64,000 nucleotides of DNA, taken from Entophlyctis helioformis. Lineage: Eukaryota; Chytridiomycota; Chytridiomycetes; Chytridiales; Chytriomycetaceae. This document shows positions 1-64,000 of this stretch, piece after piece. A program made the position numbers and the translations under genes. Under the pieces are notes generated by a model that saw only the letters and a program-made list of their open reading frames with translations, was not told the DNA's origin and searched no databases. Within the stretch, counting starts at the first letter, position 1; every line of letters begins with the position of its first letter. Location of the stretch: positions 51,703 through 115,702 of the forward strand of contig JAHLKH010000078.1 in NCBI GenBank assembly GCA_025526915.1. The letters run 5' to 3'.

Positions 1-509
1 CTGGACGCGCACCAAAGCAGTCGCCGTTCGCGCGCAAAGGCCACGCTGGCCCGACCGGCCCATACGGTGCGACTGCCATGGCGGGCTCGGTGGCTGCCGG
101 CGTCGCTCGTCGCGTCTCGCCCGGCGCAGGCATCGTGTTTGGCGGTGCACCGCTCACCACCATCCCGGCAGCAGCAGCAGCAGGCGGGGCGGCAGCCAGT
201 GGCGGCACTCCACGCCGAGCCCTCTCCCAGCAACGGGCCTCTGAGCTCATTGACCACAACCTGCTCGAAGAGCTGTTTGAAGACTACGGGTTCCTCAAGG
301 ACCTGCAGGGCGACGACGTGTTCATGGCGGCAGGGGACGGGCAGATTGGCGAGTACGTCACGGATGCCATCAAGTACCTGGACGGACGCATCGAGTTCTG
401 GCGTGCACGCAACCCGCGCGGCCTGCACGAGTCGACGGTCGTGGACGCCATCCAGCCGCGGCGACGCAGCCTGGTGGGGCCGCAGGGCAAGTACGTTGCG
501 CCGCACTAG
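1..509 (+). CDS. 3' end of an unknown gene (partial)
   Basis: An open frame runs from the left edge to a TAG at 507-509. The first in-frame ATG is at 78, but the frame is open back to the edge, so this is probably the last exon of a gene that starts outside the window. The upstream part is Ala/Gly-rich (poly-Ala around 165-200). The end is a better-ordered acidic then basic segment with an EELFEDYGFLKDL stretch and a tail of PRRRSLVGPQ type. I do not recognise a domain. If ATG 78 were the true start the protein would be 143 residues; its Ala- and Arg-rich first residues would then weakly resemble a mitochondrial presequence. No function is proposed. Confidence 0.5.
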   Translation, partial: GRAPKQSPFARKGHAGPTGPYGATAMAGSVAAGVARRVSPGAGIVFGGAPLTTIPAAAAAGGAAASGGTPRRALSQQRASELIDHNLLEELFEDYGFLKDLQGDDVFMAAGDGQIGEYVTDAIKYLDGRIEFWRARNPRGLHESTVVDAIQPRRRSLVGPQGKYVAPH

Positions 510-635
510 TGCAGCGCCACACCGTTGCACTTGTGGGACACACTGGCGAGAATGAATGTGCTGCTGTGTGCGGGATGCATCGCCAATGGGCCGGTTATCA
601 AGGAGGAACCGCTCAGATCTATGAGCGACTTCTTG

Positions 636-646
636 TCTATATATCA
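636..646 (+). promoter_or_regulatory. TATA-like element upstream of the ubiquitin protease gene
   Basis: TCTATATATCA lies about 75 bp before the ATG at 719, in the 209-bp gap after the preceding gene. Spacing is reasonable for a TATA box, but there is no transcript start evidence. Confidence 0.3.
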
Positions 647-718
647 ACGAGATCAGCGATCCCACCGGCGATTGTCAACTGCTGCTTTGCCCAACAGCCA
701 CCAAGCTTGCTTTCGGCC

Positions 719-3700
719 ATGAAGAACCTGTTCAAGCGAGCCAACTCGCAGTCCGCCCACCAGCCGGGCGACGGCAGCTCGGCAGCAGCGCCGGCCAGTG
801 CACCAGCAGCCAGTGCACCGGCAGCACCGGCCACGCCCACACGGCAGACGACCAAAAAGACAGCGTCCAAGGCCACGGTGCACCGCATCCAGATGCTCAA
901 CCTGGCGAGCAAGCAGGCCCGGGACGGCTCGACGGTGCACGCCATGCAGCTGCCGCCGCCGCTGTATCCGGACCTCTCTGAGCAGGAGCAAGAGCAGGTG
1001 CGTCTGTCTGGCTGGCTGGCTGGCTGGATCGATGGCTGGCTGGCTGGCTGCCCCTCTGGCTGCCTGCCCGCCTGCCCGCCCGCCCCACCCTTGCTCTGAC
1101 CAGCGTGACCATATCAACGCCTTCCGTCCCTGCTGACGCCGGCGCCGATGCGGACAAATCCGGCCGCTCGGCTGGCGCACACTGCTGGTGCACGCACGCA
1201 TGTTCACCGGCCCCGCTGCCCGCCTGCACCAGGCCGCCAGCGTCAAGTCGTTCCTCGAAGACAACCCGCACATCATGCTCACGGTCGCCGAGTACACCAA
1301 GCTGTCCAACACGCCCGTCGCCGAGGCGATGCGCTTCCTGGCCGACCTCAAGGCCGCCTGCGAGGGCTCCATCATCAAGCCCGTGCCTTCAGCCACCGCC
1401 AAGCTGAAAGGCATGCTGAACATTGGCAACAGGTGGGATCGCGGCGCTGCTGCCTTTTACTGCATGCTGCCTTCTACTGCATGCCGCCGCCAGTAGACTG
1501 ACCACACACCCATCGCATCCACCACCGCACTGCACCGCACCGCACCGCACTTGCATCGCCTCGCGCTCGTTCCGCTCGTCGCCGCGAACCCCACTGCGCC
1601 ATCTCCGCTTCGTGCTCGCGTGCTGACACGTCTTCCCATCTGGCCATCGCATCTCCGCCCACCCCACTCGCCCAGCTGCTATCTCGGTATGCTTTGCTTT
1701 CGTCGCCTCCGCCCATCCATGTCACATGTTGTTCGAGCGCCGCTTGTCGGATCTGGTTGGACACGTCGCGTTGGTCAGGGTGCCTGCCACGTCAAATGCT
1801 CCGACAATGCTGCCCACCAGCCGACCGGCTTGGCCGCATCCTCCGCCTGCTGCGCACCTACATCTCGGCTGAATTCATGCTCACGCGGGGCTTGCTTTGA
1901 CAGATTCGCTGCTGTTTGCCATGTTCTCGACTGGCTCGACATACGATGCATTGCTGGACACGCCGACCCAGGACGGCGACGACGAGATGGACTACAGCAT
2001 GCGGCGATACATGCGCTTCTCGCTCGAGACCAGTATCCGCCTCGTTATCAACCGTCTGCGTCAGGGCGAGCTCGTTGATGAAATGTACATGACCCGGTTC
2101 CGTCGCTCCCTTTCCGAGCTTGGCTTCTATGGCCCTGATCCACCGTCTGGAGCCAATGGACAGCCGGCGGTAAGCGTGCTTCAAGTCCAACATCTGCTCT
2201 ACTCTGCTCTGCTTACGTGTCCGTGCATGACTGCTCACCCAATGCATGATGTGTTGATCACATGGCCAGATCAATACGGCCGTGACTGCCCAGCACGACT
2301 CTGGAGAGCTGTTCCTCTTCCTGCTCGAGGCTCTTGGTGCACCCTTCTTGCCATTACAGTCGCAAATGTTCCATGGTGGTCAGTCGTCAAGCGACGACTC
2401 GCGTCTGTTCACCGAGCGTGTCATCCAGCTATCCGTTCCAGAGAATCCGATCCACATTGGCGTGCTCTTTGAGGACCTGCTCCTTGACCATTTCTTCAAC
2501 AGTAAGGCTGCACATGGACCTGCATGCGAGTATGCGGTGGCTGACACGATGCGATCCAGACCAAGTGCAGATTGAGCGTGACATGCCGGGCTCTTCATCT
2601 GGAACTGGCGCTTCGGGCTCATCGTCTGGACCGCAAGCAGCCGAAAGCAGCAGCAGCAGCGGTAGTGGCGCCAATGCAAATGGAGGCAGCAGCACAGTCA
2701 ATGGCGTCCCAAAAAAGACCATTCAAGCATGGCAGGCCAACCGCCTGCTTCCGTTCTTCACTCCCGAGAGCGAGTCTGGCGACCATGCACGCGATGTGAC
2801 GGCCGAGCGGCACGCCAACCTGACGATCCCGTTCATTCTGAAGCGCTACTCGTTTGACTACCGGACAGGCGTCTCGTCGCGCATTGGCCGCCGCGTCTTC
2901 ATCCCGACCGAGATCCCCTTTGGCCTGTTTGTCATCCAGAACCCGCAGCAGGCGGCCATTGCCATGGAAGTCAGCGGCATCGTCAACCCGCAAGACTACA
3001 CGCTCAAGCTGCGCAGTGTCTTGTGCCATCTGGGCAACGATCCGCGTCGCGGACACTATGTGTCGATTGTCTCCAAGCGGCCGCCAGTCAACATCAATGC
3101 CCCGCCAGGCCCTCCAAACCCAAGCCCCGCAACGCCCTCTGTTGTTGCGGCAGATGGCTGTGTTGATGCCGATGGTGCAGACACGGCAAGCGGCGACACT
3201 GCCAGCGAGGCAAGCAGCGAGATTGGCAGCCTGACGAGCGGCCTGGCCAACAGCACCCTCTCCTTTGCGCCGTCAACAACCGCCGCGACTGTCGATGCGA
3301 CCGCCATGCTGAGCACACCGGCCAGCACACCAGCCAGCACACCGCCCAGCATGAGCCCAGCACGCCCGTCGCCCCTGTCGCCAACGCGGTCCAACACGCG
3401 TCGCGCACAAGCCCCCAACTCGCCGCCACCAAAGTCCCCGCGATCTCTCTCGTTCAGACGCACCAAGTCCGTCACATCCACGCCAGTGTCCGCCCTCTTT
3501 GGCACCGGCTCTTCATCCTCGTCCACGCTTTCTGTCCAAACGGCCGCGACATCCCCGGCAGCGTCCGCCTCCACTTTGCAGCGACCGTCAACGTCCATGC
3601 CGATATGAGCTTTGATGCCACACTCCCGGACGACCAGCAGTGGCTCTACTTTGACGACAACCGCAAAGGCGAGCGTGTGCGCACCGTGTCCACACCACAG

Positions 3701-3877
3701 AGCGTCTCGGACACGTTCAACTTTATCTCGCTCAACGGATACATGGTGTTCTACGAGCTGTGTCCGCGCTCAACGGATGAGCCGCTGCAGCAGTCAGTGT
3801 ACCCGTACATTCTCGAAAGCGTGCGGCCCGGCTCGCTCGACCCCTCAAAGAAGCAAAAGGCATGCACGATCCTGTAG
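719..3877 (+). CDS. Ubiquitin-specific protease (CYLD-like / fungal USP), catalytic Cys on a microexon
   Basis: This gene encodes a deubiquitinase of the USP (UCH) cysteine-protease family. Likely exons are 719-997, 1233-1432, 1676-1686, 1904-2169, 2270-2501, 2560 to about 3530, and a last exon from about 3562 or 3582 to 3877. Splicing 1432 to the 11-nt exon 1676-1686 to 1904 rebuilds the Cys box GMLNIGNSCYLDSLLFAMF in phase. It is followed by a QHDSGELFLFLLEAL box and, near 3050, the His box RRGHYVSIVSK. The end has WLYFDDN and NGYMVFYEL, as in other USPs. About 160 Ser/Pro/Ala-rich residues separate the His box from the terminal strands, and the exact last junction there is unresolved. A short segment around 1102-1136 might be another small exon. 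The N-terminus is low-complexity. The Cys box resembles CYLD and fungal homologues rather than classic USP7/14 types. The gene converges with ATP10, 183 bp away. Confidence 0.85.
1003..1083 (+). repeat. CTGG/CTGC simple repeat inside a USP intron
   Basis: A degenerate (CTGG)n then (CTGC)n tract fills the intron that begins at 998. Similar tetranucleotide tracts recur in introns throughout the window. Confidence 0.8.
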
Positions 3878-4060
3878 TAGACTTGTTCCTTCTCCGGACC
3901 TCTTCCGTCCCCCTTTTCTTTCTTCTTTTTGCGCATCTCTGGTTGTTGTAGTGGAGCTGATCTCCATCTGTTGGATTGGTCCAACGCCGCTTTTGTTGGA
4001 ATGCAATGAACGGGCATTGCGGCTGTATGGAAGGCGTGTGTATTTGCAGTCGCGTGCGGA

Positions 4061-5567
4061 TCAGATGAGCGCAAGCTTGCGGGCCAGCGACGACACGGAC
4101 GCGAGCTCCTTGGCCGTTGCGTTGCCATGTGCCTGCCATCTTATCCTGCCTGTCGAGTCGACCAGATTGACCCATCCGAGCACATTGTTGCTCATGCCCG
4201 TCTTCTTGCGTTCCTCGGAAATGTCCTTGTATACGATCATGGTGCGTGGACGGCGATCGACGTGTGTGCGGAAACGGACATACGGGCTTGCCAGCCAGAG
4301 GATCGGTGCGCGTTGCGTCTTTTCCTCCACGTTCAACTGGCAGACATGGGCACGAGAATGAGTTGAAGGAAGGGGAGCAAGGCTCGTGCATGGGACAGCC
4401 GACTCACAATAAGCAGATCAACGTGCGGGTGGTCCTTGAACTCGTCCAAGAACGGCTTGATGAACGACTCGACTTGTTTCTGTGCACGAGCCACCATCAG
4501 CACCACAGACGGCAACACAACATGCCTTTGTCTGGGCGACACGGTTGAGCATCTAGTCACCTCTCCAAATGCGTTAAAGTAATACACGACAAGCGTCGCC
4601 TTGTTCTGCTTGACATACTCCAGAACGTCCGACTTGCGGCCATCCATGAGCGTGCCGCTGACGTTGGGCACCACGGGCGAGTACTGCAGGTCCAGCAGGC
4701 AGGGCAGATCAGCACAACGGCAAGGCCAGAGCCGCATCAGGCCGTGACTTGCCTGGCCAGCGCGCATCACGTCCGGTGCTTCCCACAGCTTGGCTCCCTT
4801 CTTTGCCACCTCTGCCAACATCACCGCAGATCCAGTCAGCCATCTGCCGCCTTGCCCAAGTGCAGCCCAGCCCAGCCTCCGTCTCACCCTTGAAATCTGA
4901 CCAGTATCCCTTGGCAAAGGCCTCCTTCATCCTGCCAAGCGGTGCACACGCCACGCATCAGCAAGCGCCCGTCCACCACACGATCGCACACAGCGCATAG
5001 AGGAAGACGCACAGCATCTCACGCTCTCGAAGGTTCTCGTTCTCGTCAAAGAGCTCCTCGGCCTTGCGCTTGAAGATGGGCTTGAGCTTGCGGTCTTGGG
5101 ACGCTTGCTGGCGTGCCTGTTCGGCCGCCTGCGCTTCCTGCTTCTGCTTGAGCAGGCGCTGGTCAAGGTCGTCCAGCAGACTCGACCTGTGGTGCGGCGG
5201 TAGCAGGAAACGGGCTGAGTGCATGTGTCGAGGGCCGAGCATGGCATCGCATGGCATGGCATGGCATGGCATAGGATGGCACGGCACAGCAGCGATGCGC
5301 TTACCCAGGACGCCTGCGGGCCATGGGCGGCTGTTGGAATGCAGACGGCGACGGCGATGGTGTGGACGGCGCAGGCGGCACGGGCTCGGCAGCAGCGGCC
5401 TGCTTGATGCGGGAGCCCAGCTGCGTAAAGTCTGGCTTGGCGGGCTCGGGCTGCGCGGGCTCGGGCTGCTTGTCTGTCTGCGTCGACAGCAAAGAGCGCC
5501 ATGGCGCACGAGGCGTCTGGCACTGTCCTCGCACAGCACGTCGCAGCAGGCGAGTTGCCGAGATCAT
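4061..5567 (-). CDS. ATP10: Mitochondrial ATP synthase assembly factor ATP10
   Basis: ATP10 acts in the mitochondrial inner membrane in assembly of the Fo sector of ATP synthase. The chosen start (complement of 5565-5567) gives an Arg/Leu-rich presequence, MISATRLLRRAVRGQ. Six exons join in phase: the presequence and a Pro/Ala linker; a Gln/Lys-rich segment ending KRKAEELFDENENLRERE; MKEAFAKGYWSDFK; YSPVVPNVSGTLMDGRKSD...VVYYFNAFGE; KQVESFIKPFLDEF; and a C-terminal exon with KKTGMSNNVLGWVNLVD then GRIRWQAHGNATAKEL. The last block matches the family hallmark of a short strand, GxVxLVD, then an IRWxxxGxA motif. The stop is at 4061-4063. The ATG is only 40 bp from the rhomboid stop upstream on the same strand. 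One intron holds a GCATG pentamer repeat. Family assignment rests mainly on the C-terminal third. Confidence 0.8.
5239..5280 (+). repeat. GCATG pentanucleotide repeat in ATP10 intron 1
   Basis: About seven imperfect copies of ATGGC/GCATG lie inside the first ATP10 intron. Confidence 0.75.
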
Positions 5568-5607
5568 TCGTGCCGGATTTATTGGGCAAGTCGGGCTGAC
5601 GGATCTG

Positions 5608-7050
5608 TCACAGATACCTGCTGCTGCTGCCAGCCTCACGCCGCTCCTCATTGAGCTTTTCCTTGAACATCTGGTTCTGCACCGCCGTCCACATCTCAAA
5701 GCCGTACTGTGTGTACAGCACGCCGGCCAGTGCACCAGCAAGATGCGCCGCGTGGTCAAACATGCGCCACCTCAGCAGCAGGCCGAGCACGTCGAGTGCC
5801 ACAAACGCAGGCACGAGGTACCCAAGCGGCATGAACACGCCTGGAATGAAGATGATGGATGCCTTGAGCGACGGGAACAGGATCGCCGTGCTGTGCAGGA
5901 GATTACGTGTCAGCACCGGCCTACACTGGCCATACACTGCCCAACGCATCTCGTCTTACCTTGCAAAGACGGCCCACACACCGCCACTGGCGCCTAAACT
6001 CGCAGCCGCGCCGCGACTCGGCACCAGCCACTTGAACAGCTGCGACCCCCACGACGAAAACACGGCAGCCGAGCACAAAAAGAAGACGGCCTCCTCAGGC
6101 GACATGCCCTTGCGGTCCTGCAGAAAGATAAAGAACCCGCGCATGGCCAGCATGTTGAATCCAATGTGCATAATGTTCTCGTGGCTGAACGCGCTCGTCA
6201 ACATGGTGTAGTGGCGGCTCGACCGCGCCTGGTGCAGGAAATGCCGCCGCATAAACGGCACGAGCGCCGGCAGCCGCCATCCAAGAAACACGGCAACGTT
6301 GGCTGCAATGAGCGCATACGTTGTTTTCTCGGGCGTCGACATGTGCGACACGCTGTCGACGATCATGTCGCGGATGTTGGTGATGAACGTGGGTGTGTAC
6401 TGGTCGACGATGGACGGGTCCTTGAAGCCAATCTCGCCGCCAATGGGTGTGCCGCCGTGGCCGTGTGGGCGGCCAGGTGTGATCGGAGGGAAGAGACTGT
6501 CGAGGATGCGGCCGGCGATCGACTTGTCTGCGGCGGCAGCTGCAGCCGCTGCTCGCTGCTCTTTGAAGTGCTGCCAGTGACGCTGCGATTCGCTCCATGA
6601 AAGGACGCCAAAGGAGACGGCCGTGAAGCCGACCAGAAAGAGCGTCGGGCCGACAATGGGCACCCGCTGGTCCGTTGAGTTACTGCTGCTACTGCTACTG
6701 CTACTGCTACTGCTACTGCTGTTTCGACTGTTGGCACTGTCGCTGCTCGGCTGGTCTGCTTTCGCTTGGCTCGCTGCTCGCCGAGACCGCCAGGTTGTGG
6801 AGACTGTTGGCAGCCGATAGAACCGGTGCTGCTGCTGATGTGGTTGGTGGTGTGTGAATGGCTTGAATGCTGCTGCGGATGCTGCTGCTAGTGCTGCTTG
6901 ATGCCGGTGCGCAGCCGTTGCTGTTGGTGCTCGTGCTGTGCTGGTCCATGCAGCGCTGCTGATGTGGAGGCCAGCCAGCGTCCCGAGCCGAACACGGAAT
7001 GCCATTGCGGACGCAGATGCCGATGCCGTTGTCGTTGCCGTGGGAAACAT
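5608..7050 (-). CDS. Mitochondrial rhomboid protease (PARL/Pcp1 type)
   Basis: This is an intramembrane serine protease of the mitochondrial inner membrane; PARL/Pcp1 relatives cleave dynamin-like GTPases and PINK1-type substrates. Two exons are seen. The long first exon (7050 to about 5961) carries an Ala/His-rich presequence-like N-terminus, a poly-Ser run, and membrane segments. It also has SHENIMHIGFNMLAM, which holds the family HxxxN motif, and the catalytic serine motif ASLGASGGVWAVFA. A GT-AG intron in phase 2 leads to the second exon with KASIIFIPGVFMP and the catalytic His motif FDHAAHLAGALAG, ending at 5608. Both members of the Ser/His dyad are therefore present. An internal ATG at 7003-7005 (MAFRVRLGTLAGL) is an alternative start that looks even more like a presequence. 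The gene lies 30 bp after the GUF1 stop and 40 bp before the ATP10 ATG, all on the same strand. Confidence 0.9.
6680..6720 (+). repeat. CTGCTA repeat encoding a Ser run in the rhomboid protease
   Basis: An in-frame (CTGCTA)n tract encodes a poly-Ser stretch between the presequence and the first membrane segment. Length polymorphism is likely. Confidence 0.75.
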
Positions 7051-7080
7051 GGAATGGAACGATCAAGCCTCAACGCCAAT

Positions 7081-9487
7081 CTACTTCTTATTGGACTGGC
7101 TCGAGTCGTTGCCACGCATGAGTGTGAGGAACGCCTCTTGCGGCAGCTCTACGCCACCAGCAAGCGTCTTCATCCTCTTCTTGCCTGCCTTCTGGCGGTC
7201 CAGCAGCTTCATCTTGCGCGTGACGTCTCCACCATAGCACTTGGCCGTGACGTCTTTGCGGACAGCCGACAGCGACTCGCGTGCCACGACCTTGCCATTG
7301 ACCGTGCCCTGGATAACAATCTCAAACAGCTGCTTCTCCATGACCTCTTTGATGCGCTTGGTCCATGTCTTGGCTGTCTGCTCCGACTTGGTGCGGTGCA
7401 CAATCGTCGCAAGAGCATCGACAGGCTTGCCGTTGAGCAGAATGTTGACCTTGACCAGATCCGCGGCCTCGTAGCCGACCTCTTCCCAGTCAAACGTGGC
7501 ATATCCAGACGACAGCGACTTGAGCTGATCGTAAAACTGGCTGAGCACCTCGGCCATGGGCAGCCTATACTTCATCATCACACTGTCGCAGAGTCATTGG
7601 CCAGTCAGTCAGTCAGCCATCCAGCCGGTCTACCACCAGATGCGCGTGCTGGCAGCGCACTCTTACCGCTTGTCGTCCATGTACGAGTACTCAACCTGCT
7701 CTCCGCGATGGTTCTACAAAAGCAATCAACGCAGTCAGAGGGCAGCCCAGACATCCAGACTAGACCTGCGCGCCACTCACACCGCACAACTCCATCATAC
7801 GGCCCAGATACTCGCCAGGAAACACGAGCGTGCCAATGACCATGGGCTCCATGAACGCCGCAATGCGCGCATGCTCGTCTGGATCGGGAAAGTCGGCTGG
7901 GTTGCGAATGCGGACCTCGGTGCCATTATGGTATTTGATAATGTACGGCACAGTCGGCGCCGTGTTGATGACCGTCGCTTCGTGCTCCTCTTCCAGCCGC
8001 TGCCGGAAGACGTCCATGTGCAGCGTGCCCAAAAATCCAAGACGGAAGCCCTGGCCCAGCGCCATGGAAGTCTCCTTGGTCACAGTCACCGACGAGTCGT
8101 TGATGGTGAGGCGGTCGAGGGACTCGGACAGCTTGGCATAGTCGTTCGTGTCCATGGGGTACATGCCGGCAAAGACCATGCTCTGTGCAGGCTGGAATCC
8201 CTTGAACATCTCCGTCGGCTTGCCCTCTAGGTAGAACGTGTCTCCGATGTGGGCATCGCGCACCGTCTTCATGTTCATGGTGACGTACCCGACCTGCCCG
8301 GCAGACAGCGAGCCTGTGGACTTTGGATCGGGGTACATGATGCCCAGATCTGTGATTTCGTGTGTGCGGTTGGTGTGTGCCGACACGATGCGGTCGCCCT
8401 TGTTCAACCGGCCGTCGCGAACAGCAATCAGACAGACTACGCCGACATACTGGTCGTACCACGTGTCAAAGAGAAGCGCGCGGAACGGCTTCTTGGCGTC
8501 TCCTTCTGGCGGCGGGATCAGGTCGATGATGTCGCCAAACAACGGCTGGACTCCGAGCCCCGTCTTGGCCGAGATGTGGCGCGTCTGCGACGTGTCAATC
8601 TCGAACGCGGTCTCGATCTGCTCTGCAATGCGCACGGGATCTGCAGCAGGGAGGTCCACCTGTCCATGTCCACGATTGTGATCTGTCAGTCTGGCGACTT
8701 GTGCACAGCCGAGGCAAGTGTGCCGCAGGTCAGCTCTGCTCACCTTGTTAAGCACTGGGATAATGCTCAGGCCTTCGCCAAAGGCAAGGTAGAAGTTGGC
8801 AATGGTCTGTGCCTGGATGCCTTGGCATGCATCGACAAGCAGCAGCGTTCTGTCATCCAAGGCGCAAGTCAGCCGCCCGATCTCTGCTTGCAGATCAGCC
8901 ATCCGGCATGCTCTAACCCTTGGCACGCAGCCAGCGACCGAGAGACTTCGTAGCTAAAGTCGACATGCCCAGGTGTATCGATCAGATTGAGCAGGTACTG
9001 CTCTCCCTTGTGCGTCACAAACATGGACGCCGTCTGTGCCTTGATGGTGATGCCACGATCGCGCTCCACCTTGAGCTTGTCCAGCACCTGCTTGTTGCCG
9101 TCCGACTTTGAGATGGTGCCAGCGAGCTCCAGCAAGCGATCGGCAAGCGTGCTCTTGCCGTGATCTGAAGCAGCCGTTTGCGTTAAAGTCGGTTGAGCAC
9201 TCAGCCGGCCAGTCGAATGCAGGCCATCTGTCTGCCATCCAGCGCCTACCAATGTGCGCAATGATGCTAAAGTTGCGAATGCGCTCGGGTGGAAAGTCGG
9301 CCAGCGGCGGCAGGTCCTTTGTGCGACTGGAGGACGACGAGAAGCGCTGCGCTACTGCGAGCCGAGTGGAAGCGACTGCGGCAGATGCTGCATGTGGCCC
9401 GGGCCTGTGCGCCAGCGTTGGTGCATGTGCAGACGCCTGTGTGCATGCTGCCGGCAGCCGCAGCCGCCGAAACAAAACGAATACCAT
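7081..9487 (-). CDS. GUF1: Mitochondrial elongation factor 4 (GUF1/LepA)
   Basis: GUF1 is a ribosome-dependent translational GTPase of the mitochondrial matrix, homologous to bacterial LepA/EF4. Seven exons join in phase. The first has an Arg/Ala-rich presequence and ends FSIIAHI. Splicing adds [14 protein letters not shown] to make the P-loop. Then come [10 protein letters not shown] (switch I), [17 protein letters not shown] (switch II) and IIPVLNK (the NKxD region). A long exon holds domains II and III ([37 protein letters not shown]) and the domain V start [12 protein letters not shown]. The C-terminal domain unique to LepA ends with a Lys-rich segment ([15 protein letters not shown]) and the stop at 7081. 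The start chosen, [11 protein letters not shown] at 9487, is the first ATG that leaves a presequence before the G domain. It heads a tight three-gene mitochondrial cluster and diverges from the cyclin gene. Confidence 0.92.
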
Positions 9488-9844
9488 TTCGACGTTTTTC
9501 GGTAAACCAAAAGTGCTCGAAAACCTCTCGCAGGTCGACCGGCCTTGCACACACGCTGTTCCTCTCGCTGCCGCTCTCTGCACGTGCACCTCCACAGGCC
9601 ATATCCACATCTGGCCACCAGTGCTGTGCCATACCCTCTGCCCGTCGGTCTGCCGGTCTGTCGGTCTGCCGTTGTCTGCCGGTCTGTCTGCAGGTTCAAG
9701 CCAGACGAGCCAGGCAAGCAAGCAACCAACGGACGATCAAGCGAGCGTGTCCGATTCACGCACATATCCGCCTTGCACATTGCTCTGCCGACTCGAGCAG
9801 CACGCCTCTGAGCAGACCGCAGCCGCAAGATACAGCCACAGGTC
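9488..9844. promoter_or_regulatory. Divergent promoter region between GUF1 and the cyclin gene
   Basis: This 357-bp gap separates two divergently transcribed genes. It contains a degenerate GTCTGCCG repeat around 9640-9700. I see no TATA box or other motif that I can defend. Confidence 0.45.
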
Positions 9845-12375
9845 ATGACGACCATCCAGAAAGACATGCCGTTCTTTCTGGCTCCGGCATCGCTCGAGCC
9901 AGACACGCTGCATGCCCAGAAACTCGTGCTCTTCCGCCAAGAGTCGTCGCCACACTTGCGTCCGCTGCAAGCCTTTCTCGAAACAACCCAGACCGGCTAC
10001 ATCCACTCTGATCATCGACGGTATGCGCCTTGCCTTGCTGCCTCCCTTGCTCCCGAGTGTCCACCTCTTGTCCATGTCTCTCGGATGTGTCCTAATGCCT
10101 GTCTGTCCATGCCCGCCTGTCCGACTCTTGTGTCTGATGATCGGCTGCTCTTATTCGTGCCATCGTGCCCTGATTGCTTGTCCGGACACGCTCTCCCTCC
10201 TTGGCTGTCCCCGATCCTGCAGAGAACTCATCAAGTGGATCTTGGAGGTGACCATCGCATGCCCCTGCACCAACCATCGACGCTCTCTTCACCCATCCAC
10301 TGACTGGCCAGATCTGCTTTCACGCCATCAACAGCTTTCATCTCTCTTCCACTTCGAGAGCACCGAGGCATTCCATGCAAGTATCCTGCATCCGCCTCAC
10401 ATGCTGGCGCTGCTGTCGTCTGCCCACTCCGCGGTCGGTCGAAGCGATCTGGACTGACACGGTCGTGGTTGGCATTGCAGATGACAGTCAACTACATAGA
10501 CAGAGTGTGCAGCATCCATCCAGTCCACCTGTCTCGATACCAAACGTTGGGCACGGCCTGCTTCCTGATTGCATGCAAACTCTGTGAGCCGCACCCACCC
10601 ACATGCCAAGATATCGTGCGGCTAGCGCCTCTTGCACTCGACTTTGAGTCCCTCAAGGTTGGTCCCCCGCTGTTGCCGCACCATTCACCGGTTCAGATCG
10701 TCTGCGCTTGTGTCCAGCTTTGCTGATCCACATCCCCCTTCCTCAACCCATCGGCGGCAGGCGGAAGAGCTGCTTGTTCTCAAACGCCTAAAGTGGGACC
10801 TGACAGTCGCAACACCGTCCGCGTTTCTCGAGCTCTTCATGACAACCATGCCGCTCGAGCACGAGGTGCACCGCAGCGAGCTGTTTATGATGGCAGACGC
10901 GTTTCTGGCAGCAATCCAGTGCATCTACTACATGCTGCGATACAAACCATCTGTGCAGGCGTGTGCGGCTGTGCTTGTGGCGGCTGCATGTCTGGATCTC
11001 AACTGCAGCGTGTTTTTCAAGCATTTCGTTCGCGAGTTGAACCAGCTGTCTATGGACATGTCTGCCGTGTCCATGGGCCTTCAAGTACCCCTCTTGGTAC
11101 GCATCCTTTGCGCTGCTTCGTGACCATTCATGCACGTTGGTGTTCTGACCGGCCTCCATGATCTGCAGCGTGAAGTCGAAGCGTGTGCCAACGACATGTC
11201 CTGCGTTGTGCGGCAGGCGTTTCCCGAGTTCTCGCACGTCAAGAGCCCCAGCGATCTTCGCCATGCGCAACCGCCGCAACCGCCGCAACCGGCCACGTCA
11301 ACAGACCCGTACTGGCGCATTGTAAATCCCGGTCCAGCGATCCAGTCAGCAGTCAGACCAGCCGCACGCAAATGTGTTGCGGCATCGGTGTTGCCTCCAA
11401 CTCCCGCGCTGCCAGTACGACCGCTGTCGCAATCCCACTCTAATAGAACAGCACGCGAGACACGCACATGGAAGGACCCGCCATTGACTAGTCCTGCCTC
11501 TGCAGTCGCGATCAGTGCCGACACCACCTCCATTGCCGTCTCCGCAGCAGCATCGGCTTATGACTCCGATTCGCAGACAGCGGCCATTGCGACAGCAGCG
11601 GCGAACGCGTCTGCACCACCGCCAACATCGGCATCGCGACTGCCAGTATCACGGCGATCTGCGTCCAAGCGCCTCGTGCCTGCGACGTCCTCCCTAATCT
11701 CGTCGTCTTCGCTATTGTCCCTATACAAGACGAGCTCGTCAAGCCACCAGTTCAAGTCAAAACGCGGCGCGGCAGGCAGTTCTGCGGCCCAGATAAGTGC
11801 TGCACAGGTAGCTGCCATTTCTGCAGCAGCCGCAGCCGCAGCAGCCGCAGCCGTCCATAGAACCACCAGGACTCTGGACACCCACTCACGCGGATCCGCA
11901 CAGACATCTTCTGTAGCATCTGCCCAGCCCTCACGCCATCACTGGCATCATCAACAGCCTTTACGCCATCGCTGTCGGCCATGCCATCATTGCCGTATCC
12001 GACAAAGCGTCTACGCTCTCAACAGCCGCATCAGCATCGGCAGTAGCGTCGACATTGACATCCGACACGGACGACGAATACAACATCTCGTTCACGTCGT
12101 CGACCTTGACGGCCCATGACGCGGACGCGGACGCCGATACCGACTTTGACACTGCCGACCGCTTCCTCGTTGCGCTGCAGTCGTCCACCGCTGCCGATCA
12201 CTGCAAATCTCGCTACGCTCTGCCTCGCAAAGACACTGGAAACGCAGCGACTGGCGCAATGAGCTATCGGCGCAACATGATGCCGACCCCCACCGAAGAA
12301 GACGTCATGCTGCGTCTCGACGGCGGTGCTCATGACTGTGCTGGCGGACACTGGATCATCCCGCAAGGCGACTGA
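9845..12375 (+). CDS. Cyclin, D-type-like (G1)
   Basis: This encodes a cyclin, the regulatory subunit of a CDK. Exons in phase are 9845-10020, 10223-10247 (25 nt), 10335-10380 (46 nt), about 10488-10657, 10761-11084 and 11169 onward. Together they read a cyclin box: RRELIKWILELSSLFHFEST, then AINYIDRV, QTLGTACFLIACKLCE, and AEELLVLKRLKWDLTVATPS. The last block (E-L-LVL-x-L-x-W-x-L-x-x-xTP) is typical of D-type cyclins. A second fold follows (YKPSVQACAAVLVAAACLDL). About 350 Ala/Ser-rich residues follow, and the frame in the 11900-12050 stretch changes, so one more intron or an indel lies there; the end read is the frame closing at 12375. No LxCxE motif is visible at the N-terminus. The 3' end is 70 bp from the convergent gene. 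Confidence 0.75.
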
Positions 12376-12444
12376 TCCGAATGAAGGTGAAAACAAACGC
12401 GGCAGTATGGATGGATTGGTGGTTGGAAACGGGGGTGGGTAGGA

Positions 12445-14230
12445 TTATACGTGGTTGGGGGATGGGTGAGAGTGTTTGATGTGAGAGTGGTCAACACGGA
12501 CGACTGGGTCCTTCTGGGGCTCCTCTGCAGCAACGGCGTGGGCTTGGGTTTCGTTGTCTGTACGGTGAGCGGCGACAGACTCGGGGACGGTTTGGGCAGC
12601 CTTGATCGGCGTGGCCGATGACGTTGTACCGGCTGCCTCTTTGTCGGCTGCCTCTTTGTTGGCCACCTCTTTGGTGGCTGGCTCGTCGACGCGAGTACCG
12701 TGATTGTCTTGCTCGGCGCTATGAGACGCCTTGTCCGTGTCCGATAGCTGTTTGGCGCCAGCCTTGGTGTCTGGGAATGCCGTGCCTTCCTCGTGGTGGT
12801 CAGCCAATTTTTCGGCTGTGCCGCTCTTGGCTTCAGCGTTTGGACGTGTCTCGACGGCCTTTTCGCCAGACTCTGCAATGCTGCTCTTGGCCCCCGATTG
12901 AACAACGCCGTCCTTGTCTGTTGGTCCAGTAGTCGTGTTGGCAGAGTCCTTGTCGATCGGCTTTATCTTGGCACGGTCGTCAGAGGTGGCACCTGTGCCC
13001 GTCATCTCAGCTGCGCCTTCAGCCTTGCTCGACTCCACGTTTGGGGATGCGACGCGAGTCTTGGCCGCATCCTGGCCAGTAGTGCTGTCACTCGTCTCGG
13101 GGTTGACAGCAATCGCGCTCAGCTTGGTTGCGGCTGTCAGATCGCTCGCCTCCTTGGCTGCCGCGACTGGCTTGGTCTTGCCGTCATTCTCTGGCTTCGT
13201 GCCAGCGGGAGTATCGGCCTTGTCTGCGGATGCGCTCTTGTCTTTGGCCTTGTCGATACTAGACTTGATCGGGTCTGGTGTTGGAGCCTTCGTGGCAGAT
13301 TCGTACGAGTCAAACGACTCCTGGAACGCTTTCTCTGCATTGACAATTGATGCGTGTCCAAGAGAATTGCGAGCGGTTAGGTGTTGGATCCCAGCATTAA
13401 CCACGCCAGCATCAAGGCAGCCACATACCTGCAGAGACTTCTGTCACATGGTCTGGCTTGGCGTCCTTGTCAGCGGCTGAGGACCCGCTCAAGTCCAAGT
13501 TGGGCTTCTTGTTGCTTGGTGGCTCGTACTTCGGGTCTTGGCTGATGTTGACGATGGGCTTGCTGGGTGCCGGTGGTGCAGTCTGAGCATGTACCTTCTG
13601 CTCCTGCTTTTGGTCCTGCTTCTGGTCGTCCTCCTTCTTGCCCTCCTTATGCCCCTCCTTCTTGTCCTCCTTCTTGTGCGCATCTGGCGCACCAGCATCG
13701 GACTGCGACGCGTGACCGCGATCCACATCAATGTCGGAGTCGGCAGTGGCGGAGTGGTCGCCACCGTGATAAACCTGCTGGCCGTCGTTCTCGTGGCGCA
13801 GGTGCCCTTGGTCGTTGTCGGCCGCAACACGGTTGTTGTCGGCGGCTGGCCAAACGCTGCCATGAGCACCGGCAGCGTCGCTGACAATGGGTGGGCGAGA
13901 GGGAGCATCCAGCCCATGCCGGTCGATACCGGCGCTGTTTCCAACTGGCATGCCGTGCGTGTTCAGGTGGGACGGCAGCCCGGGCGACTCGAGCGTGGTC
14001 ATTTCCAACTCGACGCCGTTGCTGTTGCTGCTGCTGTCCCAAAAGAAGCCCATGACAGCAAACGAGAACAGGCAGACGAGCACAAGGACGACGGTGAGGT
14101 TGTCGAACCGCTTGCGCGAGCTGCCAAAGAGGCCCTGCAGCGACGACCGCATGCTCCAGAGGACGGTACCGCCGAACTTGCGGCCCGGCTGTCCGTGTCG
14201 CACATGGTGAATGGGCAGCGAGGGTGGCAT
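12445..14230 (-). CDS. Single-span membrane protein with long charged low-complexity tail, unknown
   Basis: I do not recognise this gene. The start at 14230 gives about 45 basic residues (MPPSLPIHHVRHGQPGRKF...) followed by one hydrophobic span, LTVVLVLVCLFSFAVMGFF. That arrangement suggests a type II protein with a cytosolic N-terminus. The remainder is hydrophilic: a Gly/Asp/His-rich part, a Lys/Glu/Gln-rich repeat-like stretch (KKEDKKEGHKEGKKED), and an Ala/Thr/Lys/Asp-rich tail. An intron runs from about 13430 to 13339; a CTAAC branch-like site precedes the acceptor, and the junction restores the frame (EVSAG to EKAFQES). The stop lies about 70 bp from the cyclin stop. Composition resembles secretory-pathway or wall-facing tails, but no function can be assigned. 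Confidence 0.6.
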
Positions 14231-14638
14231 GGGCTGGTCTCAGATCTGGCTGTATGTTTGCAGACGGAGGCGAGAGTGCAGACGCGCGCTTCCAACCACC
14301 ACCGAGCCTGGTCGGAGTTGGGTCAGCCGTCGGCAGTCGCGCGTTCAGATCGAGCCGACAAGGGCACGCGCCGGAAGCAGCTGCATCAATGTGCACCACT
14401 GGCACAGTCGCCTGCCCGTGCGTGTCGTTGTCTGTCGTTGTCTGTCGTTGTCTGTCGTTGTCTGTCGTTGTCTGCCCATGCCTGGCCATGGCTGGCCGTG
14501 GCTGCATTGTCCCCGACACAACGCCAGCCAGCCGTGGATCTGCGCGTGGGTGGATAAACGCGCCACCGCCGTCTGCCGGCGGTTTGCCTGCAGCCTCAGC
14601 AACAGCCTCAGCAACCACAACAGCAACAGCAACCACAG
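14231..14638. promoter_or_regulatory. Divergent intergenic region with TGTCTGTCGT tandem repeat
   Basis: This 408-bp gap lies between divergent genes. A perfect 10-bp unit (TCTGTCGTTG) is repeated about five times at 14424-14474. A CAG/CAA-rich stretch sits immediately before the SURF4 ATG. No other regulatory element is evident. Confidence 0.5.
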
Positions 14639-16334
<1,696 letters not shown>

Positions 16335-16617
16335 ACGGGAAACCGCTCTTTGTCGGCCCCCCTTTCCTCCATGGACGCTTTTGCTTTCTTGTTGCAACGA
16401 GCCTCGTTTTGCAGCATGTTTATCACCCCTTCTGCCATTTCCGCCTGTCCTGCCACTCTCCGCTGTGACAATAACACGGGCCTGAATGGCATTGCATTAC
16501 ACCCCAACAACCTCGGCAGCGTTCATTCAGTGCACGTGTTTTCGAGAGCCGGATCTGGCACCTGTCACGGCCGTTGGACTATGCATGTATGTACGTGGAC
16601 GCAAGAGCCGATGTGGA

Positions 16618-18889
16618 CTAGTGCCTCAGGTCGCGCGCCTTCTTCTTGATCTTGTGCGACTGGATGCAGTCCTTGCAGAACCACACGCCTGTTGGCGGCT
16701 CAGCCAAACCGACACACTCGAGATGGAACCATTCATGCGGACAGTCCTGCAGCCGTCCATTCGCGTCAGCCATACAGCGACGGCGACTCTTGCGCGATAG
16801 AGAGCAGTGGACATACCTCGTTGTCACAGGCAATCATCTCTCCATAGGACACTTGCTGGCAGAAACAGTAGAGCTGCTCGTCCATTTCGGGCGTGGCTGC
16901 ACGCGCCAGTCCAGTTGCCATGGAGGACAGCACGTCCCTGCAACGATGATGGCATCCAGTGTCAGCACAAGGCTTGGATCACAGAATATTGCCACCATGC
17001 TCACGATTTGCGCTTGTGCGATCGCTTCTGTTGAAGCACAGGCCGACTGCCCGACATCTTTCGCTTATGGCTGCTTTGGCCTGCACACCGCAAAACGCAA
17101 CACGGTGACTGCTGTCAGTTTGTGCGAGAAGGCAAAAGAAACACTCTGGGTTGGGACTTACTGCTGCTGGTTGTGCTTCCACCTCCGCCACCTCCGCTCG
17201 CTGCAGCCGGTGTAGGCGTCGAGACAGCTGCGCTTGCATTCACAGATGCAGCCGATCCAAGCGGCAGTCCGGCTCCAATCCCTGCAGCAGCGCCACCGAC
17301 AGGCGCTGCCGTGACAGCAGCACCAGATGCAGCAGCCCCCATACTGCTTGGTCCGCCAGCCGCACTCGACCCACTCAACCCAGCGACCAGACTGCTGATA
17401 TTGGCGCCAATCCCGAGCGACACGCTTGGCGACGCAGACTCTGTGATAAACGACAGATCGCGCTTGAACCGCTGCACGGTCTCTGCCGGTGCCGGTGTGG
17501 CAAATCCGGTGCCTGGCGTTGCAGCTGAAGGTTGTCCAGAAACAGCTGCCGATAGGCTCGGGCCAAGCAGTCCGGATGTCGACGCGCCAAGCCCACCACC
17601 CGTCAAGGACGCAGACCCCGACAGCAACGAGTATGACGACGACGACGCGACAAGGCTCTGTGAGGGCGGTAATCCGGTCGTAAGCGTCTCTTGCTCTTCA
17701 ATCTTTTCCAACTCGATCATGAGGCGTTTCAGGTGCCGGTCGAGCTGTGCAAACAAGGCGTGCGTATGTGCGAGCGTATGTGTGAGAAACGGCTAGGGCA
17801 GCAGAGCGGGCTCAAGGGACGGTCAATGGTTACCATGTCGCGCATCTGTTCGGCAAGCTGCACTTTTTCGTCTGCGACCGCCTTGCAGCTTGCAAAGTCT
17901 TTTTGGATGCGTTCGTAGAGAACCAGCTGGTCGGGGATACCCATCAACTGTGCCTTTGTTGCTTGCTTGAGTTTGCGCAGCCGTTCATCGTTGTCGCTGT
18001 GCTGATCCTGGGGCTGCGCTTTGGGCGGCTCGTCTGCCGGCTTTTCTGTCTCTGAGACGACTGCATTTTCTGACGGTGCTGGGACTGAGACTGGGACTGG
18101 GACTGTTGGCGGCTGATCTGGTACTGCTGTTGTTGCAGATGCTCCTTCAGATGCCGACGCGTCTGGCTGTGTGAACTTTGGCTCTGGTGCTGCTGTAGCT
18201 GTAGAATCGGCGGCTGTCTTTGCTGATGCGGCGGTCTCTGCCGATCCAGCTGGCTCTGAAGTGCCGTTGGTCTTGCTGCGATCGCCGTCCTTTGAGCCAG
18301 ATGCGAGATCTGCTGGAGGCAGCGTGCCTGGCACGCCGTCTGCGACTGTTTGAGCAGTTGCAGATGCCGCTGTGCTGCTCTTGCTTCCGACCGTCGGGCC
18401 AGTCTTGATCAGCTTGCGCAGAGCCATGTCATTGGCGTGGATCGTCTCGCGCAGAGCTGTGTGTGTGTGTGTGTGTGTCCATGTGTGCATGCAGAGTCAG
18501 CAGCGTCGCAGCCACACACGGCCACGGATGCAGATCCAAGGGCAGACGCACCGTGGAACTCGGTGTCGTTGGCCGAGAGCTCGTTGAGCATGAACTGGAT
18601 CTCCGAGGGCACGTTCTCGATGGCTGTCCAGTGCAGGCCGGTCGGTCCAGCAGACGGTTAGCCGGCCGTGCCCTTTGTTGGCTGCAGTCGCTGTCGTTGT
18701 TGAAGTCGCAGCACCAGCACCAGCACCAGCACCAGCACCAGCACCAGCACCAGCACCAGCACCAGCACCAGCACCCGTGGCCTTACTAGGAATAAACTCC
18801 TCCAGCACGTATGCGTAGTCGATGTAGCCAGGCCCGGAAGCGCCGACCCCAGCGCCGGCCAGTGCCGAGCTTGTGCCAATGCCAGACAT
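16618..18889 (-). CDS. Inhibitor-of-growth (ING) family PHD-finger protein
   Basis: ING proteins are chromatin readers in histone acetyltransferase or deacetylase complexes; the PHD finger binds trimethylated H3K4. The start at 18889 gives [12 protein letters not shown], then [17 protein letters not shown]. Splicing to [15 protein letters not shown] and then [16 protein letters not shown] gives the N-terminal helical domain. About 140 low-complexity residues are inserted before it resumes as [20 protein letters not shown] and [19 protein letters not shown] short basic exon ([23 protein letters not shown]) looks like a nuclear localisation signal. The PHD finger is [21 protein letters not shown], then [13 protein letters not shown] and GVWFCKDC, with all Cys4-His-Cys3 ligands visible. 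The protein ends at 16618. Every junction used agrees in phase. The hexamer tract at 18709-18774 is read here as intron. Confidence 0.9.
18459..18478 (+). repeat. GT dinucleotide repeat abutting an ING splice acceptor
   Basis: On the coding (minus) strand this is (CA)n immediately followed by CAG, so the microsatellite forms the 3' end of an ING intron. Confidence 0.8.
18709..18774 (+). repeat. CAGCAC hexanucleotide repeat at an ING splice donor
   Basis: Eleven near-perfect copies are present. On the coding strand each copy reads GGTGCT, giving a GT every six bases just after the ACG codon at 18778-18776. Translated, it would encode a Gly-Ala repeat. Confidence 0.9.
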
Positions 18890-19011
18890 GCTCGAGTGTG
18901 ACTGCGACTGTGACTGTGTCCGTGTGTGTCCTGCTGGTCAAGTCCGCCTTTACGTCCTCACGACGGATCGTTGCTCAAAACCCGCCAACCCGCCGTCCCG
19001 CCCGCCTGCGC
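18890..19011. promoter_or_regulatory. 122-bp shared divergent promoter (ING / RPRD-Rtt103)
   Basis: The two ATGs face away from each other across 122 bp that includes a short (TGTGAC)-like repeat and a CCCGCC-rich stretch. No TATA box is seen. Confidence 0.55.
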
Positions 19012-19694
19012 ATGTCGTTCACCGAAGAAGCGCTCGTCGCCAAGCTGCGCGGCCTGACCAACACGCAGCAGAGCATCCAAGTCACCTCGCAGTGTGCGTC
19101 GGCGTCTGCCCTGCTGCCTGCCTGCCTTGCTCTATTGCCTTGCTCTGCCCCCCGTGCGTCGCCGAGACTGCGACTGACCCGCCTCGTGCAATGGCGTGTC
19201 GGCCCGTTCACACGCTCGTCTGCGTCGCCCGCCTCCGCTCATCCGGCCGGCACGTCTCATCGTGCGGTTGGCCGCCGGCAACCTGCCTCTCGTGCCCGCC
19301 CGCCCGCCCGTCGGTCGTTCGGTCTGCATCTGCCTCTCGTGCCCGCCGCCCTCCAACTGCCGCCCTGCCCATGCCCTGCCCATGCCCTGCAGGGTTCATC
19401 TTCCACCGAAAGAACGCAAAGTCCTGCGTCGCTACCTGGTCGCAGGAGATCGCCAACGGTGCGTTGCTCGGCACCGGATCTGTCCACTCCCATCTGCCCA
19501 GCTGGGCGACTGTCGGGCCTGCTAGCTGCTGTCGGCCGTCGGCTGCCTGCCGCAAAGCCCAATGCGCGATCCATCTCGCACGTCCATCATCGGCTCCCGG
19601 CTGCCGGCTGGCGCTGGACGGTGTGCCGATTGATCGGATGAGCAGATCACCGCAGCAACGCATCGGCCGACTCGAAGCTGACTCACATGTTCCA

Positions 19695-19733
<39 letters not shown>

Positions 19734-21382
19734 CAAACAGCCCAGCCGTCCAAACGTCTCAACTACATGCATCTGGCCAACGACATCATCCAGAACTCGC
19801 GGAGACGCGGCGAAGAGTATATTGAAGAGTTCAAGACTGTGCTGCCAAACATCTTTGCTACAACCCTCAAGTAAGGGTGCCATGCAATGCCGACTTGCTC
19901 GAGTGTTGGATGACGCTCCTAGTTCCGTTCGTCTGCAGCCATCGTATGCTTACAATCGTACCACTTGTCCCAGGAATGTTGACTCGGATACCAAGCATAA
20001 AGTGCAACGACTGATAGACATTTGGCGAAAGCGATCGCTCTACTCAGACGATTTCCTGGACCGGCTGTTGCAAAGAGCAGGCCTTGAAGTGCCTCGCCCA
20101 TCGCGACCCAAGCCACCACAGTCCGCGTCAGCACCGGTATCTGGCTCTGGATCGGCATCGCTTGACGCTGGATCTGCACAGTCTGCCTCGAGAGGATCCC
20201 TGCCGCCAAGCACACATGCTGCTGCTCTCAATGCACCGCATGCACAACTACCCAACGAGGTGACGATCGTATCGATCTGTTTCGACCCACACAAACCGGC
20301 AGCACGTCTCTAACACGGCCTCACTCTCCCGTTGCAGTTGCAAAGCATGGCCAGTCGGTTTGAAGATTTGAAGGGTCTGGAGATGATGAAGCTGCCTCTG
20401 GTCACCAAAGTCAACGGTCTCCGCGAATCAATCTTTGAGCCAGACAGCAACCCATCAGGTCAGTTTGCGGTTCCATCCTTGTTCAAGACCCACAGTGCCG
20501 GTCGATGGAACGGTTGCCCAACTCACACGGCCGCACAGATGAAAAGAGGCAGGATGTTGAACAGGCCAGATCGCTGCTGGACGAGCATCTCAAGATATTG
20601 ACATCGGAAATGTCCTTCCGTGCTCTGTTTGCCTCTGAACTGCGGTCCCTTGCAGGACAGCAGGATTCGATCATTGGCGATCTGCAACGACAACAGCAGG
20701 TCCGTGCACCGCGGATAACATCTGCATATTCCATCATACTCTCTATTTCAGACTGACGTTCAAACGTTCTGACGGACTAACTATCTGGCTGGCTGGCTGG
20801 CTGGCTGATATTGCCTGCCATCTGCAGATGGTGACCGAGAGACTCAAGCTGCTCGGCACTCTGCAAAGCGCGTTTCCGCCGTCAACCTCTTCGTCGTCGT
20901 CGTCGTCAAGCAATCATGGATCTGGATTCAACACCATGGCTGGCTTGGCTGGAAACAGTCCCAACAGCTCGAGTGCTCTCGGTGGGGTATTTGGCACCAA
21001 TGATGGGGCTCTGAGTATGGACGACAGCTTCAGCACCATCAGCTCGTCAAGTGCTTCTGGTGACGCGAACGGCAATCACCATTTTGGTAGCAACAGCAAC
21101 AGCCATAGCAGCAGCAGCAGCAGCGGTGTCATCCCCAGCGGCATAAGCCCGCCAGGTGGGCCATCTTTGGCCGCGTCGTTGGACATGGGCCCAGGCAGCC
21201 TGTTGGCCAGATTATCAGCGCCGACTTCCCTAACTCCGACAGTCGCGTCGCTGTCGGGGATGAACTCGATTAATCCGGCCATGACCATGGGCGCGTTTGG
21301 AGGGATCCACCAGGCAACCCTGGATCGGATGGCCCTCTCATGGCCGGACGAAGCCACATTATCCTTTGACTTTTCAGGCTGA
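19012..21382 (+). CDS. CID-domain protein of the RPRD1/Rtt103 family
   Basis: These proteins bind the phosphorylated C-terminal domain of RNA polymerase II and act in transcription termination and CTD dephosphorylation. The first exon reads MSFTEEALVAKLRGLTNTQQ, nearly the same as animal RPRD1. Splicing from 19093 restores the Trp of SQWFIFHRKNAKS. Later exons give SKRLNYMHLANDIIQNSRRR and KHKVQRLIDIWRKRSLYSDD, completing the CID. The next exons read a coiled-coil region (VEQARSLLDEHLKILTSEM, IGDLQRQQQ), as in RPRD1 and Rtt103. A Ser/Asn/Gly-rich tail ends FDFSG at 21382. Seven introns join in phase. Intron 2 ends in a run of 36 C followed by GCAAACAG. The gene shares a 122-bp promoter with the ING gene; both products act on chromatin-linked transcription. 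Confidence 0.9.
19697..19732 (+). repeat. C36 homopolymer at an intron 3' end
   Basis: An uninterrupted run of 36 C lies eight bases before the exon at 19741, in the polypyrimidine-tract position. Run length is likely to be imprecise in any assembly. Confidence 0.85.
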
Positions 21383-22550
21383 CGGCACAAGGGAGCAATG
21401 TCTCGTGGTTGATGTGGATGATCACATCGAGATATTAATCCGGTGGCTGGAAGGCTGGCGGTGTCTGCAATAAAAAGTTCAAGGACCGCGGCCCTTCGTT
21501 GTCCTGCTCCAGCACTCCACAGTCCCTTCTGTGCTGCCCCGTTCTCGCTCGCCGTTCTGCTCCAGCTCGGCCGGCCGGTCTGCTTTCCAAACATCCAAGC
21601 GCCTGTGCATTTCTGGCACTGAATCTGGAAGATATACCCCTGATACCACCAACGTCCTCATTCTCTTCCATCCGACGCCATCCATATCAACGGTATGCAA
21701 TCCTCGCCGGCCTTTCCGGTCTCCAGCCTCGCCAGTCTCGCCAGCACAATGCTGGAAACACAGGCTGACGCTGTCTGTGGCCCTGCATGAACTGCATGAA
21801 CAGATACCATCACCACCAGAATCTCTCGTAAGTGTTTCCACCCTCCCCCCAACTCTTCATTCAGCTCGTTTGCACACGCGGGTTGCAGTCGCAGCCGTAG
21901 CAGCAGCAGCAGTCGCACATGAGAATCATCCACCATGCACAGATGCGGAGTAACAGAGTCCGAGACACGACACGATACGACACGACACGGCACGACACGA
22001 CGCAGCACAGCACAGCACAGCACAGAGAGCATTGTCTTGGTGCCAAGCACGACCGGCCAGACAGAATCGTGTCGCTGTGCTGCATGCCCTCGCTGTCGCA
22101 TCGCACGTCGCGACCAACACTGCCATCCCATCGGCAATGACATCATCAACGACAAACAGAACACACCTGAGACCATCTGCAAATGCCGTCACCGCGTCGT
22201 CACCGTCATCATCACCAGAGCCTGTGATGTCATCCCCGTGTTGGCTGTCACACACCCCTCGTGCCCAGAGCGCGGCTGTGTTGTTCGCACAAAACAGCGG
22301 CAGCAAACCTGCTGCGCACAGTACTGGCTGACACGACTGCCCGCTCTCCCTTCTTAAATTCAGCGCGGTCCCCCCTCTTGCTTCTGCTCATTCGCTCTTT
22401 ACAGAAACAGTCACTAGCGCACGAAAGCACGATCGGCCGCCTGAATATACCTGATCGCACATACATATCTCGTCGTTCATATTCTTGCACGCCGTCTGTA
22501 TCTATTCAGCAGGCACTCGTCTTCCGTATTGATACATACTATAAGCCGAC
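21383..22550. other. Intergenic region upstream of the GH18 gene
   Basis: About 1.2 kb without a defensible gene. It contains an ACGAC/CACAG repeat block at 21963-22026 and a pyrimidine-rich stretch with AT-rich islands at 22360-22545, which probably holds the GH18 promoter and leader. Short open frames here look like noise. Confidence 0.5.
21963..22026 (+). repeat. ACACGAC then CACAG tandem repeats
   Basis: Imperfect 5-7-bp units (ACGAC, ACACG) pass into four exact CACAG units. Confidence 0.75.
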
Positions 22551-25255
22551 ATGCGTCTCGTCTCGCTTCTGGTGCAGTCCGTTTCTGTCCTATGGGCAAC
22601 AACCGCGTTCGTCGGCCAGGGTGTCGCTTCTGCTCCTGTCCCAGCCGACTGCGCCGAGTCGTCGCATCTCGAGGCACGCGCCTCGTCGCGGTCTTGGCCC
22701 AGCAAGATCTTTGCTCCCTACACGGACGTTCTCCTCTGGCCCACGTTTGACGTGTCCACGGCAGCGGCGCAGGTCGGCAACAAGTACTACACGCTCGCAT
22801 TTATGAATGCCGATGGCGGCGGTAACCCGGCCTGGGGCGGCGTCGTGTCGCTGTCGCAGGGATTCTATCGTCCGTATATCGACGCGCTTCGAGCGGCTGG
22901 CGGTGACGTGATTGTGTCCTTTGGCGGTGCTATTGGTAAGTGGTGCCTTGCATCCAATCCATCTGCCGATGCCCCTGCCATGCCCCTGCTTGCACCTGCC
23001 ATGCCCCTGCCTGCCCCTTCCTGCTCTTGCGATACGCCTGCTCGATGCACACACCCCACTCTACAACCCTTCCCCCGCCCTCCCCCTGCCCTTGATACAG
23101 TGCTGCTGTATTGTATCCAAATGCGCGTCCATTCACTGGTGCGCGTGCCTTCCCCTGTATACTCGCACTGTCTTGCGTGTTCTCTCGAACCCCCCGGCTT
23201 CTCTAACGGTCTAAAGGATGTAACTCGACAACCAACTCCAATGCAGGCCAGGAACTCGCCATCGCCACCACCGACATTGTCGCTCTCCAGGCCAAGTACC
23301 AGGCCGTCATCGATGCGTACTCGCTCACGTGGATCGATCTCGATATCGAGGGAGCCCCGATGCTGGACATGGCCGCCAACACTCGTCGCGCGAGGGCCCT
23401 CGCTGCGGTCAAGCGCGCCAACCCTGGCCTGATTGTCTCGTACACGCTGCCGGTGCTGCCCAACGGTCTCACAGCCGAAGGCACAAACATCCTTTCGAAC
23501 GCCTTCAGCAACGGCCTGGTGATTGATGGTATGCCATTGCTCATCGCTTTCCACGTTGGCTCATTGCCGCCTGCCATCCACCACACATGTACGCTGACGC
23601 TTCCTTTCCGCCGTTCCTGCTCTGCTCATCATCCTGCGCGCGATGCGTGTTTCTCAGTCGTCAACATCATGACGATGAATTTCGGCCCATCGCTTGCCCC
23701 CAACGGCGAAACCGGCATGGGCGGCTACTCCATCAGCGCTGCGATTGCCACGTATTCCCAGTCGAAAGCGGCTGGATTCCCAAACGTGCGCATTGGTCTC
23801 ACCCCCATGATCGGCCAGAACGACCTCCGCGGCGAGATCTTCCGCCAGCAAGATGCCCAGCAGCTCACAGACTTTGCTCGTGCGACGTCGTGGGTTGCGT
23901 GGCTGTCGTACTGGTCCATCAACCGCGACACCAACATCAATGGCCCGCTGTACGCGTCCAGTCAGATTGTGCAAAACAAGTTCGAGTTTGCGTCCCTGAT
24001 GAAGCTTGTCGAGCAGCCAGGCAGCGGCAATGGCGGCGGTAACGGTGGCGGCAATGGCGGCGGCAATGGCGGGCTCCCACCGACTCCTTCTGCGACTCCA
24101 TCCCCAACTCCATCCCCAACTCCTTCTCCGACTCCTTCCCGCACACCGGCTCCAAGACCGCCCGCTCCTTCCCCGGCACCGACCAATGGCCCGCCTCTCC
24201 CGCCTGTCCAACCGATCCCAGGATTCCCTATCGGATACAACTGGCCCACGCGCATGTACGTCCCGTACATCGAGTCCAACGGGTTCAACATTGTCGGCAT
24301 GACCAACACGGTTGGCACCACAAAGTACCTTCTCTCGTTCATCACGGCGAATCCCCAGGGCAGCCCGGCTTGGGACGGAACGCGCGGCCTGGCCGACTCG
24401 TGGTACCTTGAGCAGATCAACACCATCCGCAACATTGGCGGCGACATTGCCATCTCGTTTGGCGGCAGCAAAGGTAACTTGCCGTCGAGAGTGGATTTTG
24501 ATGCTTGATCCGTGCTAACGCGGCGATCCACGCTTGACCGTCATAGGCAGAGAGCTCGCTATTGCCAACACGGATGCCTTGACGCTGCAGGCCATGTACC
24601 AGAACGTTATTGACTCGTATGCAGTCACGTGGGTCGACTTTGACATCGAGGGACAGGCGCTCCGCGACCGCGACTCGATTGTGCGCCGTAACACGGCTCT
24701 GCGCGGCCTGCAAGTCGCGTTCCCTAACCTGCGCATCAGCTACTCGCTGCCCGTGACGCCCACTGGTCTGACTGCGGACGGCATTGCTCTCTTGACGTCC
24801 GCGTTCCGTCTTGGCGTGCGCGTTGATGGTGAGTTTGCCACGGCCGTCGAGTGCACGCCCCTCCTCTTGATCTGCTCGACTGACCAGCATGCCTTGGCGT
24901 GTCTGGAATAGTGGTCAACATTCTCGCCATGGACTTTTCGCCCAACGCTGCGCCCAACGGCCTCACAGGCATGGGCGGCTATGCCATCTCGGCAGCCATC
25001 GCGGCACGCAACCAGGTGCGCGCCATTGGTCTGTCGTCCTCGACCATTGGCATTACGCCCATGGCCGGCCGCAATGGCAACCCAAACCAGGTGTTCCGCC
25101 TCAGCGACGCGCAGGACCTGCTGCGGTTTGCTCAGCAGAACGACTGGGTGTCGCTGCTGTCACTGTGGTCAGGCAACCGCGACAACGCGGCCCGATCGGG
25201 CATTCCGCAGTCTGATTTTGCGTTCTCGGCCATCCTGCGTGACTACGACAACTAG
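22551..25255 (+). CDS. Secreted two-domain GH18 chitinase-like protein
   Basis: GH18 enzymes hydrolyse chitin. The start at 22551 gives a signal peptide (MRLVSLLVQSVSVLWATTAF). Domain 1 follows: KIFAPYTDVLLWPTFDV, then VIVSFGGAIGQELAIA (the SxGG motif), TWIDLDIEG (catalytic Glu of the DxDxE motif), VSYTLPVLPNGLTAEG and VVNIMTMNFG. A Gly/Asn linker and a Pro/Ser/Thr linker lead to domain 2 with the same blocks in order: AISFGGSKGRELAIA, TWVDFDIEG, ISYSLPVTPTGLTADG and VVNILAMDFS, ending RDYDN at 25255. Four introns fall at matching places in both domains and all are phase 1, so the gene arose by internal duplication after intron gain. Both domains keep the Asp and Glu. The sequence blocks resemble bacterial secreted chitinases more than classical fungal ones; that is from memory of the family, not a search. 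Confidence 0.85.
24029..24130 (+). repeat. Linker repeats between the two GH18 domains
   Basis: GGCGGCAAT units encode Gly-Gly-Gly-Asn repeats, followed by CCATCCCCAACT-type units encoding a Pro-Ser-Pro-Thr linker. Confidence 0.75.
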
Positions 25256-25588
25256 TCCCGCCGGCCCCCGTTCTCGTGCATGCCGCGGCTGGCACCCTGC
25301 CCTGCTCTGCCCTGCCCTGCTCTGCCCTGCTCTGCCCTGCCTGGTTCTTTCCTTGATCTTCGTGCATTTCTTGTCCCATTGCTGGACGCTTGTCAAAATA
25401 TCTACATACTGGCTGTGTTTACGTCTCTCTTTCTGCGCCGATGCCGGCCGCTCCCAATGAACAGAGTATCCATCTGGCATCCATCTGTCGTCCATCTGGC
25501 AACCACCGTCAACGCAGAGAGATCACCGATGGCCCACTTGAACTGGCCTTGGATGTTTGCCGACGAGTTTGCTGCAAACAACGCGACC
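25256..25588. other. Intergenic region with CCCTG repeat, upstream of RPN5
   Basis: A (CCCTGCTCTG)n tract occupies about 25297-25345. The rest is presumably the RPN5 promoter and leader; I see no proteasome-type control element. An in-frame upstream ATG at 25529 could extend RPN5 by 20 residues. Confidence 0.45.
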
Positions 25589-28020
25589 ATGGCCGACGGG
25601 AAGCTCGAGAAAATGACCCAAGATTGGTCTGCGGCGGCGGATACGCTGCTGCCCGAGACGGAGAAGCTGGCCAAGGTACGCAGCCAGTATCGCAGCCGGC
25701 CTGTCTTGCAAGCGCACTGGTCTGCCATGCCATGCCATGCCATGCCGCATTGCCCCGTGCGGTGTGGTGCGGTGCGGTGTGCAGACAGCACCGGCATGGG
25801 GTCTGGTCCTGTGCTTGTTGGCGGCTGCAATCTGGTTGAACACGCTCGCTGGCTCGTTGCTCGGCTTGACGGGCCAGGGTCTCGCTGGTGGTGCGGTTGC
25901 AGCTTCCGGCAGCTGGCCGTGCCGCAGGGGTGGCCTGCAAGCACGGCAAGATGTCCCTCGACGACAGCGATACTAACTGCTGCCATCCGCTGCTTGCTTA
26001 CCTCGCTCACACGCCGCTGGACATGGCGTGGGGCGGCCGTGCCGCTTGGCTGGCTGGGCCAGGCGGGCAAGCTGAGCGAGGCCATTGAGCAGCTGCTTGT
26101 TCTCGAGAAGCAGACGCGCACGGTATGTTTGCTGCCATGCTGCCACGCTGCCATGCCCACGTCGGCCACTTGCTGACGACCTGCTGAATGGCCGGATCTG
26201 TCATGGCTTTGTATGGGCACGTCCATATCCGGCTACTCATGACCCTTGCCCAACGCATCATGGCTCTTCCTCACCAACGCGACGACAGTCTGCCGACTTG
26301 GCATCCAACTCGCGTGTGCTGCTGCAGATCATCGGCCTTGCGTACAGAGCCAAAGACTGGAAGCTCCTGAACGAGAACATCGTGGTGCTGTCCAAGAAGC
26401 GTGCGTTGCTGAAGCAGGCAATCACCAAGATGGTCCAGGAGGCCATCAAGTACGTTGACGAGATCAAGGACATGAAGATCAAGCTGGAGCTCATTGACAC
26501 GCTCCGCACAGTCACTGACGGCAAGGTTTGTCGTGCATCCTGTTGAGCAGCGTGCCTTGGTTCCGAAACTGACCCACGATCTCATGCGGCGGCTGATTCT
26601 CTGGGATGCACTCTCGTTGACAGATCTTTGTCGAGGTCGAGCGCGCTCGTCTAACCCGCACGCTTGCCAAGATCAAGGAGGCAGAAAACAAGATTGGAGA
26701 GGCTGCTGATCTGATGCAGGAGCTCCAGGTGAGCGTGGGCTGAAAAGCCATTGCCGACCCTGCTTGCGAGGATGGCCGATGCTGAGCATCCCCATGCGTG
26801 CAATCTTGCCAGGTTGAGACGTACGGATCCATGGACAAGCGCGAGAAGACCGATTTTATCCTCGAGCAGATGCGTCTGTGTCTTGGCAAGAAGGACTACC
26901 AGCGTGCGCAGGTTATTGGCCGCAAGATCAGCATCAAGTTCTTCGAGGACCCTGCAAACCACGACCTCAAGATTCGCTTCTACGAGCTCATGATCCAGAA
27001 TGCTGTCCACGGCGACCGCCATCTTGAAACGTGCAAGCACTACCGCCAGCTCTACGACACGCCGTCTATCCGTTCCGACGAGAAGACTGGACTCGAGGTG
27101 CGGCAGTGGCATACATTATTGCACTGCACGGCTGCCTGCGATGCGCCGACTCACACCATCGAATTGTGCGATGCCTTGGTTTGGCCCGCAGACTCTCAAG
27201 CACGTGGTGCTCTTCATTGCATTGTCTCCGTTCGACAACGAGCAGTCGGATCTTATCCACCGCATCAACGAAGATGCCAACCTCTCCAAGATTGTGCTGT
27301 TCAAGTCAGTGCATTTGCCACTCTCGCACTGGCTGGTTTGGAACTGACGGAATGCAACTCACAGGGAGTTTCTCAAGTGCTTTATCACGTCCGAGCTTAT
27401 GCGCTGGCCCAAGGTCGAGGAGATCTACGGCCCTGCACTCAAGGCCTCGAGCGTGTTTGACCCTGCTACGGAGGGCGGACAGAAGCGGTACAAGACGCTC
27501 CACAAGCGTGTCATTGAGCACGTATGTTTGCTTCTCTTGCTGACGTGGCATGCATCGTGCCACGACATGGCAATGTGCGGCTCTGCGACTGACAACGCTG
27601 CACATGATCTGGGCCATGACACACAGAACATTCGTGTGATTGCCAAGTACTACGACCGCATCTCGATCAAGCGCCTTACGCAGCTGCTTGACCTGTCGGC
27701 TGCTGTAAGTGGCGTGCGCTGCGTGTTGCTGTTCGCCTGATGCCGCGCACTCACGCCTGCCGTCTTGCTTGGCTATGAACATCTGGCGCGCACGTCTGCA
27801 GGAGACGGAAGAGTTCCTGTCCAACCTTGTTGTCAACAAGACCATCTATGCGCGGATCAACCGCCCAGCGGGCATCATCAACTTTGTGTCGCCCAAGGAC
27901 CCCAACACGATCCTCAACGACTGGTCGCAGAACATCAACTCGCTGCTGGAGCTCATTGTCAAGACCAACCACCTCATCACCAAGGAGGAGATGATCCACT
28001 CCATCAAGAAGGCGCTCTGA
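25589..28020 (+). CDS. RPN5: 26S proteasome lid subunit RPN5/PSMD12
   Basis: RPN5 is a PCI-domain subunit of the 19S lid. The start [13 protein letters not shown] matches the human PSMD12 N-terminus; an ATG 60 bp upstream is in frame but less family-like. About ten exons join in phase. They read [160 protein letters not shown] and [20 protein letters not shown]. The last exon ends [12 protein letters not shown], as in the family. Collinearity with PSMD12 is nearly complete, so no domain seems missing. The first intron contains CATGC repeats. The gene lies 331 bp before the giant DUF885 gene on the same strand. Confidence 0.95.
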
Positions 28021-28351
28021 TGCGGCTCGGCTCTGGCGGGCCGACGGCCAGCGCCCCAATCTGTCCTTGCTGTGGGCCTGGCCAGCAAGGGGGGGCAAAA
28101 CGAAACAGCCACATGTCCTTGTCGCTCCAATGAAACGTGGCACGGCCTGAGATCATCCAATCAAATCCCGCCATCTGTCTTGCGCATGGTGCACACATGG
28201 CCTGGGCTCATGCCGTGCACCTCAAAAGCGAGGAAAATTCGCTTGCTGCCGTCGACAACAACCTCCAAGTCGCCTCTCGACCGTTGCCAGATTCGCTCCA
28301 GTACACACACAGACAGACAGACCAACCCCAGCCAAGTTCCCCGCCCGTAGC
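28021..28351. promoter_or_regulatory. Intergenic region upstream of the giant DUF885 gene
   Basis: This 331-bp gap must hold the RPN5 3' end and the promoter of the DUF885 gene. An (ACAC)/(AGAC) stretch lies at about 28302-28322. No TATA box is evident. Confidence 0.45.
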
Positions 28352-31300
28352 ATGTTCAAGAACTTTATCGACTTCTTGAAGAAGAAGAAGAAGCCCGCTG
28401 CCGCCCCAGGCGCCGGCACCACCACCACCACCACCACTGCCCGCACGAGCACCACCATCGTGAGAGGCGCCGCCGCCGTTTCAGCGTCGACAGTGATTGT
28501 GCAGGAGCATCAGCCTGCTGCCCCTCCGTCGGCCGGCTCGGACTCGGTCGTTGCCGCTATTGCCGCCACCGTGGCTGCCGTCGCCGCACCTGTCGTCAAG
28601 GCCGTTGTCGACGCCACCTCGGCCCCGCCCTCGCCCGTCGAGCCTGCTGCTGCGCCTGCCCCTGCCCAGCGTGCACTCTATGCCATCCTCGACGACATCA
28701 CTGACGTCGTGTTCAAGGGCATGCCCGGTGAGTTTCGGGCCCCCGCTGACTGCTGGTGCACACACGAGTTGTTCCGCATGCCGCTTGTCGCTTGTCGCCT
28801 GCTGCTTGTCGCTTGGTCATGTGGCAGTCCACCTTATCTGACTCGTCGTCATCATCGTCGGCACGACTGCACACCTGCACACCTGCACACCTGCCAACGC
28901 CTCCTGTCGCCTTGTGATTCCGACGGTCACATGGACGACCGACAACGGATCGTGCGTCGACGGCGCTGCAGAGATGGGTGCGATGGTAAACTTCTCCAAG
29001 TACCAAGACGACATCTTCCAAGTGTCCAAGGCCTTCTTCGACGAGAGCAACAGCGCATTCAATGTGCTGCTTGACGAGATGAACCGTCTCGACACGTCCG
29101 CCTACACTGTGCAAGAGCTGAACGACCTCGAGGCTGTCAAGTACGAGATCCGTGACACCCTCCTCAGACGCACCGCCTACGGCTACGAGATCCCTTGCAC
29201 CCACATGTTTGGTGCCTTTGCCAGCTTCGACATGCTCATGGCTGGGTAAGCTTGCTTGGCATGCACTCGTTATCGCTGTTGGGTGATCTGACAATCGTCG
29301 CTGCCAACAGGTACCAGCCGCTCAAGTCGCTCAAGGACGCCGAGAACCTCGTGTCGCGTCTGAGCAAGACTCCCGAGCGCTTCAACGACTGCATTGTTGC
29401 GTTCCGTGCTGGCATTGAGGCTGGCATCACTCTCCCTGCCGAGTCGATCAAGCTCATGATCGACAAGTGCAAGAAGATGGCTGTCGAGGATCCCACCACC
29501 AGCATGTTCTACGGTGCCTTCAAGGCCAAGATCGTCGCTCTTGGACTTCCCGAGGACTACCTTGTGCCTGTCATCCGCGACAGTCTCGTTCCCGCGTACA
29601 AGGCCGTCGCCGAGTTCCTTGAGGCCGAGTACCTTCCCCATGCCCGTCAGCACGCCGGTATCTACGGTCTGGCGGATTACGAACGCGTGTACAACGACCT
29701 GATCTACCTGCACACGACCGTGCGTTACACCGCCGACGAGCTCCACGAGCTCGGCAAGAAGGAGGTTGCACGCATCCGCAAGCGCATGGAGGACATCAAG
29801 GACGAGATCAAGTTCGAGGGCACTCTTGCCGAGTTCTTGTAGCCCTCAAGGACCGCGAGCAGTTCCCTCAGCTCTTCCTCGCTTCCGAGGAGAGTACATC
29901 CCGCACTACAAGGCTCTGATTGCCCGCATCAACGAGAAGATGCCCGAGTACTTCAACAAGTTCCCCAAGTTCGAGTGCAACATCATGGCTGTCCCCAAGC
30001 CCGCTGAAGCCTCTGCTCCTCTGGCCATGTATCGCCCCGGCACTCCCGACAGAGCCGGCGCGTTCCTGATCAACCTCGGCCTGTCCAACAAGTCCCCCAT
30101 GCATTCGGCCATGGCTCTCACCCTCCACGAGGCCATCCCTGGCCACCACCACCAGGCATCGCTTGCCCACGAGATGCCCACTGGCCACGTGCTTAGAAAG
30201 CTTTCGATGGCGACCTCTTACGTTGAGGGCTGGGGTCTCTACTCTGAGTTCCTTGGCGAGGGTACGTATTGATCCTGATGCTCATCTTGCGCGTCTTGTA
30301 TGCACAACTGACACCATGCAATCCACAGAGATGAAGATGTACGACACGCCATTCGACCTGTTCGGCCGTCTTGACATGGAGATGTTCCGTGCACTTCGCC
30401 TTGTTGTCGACACCGGTCTTCACACCAAGGGATGGACTGTCGACCAGTCTGTTCAGTACATGAGTGAGAACCTCGCCATGTCCCATGAAGAGATTCTCAA
30501 TGACGTCAAGCGCTACTCGATCATGCCTGGCCAGGCTCTTGCCTACAAGGTCGGTGAGATCAAGATCCGCGAAGTGCGCAAGTACGCCGAGGAGCAGCTC
30601 GGCACCAAGTTCAACATCCGTGACTTCCACGACGTCGTCCTTGACTTTGGCTCTGTCCGTCTCGAGACTCTCGAGGACAACGTCAAGAACTGGGTCAAGG
30701 CTGTCCAGAGCAAACCCGAGAACAAGTCCTACTTTGCTCTCAAGGCTGTCATGGACGAGCTTGTTGACGAGGCCATCCGCGAGGAGCCCCGTAAGTCTCC
30801 CTTGCCCTGCAACATGTCCATCGCGTGTGAACGACTTGAGCGCCATTCTTGCAGATGCTAATCACCCCAATCCTCGCTCTGGCCCAGTTGGCGCCGTCAT
30901 GTTTGACATCTACAAATACGAGGACGAGCTGTTCAACGTGTCCAAGGCCGAGGTCGACCGCCGCCTCCAGGTTCTTGGCAGACTCCTTGTTGATCTCCAG
31001 AACATTGAGCAGGACGACCTTCTGGCTACAGAGAAGAGTGACTACGAGGTCGCCAAGGCTGCCATCAAGACGTCGATGCTGTTCTCGGGCTGCTACAGCT
31101 ACGAGATCCCTGCCACGCACATGTTCGGCACCTTTGCCAGCATGACCATGTCGATCCTTCCTTACCAGCCCCTCGAGTCTGTCAAGGATGCCGAGAACTA
31201 CGTCTCCCGCCTCTCCAAGACCCCCGAGCGCTTCAACGACTGCATTGTCGCGTTCCGTGCTGGTATTGAGGCTGGCATCACTCTCCCTGCTGAGTCGATC

Positions 31301-34300
31301 AAGCTCATGATCGACCTTTGCAACAAACTCGCCGTCGAGGATCCCACCGAGAGCATGTTCTTCACCTCCTTCAAGGCCAAGATCGCAGCAGTTGGTCTTC
31401 CCGAGGACTACCTTGCCCCTGTCATCCGCGACAGCCTCGTTCCCGCGTACAAGGCCGTCGCCGAGTTCCTTGAGACCGAGTACCTTCCCCATGCCCGTCA
31501 GAACTCGGGCATTTACGGTCTTCCTGACTCTGAGCGTGTGTACAACGACCTGATCTACTTCCACACGACTGTGCGTTACACTGCCGACGAGCTTCACGAG
31601 CTCGGCAAGCAGGAGGTTGCACGCATCCGCAAGCGCATGGAGGCGATCAAGGATGAGATCAAGTTCGAGGGCACTCTTGCCGAGTTCTTTGTGGCTCTCA
31701 AGGACCGCGAGCAGTTCCCTCAGCTCTTCCTTGCCGCTGGCGATGACTACGTGCCGTTCTACAAGGCTCTGATCACCCGCATTGACAAGGTCATGCCCGA
31801 GTACTTCAACAAGCTTGCCAAGTTCGAGTGCGACGTCAAGGCTGTTCCCAAGCCCGCTGAAGCCTCTGCCCCTGTCGCCTACTACCAGCCTGGCACCGCG
31901 GACAAGCCTGGTGCATTCTACACCAACGTTGCGCTGTCCAAGGACTCGCCCAACCACACCGCCATGGCCCTCACTCTTCACGAGGCCATCCCTGGTCACC
32001 ACCACCAGATTTCAATCTCGTTCGATGCTGCCACCGGTCACCTTCTGAAGAAGATGTCCTTTGTCACCTCTTACGTTGAGGGCTGGGGTCTCTACGCTGA
32101 GTTCCTCGGCGAGGGTACGTGATGATACTGATGCTCATCTTGCGCGTTTTGAGATTGAGAGCTGACACCATGCAATCAACAGAGATGAAGATGTACGACA
32201 CGCCATTCGACCTGTTCGGCCGTCTCGAGCTCGAGATGTTCCGTGCACTTCGCCTTGTTGTCGACACCGGTCTTCACGCCAAGGGATGGACCATCGACGA
32301 CTGCATCAAGCTCATGAGTGACAACCTTTCCATGTCGCACGACGAGCTCATGAGCGAGGTCAAGCGCTACTCGATCATGCCCGGCCAGGCTCTTGCCTAC
32401 AAGGTCGGTGAGATCAAGATCCGCGAGGTGCGCAAGTACGCCGAGGAGCAGCTCGGCACCAAGTTCAACATCCGCGACTTCCATGACGTTGTCCTTGACT
32501 TTGGCTCTGTCCGTCTCGAGACTCTCGAGGACAATGTCAAGAACTGGGTCAAGGCTGTCCAGAACAAGCCCGAGAACAAGTCCTACTTTGAGCTCAAGAG
32601 CCTCATGGACGAGTTTGTTGACCTGGCTTTCCGCTCGTCGCCTGGTATGTCGTGTTTGCATCCTGCCTTTGTTTGATACCATCTGCTGACACAAGCCGCA
32701 GTCGAGGGTGCAATCTTTGACTACCCCAAGTACCACGACGAGATCTTCAACGTGTCCAAGGAGACCGTCGACCGTGACATGAAGGCCATCAAGAAGATGC
32801 TGGAGGACGTTGACTCGATTGACGTGTCGACTCTCACTGTGGAGGAGCGCAACGATCTTGAGCTTCTGCGCGGATCGTTCAAGGACATCAGCCTTTCGTT
32901 CGCTTGCTACGGCTACGAGATCCCTTGCACCCACATGTTTGGCGCCTTTGCTGGATTTGAGATGAGCCTGCTTCCGTGAGTATCCGCGCGTTCCGTCGAC
33001 CATGCAATCTGTGATCACTGACTGACAATCGTCGCTGCCAACAGGTACCAGCCGCTCAAGTCGCTCAAGGACGCCGAGAACCTCGTGTCGCGTCTGAGCA
33101 AGACCCCCGAGCGCTTCAACGACTGCATTGTTGCGTTCCGTGCTGGTATTGAGGCTGGCATCACTCTCCCTGCCGAGTCGATCACGCTCATGATCGAGAA
33201 GTGCAAGAAGATGGCCGTTGAGGATCCCACCGAGAGCATGTTCTACGGTGCCTTCAAGGCCAAGATTGTCGCTCTTGGACTTCCCGAGGACTACCTTGTG
33301 CCTGTCATCCGCGACAGCCTCGTTCCCGCGTACAAGGCCGTCGCCGAGTTCCTTGAGACCGAGTATGCTGCACACGCACGCACCACTCCTGGCATTTTCA
33401 GCCTCGCCAACTCCAAGGAGGTGTACAACGACCTGATCTACCTGCACACGTCTGTCCGCTACACCGCCGACGAGCTCCACGAGATTGGCAAGCAGGAGGT
33501 TGCACGCATCCGCAAGCGCATGGAGGCGATCAAGGATGAGAACTTTGACGGCACGTTTGCCGAGTTCCTCGTCGCCCTCAAGGACCGCGAGCAGTTCCCT
33601 CAGCTGTTCCTCGCTTCCGAGGAGGAGTACATCCCGCACTACAAGGCTCTGATTGCCCGCATCAACGAGAAGATGCCCGAGTACTTCAACAAGTTCCCCA
33701 AGTTCCAGTGCGACGTGCAGGCTGTCCCCAAGCCTGCCGAGGGATCCGCACCCCTCGCCTACTACCAGCCTGGTACCGCCGAGAAGCCTGGTGCATTCTA
33801 CGCCAACGTTGGTCTGTCCAAGAAGTCCCCCATGCACTCGGCCATGGCCCTCACTCTCCACGAAGCCATCCCTGGCCACCACCACCAGATTTCGATTGCA
33901 TATGAGCTACCATCGAGCCACCTTTTCAAGAAGATGTCCTTTGTGACCGCTTATGCAGAGGGCTGGGGTCTCTATGCCGAGTTCCTCGGCGAGGGTACGT
34001 GATGATCCTGATGCTCATCTTGCGCGTTTTGAGATTGATGACTGACACCACGCAATCCACAGAGATGAAGATGTACGACACGCCATTCGACCTGTTCGGC
34101 CGTCTCGAGCTCGAGATGTTCCGTGCACTTCGCCTTGTTGTCGACACCGGTCTTCACGCCAAGGGATGGACCATCGACGACTGCATCAAGCTCATGAGTG
34201 ACAACCTTTCCATGTCGCACGACGAGCTCATGAGCGAGGTCAAGCGCTACTCGATCATGCCTGGCCAGGCTCTTGCCTACAAGGTCGGTGAGATCAAGAT

Positions 34301-37300
34301 CCGCGAAGTGCGCAAGTACGCCGAGGAGCAGCTCGGCACCAAGTTCAACATCCGCGACTTCCATGACGTTGTCCTTGACTTTGGCTCTGTCCGTCTCGAG
34401 ACTCTCGAGGACAATGTCAAGAACTGGGTCAAGGCTGTCCAGAGCAAACCCAAGAACAAGTCCTACTTTGAGCTCAAGAGCCTCATGGACGAGTTTGTTG
34501 ACATGGCTTTCCGCTCGTCGCCTGGTATGTCGTGTTTGCATCCTGCCTTTGTTTGATACAATCTGCTGACACAAACCATAGTCATGGGTGCGATGTTCGA
34601 CTACCCCAAGTACCACGACGAGATCTTCAACGTGTCCAAGGAGACCGTCGACCGTGACATGAAGGCCATCAAGAGGATGCTGGAGGACATTGACTCGATT
34701 GACGTGTCGTCTCTCACTGTGGAGGAGCGCAACGATCTTGAGCTCCTGCGCGGATCGTTCAAGGACATCAGCCTTTCGTTCACTTGCTATGGCTACGAGA
34801 TCCCTTGCACCCACATGTTTGGAGCCTTTGCTGGATTCGAGATGGACCTGCTTCCGTAAGTATCCCCGCATTCCATCGACCATGCAATCTGTGATTGCTG
34901 ACTGACAATCGTCGCTGCCAACAGGTACCAGCCGCTCAAGTCGCTCAAGGACGCCGAGAACCTCGTGTCGCGTCTGAGCAAGACCCCCGAGCGCTTCAAC
35001 GACTGCATTGTTGCGTTCCGTGCTGGTATTGAGGCTGGCATCACTCTCCCTGCCGAGTCGATCACGCTCATGATCGAGAAGTGCAAGAAGATGGCCGTTG
35101 AGGATCCCACCGAGAGCATGTTCTACGGTGCCTTCAAGGCCAAGATCGTCGCTCTTGGACTTCCCGAGGACTACCTTGTGCCTGTCATCCGCGACAGTCT
35201 CGTTCCCGCGTACAAGGCCGTCGCCGAGTTCCTTGAGACCGAGTATGCTGCACACGCACGCACCACTCCCGGCATTTTCAGCCTCGCCAACTCCAAGGAT
35301 GTGTACAACGACCTGATCTACCTGCACACGTCTGTGCGTTACACCGCCGACGAGGTCCACGAAATGGGCAAGCAGGAGGTTGCACGCATCCGCAAGCGCA
35401 TGGAGGACATCAAGGACGAGATCAAGTTCGAGGGCACTCTTGCCGAGTTCTTTGTGGCTCTCAAGGACCGCGAGCAGTTCCCGCAGCTCTTCCTCGCTTC
35501 CGAGGACGACTACATCCCTCACTACAAGGCCTTGGTCGCACGTATTGAGAAGAGGATGCCCGAGTACTTCAACAAGTTCCCCAAGTTCAAGTGCGATGTT
35601 AACCCTGTCCCCAAGCCTGCCGAGGGATCGTCGCCATCTGCATACTACCAGCCAGGCTCGGCTGGCGAGAACGGCTCGTTCTACGCCAACCTTGCCATTG
35701 CCAAGAGCTCGCCCAACCACACCGCCATGGCCCTCACTCTTCACGAGGCCATCCCTGGCCACCACCACGAGGTGTCTCTTTCTCTCGAGAGACCCGTCAC
35801 TCACAAGTTCAAGAACTTTGTTGGTGTCACTGCCTACTCTGAGGGCTGGGGTCTCTACGCCGAGTTCCTTGGCGAAGGTACGTGATGATTTATTGGCGCG
35901 ACTGCCTCGCATGTAGTGCACACAACTGACGCGTTTGGCGTGGAACAGAGATGGGCATGTACGACACGCCATTTGACCTGCTTGGCCGTCTCGAGATGGA
36001 GATGTTCCGTGCACTCCGCCTTGTTGTCGACACCGGTCTTCACGCCAAGGGATGGACTGTCGACCAGTCTGTCAAGTACATGACCGACAATGTGTCCATG
36101 TCTCACAAGAAGATCCTCAATGACGTCAAGCGCTACTCGATCATGCCTGGCCAGGCTCTTGCCTACAAGGTCGGTGAGATCAAGATCCGCGAAGTGCGCA
36201 AGTACGCCGAGGAGCAGCTCGGCACCAAGTTCAACATCCGCGACTTCCATGACGTTGTCCTTGACTTTGGCTCTGTCCGTCTCGAGACTCTCGAGGACAA
36301 TGTCAAGAACTGGGTCAAGGCTGTCCAGAGCAAACCCAAGAACAAGTCCTACTTTGAGCTCAAGAGCCTCATGGACGAGTTTGTTGACATGGCTTTCCGC
36401 TCGTCGCCTGGTATGTCGTGTTTGCATCCTGCCTTTGTTTGATACAATCTGCTGACACAAACCATAGTCATGGGTGCGATGTTCGACTACCCCAAGTACC
36501 ACGACGAGATCTTCAACGTGTCCAAGGAGACCGTCGACCGTGACATGAAGGCCATCAAGAGGATGCTGGAGGACATTGACTCGATTGACGTGTCGTCTCT
36601 CACTGTGGAGGAGCGCAACGATCTTGAGCTCCTGCGCGGATCGTTCAAGGACATCAGCCTTTCGTTCACTTGCTATGGCTACGAGATCCCTTGCACCCAC
36701 ATGTTTGGAGCCTTTGCTGGATTCGAGATGGACCTGCTTCCGTAAGTATCCCCGCATTCCATCGACCATGCAGTCTGTGATCACTGACTGACAATTGTCG
36801 CTGCCAACAGGTACCAGCCGCTCAAGTCGCTCAAGGACGCCGAGAACCTCGTGTCGCGTCTGAGCAAGACCCCCGAGCGCTTCAACGACTGCATTGTTGC
36901 GTTCCGTGCTGGTATTGAGGCTGGCATCACTCTCCCTGCCGAGTCGATCACGCTCATGATCGAGAAGTGCAAGAAGATGGCCGTTGAGGATCCCACCGAG
37001 AGCATGTTCTACGGTGCCTTCAAGGCCAAGATCGTCGCTCTTGGACTTCCCGAGGACTACCTTGTGCCTGTCATCCGCGACAGTCTCGTTCCCGCGTACA
37101 AGGCCGTCGCCGAGTTCCTTGAGACCGAGTATGCTGCACACGCACGCACCACTCCCGGCATTTTCAGCCTCGCCAACTCCAAGGATGTGTACAACGACCT
37201 GATCTACCTGCACACGTCTGTGCGTTACACCGCCGACGAGGTCCACGAAATGGGCAAGCAGGAGGTTGCACGCATCCGCAAGCGCATGGAGGACATCAAG

Positions 37301-40300
37301 GACGAGATCAAGTTCGAGGGCACTCTTGCCGAGTTCTTTGAAGCTCTCAAGGACCGCGAGCAGTTCCCGCAGCTCTTCCTCGCTTCCGAGGACGACTACA
37401 TCCCTCACTACAAGGCCTTGGTCGCACGTATTGAGAAGAGGATGCCCGAGTACTTCAACAAGTTCCCCAAGTTCAAGTGCGATGTTAACCCTGTCCCCAA
37501 GCCTGCCGAGGGATCGTCGCCATCTGCATACTACCAGCCAGGCTCGGCTGGCGAGAACGGCTCGTTCTACGCCAACCTTGCCATTGCCAAGAGCTCGCCC
37601 AACCACACCGCCATGGCCCTCACTCTTCACGAGGCCATCCCTGGCCACCACCACGAGGTGTCTCTTTCTCTCGAGAGACCCGTCACTCACAAGTTCAAGA
37701 ACTTTGTTGGTGTCACTGCCTACTCTGAGGGCTGGGGTCTCTACGCCGAGTTCCTTGGCGAAGGTACGTGATGATTTATTGGCGCGACTGCCTCGCATGT
37801 AGTGCACACAACTGACGCGTTTGGCGTGGAACAGAGATGGGCATGTACGACACGCCATTTGACCTGCTTGGCCGTCTCGAGATGGAGATGTTCCGTGCAC
37901 TCCGCCTTGTTGTCGACACCGGTCTTCACGCCAAGGGATGGACTGTCGACCAGTCTGTCAAGTACATGACCGACAATGTGTCCATGTCTCACAAGAAGAT
38001 CCTCAATGACGTCAAGCGCTACTCGATCATGCCTGGCCAGGCTCTTGCCTACAAGGTCGGCGAGATCAAGATCCGTGAAGTGCGCAAGTACGCCGAGGAG
38101 CAGCTCGGCACCAAGTTCAACATCCGCGACTTCCATGACGTTGTCCTTGACTTTGGCTCTGTCCGTCTCGAGACTCTCGAGGACAATGTCAAGAACTGGG
38201 TCAAGGCTGTCCAGAGCAAACCCAAGAACAAGTCCTACTTTGAGCTCAAGAGCCTCATGGACGAGTTTGTTGACCTGGCTTTCCGCTCGTCGCCTGGTAT
38301 GTTGTGTTTGCATCCTGCCTTTGTTTGATACAATCTGCTGACACAAGCCACAGTCGAGGGTGCAATCTTTGACTACCCCAAGTACCACGACGAGATCTTC
38401 AACGTGTCCAAGGAGACCGTCGACCGCGACATGAAGGCCATCAAGAGGATGCTGGAGGACGTTGACTCCATCGATGTGTCGACTCTCACTGTGGAGGAGC
38501 GCAACGATCTTGAGCTTCTGCGCGGATCGTTCAAGGACATCAGCCTTTCGTTCACTTGCTACGGCTACGAGATCCCTTGCACCCACATGTTTGGAGCCTT
38601 TGCCAGCTTCGACATGAGCCTGCTTCCGTGAGTATCCCCGCATTCCATCGACCATGCAGTCTGTGATCACTGACTGACAATTGTCGCTGCCAACAGGTAC
38701 CAGCCGCTCAAGTCGCTCAAGGACGCCGAGAACCTCGTGTCGCGTCTGAGCAAGACCCCCGAGCGCTTCAACGACTGCATTGTTGCGTTCCGTGCTGGCA
38801 TTGAGGCTGGCATCACTCTCCCTGCCGAGTCGATCACGCTCATGATCGAGAAGTGCAAGAAGATGGCCGTTGAGGATCCCACCGAGAGCATGTTCTACGG
38901 TGCCTTCAAGGCCAAGATTGTCGCTCTTGGACTTCCCGAGGACTACCTTGTGCCTGTCATCCGCGACAGCCTCGTTCCCGCGTACAAGGCCGTCGCCGAG
39001 TTCCTTGAGACCGAGTATGCTGCACACGCACGCACCACTCCTGGCATTTTCAGCCTCGCCAACTCCAAGGAGGTGTACAACGACCTGATCTACCTGCACA
39101 CGTCTGTCCGCTACACCGCCGACGAGCTCCACGAGATTGGCAAGCAGGAGGTTGCACGCATCCGCAAGCGCATGGAGGCGATCAAGGATGAGAACTTTGA
39201 CGGCACGTTTGCCGAGTTCCTCGTCGCCCTCAAGGACCGCGAGCAGTTCCCTCAGCTGTTCCTCGCTTCCGAGGAGGAGTACATCCCGCACTACAAGGCT
39301 CTGATTGCCCGCATCAACGAGAAGATGCCCGAGTACTTCAACAAGTTCCCCAAGTTCCAGTGCGACGTGCAGGCTGTCCCCAAGCCTGCCGAGGGATCCG
39401 CACCCCTCGCCTACTACCAGCCTGGTACCGCCGAGAAGCCTGGTGCATTCTACGCCAACGTTGGTCTGTCCAAGAAGTCCCCCATGCACTCGGCCATGGC
39501 CCTCACTCTCCACGAAGCCATCCCTGGCCACCACCACCAGATTTCGATTGCATATGAGCTACCATCGAGCCACCTTTTCAAGAAGATGTCCTTTGTGACC
39601 GCTTATGCAGAGGGCTGGGGTCTCTATGCCGAGTTCCTCGGCGAGGGTACGTGATGACCTGATGCTCATCTTGCGCGTTTTGAGATTGATGACTGACACC
39701 ACGCAATCCACAGAGATGAAGATGTACGACACGCCATTCGACCTGTTCGGCCGTCTCGAGCTCGAGATGTTCCGTGCACTTCGCCTTGTTGTCGACACCG
39801 GTCTTCACGCCAAGGGATGGACCATCGACGACTGCATCAAGCTCATGAGTGACAACCTTTCCATGTCGCACGACGAGCTCATGAGCGAGGTCAAGCGCTA
39901 CTCGATCATGCCTGGCCAGGCTCTTGCCTACAAGGTCGGTGAGATCAAGATCCGCGAAGTGCGCAAGTACGCCGAGGAGCAGCTCGGCACCAAGTTCAAC
40001 ATCCGCGACTTCCATGACGTTGTCCTTGACTTTGGCTCTGTCCGTCTCGAGACTCTCGAGGACAATGTCAAGAACTGGGTCAAGGCTGTCCAGAGCAAAC
40101 CCAAGAACAAGTCCTACTTTGAGCTCAAGAGCCTCATGGACGAGTTTGTTGACATGGCTTTCCGCTCGTCGCCTGGTATGTCGTGTTTGCATCCTGCCTT
40201 TGTTTGATACAATCTGCTGACACAAACCATAGTCATGGGTGCGATGTTCGACTACCCCAAGTACCACGACGAGATCTTCAACGTGTCCAAGGAGACCGTC

Positions 40301-43300
40301 GACCGTGACATGAAGGCCATCAAGAGGATGCTGGAGGACATTGACTCGATTGACGTGTCGTCTCTCACTGTGGAGGAGCGCAACGATCTTGAGCTCCTGC
40401 GCGGATCGTTCAAGGACATCAGCCTTTCGTTCACTTGCTATGGCTACGAGATCCCTTGCACCCACATGTTTGGAGCCTTTGCTGGATTCGAGATGGACCT
40501 GCTTCCGTAAGTATCCCCGCATTCCATCGACCATGCAGTCTGTGATCCTGACTGACAATCGTCGCTGCCAACAGGTACCAGCCGCTCAAGTCGCTCAAGG
40601 ACGCCGAGAACCTCGTGTCGCGTCTGAGCAAGACCCCCGAGCGCTTCAACGACTGCATTGTTGCGTTCCGTGCTGGTATTGAGGCTGGCATCACTCTCCC
40701 TGCCGAGTCGATCACGCTCATGATCGAGAAGTGCAAGAAGATGGCCGTTGAGGATCCCACCAGAGCATGTTCTACGGTGCCTTCAAGGCCAAGATCGTCG
40801 CTCTTGGACTTCCCGAGGACTACCTTGTGCCTGTCATCCGCGACAGTCTCGTTCCCGCGTACAAGGCCGTCGCCGAGTTCCTTGAGACCGAGTATGCTGC
40901 ACACGCACGCACCACTCCCGGCATTTTCAGCCTCGCCAACTCCAAGGATGTGTACAACGACCTGATCTACCTGCACACGTCTGTGCGTTACACCGCCGAC
41001 GAGGTCCACGAAATGGGCAAGCAGGAGGTTGCACGCATCCGCAAGCGCATGGAGGACATCAAGGACGAGATCAAGTTCGAGGGCACTCTTGCCGAGTTCT
41101 TGTGGCTCTCAAGGACCGCGAGCAGTTCCCGCAGCTCTTCCTCGCTTCCGAGGACGACTACATCCCTCACTACAAGGCCTTGGTCGCACGTATTGAGAAG
41201 AGGATGCCCGAGTACTTCAACAAGTTCCCCAAGTTCAAGTGCGATGTTAACCCTGTCCCCAAGCCTGCCGAGGGATCGTCGCCATCTGCATACTACCAGC
41301 CAGGCTCGGCTGGCGAGAACGGCTCGTTCTACGCCAACCTTGCCATTGCCAAGAGCTCGCCCAACCACACCGCCATGGCCCTCACTCTTCACGAGGCCAT
41401 CCCTGGCCACCACCACGAGGTGTCTCTTTCTCTCGAGAGACCCGTCACTCACAAGTTCAAGAACTTTGTTGGTGTCACTGCCTACTCTGAGGGCTGGGGT
41501 CTCTACGCCGAGTTCCTTGGCGAAGGTACGTGATGATTTATTGGCGCGACTGCCTCGCATGTAGTGCACACAACTGACGCGTTTGGCGTGGAACAGAGAT
41601 GGGCATGTACGACACGCCATTTGACCTGCTTGGCCGTCTCGAGATGGAGATGTTCCGTGCACTCCGCCTTGTTGTCGACACCGGTCTTCACGCCAAGGGA
41701 TGGACTGTCGACCAGTCTGTCAAGTACATGACCGACAATGTGTCCATGTCTCACAAGAAGATCCTCAATGACGTCAAGCGCTACTCGATCATGCCTGGCC
41801 AGGCTCTTGCCTACAAGGTCGGCGAGATCAAGATCCGTGAAGTGCGCAAGTACGCCGAGGAGCAGCTCGGCACCAAGTTCAACATCCGCGACTTCCATGA
41901 CGTTGTCCTTGACTTTGGCTCTGTCCGTCTCGAGACTCTCGAGGACAATGTCAAGAACTGGGTCAAGGCTGTCCAGAGCAAACCCAAGAACAAGTCCTAC
42001 TTTGAGCTCAAGAGCCTCATGGACGAGTTTGTTGACATGGCTTTCCGCTCGTCGCCTGGTATGTCGTGTTTGCATCCTGCCTTTGTTTGATACAATCTGC
42101 TGACACAAGCCACAGTCGAGGGTGCAATCTTTGACTACCCCAAGTACCACGACGAGATCTTCAACGTGTCCAAGGAGACCGTCGACCGCGACATGAAGGC
42201 CATCAAGAGGATGCTGGAGGACGTTGACTCCATCGATGTGTCGACTCTCACTGTGGAGGAGCGCAACGATCTTGAGCTTCTGCGCGGATCGTTCAAGGAC
42301 ATCAGCCTTTCGTTCACTTGCTACGGCTACGAGATCCCTTGCACCCACATGTTTGGAGCCTTTGCCAGCTTCGACATGAGCCTGCTTCCGTGAGTATCCC
42401 CGCATTCCATCGACCATGCAGTCTGTGATCACTGACTGACAATTGTCGCTGCCAACAGGTACCAGCCGCTCAAGTCGCTCAAGGACGCCGAGAACCTCGT
42501 GTCGCGTCTGAGCAAGACCCCCGAGCGCTTCAACGACTGCATTGTTGCGTTCCGTGCTGGCATTGAGGCTGGCATCACTCTCCCTGCCGAGTCGATCACG
42601 CTCATGATCGAGAAGTGCAAGAAGATGGCCGTTGAGGATCCCACCGAGAGCATGTTCTACGGTGCCTTCAAGGCCAAGATTGTCGCTCTTGGACTTCCCG
42701 AGGACTACCTTGTGCCTGTCATCCGCGACAGCCTCGTTCCCGCGTACAAGGCCGTCGCCGAGTTCCTTGAGACCGAGTATGCTGCACACGCACGCACCAC
42801 TCCTGGCATTTTCAGCCTCGCCAACTCCAAGGAGGTGTACAACGACCTGATCTACCTGCACACGTCTGTCCGCTACACCGCCGACGAGCTCCACGAGATT
42901 GGCAAGCAGGAGGTTGCACGCATCCGCAAGCGCATGGAGGCGATCAAGGATGAGAACTTTGACGGCACGTTTGCCGAGTTCCTCGTCGCCCTCAAGGACC
43001 GCGAGCAGTTCCCTCAGCTGTTCCTCGCTTCCGAGGAGGAGTACATCCCGCACTACAAGGCTCTGATTGCCCGCATCAACGAGAAGATGCCCGAGTACTT
43101 CAACAAGTTCCCCAAGTTCCAGTGCGACGTGCAGGCTGTCCCCAAGCCTGCCGAGGGATCCGCACCTGTCGCCTACTACCAGCCTGGTACTGCCGAGAAG
43201 CCTGGTGCATTCTACGCCAACGTTGGTCTGTCCAAGGACTCGCCCAACCACACCGCCATGGCCCTCACTCTTCACGAAGCCATCCCTGGCCACCACCACG

Positions 43301-45837
43301 AGGTGTCTCTTTCTCTCGAGAGACCCGTCACTCACAAGTTCAAGCACCTTGTTGGTGTCACTGCCTACTCTGAGGGCTGGGGTCTCTACGCTGAGTTCCT
43401 CGGCGAGGGTACGTGATGACACTGATGCTCATCTTGCGCGTTTTGAGATTGAGAGCTGACACCATGCAATCAACAGAGATGAAGATGTACGACACGCCAT
43501 TCGACCTGTTCGGCCGTCTCGAGCTCGAGATGTTCCGTGCACTTCGTCTTGTTGTCGACACCGGTCTTCACACCAAGGGATGGACTGTCGACCAGTCCGT
43601 TCAGTACATGAGTGAGAACCTTTCCATGTCGCACGACGAGCTCATGAGCGAGGTCAAGCGCTACTCGATCATGCCTGGCCAGGCTCTTGCCTACAAGGTC
43701 GGCGAGATCAAGATCCGTGAGGTGCGCAAGTACGCCGAGGAGCAGCTCGGCACCAAGTTCAACATCCGCGACTTCCATGACGTCGTCCTTAACTTTGGCT
43801 CTGTCCGTCTCGAGACTCTCGAGGACAATGTCAAGAACTGGGTCAAGGCTGTCCAGAGCAAACCCGAGAACAAGTCCTACTTTGCTCTGAGAACTGCCAT
43901 GGACACTTTTGTTGACATGACTTTCCTTTCTGGACCCAGTATGTGCCACGCAGAGCTTGTTGTCGATTGCTCCTTTGCTGACTATCAATGCCTACCTGTG
44001 ATATCTTTAGCAATGGTGACAATCTTTGACTACCCCAAGTACCACGACGAGATCTTCAACGTCTCCAAGGAGGCGAGGGATTCGCGTCTGGCCACCGTCA
44101 ACGGCCTTATCGCCGACCTGGAGAACATCGACCGCACCATTCTCTCGGCTGATGAGAGCAACGATGTTGACCTGCTGATGGGCACCCTCAAGGACATCAT
44201 CATTTCGTCCAAGTGCTACGGCTACGAGATCCCTTGCACCCACATGTTTGGAGCCTTTGCCAGCTTCGACATGAGCCTGCTTCCGTGAGTATCCCCGCAT
44301 TCCATCGACCATGCAGTCTGTGATCACTGACTGACAATTGTCGCTGCCAACAGGTACCAGCCGCTCAAGTCGCTCAAGGACGCCGAGAACCTCGTGTCGC
44401 GTCTGAGCAAGACCCCCGAGCGCTTCAACGACTGCATTGTTGCGTTCCGTGCTGGCATTGAGGCTGGCATCACTCTCCCTGCCGAGTCGATCACGCTCAT
44501 GATCGAGAAGTGCAAGAAGATGGCCGTTGAGGATCCCACCGAGAGCATGTTCTACGGTGCCTTCAAGGCCAAGATTGTCGCTCTTGGACTTCCCGAGGAC
44601 TACCTTGTCCCTGTCATTCGCGACAGCCTCGTTCCCGCGTACAAGGCCGTCGCCGAGTTCCTTGAGACCGAGTATGCTGCACACGCACGCACCACTCCTG
44701 GCATTTTCAGCCTCGCCAACTCCAAGGAGGTGTACAACGACCTGATCTACCTGCACACGTCTGTGCGTTACACCGCCGACGAGCTCCACGAGCTCGGCAA
44801 GCAGGAGGTTGCACGCATCCGCAAGCGCATGGAGGACATCAAGGATGAGAAATTTGAGGCACGTTTGCCGAGTTCTTCGGCCCTCAAGGACCGCGAGCAG
44901 TTCCCGCAGCTCTTCCTCCCTTCCGAGGACGACATTATCCCGCACTACAAGGCTCTGATTGAGGTATATCTGTATGATGCTGCAACACGACGCGTCCACA
45001 AGATTGACACCTTGCACTCGAACAGCGTATTGACAAGGTCATGCCCGAGTACTTCAACAAGTTCCCCAAGTTCCAGTGCAATGTGCAGGCTGTCCCCAAG
45101 CCCGCTGAAGCTTCGGCTGCGATGGCTTACTACCAGGCCGGCACTCCCGACAAGGCGGGCTCGTTCTTTGCCAACGTTGGTCTGTCCAAGAAGTCCCCCA
45201 TGCATTCGGCCATGGCCCTCACTCTCCACGAAGCCATCCCTGGCCACCATCACCAGGTTTCGATTGCGCTTGAGAGACCCACGAGCCACCTCTTCTACAA
45301 GTTTGTCCGTAACACGGCTTACGTTGAGGGATGGGGTCTCTACTCCGAGTTCCTTGGCGAAGGTACGTGATGATCCTGATGCTCATCTTGCGCGTTTTGA
45401 GATTGATGACTGACACCATGCACTCCACAGAGATGAAGATGTACGACACGCCACTCGATTTGTTCGGCCGCCTCGACCTGGAGATGTTCCGTGCACTTCG
45501 CCTTGTTGTCGACACCGGTCTTCACACCAAGGGATGGACTGTCGACCAGTCTGTTCAGTACATGAGTGACAACCTCGCCATGTCCCATGAAGAGATTCTC
45601 AGCGAGGTCAAGCGCTACTCGATCATGCCTGGCCAGGCTCTTGCCTACAAGGTCGGTGAGATCAAGATCCGCGAAGTGCGCAAGTACGCCGAGGAGCAGC
45701 TCGGCACCAAGTTCAACATCCGTGACTTCCACGATGTCGTCCTTGACCACGGCTCTGTCCGTCTCGAGACTCTCGAGGACAATGTCAAGAACTGGGTTGC
45801 ATCCGTCCAGGCTTCTGCGGTCGCTCTCGCCAACTAA
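28352..45837 (+). CDS. Giant gene with nine tandem DUF885 metallopeptidase domains
   Basis: DUF885 proteins are predicted zinc metallopeptidases with an HExxPGHH motif. Twenty-eight exons are inferred. Exon 1 (28352-28727) encodes MFKNFIDFLKKKKK, then Thr/Ala/Pro-rich sequence with no signal peptide, so a cytosolic product is likely. Then nine units of about 562 residues follow, each normally on three exons of about 274, 950-953 and 462 nt. Each carries LSKTPERFNDCIVAFRAGIE, HEAIPGHHH, EGWGLY(A/S)EFLGE, RALRLVVDTGLH, IMPGQALAYKVGEIKIREVR and FNIRDFHDVVL. Junctions between units use the same phase as those within units, there is no stop or promoter-sized gap between units, and the last exon alone ends in a stop (TAA 45835). 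About 15.5 kb of exon predicts about 5,180 residues. Introns of 57-71 nt all begin with an in-frame stop if retained. Exons 3 and 20 (951 nt) break frame; see unit entries. The array could be mis-sized by assembly. Confidence 0.8.
28972..30790 (+). repeat. DUF885 unit 1 (divergent; frameshifted middle exon)
   Basis: Exons 28972-29245, 29311-30261 and 30329-30790. The most divergent N-terminal part (NFSKYQDDIFQVSKAFFDES). HEAIPGHHHQ is intact. Compared with other units, one T is missing at about 29838 (TTT to TT) and one G at about 29890, a net -2 in the 951-nt exon, so the frame is broken as written. Confidence 0.85.
30855..32644 (+). repeat. DUF885 unit 2 (first intron absent)
   Basis: Exons 30855-32114 and 32183-32644. 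The intron that separates the first two exons in the other units is cleanly missing: SILPYQPLESVKDAEN reads straight through. Frame intact; HEAIPGHHHQ present. Sequence is clearly divergent from units 3-8. Confidence 0.88.
32702..34524 (+). repeat. DUF885 unit 3 (type beta)
   Basis: Exons 32702-32975, 33045-33994 and 34063-34524; frame intact. Marker residues VEGAIFDY, DENFDGTFAEF and IAYELPSSHLFKKM define type beta. The 305-residue middle block is identical to that of unit 6. Confidence 0.9.
34582..36410 (+). repeat. DUF885 unit 4 (type alpha)
   Basis: Exons 34582-34855, 34925-35877 and 35949-36410; frame intact. Marker residues MGAMFDY, DEIKFEGTLAEF and LSLERPVTHKFKNF define type alpha. 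Nearly identical to units 5 and 7. Confidence 0.9.
36468..38296 (+). repeat. DUF885 unit 5 (type alpha)
   Basis: Exons 36468-36741, 36811-37763 and 37835-38296; frame intact. Differs from unit 4 by very few residues, for example AEFFEALKD in place of AEFFVALKD. Confidence 0.9.
38354..40175 (+). repeat. DUF885 unit 6 (type beta)
   Basis: Exons 38354-38627, 38697-39646 and 39714-40175; frame intact. The middle exon encodes the same residues as unit 3; the first exon differs slightly (GAFASFDMSLLP). Confidence 0.9.
40233..42058 (+). repeat. DUF885 unit 7 (type alpha, frameshifted)
   Basis: Exons 40233-40506, 40575-41525 and 41597-42058. Like units 4 and 5 except for two 1-nt losses in the middle exon: one G at about 40760 (CACCGAGAGC to CACCAGAGC) and one T at about 41098 (TTCTTTGTG to TTCTTGTG), net -2. 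The intron before this exon is also one base shorter. Confidence 0.88.
42116..43938 (+). repeat. DUF885 unit 8 (beta-alpha recombinant)
   Basis: Exons 42116-42389, 42459-43408 and 43477-43938; frame intact. Type beta up to PKPAEGSAP, a short mixed stretch, then type alpha from DSPNHTAMALTLHE onward (LSLERPVTHKFKHL). It looks like a product of recombination or gene conversion between the two types. Confidence 0.88.
44011..45837 (+). repeat. DUF885 unit 9 (terminal; extra intron, compensated indels)
   Basis: Exons 44011-44284, 44354-44963, 45026-45362 and 45431-45837. An extra 62-nt intron splits the middle exon (ALIE / RIDKVMPEYF). Between about 44870 and 44900 a 1-nt and a 2-nt loss relative to unit 8 cancel, changing about ten residues but keeping frame. 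The gene ends WVASVQASAVALAN instead of running into a linker. Confidence 0.85.
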
Positions 45838-45957
45838 GCACCGCGTCTGATCTTTCAAGCTGAATCTGTCCACACTTTGCGTACTCCATTTATTGTCTTC
45901 ACGTATCGGTCGTTAAACCACTCCATCTGTCTGTCTGTCTATCCGCGTCTGTCTTTT

Positions 45958-48359
45958 TCAAGCCAATACAGCAAGACCTAGTACTGCAGCCACCAATGCT
46001 TTCCCGAATGCGCCGTTCAGCTGAAACGAGGAAACTGCGTTGCTTGAAACGGCGCCGGCATTGACGATGCCATATGTGCCGGACGACTTGATGGTTACCT
46101 GGATGCTGCCATCCGTGTTGGCGGTGTTGGGCAGCGCATACCACGAGCCGCCAGCTGCATTCGATGCCGTGCTGTACAAGCTGTGATTTGCGCACGAATG
46201 GCACGAGTCAGCCAGGTGTTCCCCAATCGTGTAAACGGCACAGACAACTTACGCCCACACATATCCAGCCTCAGTCTTGGTTTTGAGCGTGATTGTGGCT
46301 GCATTGTCCAGAGAGCCAGACGCAGGCGTGATGCCAACTATGAAGGCGCTGAGCACCGTCACGCTGAGCTTGGAAGGCATCTGTGTTGGCGTGACTCCAA
46401 ACACAAAGTCAGAGCCAGACGAGATAGTGACGGTCAGGTCGTTGAAGCTGTAGGATCGCGACTTCCAAGATCCAGAGTACTCCACGTTTGTGCCGTATGC
46501 AGCTGGGAGAGCGTTGGAGCTTGGGCCAGACACCGTGCCGAAGATGTAAATACCGCCTCCTGGCAAGTTGGCTGTTATGCGCGACGGGTTGGACAGATCG
46601 TCATTCCATGCGCTTGCACCAAGGAAAGAGGTTTTGCCCGAGTTGCCATCGTATGCAAGGACAGCCACGTCAGCCCTGGTGTTGAATGGGAATCCATTTG
46701 GGGGCGTGTATGGCAGCTGAGGCGAAACGAGGCGGATTGGACCAGATACAGACGACAAGATCATAATGGCTGAATGGACAGTGCCAACCATGGACGACGT
46801 GCCTGCAAACGCGATTGGCGTGAAACCGGCAGGCAGGGCGACATCGCCGATGTTGATCCATCCAGAGACGCCCATACTGGTGGCGACACTCGGCGTCAGT
46901 GACACGTCGCCTGCCACGACGGTCTGGCCAGCGTCGGCAGTAACTCTTGTGCACAGCGGTCGCAGAGGCGAAGCAATAGCAAACGGTCCAAACGGCAGCT
47001 TAAAATCCTTGCTGATGCCGCCCTTGTTGAGCACGTATGGCTCACCACAGCCACTGTAGCTTGCCGGGTTGTAAGGCGTTGGCGGCGGAACCTGGGGAGT
47101 GGCTGACTCGCTGGATGTGAGAACAATGCGCTGGGTCACGGAGTTTCCAGCAAATGCACCAGACAGGTCAAAGGTGCTTGACGAGCCAGCGATTCCGTTT
47201 GGGTTCCAGCGGATCGCATTCAGAATAAGCCACGACTGGTTGGCATGGCCGGTGCGTACCGCATGGCATGAAGGAATCAGCAGGCTGCTCACGGCACGCG
47301 CATCTCCTTCCCTCTTACCTGCTGGACAGTCGTGGGCAGCTTTGCAAACTGGACCCATCCAGGGCCATTGCACAGCTTGTCGGGGCAATACCACTCCCAG
47401 ACACCCATTCCTGGAATGGATGGCCATGTCCACGTAGCTTCCCATGTCGTGAATCTGTGCTGTTCAACAAGACCAATCTGAGACGTGCCCAGAACAAACG
47501 GTGACATGCTTCGCGTCGTGACGGTTGCTGGGTTGTTGCCGAGTGCGAGCGCAACGGCGGACGTGACGGCAAAGCTGATTGTTCCCGAAGCCGAGTCGCC
47601 CAGTGTGTTGCTCACCGTGAATGCCACAGAGACAGTCGAAGACGTGCCCAGGTGAGACAGTGTTGGTGGAATGAAGGCGACGTTGCGTGCATTGATATCC
47701 GCTTGGGTAAAGTCGCATGATGGGTGCGACGATGCGCCACTCCACGAGCCAACGGTTTTGTCAGTGATCTTGTAGCATATGAACGATTCGGGGAATCCGC
47801 CTGGAGCGACACTGGTGAGCATTTCTGGTTTGATCACCAGGGGAGAGCCATCGCCTGCAGGCTGGTTGCGTGCTGCGGTCTGGATGGTTACGCCAGACGG
47901 AGTCACAATCGTCACGGATGTCGTGGCTCTTGCCGTCGCGCCTCCAGCCTCACTACAAGATATGGTAACTGTGCGACCTCCCGTGGAAACACCTGCCGCT
48001 ATTCTGACGGTCTTTGGCTCGATGACCGCGACAGAGGCGGGATCGGACGAGGTCTCGGTGCAGGTGATGACGCCAGCAGGCGTGCAGCCCCCGACGACAG
48101 TGTATCTCAGCGTGAGCGTGAGGGCAACGGATGGCACGGCAGCGATACTGGGCAGAGCATTGATTCCAGGAGCGCTGCATTGGGCTGTTGTGCCGGTTGC
48201 CACGCAGCGTTATGAAGCCAGGGACTATCAGCTTTGATCGCGCAACGACGTGTGGTGATACGAGCACACGCGTTGCCGGTCTGCACACTTACCAAGAGAG
48301 CGGCCAGGGAGCGAAGCCGCAAGTAGCGCAACAAAGAGCGTAAGTCGTGTGCTTGCCAT
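45958..48359 (-). CDS. Secreted surface protein with GPI-like tail, unknown family (copy A)
   Basis: I do not recognise the family. Four exons join in phase. Exon 1 encodes a signal peptide (MASTRLTLFVALLAASLPG) and exon 2 begins AQCSAPGINALPSI. The ectodomain is rich in Ser, Thr, Gly and Val, with scattered Cys and beta-type sequence. Recognisable shared blocks are WEWYCPDKLCNGPGWVQF, LILNAIRWNPNGIAGSS, LPFGPFAIASPLRPLC and LPGGGIYIFGTVSG. The last exon is followed by a short polar region and a C-terminal hydrophobic tail (GKALVAAVLGLAVLA), which fits a GPI-attachment signal. The next gene on the same strand (48453-50776) is a paralogue with the same blocks in order. The gene converges with the DUF885 gene across 120 bp. 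Cell wall or surface location is an inference. Confidence 0.75.
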
Positions 48360-48452
48360 CATCGGCTGCCTAGATCAGCCTGCACGTGTGTCTGTTGGAA
48401 AGCGATTTATTATGCAGGGATCATTGTGGTTTTCTAGAGAATGGCAGCACGA

Positions 48453-50776
48453 TCATAGAGCCCAAAGAACAATGCACGTGATCAATGGCAACATGAGCTG
48501 CACAGAAAACTTTGGCTTTGCACGGCGCGCCGGAGATATCGCCAACCCTTTTTCTGCAACGGCCCACATGCCGAGCCGCGTGGTGGTGATGTTGGCCGTC
48601 CAGCCAGCGCCTGTTGACGAGTTGTATGTGGTCGAGCTTGTGTTGAATGTCCATACGCCCTGGATCGGCGACGCCATCGACTCGTCAAGATATCTGGCAC
48701 GGGGTGTGGCAAAGACTAGCAATGTTAGCTCTTTGGCGCTCAGCAGTGACATGCAGATCGCATGCATTCATCCACTGCTGCAAGTCGAGTGTTGCATACC
48801 CCCAAACAGCATTGCGCGAGATGTCTTTGCTCGTGTACGTCATTCGGACAGAATAGTCGGCCGTGGCTGTGCTTGTGATGTACACTGCATACTTGATGGT
48901 GTAACCGTCGGGTGACCACTGCGTCAACAGCGATGGCTGCTGAAGTGCGAACCTGGCATTTGACGCTGCTCTGACCTCAAGCGCGAGCTTGCCCTCATCA
49001 AACAGCAGCGTCTTTGTACCCCAATCTGCCTGATACTCGATCCAGGTGCCAAAAGCCGCAGGCAGTCGTCGGTTTGCGGCATTGTCCAGATAGCCAAAGA
49101 TGTAGATGCCCGAGCCAGGCAAGGTCACAGACAGCGTCCACAATGACGCGTTCCTTGCAGGCTCGATGGCTTGCGTCCATGCCGACGCGGATATGTGGGC
49201 AATAGCGCCTGTCGTGGGATCATACTGCAGGACTGACAGATCGGTGCGAGACCGGACATGCTGATCTGGAGGAAAGTCAACCTGTGGCGATCGGAATCCA
49301 AAGATGAGGTCGCTTGGCTCGGTTGTTATTCGGACTGCTGATTGAATCGTGCCAACAGACGAGTTCCTGCCAGTGAATGCCAAGGGCACAAAGCCTTGCG
49401 GCAAGACAACCGATCCAAGCTTGACATGGCCAGAAATGTACACTCTTCCGTCGAGGATGGACGAAAGAAGGACGTCTCCAACGGCGACAGGCGCCGCAGA
49501 TATGTAAGCTGCTGCGCACATGGGTCTGATGGGCGAGCTGACAACGAATGGTCCAAACGGCAGCGACGCGGAGCCTGTGGCAGATGTCGCCCCGAGCGTG
49601 ATTGGGACGCATTTGGAGTACGGCGGTGGCGTCAAGGTCTGCAGGGGAGGGTTTGGATTGTTGGTGACCACGGACACATTAAGCGCGATGACTGCTGGTG
49701 TTCCTGGCGGATAAGACTCGACGGTCGAAAAGTTTATGATGAAGCTTGGGCCCGTGTAGCCATTTGGATTCCATCGCAGGGCGTTCATGATCACCCATCC
49801 CTTGAGCGGTTACCGCGACCGCCAACCAACCGGTCAGTCGGCATCCAATGCGATGTGCAGTCGGTAAAGCTTAGCATACCTGCAGAAAGGTGGAGCCAAA
49901 ATACGTTGGGACAGGCAACCAGGGATTGCCAGCGCATTCAGGGTCGGAGCAGTAGTATTCAAGTATACCAGCAGCGACAAACGGCAGCCGCCACGCCACA
50001 TTCCAGACGCTGAGACCATGTGGCTCGCGCAGAGGAAGCGCGTCTGTTGTCAAGACGACAGGGACGCCATTGTAGCTAGTGATGGACGTCTGGGATGATG
50101 TCGGCATGGGGCAGAATGCGTAGTTTATCGTTGCAGCGACTGTGCCGTACACGAGATTGCCTGTTGGATCTCGAGCTGAGAACGGAACAGACATGGGGCG
50201 AGACGTGGCAACGCTTGTCAAGAGCGCGGGTGATATACTCACCAGGCTGTCGTAGATATCCTGCTGCGTGAACGCGTAGGATGCTGGCCACGGTAATGTC
50301 ACGTTCCGAACGATGGCGTCCCCGTCAGACGAGGTCGACGGCGTGAACCCGACCATCCAGGCGGTGACACCGCCGCTGAACTCCGTCTCGAGCATGTCAG
50401 CCGTGACGCGTGTCGGAATGCAGTCTGGAATGGACGGCGCGAGCCGCTGAGATGAGACGGTCAATAGCGCATTGCGGACGACGAAAAAGTCAAAGGGCGA
50501 CGACGCCGTGTATGTCGAGCCGCTGTGCGACTCTGAGCAGCTGACGGATGCCTGGTACAGGCCAATGGCAGAGGACGGGTCAAGTTGAAGCAGCTGGCTC
50601 GTGACTGCTGTGATGGCGCTGGTCGAGTTGATGATGCTGATGGAGCATGCAAGCGTGTTCGAGGGCGAGCAGACTGGAGCTGCCGTGTATGGGACCGTTC
50701 TGTTGATGCGCGCGTTTCCAAGGGCGAACACGATCGGCGGTGCCGTCGTCACGGTGATGTTGGGTCCAGCCGCGCA
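48453..50776 (-). CDS. Paralogous surface protein with GPI-like tail (copy B), first exon not found
   Basis: This is the tandem paralogue of the downstream gene. Exons run from an acceptor before 50776 (CAAGPNITVTTAPPIV) to about 49880, then 49800 to about 48787 (VIMNALRWNPNGYTGPS, LPFGPFVVSSPIRPMC, LPGSGIYIFGYLD), then a last exon reading YLDESMASPIQGVW and ending in a hydrophobic tail (LMLPLITCIVLWAL) at 48453. No signal-peptide exon is visible upstream: the frame meets a stop a few codons before CAAGPN, and the next 180 bp lead straight into NHP2 on the other strand. The gene may be 5' truncated, or its first exon may overlap the NHP2 leader. I could not decide which. Confidence 0.65.
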
Positions 50777-50934
50777 CTGTGGAGATACAGCTTCCGTGCG
50801 CAGCCATGCATGTCAGCGTCCGTCTTCCCGCCCATCGTCCCATCCATCGTTGTATCTCGTCTCGGGCATCCACATACACATGTTTTTGCGAGAACGAAAT
50901 TCGAATAATTTTTTTTTCTTGCCACTTCACAACA

Positions 50935-50952
50935 GCAGCAGCAGCAGCAGCA
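50935..50952 (+). repeat. CAG repeat in the NHP2 leader
   Basis: Six to seven CAG units lie directly before the NHP2 ATG at 50953, following a T-rich stretch. Confidence 0.75.
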
Positions 50953-51890
50953 ATGGGCAAGGAATCGAAGAAGGACAAGAAGGCCGCAGCGGTCGACATG
51001 GATACGGGCGCCGATGGAGAGACGGAAGAGGTCTCGTACGAGACCAGACTCCAGGCCGTCAACGCGGTTGCCCACCCTCTTGCATCAAAGAAGCTCAACA
51101 AGAAGCTGCTCAAGGTTGTCAAGAAGGGTGCGTTGGCTGCGTTGGCTGCGTTGGCTCCGCTGGCTGCGTGGTGGTGGGCGTGGACCTGGTCGCTGCGTGT
51201 GGCTGTCTCCTGCGCACGGCGGCCAGTCCCTGCCAGCCTGCCCCGCCACGCCATGGCATGGCATGTCCTGTGCATACGAGCATCTCTCTGACTGGCGCTT
51301 GTTGCTTGTTTGCCCCTGTGGCTCGACTCGTCAATATGGACTCGATGGTTCCCGCCAATGCACAATGTGCTGGCTGCCACATTGGCCGTGGGGTGGCTGC
51401 TTGGCTCGGACAGCTGCCAAGGGCAAGTCTGTCATGCGCGGAGTCAAGGAGGTTGTCAAGGGCCTGCGCAAGGGCAACAAGGGGTATGTCTGCTGCCCGA
51501 TCCCTGCCAACGCTGGCCTTTAATCGCATTGCCGTATTGCACCACTGGGACTGATCGCAAGCAATGCAATGGCATGGCAACCAACACGCGGATCCTTGCG
51601 GACTTGCTGGACGGACACGATCGCTGCCCCAACGCTGCAGTGTCGTTGTGATTGCTGGAGACATCTCGCCCATTGATGTCATCACCCACGTCCCTGTTCT
51701 CTGCGAGGACTCGAACGTGCCATACATCTACGTGCCCTCGAAGGAGGATCTTGGATCTGCAGGCGCAACAAAGCGGCCGACGAGCTGCATTCTCATCGTG
51801 CCCAAGGCCGGCGCAGACTACAAGGACGTTTACGACGAGATTCTCAAGGAAGTTGGAGACCTCAACAAGAAGCTGATCACCACTGTATGA
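50953..51890 (+). CDS. NHP2: H/ACA snoRNP protein NHP2
   Basis: NHP2 is an L7Ae-family RNA-binding protein of H/ACA ribonucleoproteins, needed for rRNA pseudouridylation and, in animals, telomerase. Three exons (50953-51127, 51414-51483, 51641-51890) join in phase to about 165 residues. A charged N-terminus (MGKESKKDKKAA) is followed by HPLASKKLNKKLLKVVKK, VMRGVKEVVKGLRKGNKG, VVVIAGDISPIDVITHVPVL, CEDSNVPYIYVPSKEDLG and GATKRPTSCILIV, which follow yeast NHP2 almost position by position. Length is as expected. Intron 1 begins with a TTGGCTGCG nonamer repeat. The short upstream gap is shared with copy B of the surface-protein pair on the other strand. Confidence 0.95.
51128..51170 (+). repeat. 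TTGGCTGCG repeat in NHP2 intron 1
   Basis: About four imperfect 9-bp copies start at the donor. Confidence 0.7.
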
Positions 51891-52305
51891 ATGCCCTCCT
51901 GGGATTAAAGGCCCGTTTTTGCTGTCCTTGTTGCCAGTTGTTCGGCCGCCTTGTGCAGGGACGTCTCATAGAACCATCACGGCCCCGTCGCTTGGCCGTG
52001 GCCTGTCGGGGTTTGCGGAGATTGGCGGTCGGAACCCCGACTGGCGCACGAAGCGCGTCTGACCCACTCGTGCCAGATAGGCCACCCGCGTCAAAACAGC
52101 GCCACTGTGGTTCGATGTCGCGCGAGCATTTCTGTGGCACCGTTGCTCAGCATCTACCAACAAAGACATACAGTAGCACAGACCACTGCAGCAACCTTGC
52201 ACCGAGCAGTCACCGTACACAGCTGGCAAAAGTCGTTCGAGCACATCCACTTGGCAACAGCATCCAGACAACGGCTCGCATCATACAGACGCATCATCCG
52301 CACAG
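51891..52305. other. Intergenic region before the LRR-membrane gene
   Basis: 415 bp with no gene that I can support. It must contain the promoter of the gene starting at 52306. No motif stands out. Confidence 0.4.
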
Positions 52306-55003
52306 ATGGCCGCCCTTGTGCAGAGTACGTTGTCGTCTCTTTGCCTCCTTTGCATGAACCATCAGCCACATTGGCCATCTCGGCCATCTTGGCCACAGGC
52401 CTGCTCTGGTTGTGCATGCACTGACACAACAACGCTCTGCTTGAATCATGCCGCTCGTCCTCTCCAGCGTCAGCGGCACTCGTACTTCTCGCTCTGGCGG
52501 CATTCGTGTCCTGTGTGCATGCCCGAGACGCCCACACCGGATGCCCGCTGCTGCTTTCCATGTCAGCGAAACTTGGCGGCATTCCGACCTTTGGCTCAGC
52601 GGACGCGTCCTGCTGCAACCGAGGTGGCATCCAGTGCGACGCCTCGGCAGAGAACATCACGGGCATCTTCCTCCACAGCCGAGGCCTCAACGGGCCGTTC
52701 CCAACCGACCTGCTCACCAGCTTTGCAAACCTGCGGCAGCTCAATGTCGCAAACAACCCTGGCCTCACAGGCTCCGTCTCACTCACCGCTCTGCCTCCAC
52801 ATCTGCGCCATCTGGATCTGTCCAACACGGGCCTGGCTGGCGAGTTTTCCGTCGACGCCCTTGCCAAAAGCAGGCTGACCATCTGCTTGTAAGTTGCTGC
52901 TCATGCGCATGGATGATACACCTATTCCAGCTGCCGCTCTTGCTCGTCTTTTGCAACAACAATGGGCAGTACTAATCGTCCATCAATCACTTGATCGCAA
53001 TCCCTCCCTTCAGGTTCGTTGGGTCGCGTCTGTGCCATAATGCACCATTTCAACCGCGAGTCCGCTGCAACGGGTTCGACACCTTGCCAAGATGCTCACA
53101 GCTTTCAACATCAGAGCCGCCTCTTGCGACATCGACATCCGCAGCCGACCGGCCTGCTCCGCCAACCAGCCTGCCGCCCAATCCGCCCAATCCGCTCAAT
53201 CCATCAGGTGTTCCAACCAGCAGCGATCCTGGGGGCTCGCCAACTGCCCAGCCCCAGCCGCCAGCCTCCCGTCCTGGATCACCAGCCACTTCACCCACAT
53301 CACCGCCAAACACAGAGCCGCCTTCATCTTCGCCGTCACCACAACCGGCCTTTCCAGCACCACCATCACCACCACCTCCCGGCGGTAATGATGGCAACAG
53401 CCCTGATTTGGGCAACAATACAGGTAGCAGCAGCAGCAGCAGCAGCAGCAGCGCCGCGAGTACCACGGGTCTGCAGGGTGGTCAAAGCCCGCCGTCCTTG
53501 CCAACAGCCCCCTCAGCATCACCCGGAGATCTTGTTGATGTCGATAAGGACAGAGCCGCGCCAAGACCCACCTTGCCAACCGTCACATCCGAATCGGCCA
53601 ACTCTTCGGCGACGGCAGACACACAGAGAAGGCTTGGATGGATCCTTGGTGCTGTCATTCTGGTGCTGGTGGCCGTGTTTGTGGCCTTTCTCGCAGTCGG
53701 CTTTGGACGACGCAGACGCAGAGCTGCAAATCGCCCGTCCTTTGTCACCATGTCTCGTACAGGCGATCACGCTTCGTTCCACGACAAGGACGCTTCAAGC
53801 ACAGGCGGGCTTCCATCTGTGATCGTGCCAAAGTCGAACCCTCGTGGTCGTCCCACATCGAGCCTTTTGACTGTTAATGTCCATGGAAAGCCGGCTGCTC
53901 CTGACTCGATGGCTTCTCCGTCGCCACTGTCGCCGAATCCAAGGGATCTCAAGAGCCCAATGGCGTTTGCGGCCATTTCAACCATGCCTTTGGCAGCATC
54001 GCCGGCACTATCGGCGGCCTCGGCCAGTGCGCATGCGCGAAATGAAAGGCCCCCGCTGGCAGTGCTCCCGACACCGATCAACACGCGGTACCCAAGAACA
54101 GACGGAGTGCAATCGTATCAGCGGCCAGCCATGTCGCAAGAGGCGGCGCTTGCCACTCTCGATCGCACCCTGAGTGCCCTTGAGTTCTACGAGAACACGA
54201 GTCCCAATGTCCCGCCATCGCCACTGGAAACATCGGCCCTGATGCCGCTTCCGTCGCCCATTCCACCAACGGATTCGTATGAACGGTGGCTGGCTGCGTC
54301 AAGTGTAGCCGATAGTGACTCGCGCATGGACAGTTTGTCGACGGGCTCTCTCCGACGGTCGATCCTGCCGAAAATCCGTCCTGGTGCCAACGGTGTCGAT
54401 GAAGCAGCCGCTCAAGCAAGAGAGCCCGCCAGACTGATCTCAGAGTCGCCTTTATCGCCCACTACGGACAAGCTTCTCCCATTGCCACTGCCTCCATTCT
54501 CGATTTGCACCACGCCACTACAGCATGCCCATCAACGCAATAGACCTGCCAGTAACAGCCCCGTCCTGCAGCATCAGGATCAGAGAACGCCTCCCGTTCC
54601 TGCGGCTCACGCAGACAGTGACCCAGACGCATCGCGTCTCCACGCATCGGCCATCTACTGTTCTGGATTCGACTTTACACGCCTTGGCAATCGCACCGAG
54701 TCGGGTGGTCTTCGTCCATCCACTGTCCGCTCGTCCAGACGCTTCAACCTGCTCAACCACAACACCATCCGCAACTCGATCCACCGTCGCCCGAACAACA
54801 GCTCTCAGGAGCAGCATGCTCCCAATGCAAGCAACGTCACGGACGAGTCTGTGTTGCCTGGTGTGCTCAACGGGCTCCCCGCCATGCCTCACCTGCAAGA
54901 GCGCAGCGCTGATCCCCACAACATCCATGTAGAAACCCACGACCACTCCAACGATGTCAGCGACTCTTACTTTGAATTCGACCGCCCTGCTACCCGCAAG
55001 TGA
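52306..55003 (+). CDS. Single-pass membrane protein with short leucine-rich-repeat ectodomain
   Basis: Exon 1 (52306-52324) splices to about 52470 and gives a clear signal peptide, MAALVQTSAALVLLALAAF, ending near CVHA. Exon 2 encodes a short LRR domain with Cys caps: SCCNRGGIQCD, ITGIFLHSRGLNGPFPTDLL, LRQLNVANNPGLTGSV and LRHLDLSNTGLAGEF. Exon 3 starts at about 53013 and gives a second Cys-rich cap (SRLCHNAPFQPRVRCNGFD), about 170 Pro/Ser-rich residues, a poly-Ser run, and one membrane span (LGWILGAVILVLVAVFVAFL) followed by RRRRRAANR. The cytosolic part is about 400 residues, Ser/Pro-rich, with no kinase or other domain seen. The layout is receptor-like and plant-LRR-like, but ligand and role are unknown. 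Confidence 0.8.
53426..53454 (+). repeat. CAG repeat encoding a Ser run
   Basis: About nine AGC codons sit in the Pro/Ser-rich stalk of the LRR-membrane protein. Confidence 0.75.
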
Positions 55004-55930
55004 TTTGACAGTCACGCACAAGTACATCCTGCCATTCATGATTATTGTTCCTTCCAAGACAAATGACCCTCTCTTTGGGTGCGTGACATAAAGACAGCGA
55101 CCAAACCTTACAGTGCATCGATTTCGATATTGGCCTTGAAATGGGCAATAGGCTCAACACACCGGGCCGAACTTTCTCTCCAACTGACTTTTGCGTGTGT
55201 CAAACCCGACCCAATGTACTCGTCCGTGTCAGACGCTTCTGTTTTCCCATGTAAGTGGTGGGATGGCCAAGACGCCAGACAAGAAGCGAGATCAGTTGGC
55301 GTCTGGTCAAGGCTGTATCCAATGGCACGGCTGGATGTCTGTCGGCGGAAGTGTGCCAATGTGTTTCTTGCAGCCTGCATGCAGCGGTGAGACATCCAGC
55401 GAGCTGGGGCTACACGCCTCATCTCGCGCGGTGGGATGTGTCGCGCCGAGCGCGCATGTTCCACGGCGAATGAGTTTTGGAAGCGGCGTGGCAAGATGCT
55501 GATGGAGCTTCGTCGAGTCTCTTCCTATGCGGCCCGCACTGCCTCTGTGCCCTTGATCTGAACGCATCAGAACTGCAGACTCGATGCTGACTGGCCATGA
55601 TCAATCCTCAATCGCATCAATGCATGCATCTCTGATCAACGTCCATGGCTCGATGGTGTTGGTATTGGCTGCAGCTTCGCTTGATGATGCTCTCGCGCTC
55701 GCAGACATGCTTGCATCGGTCGCACCTGCGCCAAGGTGCGTATCAGCGCCGTCGTTGAAGAACCGCGATTGCCATGCCGGCGGCGTGTTGAGCGTCTCGT
55801 GCTACACCAAGTTGGCGCCACTGACTGAACAGTGCCTACATCGCCCCTCTCAAACCCCACCGTGACGCGCCTTCAATGTCGCGCATTCGTGTTTGCTCGG
55901 CATTCCCTCAACTGTAAACTCATTGCGGCA
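55004..55930. other. Intergenic/leader region of the bZIP gene with a possible upstream ORF
   Basis: About 930 bp between two plus-strand genes. A 93-codon ATG-initiated open frame runs 55584-55865 and ends 65 bp before the bZIP ATG, so it could act as an upstream ORF if the leader is that long. The bZIP frame itself is open back to 55832 but without an ATG. Nothing else is recognisable. Confidence 0.35.
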
Positions 55931-58900
55931 ATGAGCAGTGCTGGCCAGAATCACCCAGTTTACACTGGCTATCATAGCCTTGACCACGATGCATACGGCA
56001 CTTTGTCGGCAGCTGCAGACGGCGGCATCCATTACAAGTCAGCCATGGACGCAGGCTATGGCTATCCTGAGCATTCGCTCCATGCGGCAAACTCTGGCAC
56101 CGACAGAGGAGGATACGCGCCATCGTTTGCGACGCTTGCTCCCCAGGCGTACGACTCGAATTACACGAGCCTCTATGCCGACCAGCCATTGAATGACACG
56201 CACGGGCAACACTACCACTGCCAGCAGCCACACCAAGCCCCTTCGTTTGGAATCGAATCTGGCATGCCCATGTACGATAACGGCTTTCATTGCACCTCCG
56301 ACTACGACTGCCACGGCCATAACGACCAGCAGCATCAACACGTTTACGACCCAACCTATCAGCAGCAGGTCGCACTGCAAGGGCACACACTTGGTCCGCA
56401 CACCAGTGGCAGAGACATTAACGTGGGCGACTATGGATCAGAGACGCAGGACTTTCTTGGCCAGCAGTACATGCAAGGAGGCTACAACGACTACGATATT
56501 GCCGGCCAGAAGGCAACCACGTATCGCGACTCTGGCGATACAGGCTTTGGCTCATTTCACGCGTTTCCATCTGGCGCATTGACAGCTGCCAGCTTGCAAG
56601 ATGGCGGCGGCATGGGCCAGAGATCGCTCAACAACATCAACGACATCAACAGCAACAGCAGCAGCATGCAGCAAGTACACGGCCTGCTCGACCAGTCCAC
56701 TGAATTGTCCTTCTTTGCGGCGGCAACAGCCGCTGACGTGGCGACGCCGAACCCACGATTCGAGCACCACAATGCAGGCATGATGGCTGGGACTCCGAAC
56801 TTTCAGACGTCGGCCTCCAACAACATCGGAGACGTTGCCCAATCGCACGGAATGTTGCCCTCATCGTCGCCCTGCAATGTCGTCTTCAACGTTCACAGCA
56901 ACGCCAGCCTGCCCAACCAATACAGCATCCAGCAAAGCACGCCAGTGAGCTTCAGCCAGCATCAAAGCCCCATCCATGCGATGGCAATCTCCAACCTCAA
57001 CAATCTCAACGACGTTTCCAGCACTCCCATCATGCCAACCATCCAGTCGTCGTCGGACGGTTTTGCAGGCTGGTATCCCCTGGCATCACCTGTTGTGGCC
57101 AACCCGAATGCTGTGCCGTCCTCGGCCACGGTCTTGTTTCGCGATCCGCAAGACACTTTGCTGTCCTCATCTCAGATCCACAATGGAGATGTCCAGGCTG
57201 CGCAACCCACCGGCCAGCTCCCAACTCTGCCCGACATGCTTTCGGTATCCGCAAAGCCAGCCAAGAAGCAGCAACGCCAAAAGCGCAAGCCCAAGCAAAC
57301 GCAAACGCAAATGCACGGTGAGCAGGAGGCAATCATTCCACTGATCGCGGCAGCCGAATCCGCAGCCGGTGTCCACCAGGACGTCCAAGCCAGCATTCAT
57401 CAGTTTGATATCAGCGCCTTGATGGCAGAGTCGCCCGTTCGCACATCCCTTTCAACAACGCAGTTTGCTGCTGATGGCATTTCGCATGCGAGTCAGTCAG
57501 TCTCTGATATCGCAACGGCTCTGATCACGACAAGCGCCATCAGTGACAACCAGTCGCCCCAGCAACCACTGATTCAGCAGCCATTGACCGTGGAAGTAGC
57601 CGCAGCAGCCGCAGCCGCCGCCGCCGCAGACTCTCTGGGAGATCTGGATTGGGTGTCTCGCATTCAAGCGTCGCCGTTAAAGACATTTGCAAAGGATCCA
57701 GCCAGCCAAGACCCGATCAAGACGCCATCCACATCAGCAGCGACGCCTTCGGTCGCGCATTTGCCAGTACCGACAGGGCCAGTCTCCAAGCCACGACGAT
57801 CGGCCGCACAGCCCACCAACATTGTCGTGCATGGCAAAGTCGACCGCAAGACGCTCAAGCGGATGCGCAACAAGGTGTCCGCGTCGCGGTGCCGCGAAAA
57901 GAAAAAGGTCTGGATTGGCCAGATGGAGGCGCGGTCCAGTATCCTGTACCGAGAGAACCTGCGTCTGATGTCTCACATTGAGCATGTCGAAGATCTCGTT
58001 GACCATTGCCGCCAAGTGCTTGGCCTGCCTGTCAAGCCGCGTCTGGAGCCGATTGTTCTCGCCCCTCCGCATGCACCCATGCCACGCCCTGAGCGAGAAA
58101 ACGACGACGAAGACGATGACGATGATGACGATGAGCAAGACCAACGAGACGATGCCGCGGAAATGGAAGTAGAGGAGCATGTGGCGGCGGAGTCTGCTGG
58201 TACGCTCCGCGGCAATCCAAACGCCATGGCAGACTCTGTCGGGACTGCGAAAGAGGGCCATCGCCATGCGGTCCCCAATGTCGCGCAGTCTGGATCACTT
58301 GTGGACGAGGGCTCGTCGCAGTCTGGCCAGAGCCAGGCGGCTGTTGACACACACGAGCACGGCGATGATACTGTCGGCCGGGCCGCGTCGGCAGCACCAC
58401 CCAAGAAGACGCAGACGACAGCACGCGGCAACCGTCACGAGCCATACTCCAAGAAACAGCCTCGCCAGACAAAGAAGCAGCAGTCCAAGAGCCAGGCGAA
58501 CACGCACAAGCAGGTCGGCGATCGGTCGACGGTAGCAGCAGGCGGCAGCATGCAGGAGCCCATGGTGCACGTGCAGCCGTCGCAAATGGCGATGCACGCA
58601 GCCATGACACAGATCCAGCTGCAGCACCAGATGGACATGTTTGGCGGGATGACAGGCGTTGCGATGCCAATGCCGCAGATGTCACCCCTGCACATTGCCA
58701 TGCTGATGGGCGGCATGTCTGGCCCAATGCCCACGCCCATGCCCATGCCGATGATGCTGAATGGGCCCATGGGACTTCTCGACGGCCTGTGCCTTCCTTC
58801 ATCGCACCTGGAGTTGCAGCCGCAGCAGGGCATGGGCCACGAGCCGTCTCCCGTGGCGCGCGGTGGTGCAGACACGGCAAGCACGGATGCAAACGCGCCA

Positions 58901-59053
58901 TTGACGGACGCGGTGGCCGCGTCGATGCTCGCGGGGCTGGCGGAAGGGCTGACGAGCAGCAACAGCCACGAGCAGCAGTGCCAGCAGCCTCAGCAGCCTC
59001 AACAGCGCCAGCAGCAGCTTGTTGGACTTGGCATTGATGTTCTTGTCGGATAG
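55931..59053 (+). CDS. bZIP transcription factor, intronless, Gln/His-rich
   Basis: This predicted nuclear DNA-binding factor has about 1,040 residues on a single exon, which is unusual in this window. The N-terminal 600 residues are rich in Gln, His, Asn, Ser and Tyr, typical of activation regions. The bZIP lies at about residues 636-697: a basic region KRMRNKVSASRCREKKK with the N-x7-R signature, then a leucine-zipper-like helix with LYRENLRLMSHIEHVEDLVD. After it comes a long acidic stretch (DDEDDDDDDDEQDQRDD), a Lys/Gln-rich segment with KKQPRQTKKQQSK and a Met/Pro/Gly-rich tail ending QQQLVGLGIDVLVG. The heptads show leucine, isoleucine and valine in mixed positions. Target genes are unknown. 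The start is the first ATG in the open frame. Confidence 0.85.
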   Translation: MSSAGQNHPVYTGYHSLDHDAYGTLSAAADGGIHYKSAMDAGYGYPEHSLHAANSGTDRGGYAPSFATLAPQAYDSNYTSLYADQPLNDTHGQHYHCQQPHQAPSFGIESGMPMYDNGFHCTSDYDCHGHNDQQHQHVYDPTYQQQVALQGHTLGPHTSGRDINVGDYGSETQDFLGQQYMQGGYNDYDIAGQKATTYRDSGDTGFGSFHAFPSGALTAASLQDGGGMGQRSLNNINDINSNSSSMQQVHGLLDQSTELSFFAAATAADVATPNPRFEHHNAGMMAGTPNFQTSASNNIGDVAQSHGMLPSSSPCNVVFNVHSNASLPNQYSIQQSTPVSFSQHQSPIHAMAISNLNNLNDVSSTPIMPTIQSSSDGFAGWYPLASPVVANPNAVPSSATVLFRDPQDTLLSSSQIHNGDVQAAQPTGQLPTLPDMLSVSAKPAKKQQRQKRKPKQTQTQMHGEQEAIIPLIAAAESAAGVHQDVQASIHQFDISALMAESPVRTSLSTTQFAADGISHASQSVSDIATALITTSAISDNQSPQQPLIQQPLTVEVAAAAAAAAAADSLGDLDWVSRIQASPLKTFAKDPASQDPIKTPSTSAATPSVAHLPVPTGPVSKPRRSAAQPTNIVVHGKVDRKTLKRMRNKVSASRCREKKKVWIGQMEARSSILYRENLRLMSHIEHVEDLVDHCRQVLGLPVKPRLEPIVLAPPHAPMPRPERENDDEDDDDDDDEQDQRDDAAEMEVEEHVAAESAGTLRGNPNAMADSVGTAKEGHRHAVPNVAQSGSLVDEGSSQSGQSQAAVDTHEHGDDTVGRAASAAPPKKTQTTARGNRHEPYSKKQPRQTKKQQSKSQANTHKQVGDRSTVAAGGSMQEPMVHVQPSQMAMHAAMTQIQLQHQMDMFGGMTGVAMPMPQMSPLHIAMLMGGMSGPMPTPMPMPMMLNGPMGLLDGLCLPSSHLELQPQQGMGHEPSPVARGGADTASTDANAPLTDAVAASMLAGLAEGLTSSNSHEQQCQQPQQPQQRQQQLVGLGIDVLVG

Positions 59054-61480
59054 ACGATCGGAGGGTGCACGGGGATGGCTGGCGGAGGTGTCGATGGTGT
59101 CATGGCGTGTGGCAGGGACGCAATAATGAAGTTGCCTGTAATGGGCCCGGTTCTCATACCATTAGCCCTGGTGGAATCGCTGTGATTGGTCGATCTAGAG
59201 AGCCCTTGCACGGTGCAGACACTGCGCGATGCGAGCACAGCAGCAACGCGCCATGCCAGATCCAGACGCTGCTGCACTTGCCGCCCAACTGCACACAAGC
59301 AACAACGAGCCAAACGACAACGACGACAGCAACGCAGGCGACAGCACGGATATGGGACAACACTCGCTTGCTGGTCGAGTCCTTCAGGGGAGACGGCGAG
59401 GCTCACTGCTCATGGTGGCATGCAGCAGGCCATACAACAGGCAGTCCAGCAGAGCAGCGTGGTCGTGGCCGTCTGAGAGGTGTGCCCAACAAGGCGGGCG
59501 GACAGAAGGCAGGCTGCAGACAGGCAAGCAGGTGCGTTGACTCGCTGTCTGTCCAGGCATGCTCCATTGCCCATCGACGACGACGGCACAGCAGTCTGAC
59601 GGCCGTGTCTGTGTGGTCTTGGCACTGACTGTGTGCATGTCTGATGGGTCCAAACAGCAACAAGAGACGTTGGCAAGACGGCCGTGAGCAGGGCGATCTG
59701 GCTGTTGTTCAAGAGGACAGCGAGAGCGTTGGCATTGCAGGACGAAGCTGCCTGGTGCATTCCGACTGCGACATGGGATGCAGCAGCAGCAGATGAGCAG
59801 CCACTGAGACGTGCTCAATGGACCGATCCTTGGAGTTGGCTGCAGGTGCTGCTCGCTGGACAGCTGGATCGGCATGCCGACTTGGATGCCAAACTCGACA
59901 GTGACAGCACACTCGATGAGCAGCACACTCGGCGACACTGATCCAGCCGAGATTGGTGAGGAGGACGCGAGTGCTGGCAGGCGTGTCTGGCCACATTGCA
60001 CTTGGTGTGATGGCATCTTGGATGCGATCCACTGAGCAGCACATGGAGTGGCCAGACAGACCAAGCACTCTCGATTCATTCAACAACCACAACGACGATG
60101 ATGGCGATGGTCCTGACTATCCAAGTCTTGCATGCACTGTGTTTGTTGACAAGGACGATCCAGAGCAGAGGGGCGATGCAGGCAGTGCGTCAACGACCAA
60201 CCTGTCCATGGACCAGCTGGCCAACCAGGCAACACCAACTGCATCGCACTGGGTCACAATGCAGATGCATATCAGGACGATCGATGGATGCAGTGGGACA
60301 TTGACTGAGAAGACGCTACTCGGAGAGGGGCTTGTTGCAATAGTAGAAGAGATCCTTGTGTCAGGACGTTCCAATACGGTTAGCGGTCATCACAGGCAAT
60401 CTGGCGCTTTACAGCCAGAAGGCTGCTGGCAAACCATGACTGTTTGGATCGGCCTGACCTTGAAAGACAGCACTTCATTCCCATGACTGTGTCACCAGAA
60501 GTCGCAGAGTACCCCACCAAGTAGAGCAGGCCCAATGGATTCTTTCCCAACATGGATGCCTCTGGGCCATGCCACAGGCTTCCATGGTGACGACGATGAT
60601 ATCCAAGGAATGCAACTGGTGAACAACAATCGAGCTGCTGTCATTCATTGAGATCGCAGACGGCCCTCAGAAGTGCATCCAATGCGGCCAAGTGTCTCGC
60701 ATCAGCACGATCATCAAGGGCTTTGACCCACAGCGACTGGAGAATGGCGGCAATGGTCACTCTCTCAAAGGGAACCTTGGCAGCCATGTGGCATGGGTGG
60801 TGCCTCTCAAAGACATTCGCAAGCCTCTTGGCATGGTCTCATGCCTCCAAGACTGCAGCAATACTGACTGTGTGATGCACTGCAAGGCAACCGAGATCAC
60901 TCTCTCGTTCAAAGACAGCGTCTACCAACTTGACTTGCATAGTGCAGAGTACAGCAAGCAGCATGCCTGATCACCCACAACGCACAATAAGCAGTGCAAT
61001 CACCTCCAAGACGGGCTGCGTGCTAGCCTCAAAGTGGAGACGATCTGCCTCAACAGCATCGCTGCTCAGAGTGGCATGGTAATCCAGCCAAGAAGAATGA
61101 AACCAGGCGTCAACCTGAACAAAAGTCTATGCGAGCCAGCCAGCCAGTCAGCGGCACGTGCACGGTCGTGGATGAGAACACACGCCTCGCAACAGATCCA
61201 TGCCACCGGATCCACAACAAACATGGCTGTACTGGTGGAAGAGGCGGCATTGTGGACCATGCACAGCCATTGATTGTTTGGCTGTTTGGTGGAAATCAAA
61301 GCAAACTTGTGTTTGCTCTTTGCTTGCCCCAACTGTCTGCAACCGCACTGCCTGATCTGACTTTTGCCGAGGTCTGCGTCTGTTGAGACAGATCTCTCGA
61401 AAGGCAAGTTACAAACCCCACTGCCTGTGCACTCGGCGCATGATAAGAATCGCAGCTCACAGACTATCAACCCTCATCGC
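59054..61480 (+). pseudogene. Possible Cys-rich multi-exon gene or decayed gene, unresolved
   Basis: No coherent gene could be assembled, but several stretches look coding. The frame at 59953-60486 has an acidic part (NNHNDDDGDGPDYPSL) and LSMDQLANQ. The frame at about 60640-60970 reads ELLSFIEIADGPQ, KCIQCGQVSRISTII, LKGNLGSHVAWVVPLKD and SCLQDCSNTDCVMHC. Fragments at 61000-61140 (ETICLNSIAAQSGMVI) and 61129-61386 (DENTRLATDPCHRIHNKHGC) continue the Cys-rich character. Frames change without convincing donors and acceptors. It may be a real gene with unusual introns, or a decaying one. No domain is recognised. Confidence 0.25.
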
Positions 61481-61507
61481 TCAGCTTCCAGCGACGCACG
61501 CCGGCAC

Positions 61508-61642
61508 ACCGCCGGCACGCAGGCACGCAGGCACACAGGATCGCTCGCAGACACACAGGATGCTCGCAGGATCGCAGGCACGATCGCAGACACACAGGAT
61601 CGCTCGCAGACACACAGGATCGCAGGCACAACCGCAGGTACA
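61508..61642 (+). repeat. Minisatellite (GATCGCAGACACACAG-type units) before the XPG-like gene
   Basis: Interleaved copies of CGCAGACACACAGGATCG and CGCAGGCAC units, about 16-24 bp each, end some 60 bp before the ATG at 61705. They probably lie in the promoter or leader. Confidence 0.8.
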
Positions 61643-61704
61643 AACAAACGGCCACGACCGCACGACCGCGACCGCACACACAAACAATCGCACGATCGCA
61701 CAAC

Positions 61705-64000
61705 ATGGGGGTCATTGGGTTATCTGCACGTGCCACAAAGGCAAAGTCCGTCGGCGTATACAACAAAGACGTGTCTTGTGCCCAGATCGCAAAGCTTGTG
61801 CTTGCCAATGGACTGCCATCACGAGATCCAAACGACACCAAGGCGACCACATCCAGCATTACGGGCATCTTCCTCGTCGATGCGATGAGCGTGTTCTATC
61901 CGCACTTCAGGGGGGCAGGAGAGCGTGATCAACAACCATCCACAGCCGAGTGGGTGACCGTCCTCACGCCCGTCATCGAGTCGTTTATTGACAAGTTCGG
62001 TGACGAGCACACATACATTTTTCATGTGGACGGCCAGAACGGCGATTCTGGGATCAAGACTGTGCACAAGGGCCGTGCCCAGCAAGTGCTGCATTGGACG
62101 GGCGTCGTCCTACGGTGCATTCTCAAGCGCCGCAAGGGCAAGCGATGGCGGCATCTGATGCGGTACGTTCACTTGTTTGTGTCGCATTGAGACTGTCGCA
62201 TTCAGACGATTCTAACATTTGGTTGATGATCCAGCAAGGAGCGACAAGCTCTGCAACGTTCATTCACATTGACACAGGCCGACAAGGGCAACATCAAAAA
62301 GGCAATCGCGGAGATTCTCGGCTCTGGGTCTCCACACAAGGTCTGTTGGTGCGACCATGAGGCGGACGTCTGTATTGCCCGCCACGCTGCCAAGTATGCA
62401 AGCAATCCAAGGTATAGATTGCCATGACATCTGTCTGTTATGATTGACAGCTAACAGTCTTTGTCTCGCATCAGCAACACGCCGATGGCCGTCATTTGTA
62501 ACGACTCGGATCTCATAATACACTGCGACGGTCGCTGCCCGGTCATCACAACATGCATGCGCAAGGGCGGCCACAGCCCAATCAAGTCGTATAACCACAA
62601 GGGCATTGCCTCCATTACCTCGGCCTTGAGGGTGTACAATGTCCCCTTGGCAAGCCGGTTGGTCGCCGCCATGTCCAAAAACGACTGTCACAACTGCCCT
62701 GACCGTGGTACGTGCAATGCGTGGCTTCATGCTCTGTATTGTCATCCATGCTGCAATGCCGACTAACTCGCCTCGCTACTCCCACTGCCTGGAAGGTATT
62801 CCTGCTGCCTCCAAGTTCATCAACGATTTTGTCGATGCCGAGGCAAGCAAGGCGGGCTTTGACGATCCAGCCAAGTATTGTGCTCAACTCCACGAGCCCG
62901 ACAAGGCCGAGAAGTTTTTAGAGGCCATCAGGATTGCATACGTCAAGGATCTGTGGAAGGTTGGAGGCGAGGCTCTGGTCAAGTCGTTCTTAAACGCATT
63001 CGACGTCTTCATCAATCATGATGAGTCGGGGGCATTGGCCAAATCATTCATAGCCCCGACTGGCTCCAGCAGCCCATCTGGCAACGCACCTGTGCAGAGG
63101 CAAGTCATTGCGTGACTGGCTATGGCATGGTGGCATGGACGCGTTTGCATGCATAGCACCATACTGACCATCCATCGCAACATGGCAATGACAACAGCAC
63201 GGCTGTTGACAGGACTGCCACGCCTCAAGCAAGGTATGCATGCATGCACGCATGTGATCTCTTGGTGTGTCTTGCATGACTAACTCGTCATTCCTGTCTT
63301 TGATGCCATTGTTGGATCGTGATGCAGCTGTCAGCTACACGCTGGATGCATCCTTGTTCATCCCAAGTCGCAGCAAGGCAACCGCGATCCCAACATTGTC
63401 CACCTTACGCGGGATGACATTGGCCGGCACCTCGACAGCATTGTCAAAAACGCCGAAATGGCCACTACGCTGGAGGAGGTCAAGCGATGTCCTGTCGCGT
63501 TCAATTGCATCGTCAAGCATGCGGCAGGTCGCCTTGCCGGCAATCACAATGGAGTCGTGGGCCGTGACGTTCTGGCGACGATCAGCAGGGCGGCAAGTGC
63601 GCAACTTTTTGAGATTGTACGCGAGAAGTCTCCTGCGGTGGAAGTGCGTGCAGAGTTCAACAAAGCAAATCAGACCATTCGGCACACACTTGTACGTTGC
63701 CGCATGACTTGGATGCATGTGCATTCTTGCCTTGAAGTGTCTAACTCGACCTACTGCCCGCTGGACAGAAAGCTGCTAGGGTGATTCAGAGGCAGTTGAA
63801 CAAGATCATCCATCTTGCATGCGTACCGTTCCGGCGTCTATCGACTCCGAGTACGTCTGCTTGCATTGGAGTGATGTGACATTGTGTACTGACAGCACCT
63901 TCTTTGTCGACCATGCCATTCCAGACCCAAACAAACAGAAAGCCAAGTATAAAGCAAAGGCCAACACCCGAGGCGTTTCCTCAAAGACGTTTGCCGAGAT
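61705..64000 (+). CDS. XPG/FEN1-like PIN-domain nuclease, unusual family (partial, runs off the window)
   Basis: Exons in phase are 61705-62162, 62235-62411, 62475-62707, 62796-63099, 63213-63233 (21 nt), 63328-63691, 63769 to about 63850, and a further exon past 63900. The protein begins MGVIGLSARA, like the MGIxGL start of FEN1/XPG nucleases, where the free N-terminus is near the active site. Acidic motifs occur in family order: IFLVDAMSVFYPHF, YIFHVDGQNG, VCWCDHEADVCIARHA (in place of SEAEA) and MAVICNDSDLIIHCDG (in place of TEDMDxL). A CHNCPD motif follows. Later sequence (VHLTRDDIGRHLDSIVK, KCPVAFNCIVKHAAGRL-like) has no match that I know. The donor at 63100 is GC in a perfect AG/GCAAGT context. 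Nuclease activity is inferred from the acidic residues only. The role could be repair or a mobile-element function. Confidence 0.7.

Follow-up and report, generated by a model that had tools for sequence, protein, structure and literature searches.

The window, that is the whole 64,000-nucleotide stretch of Entophlyctis helioformis DNA analysed here, contains nine consecutive DUF885 units on the + strand of contig C78 (28,352-45,837, window coordinates). These units probably constitute one gene for a nine-domain chain of about 5,180 residues, grown by duplication and gene conversion and most likely working as an uncleaved, multi-catalytic intracellular peptidase. The arrangement is a known one in a longer version, since proteins with two to four such units already exist in databases. 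A nine-unit chain, if it is made, would be the longest DUF885 run on the searches done, more than twice the next. Since chaining of this enzyme seems to be favoured repeatedly, the family, which is widespread and of unnamed function, offers a testable system for why some enzymes turn into multi-catalytic chains.

Units and motifs of the array

Every unit carries the HEAIPGHHH and EGWGLY motifs (9/9) and, in the alignment, GLH as well (9/9), which bears out the nine complete-motif units of the original prediction. Using the motif definition taken from the DUF885 family alignment, HExxPGHH with a downstream EGW glutamate, we found all nine array units and both units of a paralogue on contig C167 to be complete. 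The array units follow one another at start-to-start distances of 1,851-1,954 nt and resemble each other well past chance, with 78-99.7% pairwise DNA identity and mosaic stretches. The PF05960 profile, for which the curated cut-off is 32.4 bits, matched a 1,307-aa piece (units 2 and 3 with their flanks) in three stretches with 1,048.5 bits. A profile search of the whole genome (29.57 Mb, 482 contigs) gave at least 27 DUF885 matches, this count being a lower bound, with 27 of 27 above the cut-off and a best E-value of 8.7e-82; they sit at two loci, the array and the gene on C167. The units are as follows.

28972..30854, + strand: unit 1, starting after intron N and closing with the following intron C; frame-broken as assembled
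30855..32701, + strand: unit 2, intact; without intron A
32702..34581, + strand: unit 3, intact
34582..36467, + strand: unit 4, intact
36468..38353, + strand: unit 5, intact; 99.4% DNA identity to unit 4
38354..40232, + strand: unit 6, intact; 99.0% DNA identity to unit 3
40233..42115, + strand: unit 7, frame-broken as assembled; 99.7% DNA identity to units 4 and 5
42116..44010, + strand: unit 8, intact; mosaic, the first two thirds or so nearest to unit 6
44011..45837, + strand: unit 9, terminal, with TAA end, a short out-of-frame stretch and the extra intron D

In unit 2, the extra residues ANHPNPRSGPV follow its junction. Ten neighbouring stretches were scanned for domains and three gave a match.

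18828-19871: ORF with a CID domain
26786-27457: N-terminal PSMD12/CSN4 match just upstream of the array, which we take to be the proteasome lid subunit Rpn5
55829-59050: bZIP ORF of 1,074 codons

Gene model and junction exons

The gene model starts with the ATG at 28,352, ends with the TAA at 45,837 and comprises 28 exons and 27 GT-AG introns, with a coding length as assembled of 15,536 nt, or about 5,178 codons. Up to three introns interrupt each unit: intron C (N in the case of unit 1) at its start, intron A, and intron B directly after the EGWGLY motif. The exceptions are unit 2, which lacks intron A, and unit 9, which has the additional intron D. The main elements are these.

28352..28727, + strand: exon 1, with ATG, hydrophobic-basic leader, Ala/Pro/Thr-rich stretch and first helix of domain 1 (LYAILDDITDVV, by homology)
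28728..28971, + strand: intron N, 244 nt, its position matching the later inter-unit introns
30329..30790, + strand: junction exon 1/2, 462 nt, open, with the C-terminus of domain 1 and the first helix of domain 2
30791..30854, + strand: intron C of junction 1/2, 64 nt
32183-32644, 34063-34524, 35949-36410, 37835-38296, 39714-40175, 41597-42058 and 43477-43938, + strand: further junction exons, 462 nt each
32645-32701, 34525-34581, 36411-36467, 38297-38353, 40176-40232, 42059-42115 and 43939-44010, + strand: other introns C
44964-45025, + strand: intron D, within the array in unit 9 only

The eight inter-unit introns (six of 57 nt, one of 64 nt and one of 72 nt) occupy one homologous position. 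They are short, as predicted, with a measured range of 57-72 nt instead of 57-74 nt; they do not lie between the units, as had been claimed, but inside the N-terminal part of each domain. This domain boundary within the junction exons was placed by homology to solved structures and to the model of a two-unit relative (P0015, 61% identical). The alignments of the solved structures 3o0y, 3iuk and 3u24 begin at positions 576-577 of a two-unit profile and, in the P0015 model, at residue 14, 17 or 575; in that model helix 576-595 matches helix 16-34 of the first unit. The helix upstream of intron C therefore belongs to the following domain, so that a single open exon codes for the close of one domain and the beginning of its successor. 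The P0015 model is confident and predicts an ordered helix-to-helix junction with one residue between the helices; the structure prediction of two adjacent units that had been proposed thus gave an ordered junction, on this relative and not on units of the window. In the same model, and not in one of the window protein, the unit folds like the solved DUF885 members, with a predicted weak resemblance to the M32, M3 and ACE peptidases; this resemblance and a similarity to MATCAP are a weak lead.

The sequence CTGAC stands near the acceptor of all eight A, all nine B and seven of the eight C introns of the array, and of all seven introns of the C167 gene, against 8 of 2,054 exonic 40-mers; the intron copies are not independent, so these figures exaggerate how many separate observations there are. 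The sequence is absent from the array's single N and D introns. Intron C is 53-57% identical between the array and the C167 gene (46-50% when shuffled). Differences in the linker by codon position number 98/86/99 within the array, with almost no third-position bias, and the bias is weak against C167, so the codon test lends the coding reading of the linker little support; that reading rests on length, open frame and the C167 paralogue. When intron C is read through, a stop is met at the 11th codon at junctions 2-7 and an in-frame insert of 24 residues arises at junction 8; retention of intron C (32645-44010) is a possible route to chains of varying length. The leader MFKNFIDFLKKKKK (28352-28400) is short and hydrophobic, then basic, and resembles the leaders of chytrid members (MFGKLLRRRR, MLSCLPFFRK and MFQSIKKFFARRK); it is possibly a membrane or organelle signal.

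An intact two-unit paralogue

The two-unit DUF885 gene on C167 (51154-55201) is intact, with 8 exons and 1,156 codons including the stop, and its exon 1 is the counterpart of exon 1 of the array gene. Its junction exon measures 462 nt, as at all eight junctions of the array, and this length is identical in spite of a dS between the array and the C167 gene of 0.74-0.94 (8 pairs compared). The leader exon is followed in both genes by the same first-unit intron, which makes the inter-unit introns simply the first intron of each unit. The survival of an intact two-unit paralogue with the same join supports the array as one gene. Within the C167 gene, the two A introns are nearly identical in their 3' part, as if conversion had crossed introns. 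Intron D has matching positions in unit 9 and C167 unit 2. We rejected it as a mark of an orthologous last unit, given that the tree pairs the C167 units together and the window units together; conversion within genes, which is unproven, would reconcile its position with the tree.

Multi-unit relatives

As a survey of the family, 23 homologues hand-picked from the match lists were scanned: seven have one unit, eight two, five three and three four (in the deposited models of P0002 and P0023, a unit is interrupted by gaps). With two to four units in 16 of 23, the statement that DUF885 proteins are normally single-domain and that a multi-unit protein would be new was too strong, and the proposed search in early-diverging fungi did find such proteins in several chytrid genera, namely Polyrhizophydium, Globomyces, Boothiomyces, Terramyces, Gorgonomyces and other chytrids; outside the chytrids they occur in Amycolatopsis, a mussel and an isopod. 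Among the 120 listed of 7,932 matches, 17 are longer than 1,070 aa, and the eight of these that were scanned all have two units. Searches that went up to about 4,226 aa (14 matches) and 6,802 aa (4 matches), and that covered relatives sharing short exact words with the query at lengths up to about 6,800 aa apart from about 1,263-1,328 aa, found no repeated protein exceeding 2,287 aa. For the two relatives checked there is no NCBIfam family, and the accessible portions of the DUF885/PF05960 literature, including PMC12572635, PMC3188802 and PMC8478523, do not describe multi-DUF885 proteins. In P0012, which is probably a merged gene model, DUF885 is combined with several unrelated Pfam domains. 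P0017 starts with part of the C-terminus of a unit, and at the end of P0018 there seems to be the beginning of a further one, so their unit counts may be too low.

Evolution of the units

A tree of 51 units groups the nine window units in a single clade whose sister is the pair of C167 units. The window units stand with Polyrhizophydium and Batrachochytrium (91/96, without a support star); together with the chytrid best matches, this suggests a chytrid near Rhizophydiales. The units of Polyrhizophydium form a clade of their own, apart from those of the window, so that its expansion looks separate; the units of Amycolatopsis, the mussel and the isopod fall outside, each with its own kind. This distribution points to repeated fusion of DUF885 units, some of it apparently old, with cases in chytrids, an actinobacterium, a mussel and an isopod, and chaining would thus seem to be repeatedly favoured. 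The window array looks like a recent expansion with homogenisation, and conversion within genes could be an alternative source of the clustering by gene.

In all 19 pairs compared, which involve units other than 1, 5, 6 and 7, dN/dS is 0.22-0.38, indicating purifying selection between units. Most motif-bearing segments are nearly invariant among the array units, and the stretch directly after HEAIPGHH falls by eye into about five types (unit 1; unit 2; units 3 and 6; units 4, 5, 7 and 8; unit 9). The variability of this stretch is strong in ten pairs of window units, for which 14 of 550 scanning windows were as variable or more, its own overlapping windows being counted. Between C167 units 1 and 2 the stretch is not special (120 of 550), and in two pairs of a C167 with a window unit it is middling (53 and 13 of 550).

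Reading frame and alternative readings

As assembled, the frame is not continuous. One open run leads from the end of unit 1 through the five consecutive intact units 2-6 into unit 7 (3,068 codons, stop-free), and units 8-9 read through to the final TAA. The exons 29311-30261 in unit 1 and 40575-41525 in unit 7 are each out of phase with the intact copies by a net -2 nt, and unit 9 has a brief stretch in another frame before returning. The predicted frame of about 5,180 residues agrees in length with the model but is broken in units 1 and 7 and partly off-frame in unit 9; a literal reading of unit 1, 2 nt out of phase, would stop the chain there. The array could accordingly be decaying or partly misassembled, with real breaks or an inflated copy number and a shorter true product, and the near-identity of some of its copies (99.4-99.7% among units 4, 5 and 7, 99.0% between 3 and 6) would fit, as would three broken units out of nine. 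We find this quite unlikely: six of the nine units and the C167 gene are intact, and the dN/dS values above argue against decay. Between units 5 and 7 there are 5 substitutions and 3 gaps, against 12 substitutions and no gap between units 4 and 5 (18 and 1 between units 3 and 6). So many gaps between copies that are otherwise almost identical are more easily explained by unpolished repeats than by decay, and the breaks in units 1, 7 and 9 look like assembly errors.

That the array consists of nine separate tandem genes, with the inter-unit introns as tiny intergenic spacers, is highly improbable. Reading into intron C does meet a stop early at six of the eight junctions, and an ATG lies just past the acceptor in units 1, 4, 5, 7 and 9. 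However, 57-72 nt is in our judgement very small for a terminator and a promoter, each next domain's first helix would stay on the preceding gene, and the C167 gene and the relatives in other genera are fused; we discarded this reading because the domain boundary lies inside an exon and the spacers hold donor, branch-like and acceptor signals. Bacteria have no spliceosomal introns, and the occurrence of multi-unit proteins there also supports the fused reading. The claim of a single giant gene in which all nine units appear to have complete active-site motifs is thus well sustained by the fused exons, the paralogue and the two- to four-unit proteins elsewhere. Such a product could still be a precursor cut at its linkers into single-domain peptidases, as in Euglena RBCS, an outcome which we consider unlikely. 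Its equal-sized complete repeats recall the eight-repeat RBCS polyprotein (accessible text of PMC4938576), the linker of the window array (...VQSKPKNKSYF...) is rich in Lys and, by eye, exceeds that of Polyrhizophydium by a few residues, and KPxNKxYF recurs in all eight array linkers and in that of C167. Against this stand the ordered junction predicted for P0015 and a linker that by eye is not kept between genera; the similarity is confined to this genome, and the common KPxNKxYF could stem from shared descent only.

Proposed explanation

In the single-gene reading that we prefer, 28,352-45,837 would be transcribed and spliced as a single unit, giving about 5,180 residues with nine complete DUF885 domains, each with HExxPGHH and the downstream EGW glutamate. 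HExxPGHH is an expanded form of the classical zinc-peptidase HExxH, and DUF885 is placed in the Peptidase_MA clan of HExxH zinc peptidases in the accessible part of PMC12572635; the metal-binding residues in the array units are assumed. A smaller fused gene, of which a two-unit relative survives intact on C167, would have reached nine units by internal tandem duplication and gene conversion, expansion being the presumed direction. Each unit would be a mostly helical peptidase, putatively metal-binding, that trims or degrades short peptides inside the cell. As the linkers between domains are short, the product most likely works uncleaved, and chaining would provide more active sites per chain and could combine units with different pockets. 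More tentatively, and with considerable doubt, we suggest a rigid rod of nine putative zinc peptidases with several pocket types, a multi-specific peptide degrader whose length is set by duplication and conversion and possibly by intron retention.

Comparison with known systems

The best relative is HK105_202758 of Polyrhizophydium stewartii (P0001, 2,287 aa, hypothetical protein), 61% identical over 99% of the query, which has four units head to tail with short linkers where the array has nine. Boothiomyces (P0003, three fused units), Terramyces (P0004, three) and Globomyces (P0002, four) have units that cluster across the three genera mostly by position (for Globomyces unit 3 only at 93/79), as in an older arrangement, whereas the array appears recently expanded and homogenised. 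In Amycolatopsis, units are fused in a bacterium (P0005 four, P0008 and P0006 three each), with 31-33% identity and, for P0005, the only one in the tree, a separate clade. Unlike the array, the bacterial structures 3o0y, 3iuk and 3u24 have one domain per chain. Among other families, somatic ACE has two peptidase domains. Carboxypeptidase D has three domains, two of them active and with differing preferences (accessible text of PMC5683605), and polyserases carry tandem peptidase domains in one chain (accessible text of PMC1435904). These three systems, like the array, place several catalytic domains on one chain, but with two or three domains and from families other than DUF885. Euglena RBCS shares with the array the repeats in one translation product, eight in its case (accessible text of PMC4938576); its decapeptide linkers are excised, whereas the array gives no sign of excision.
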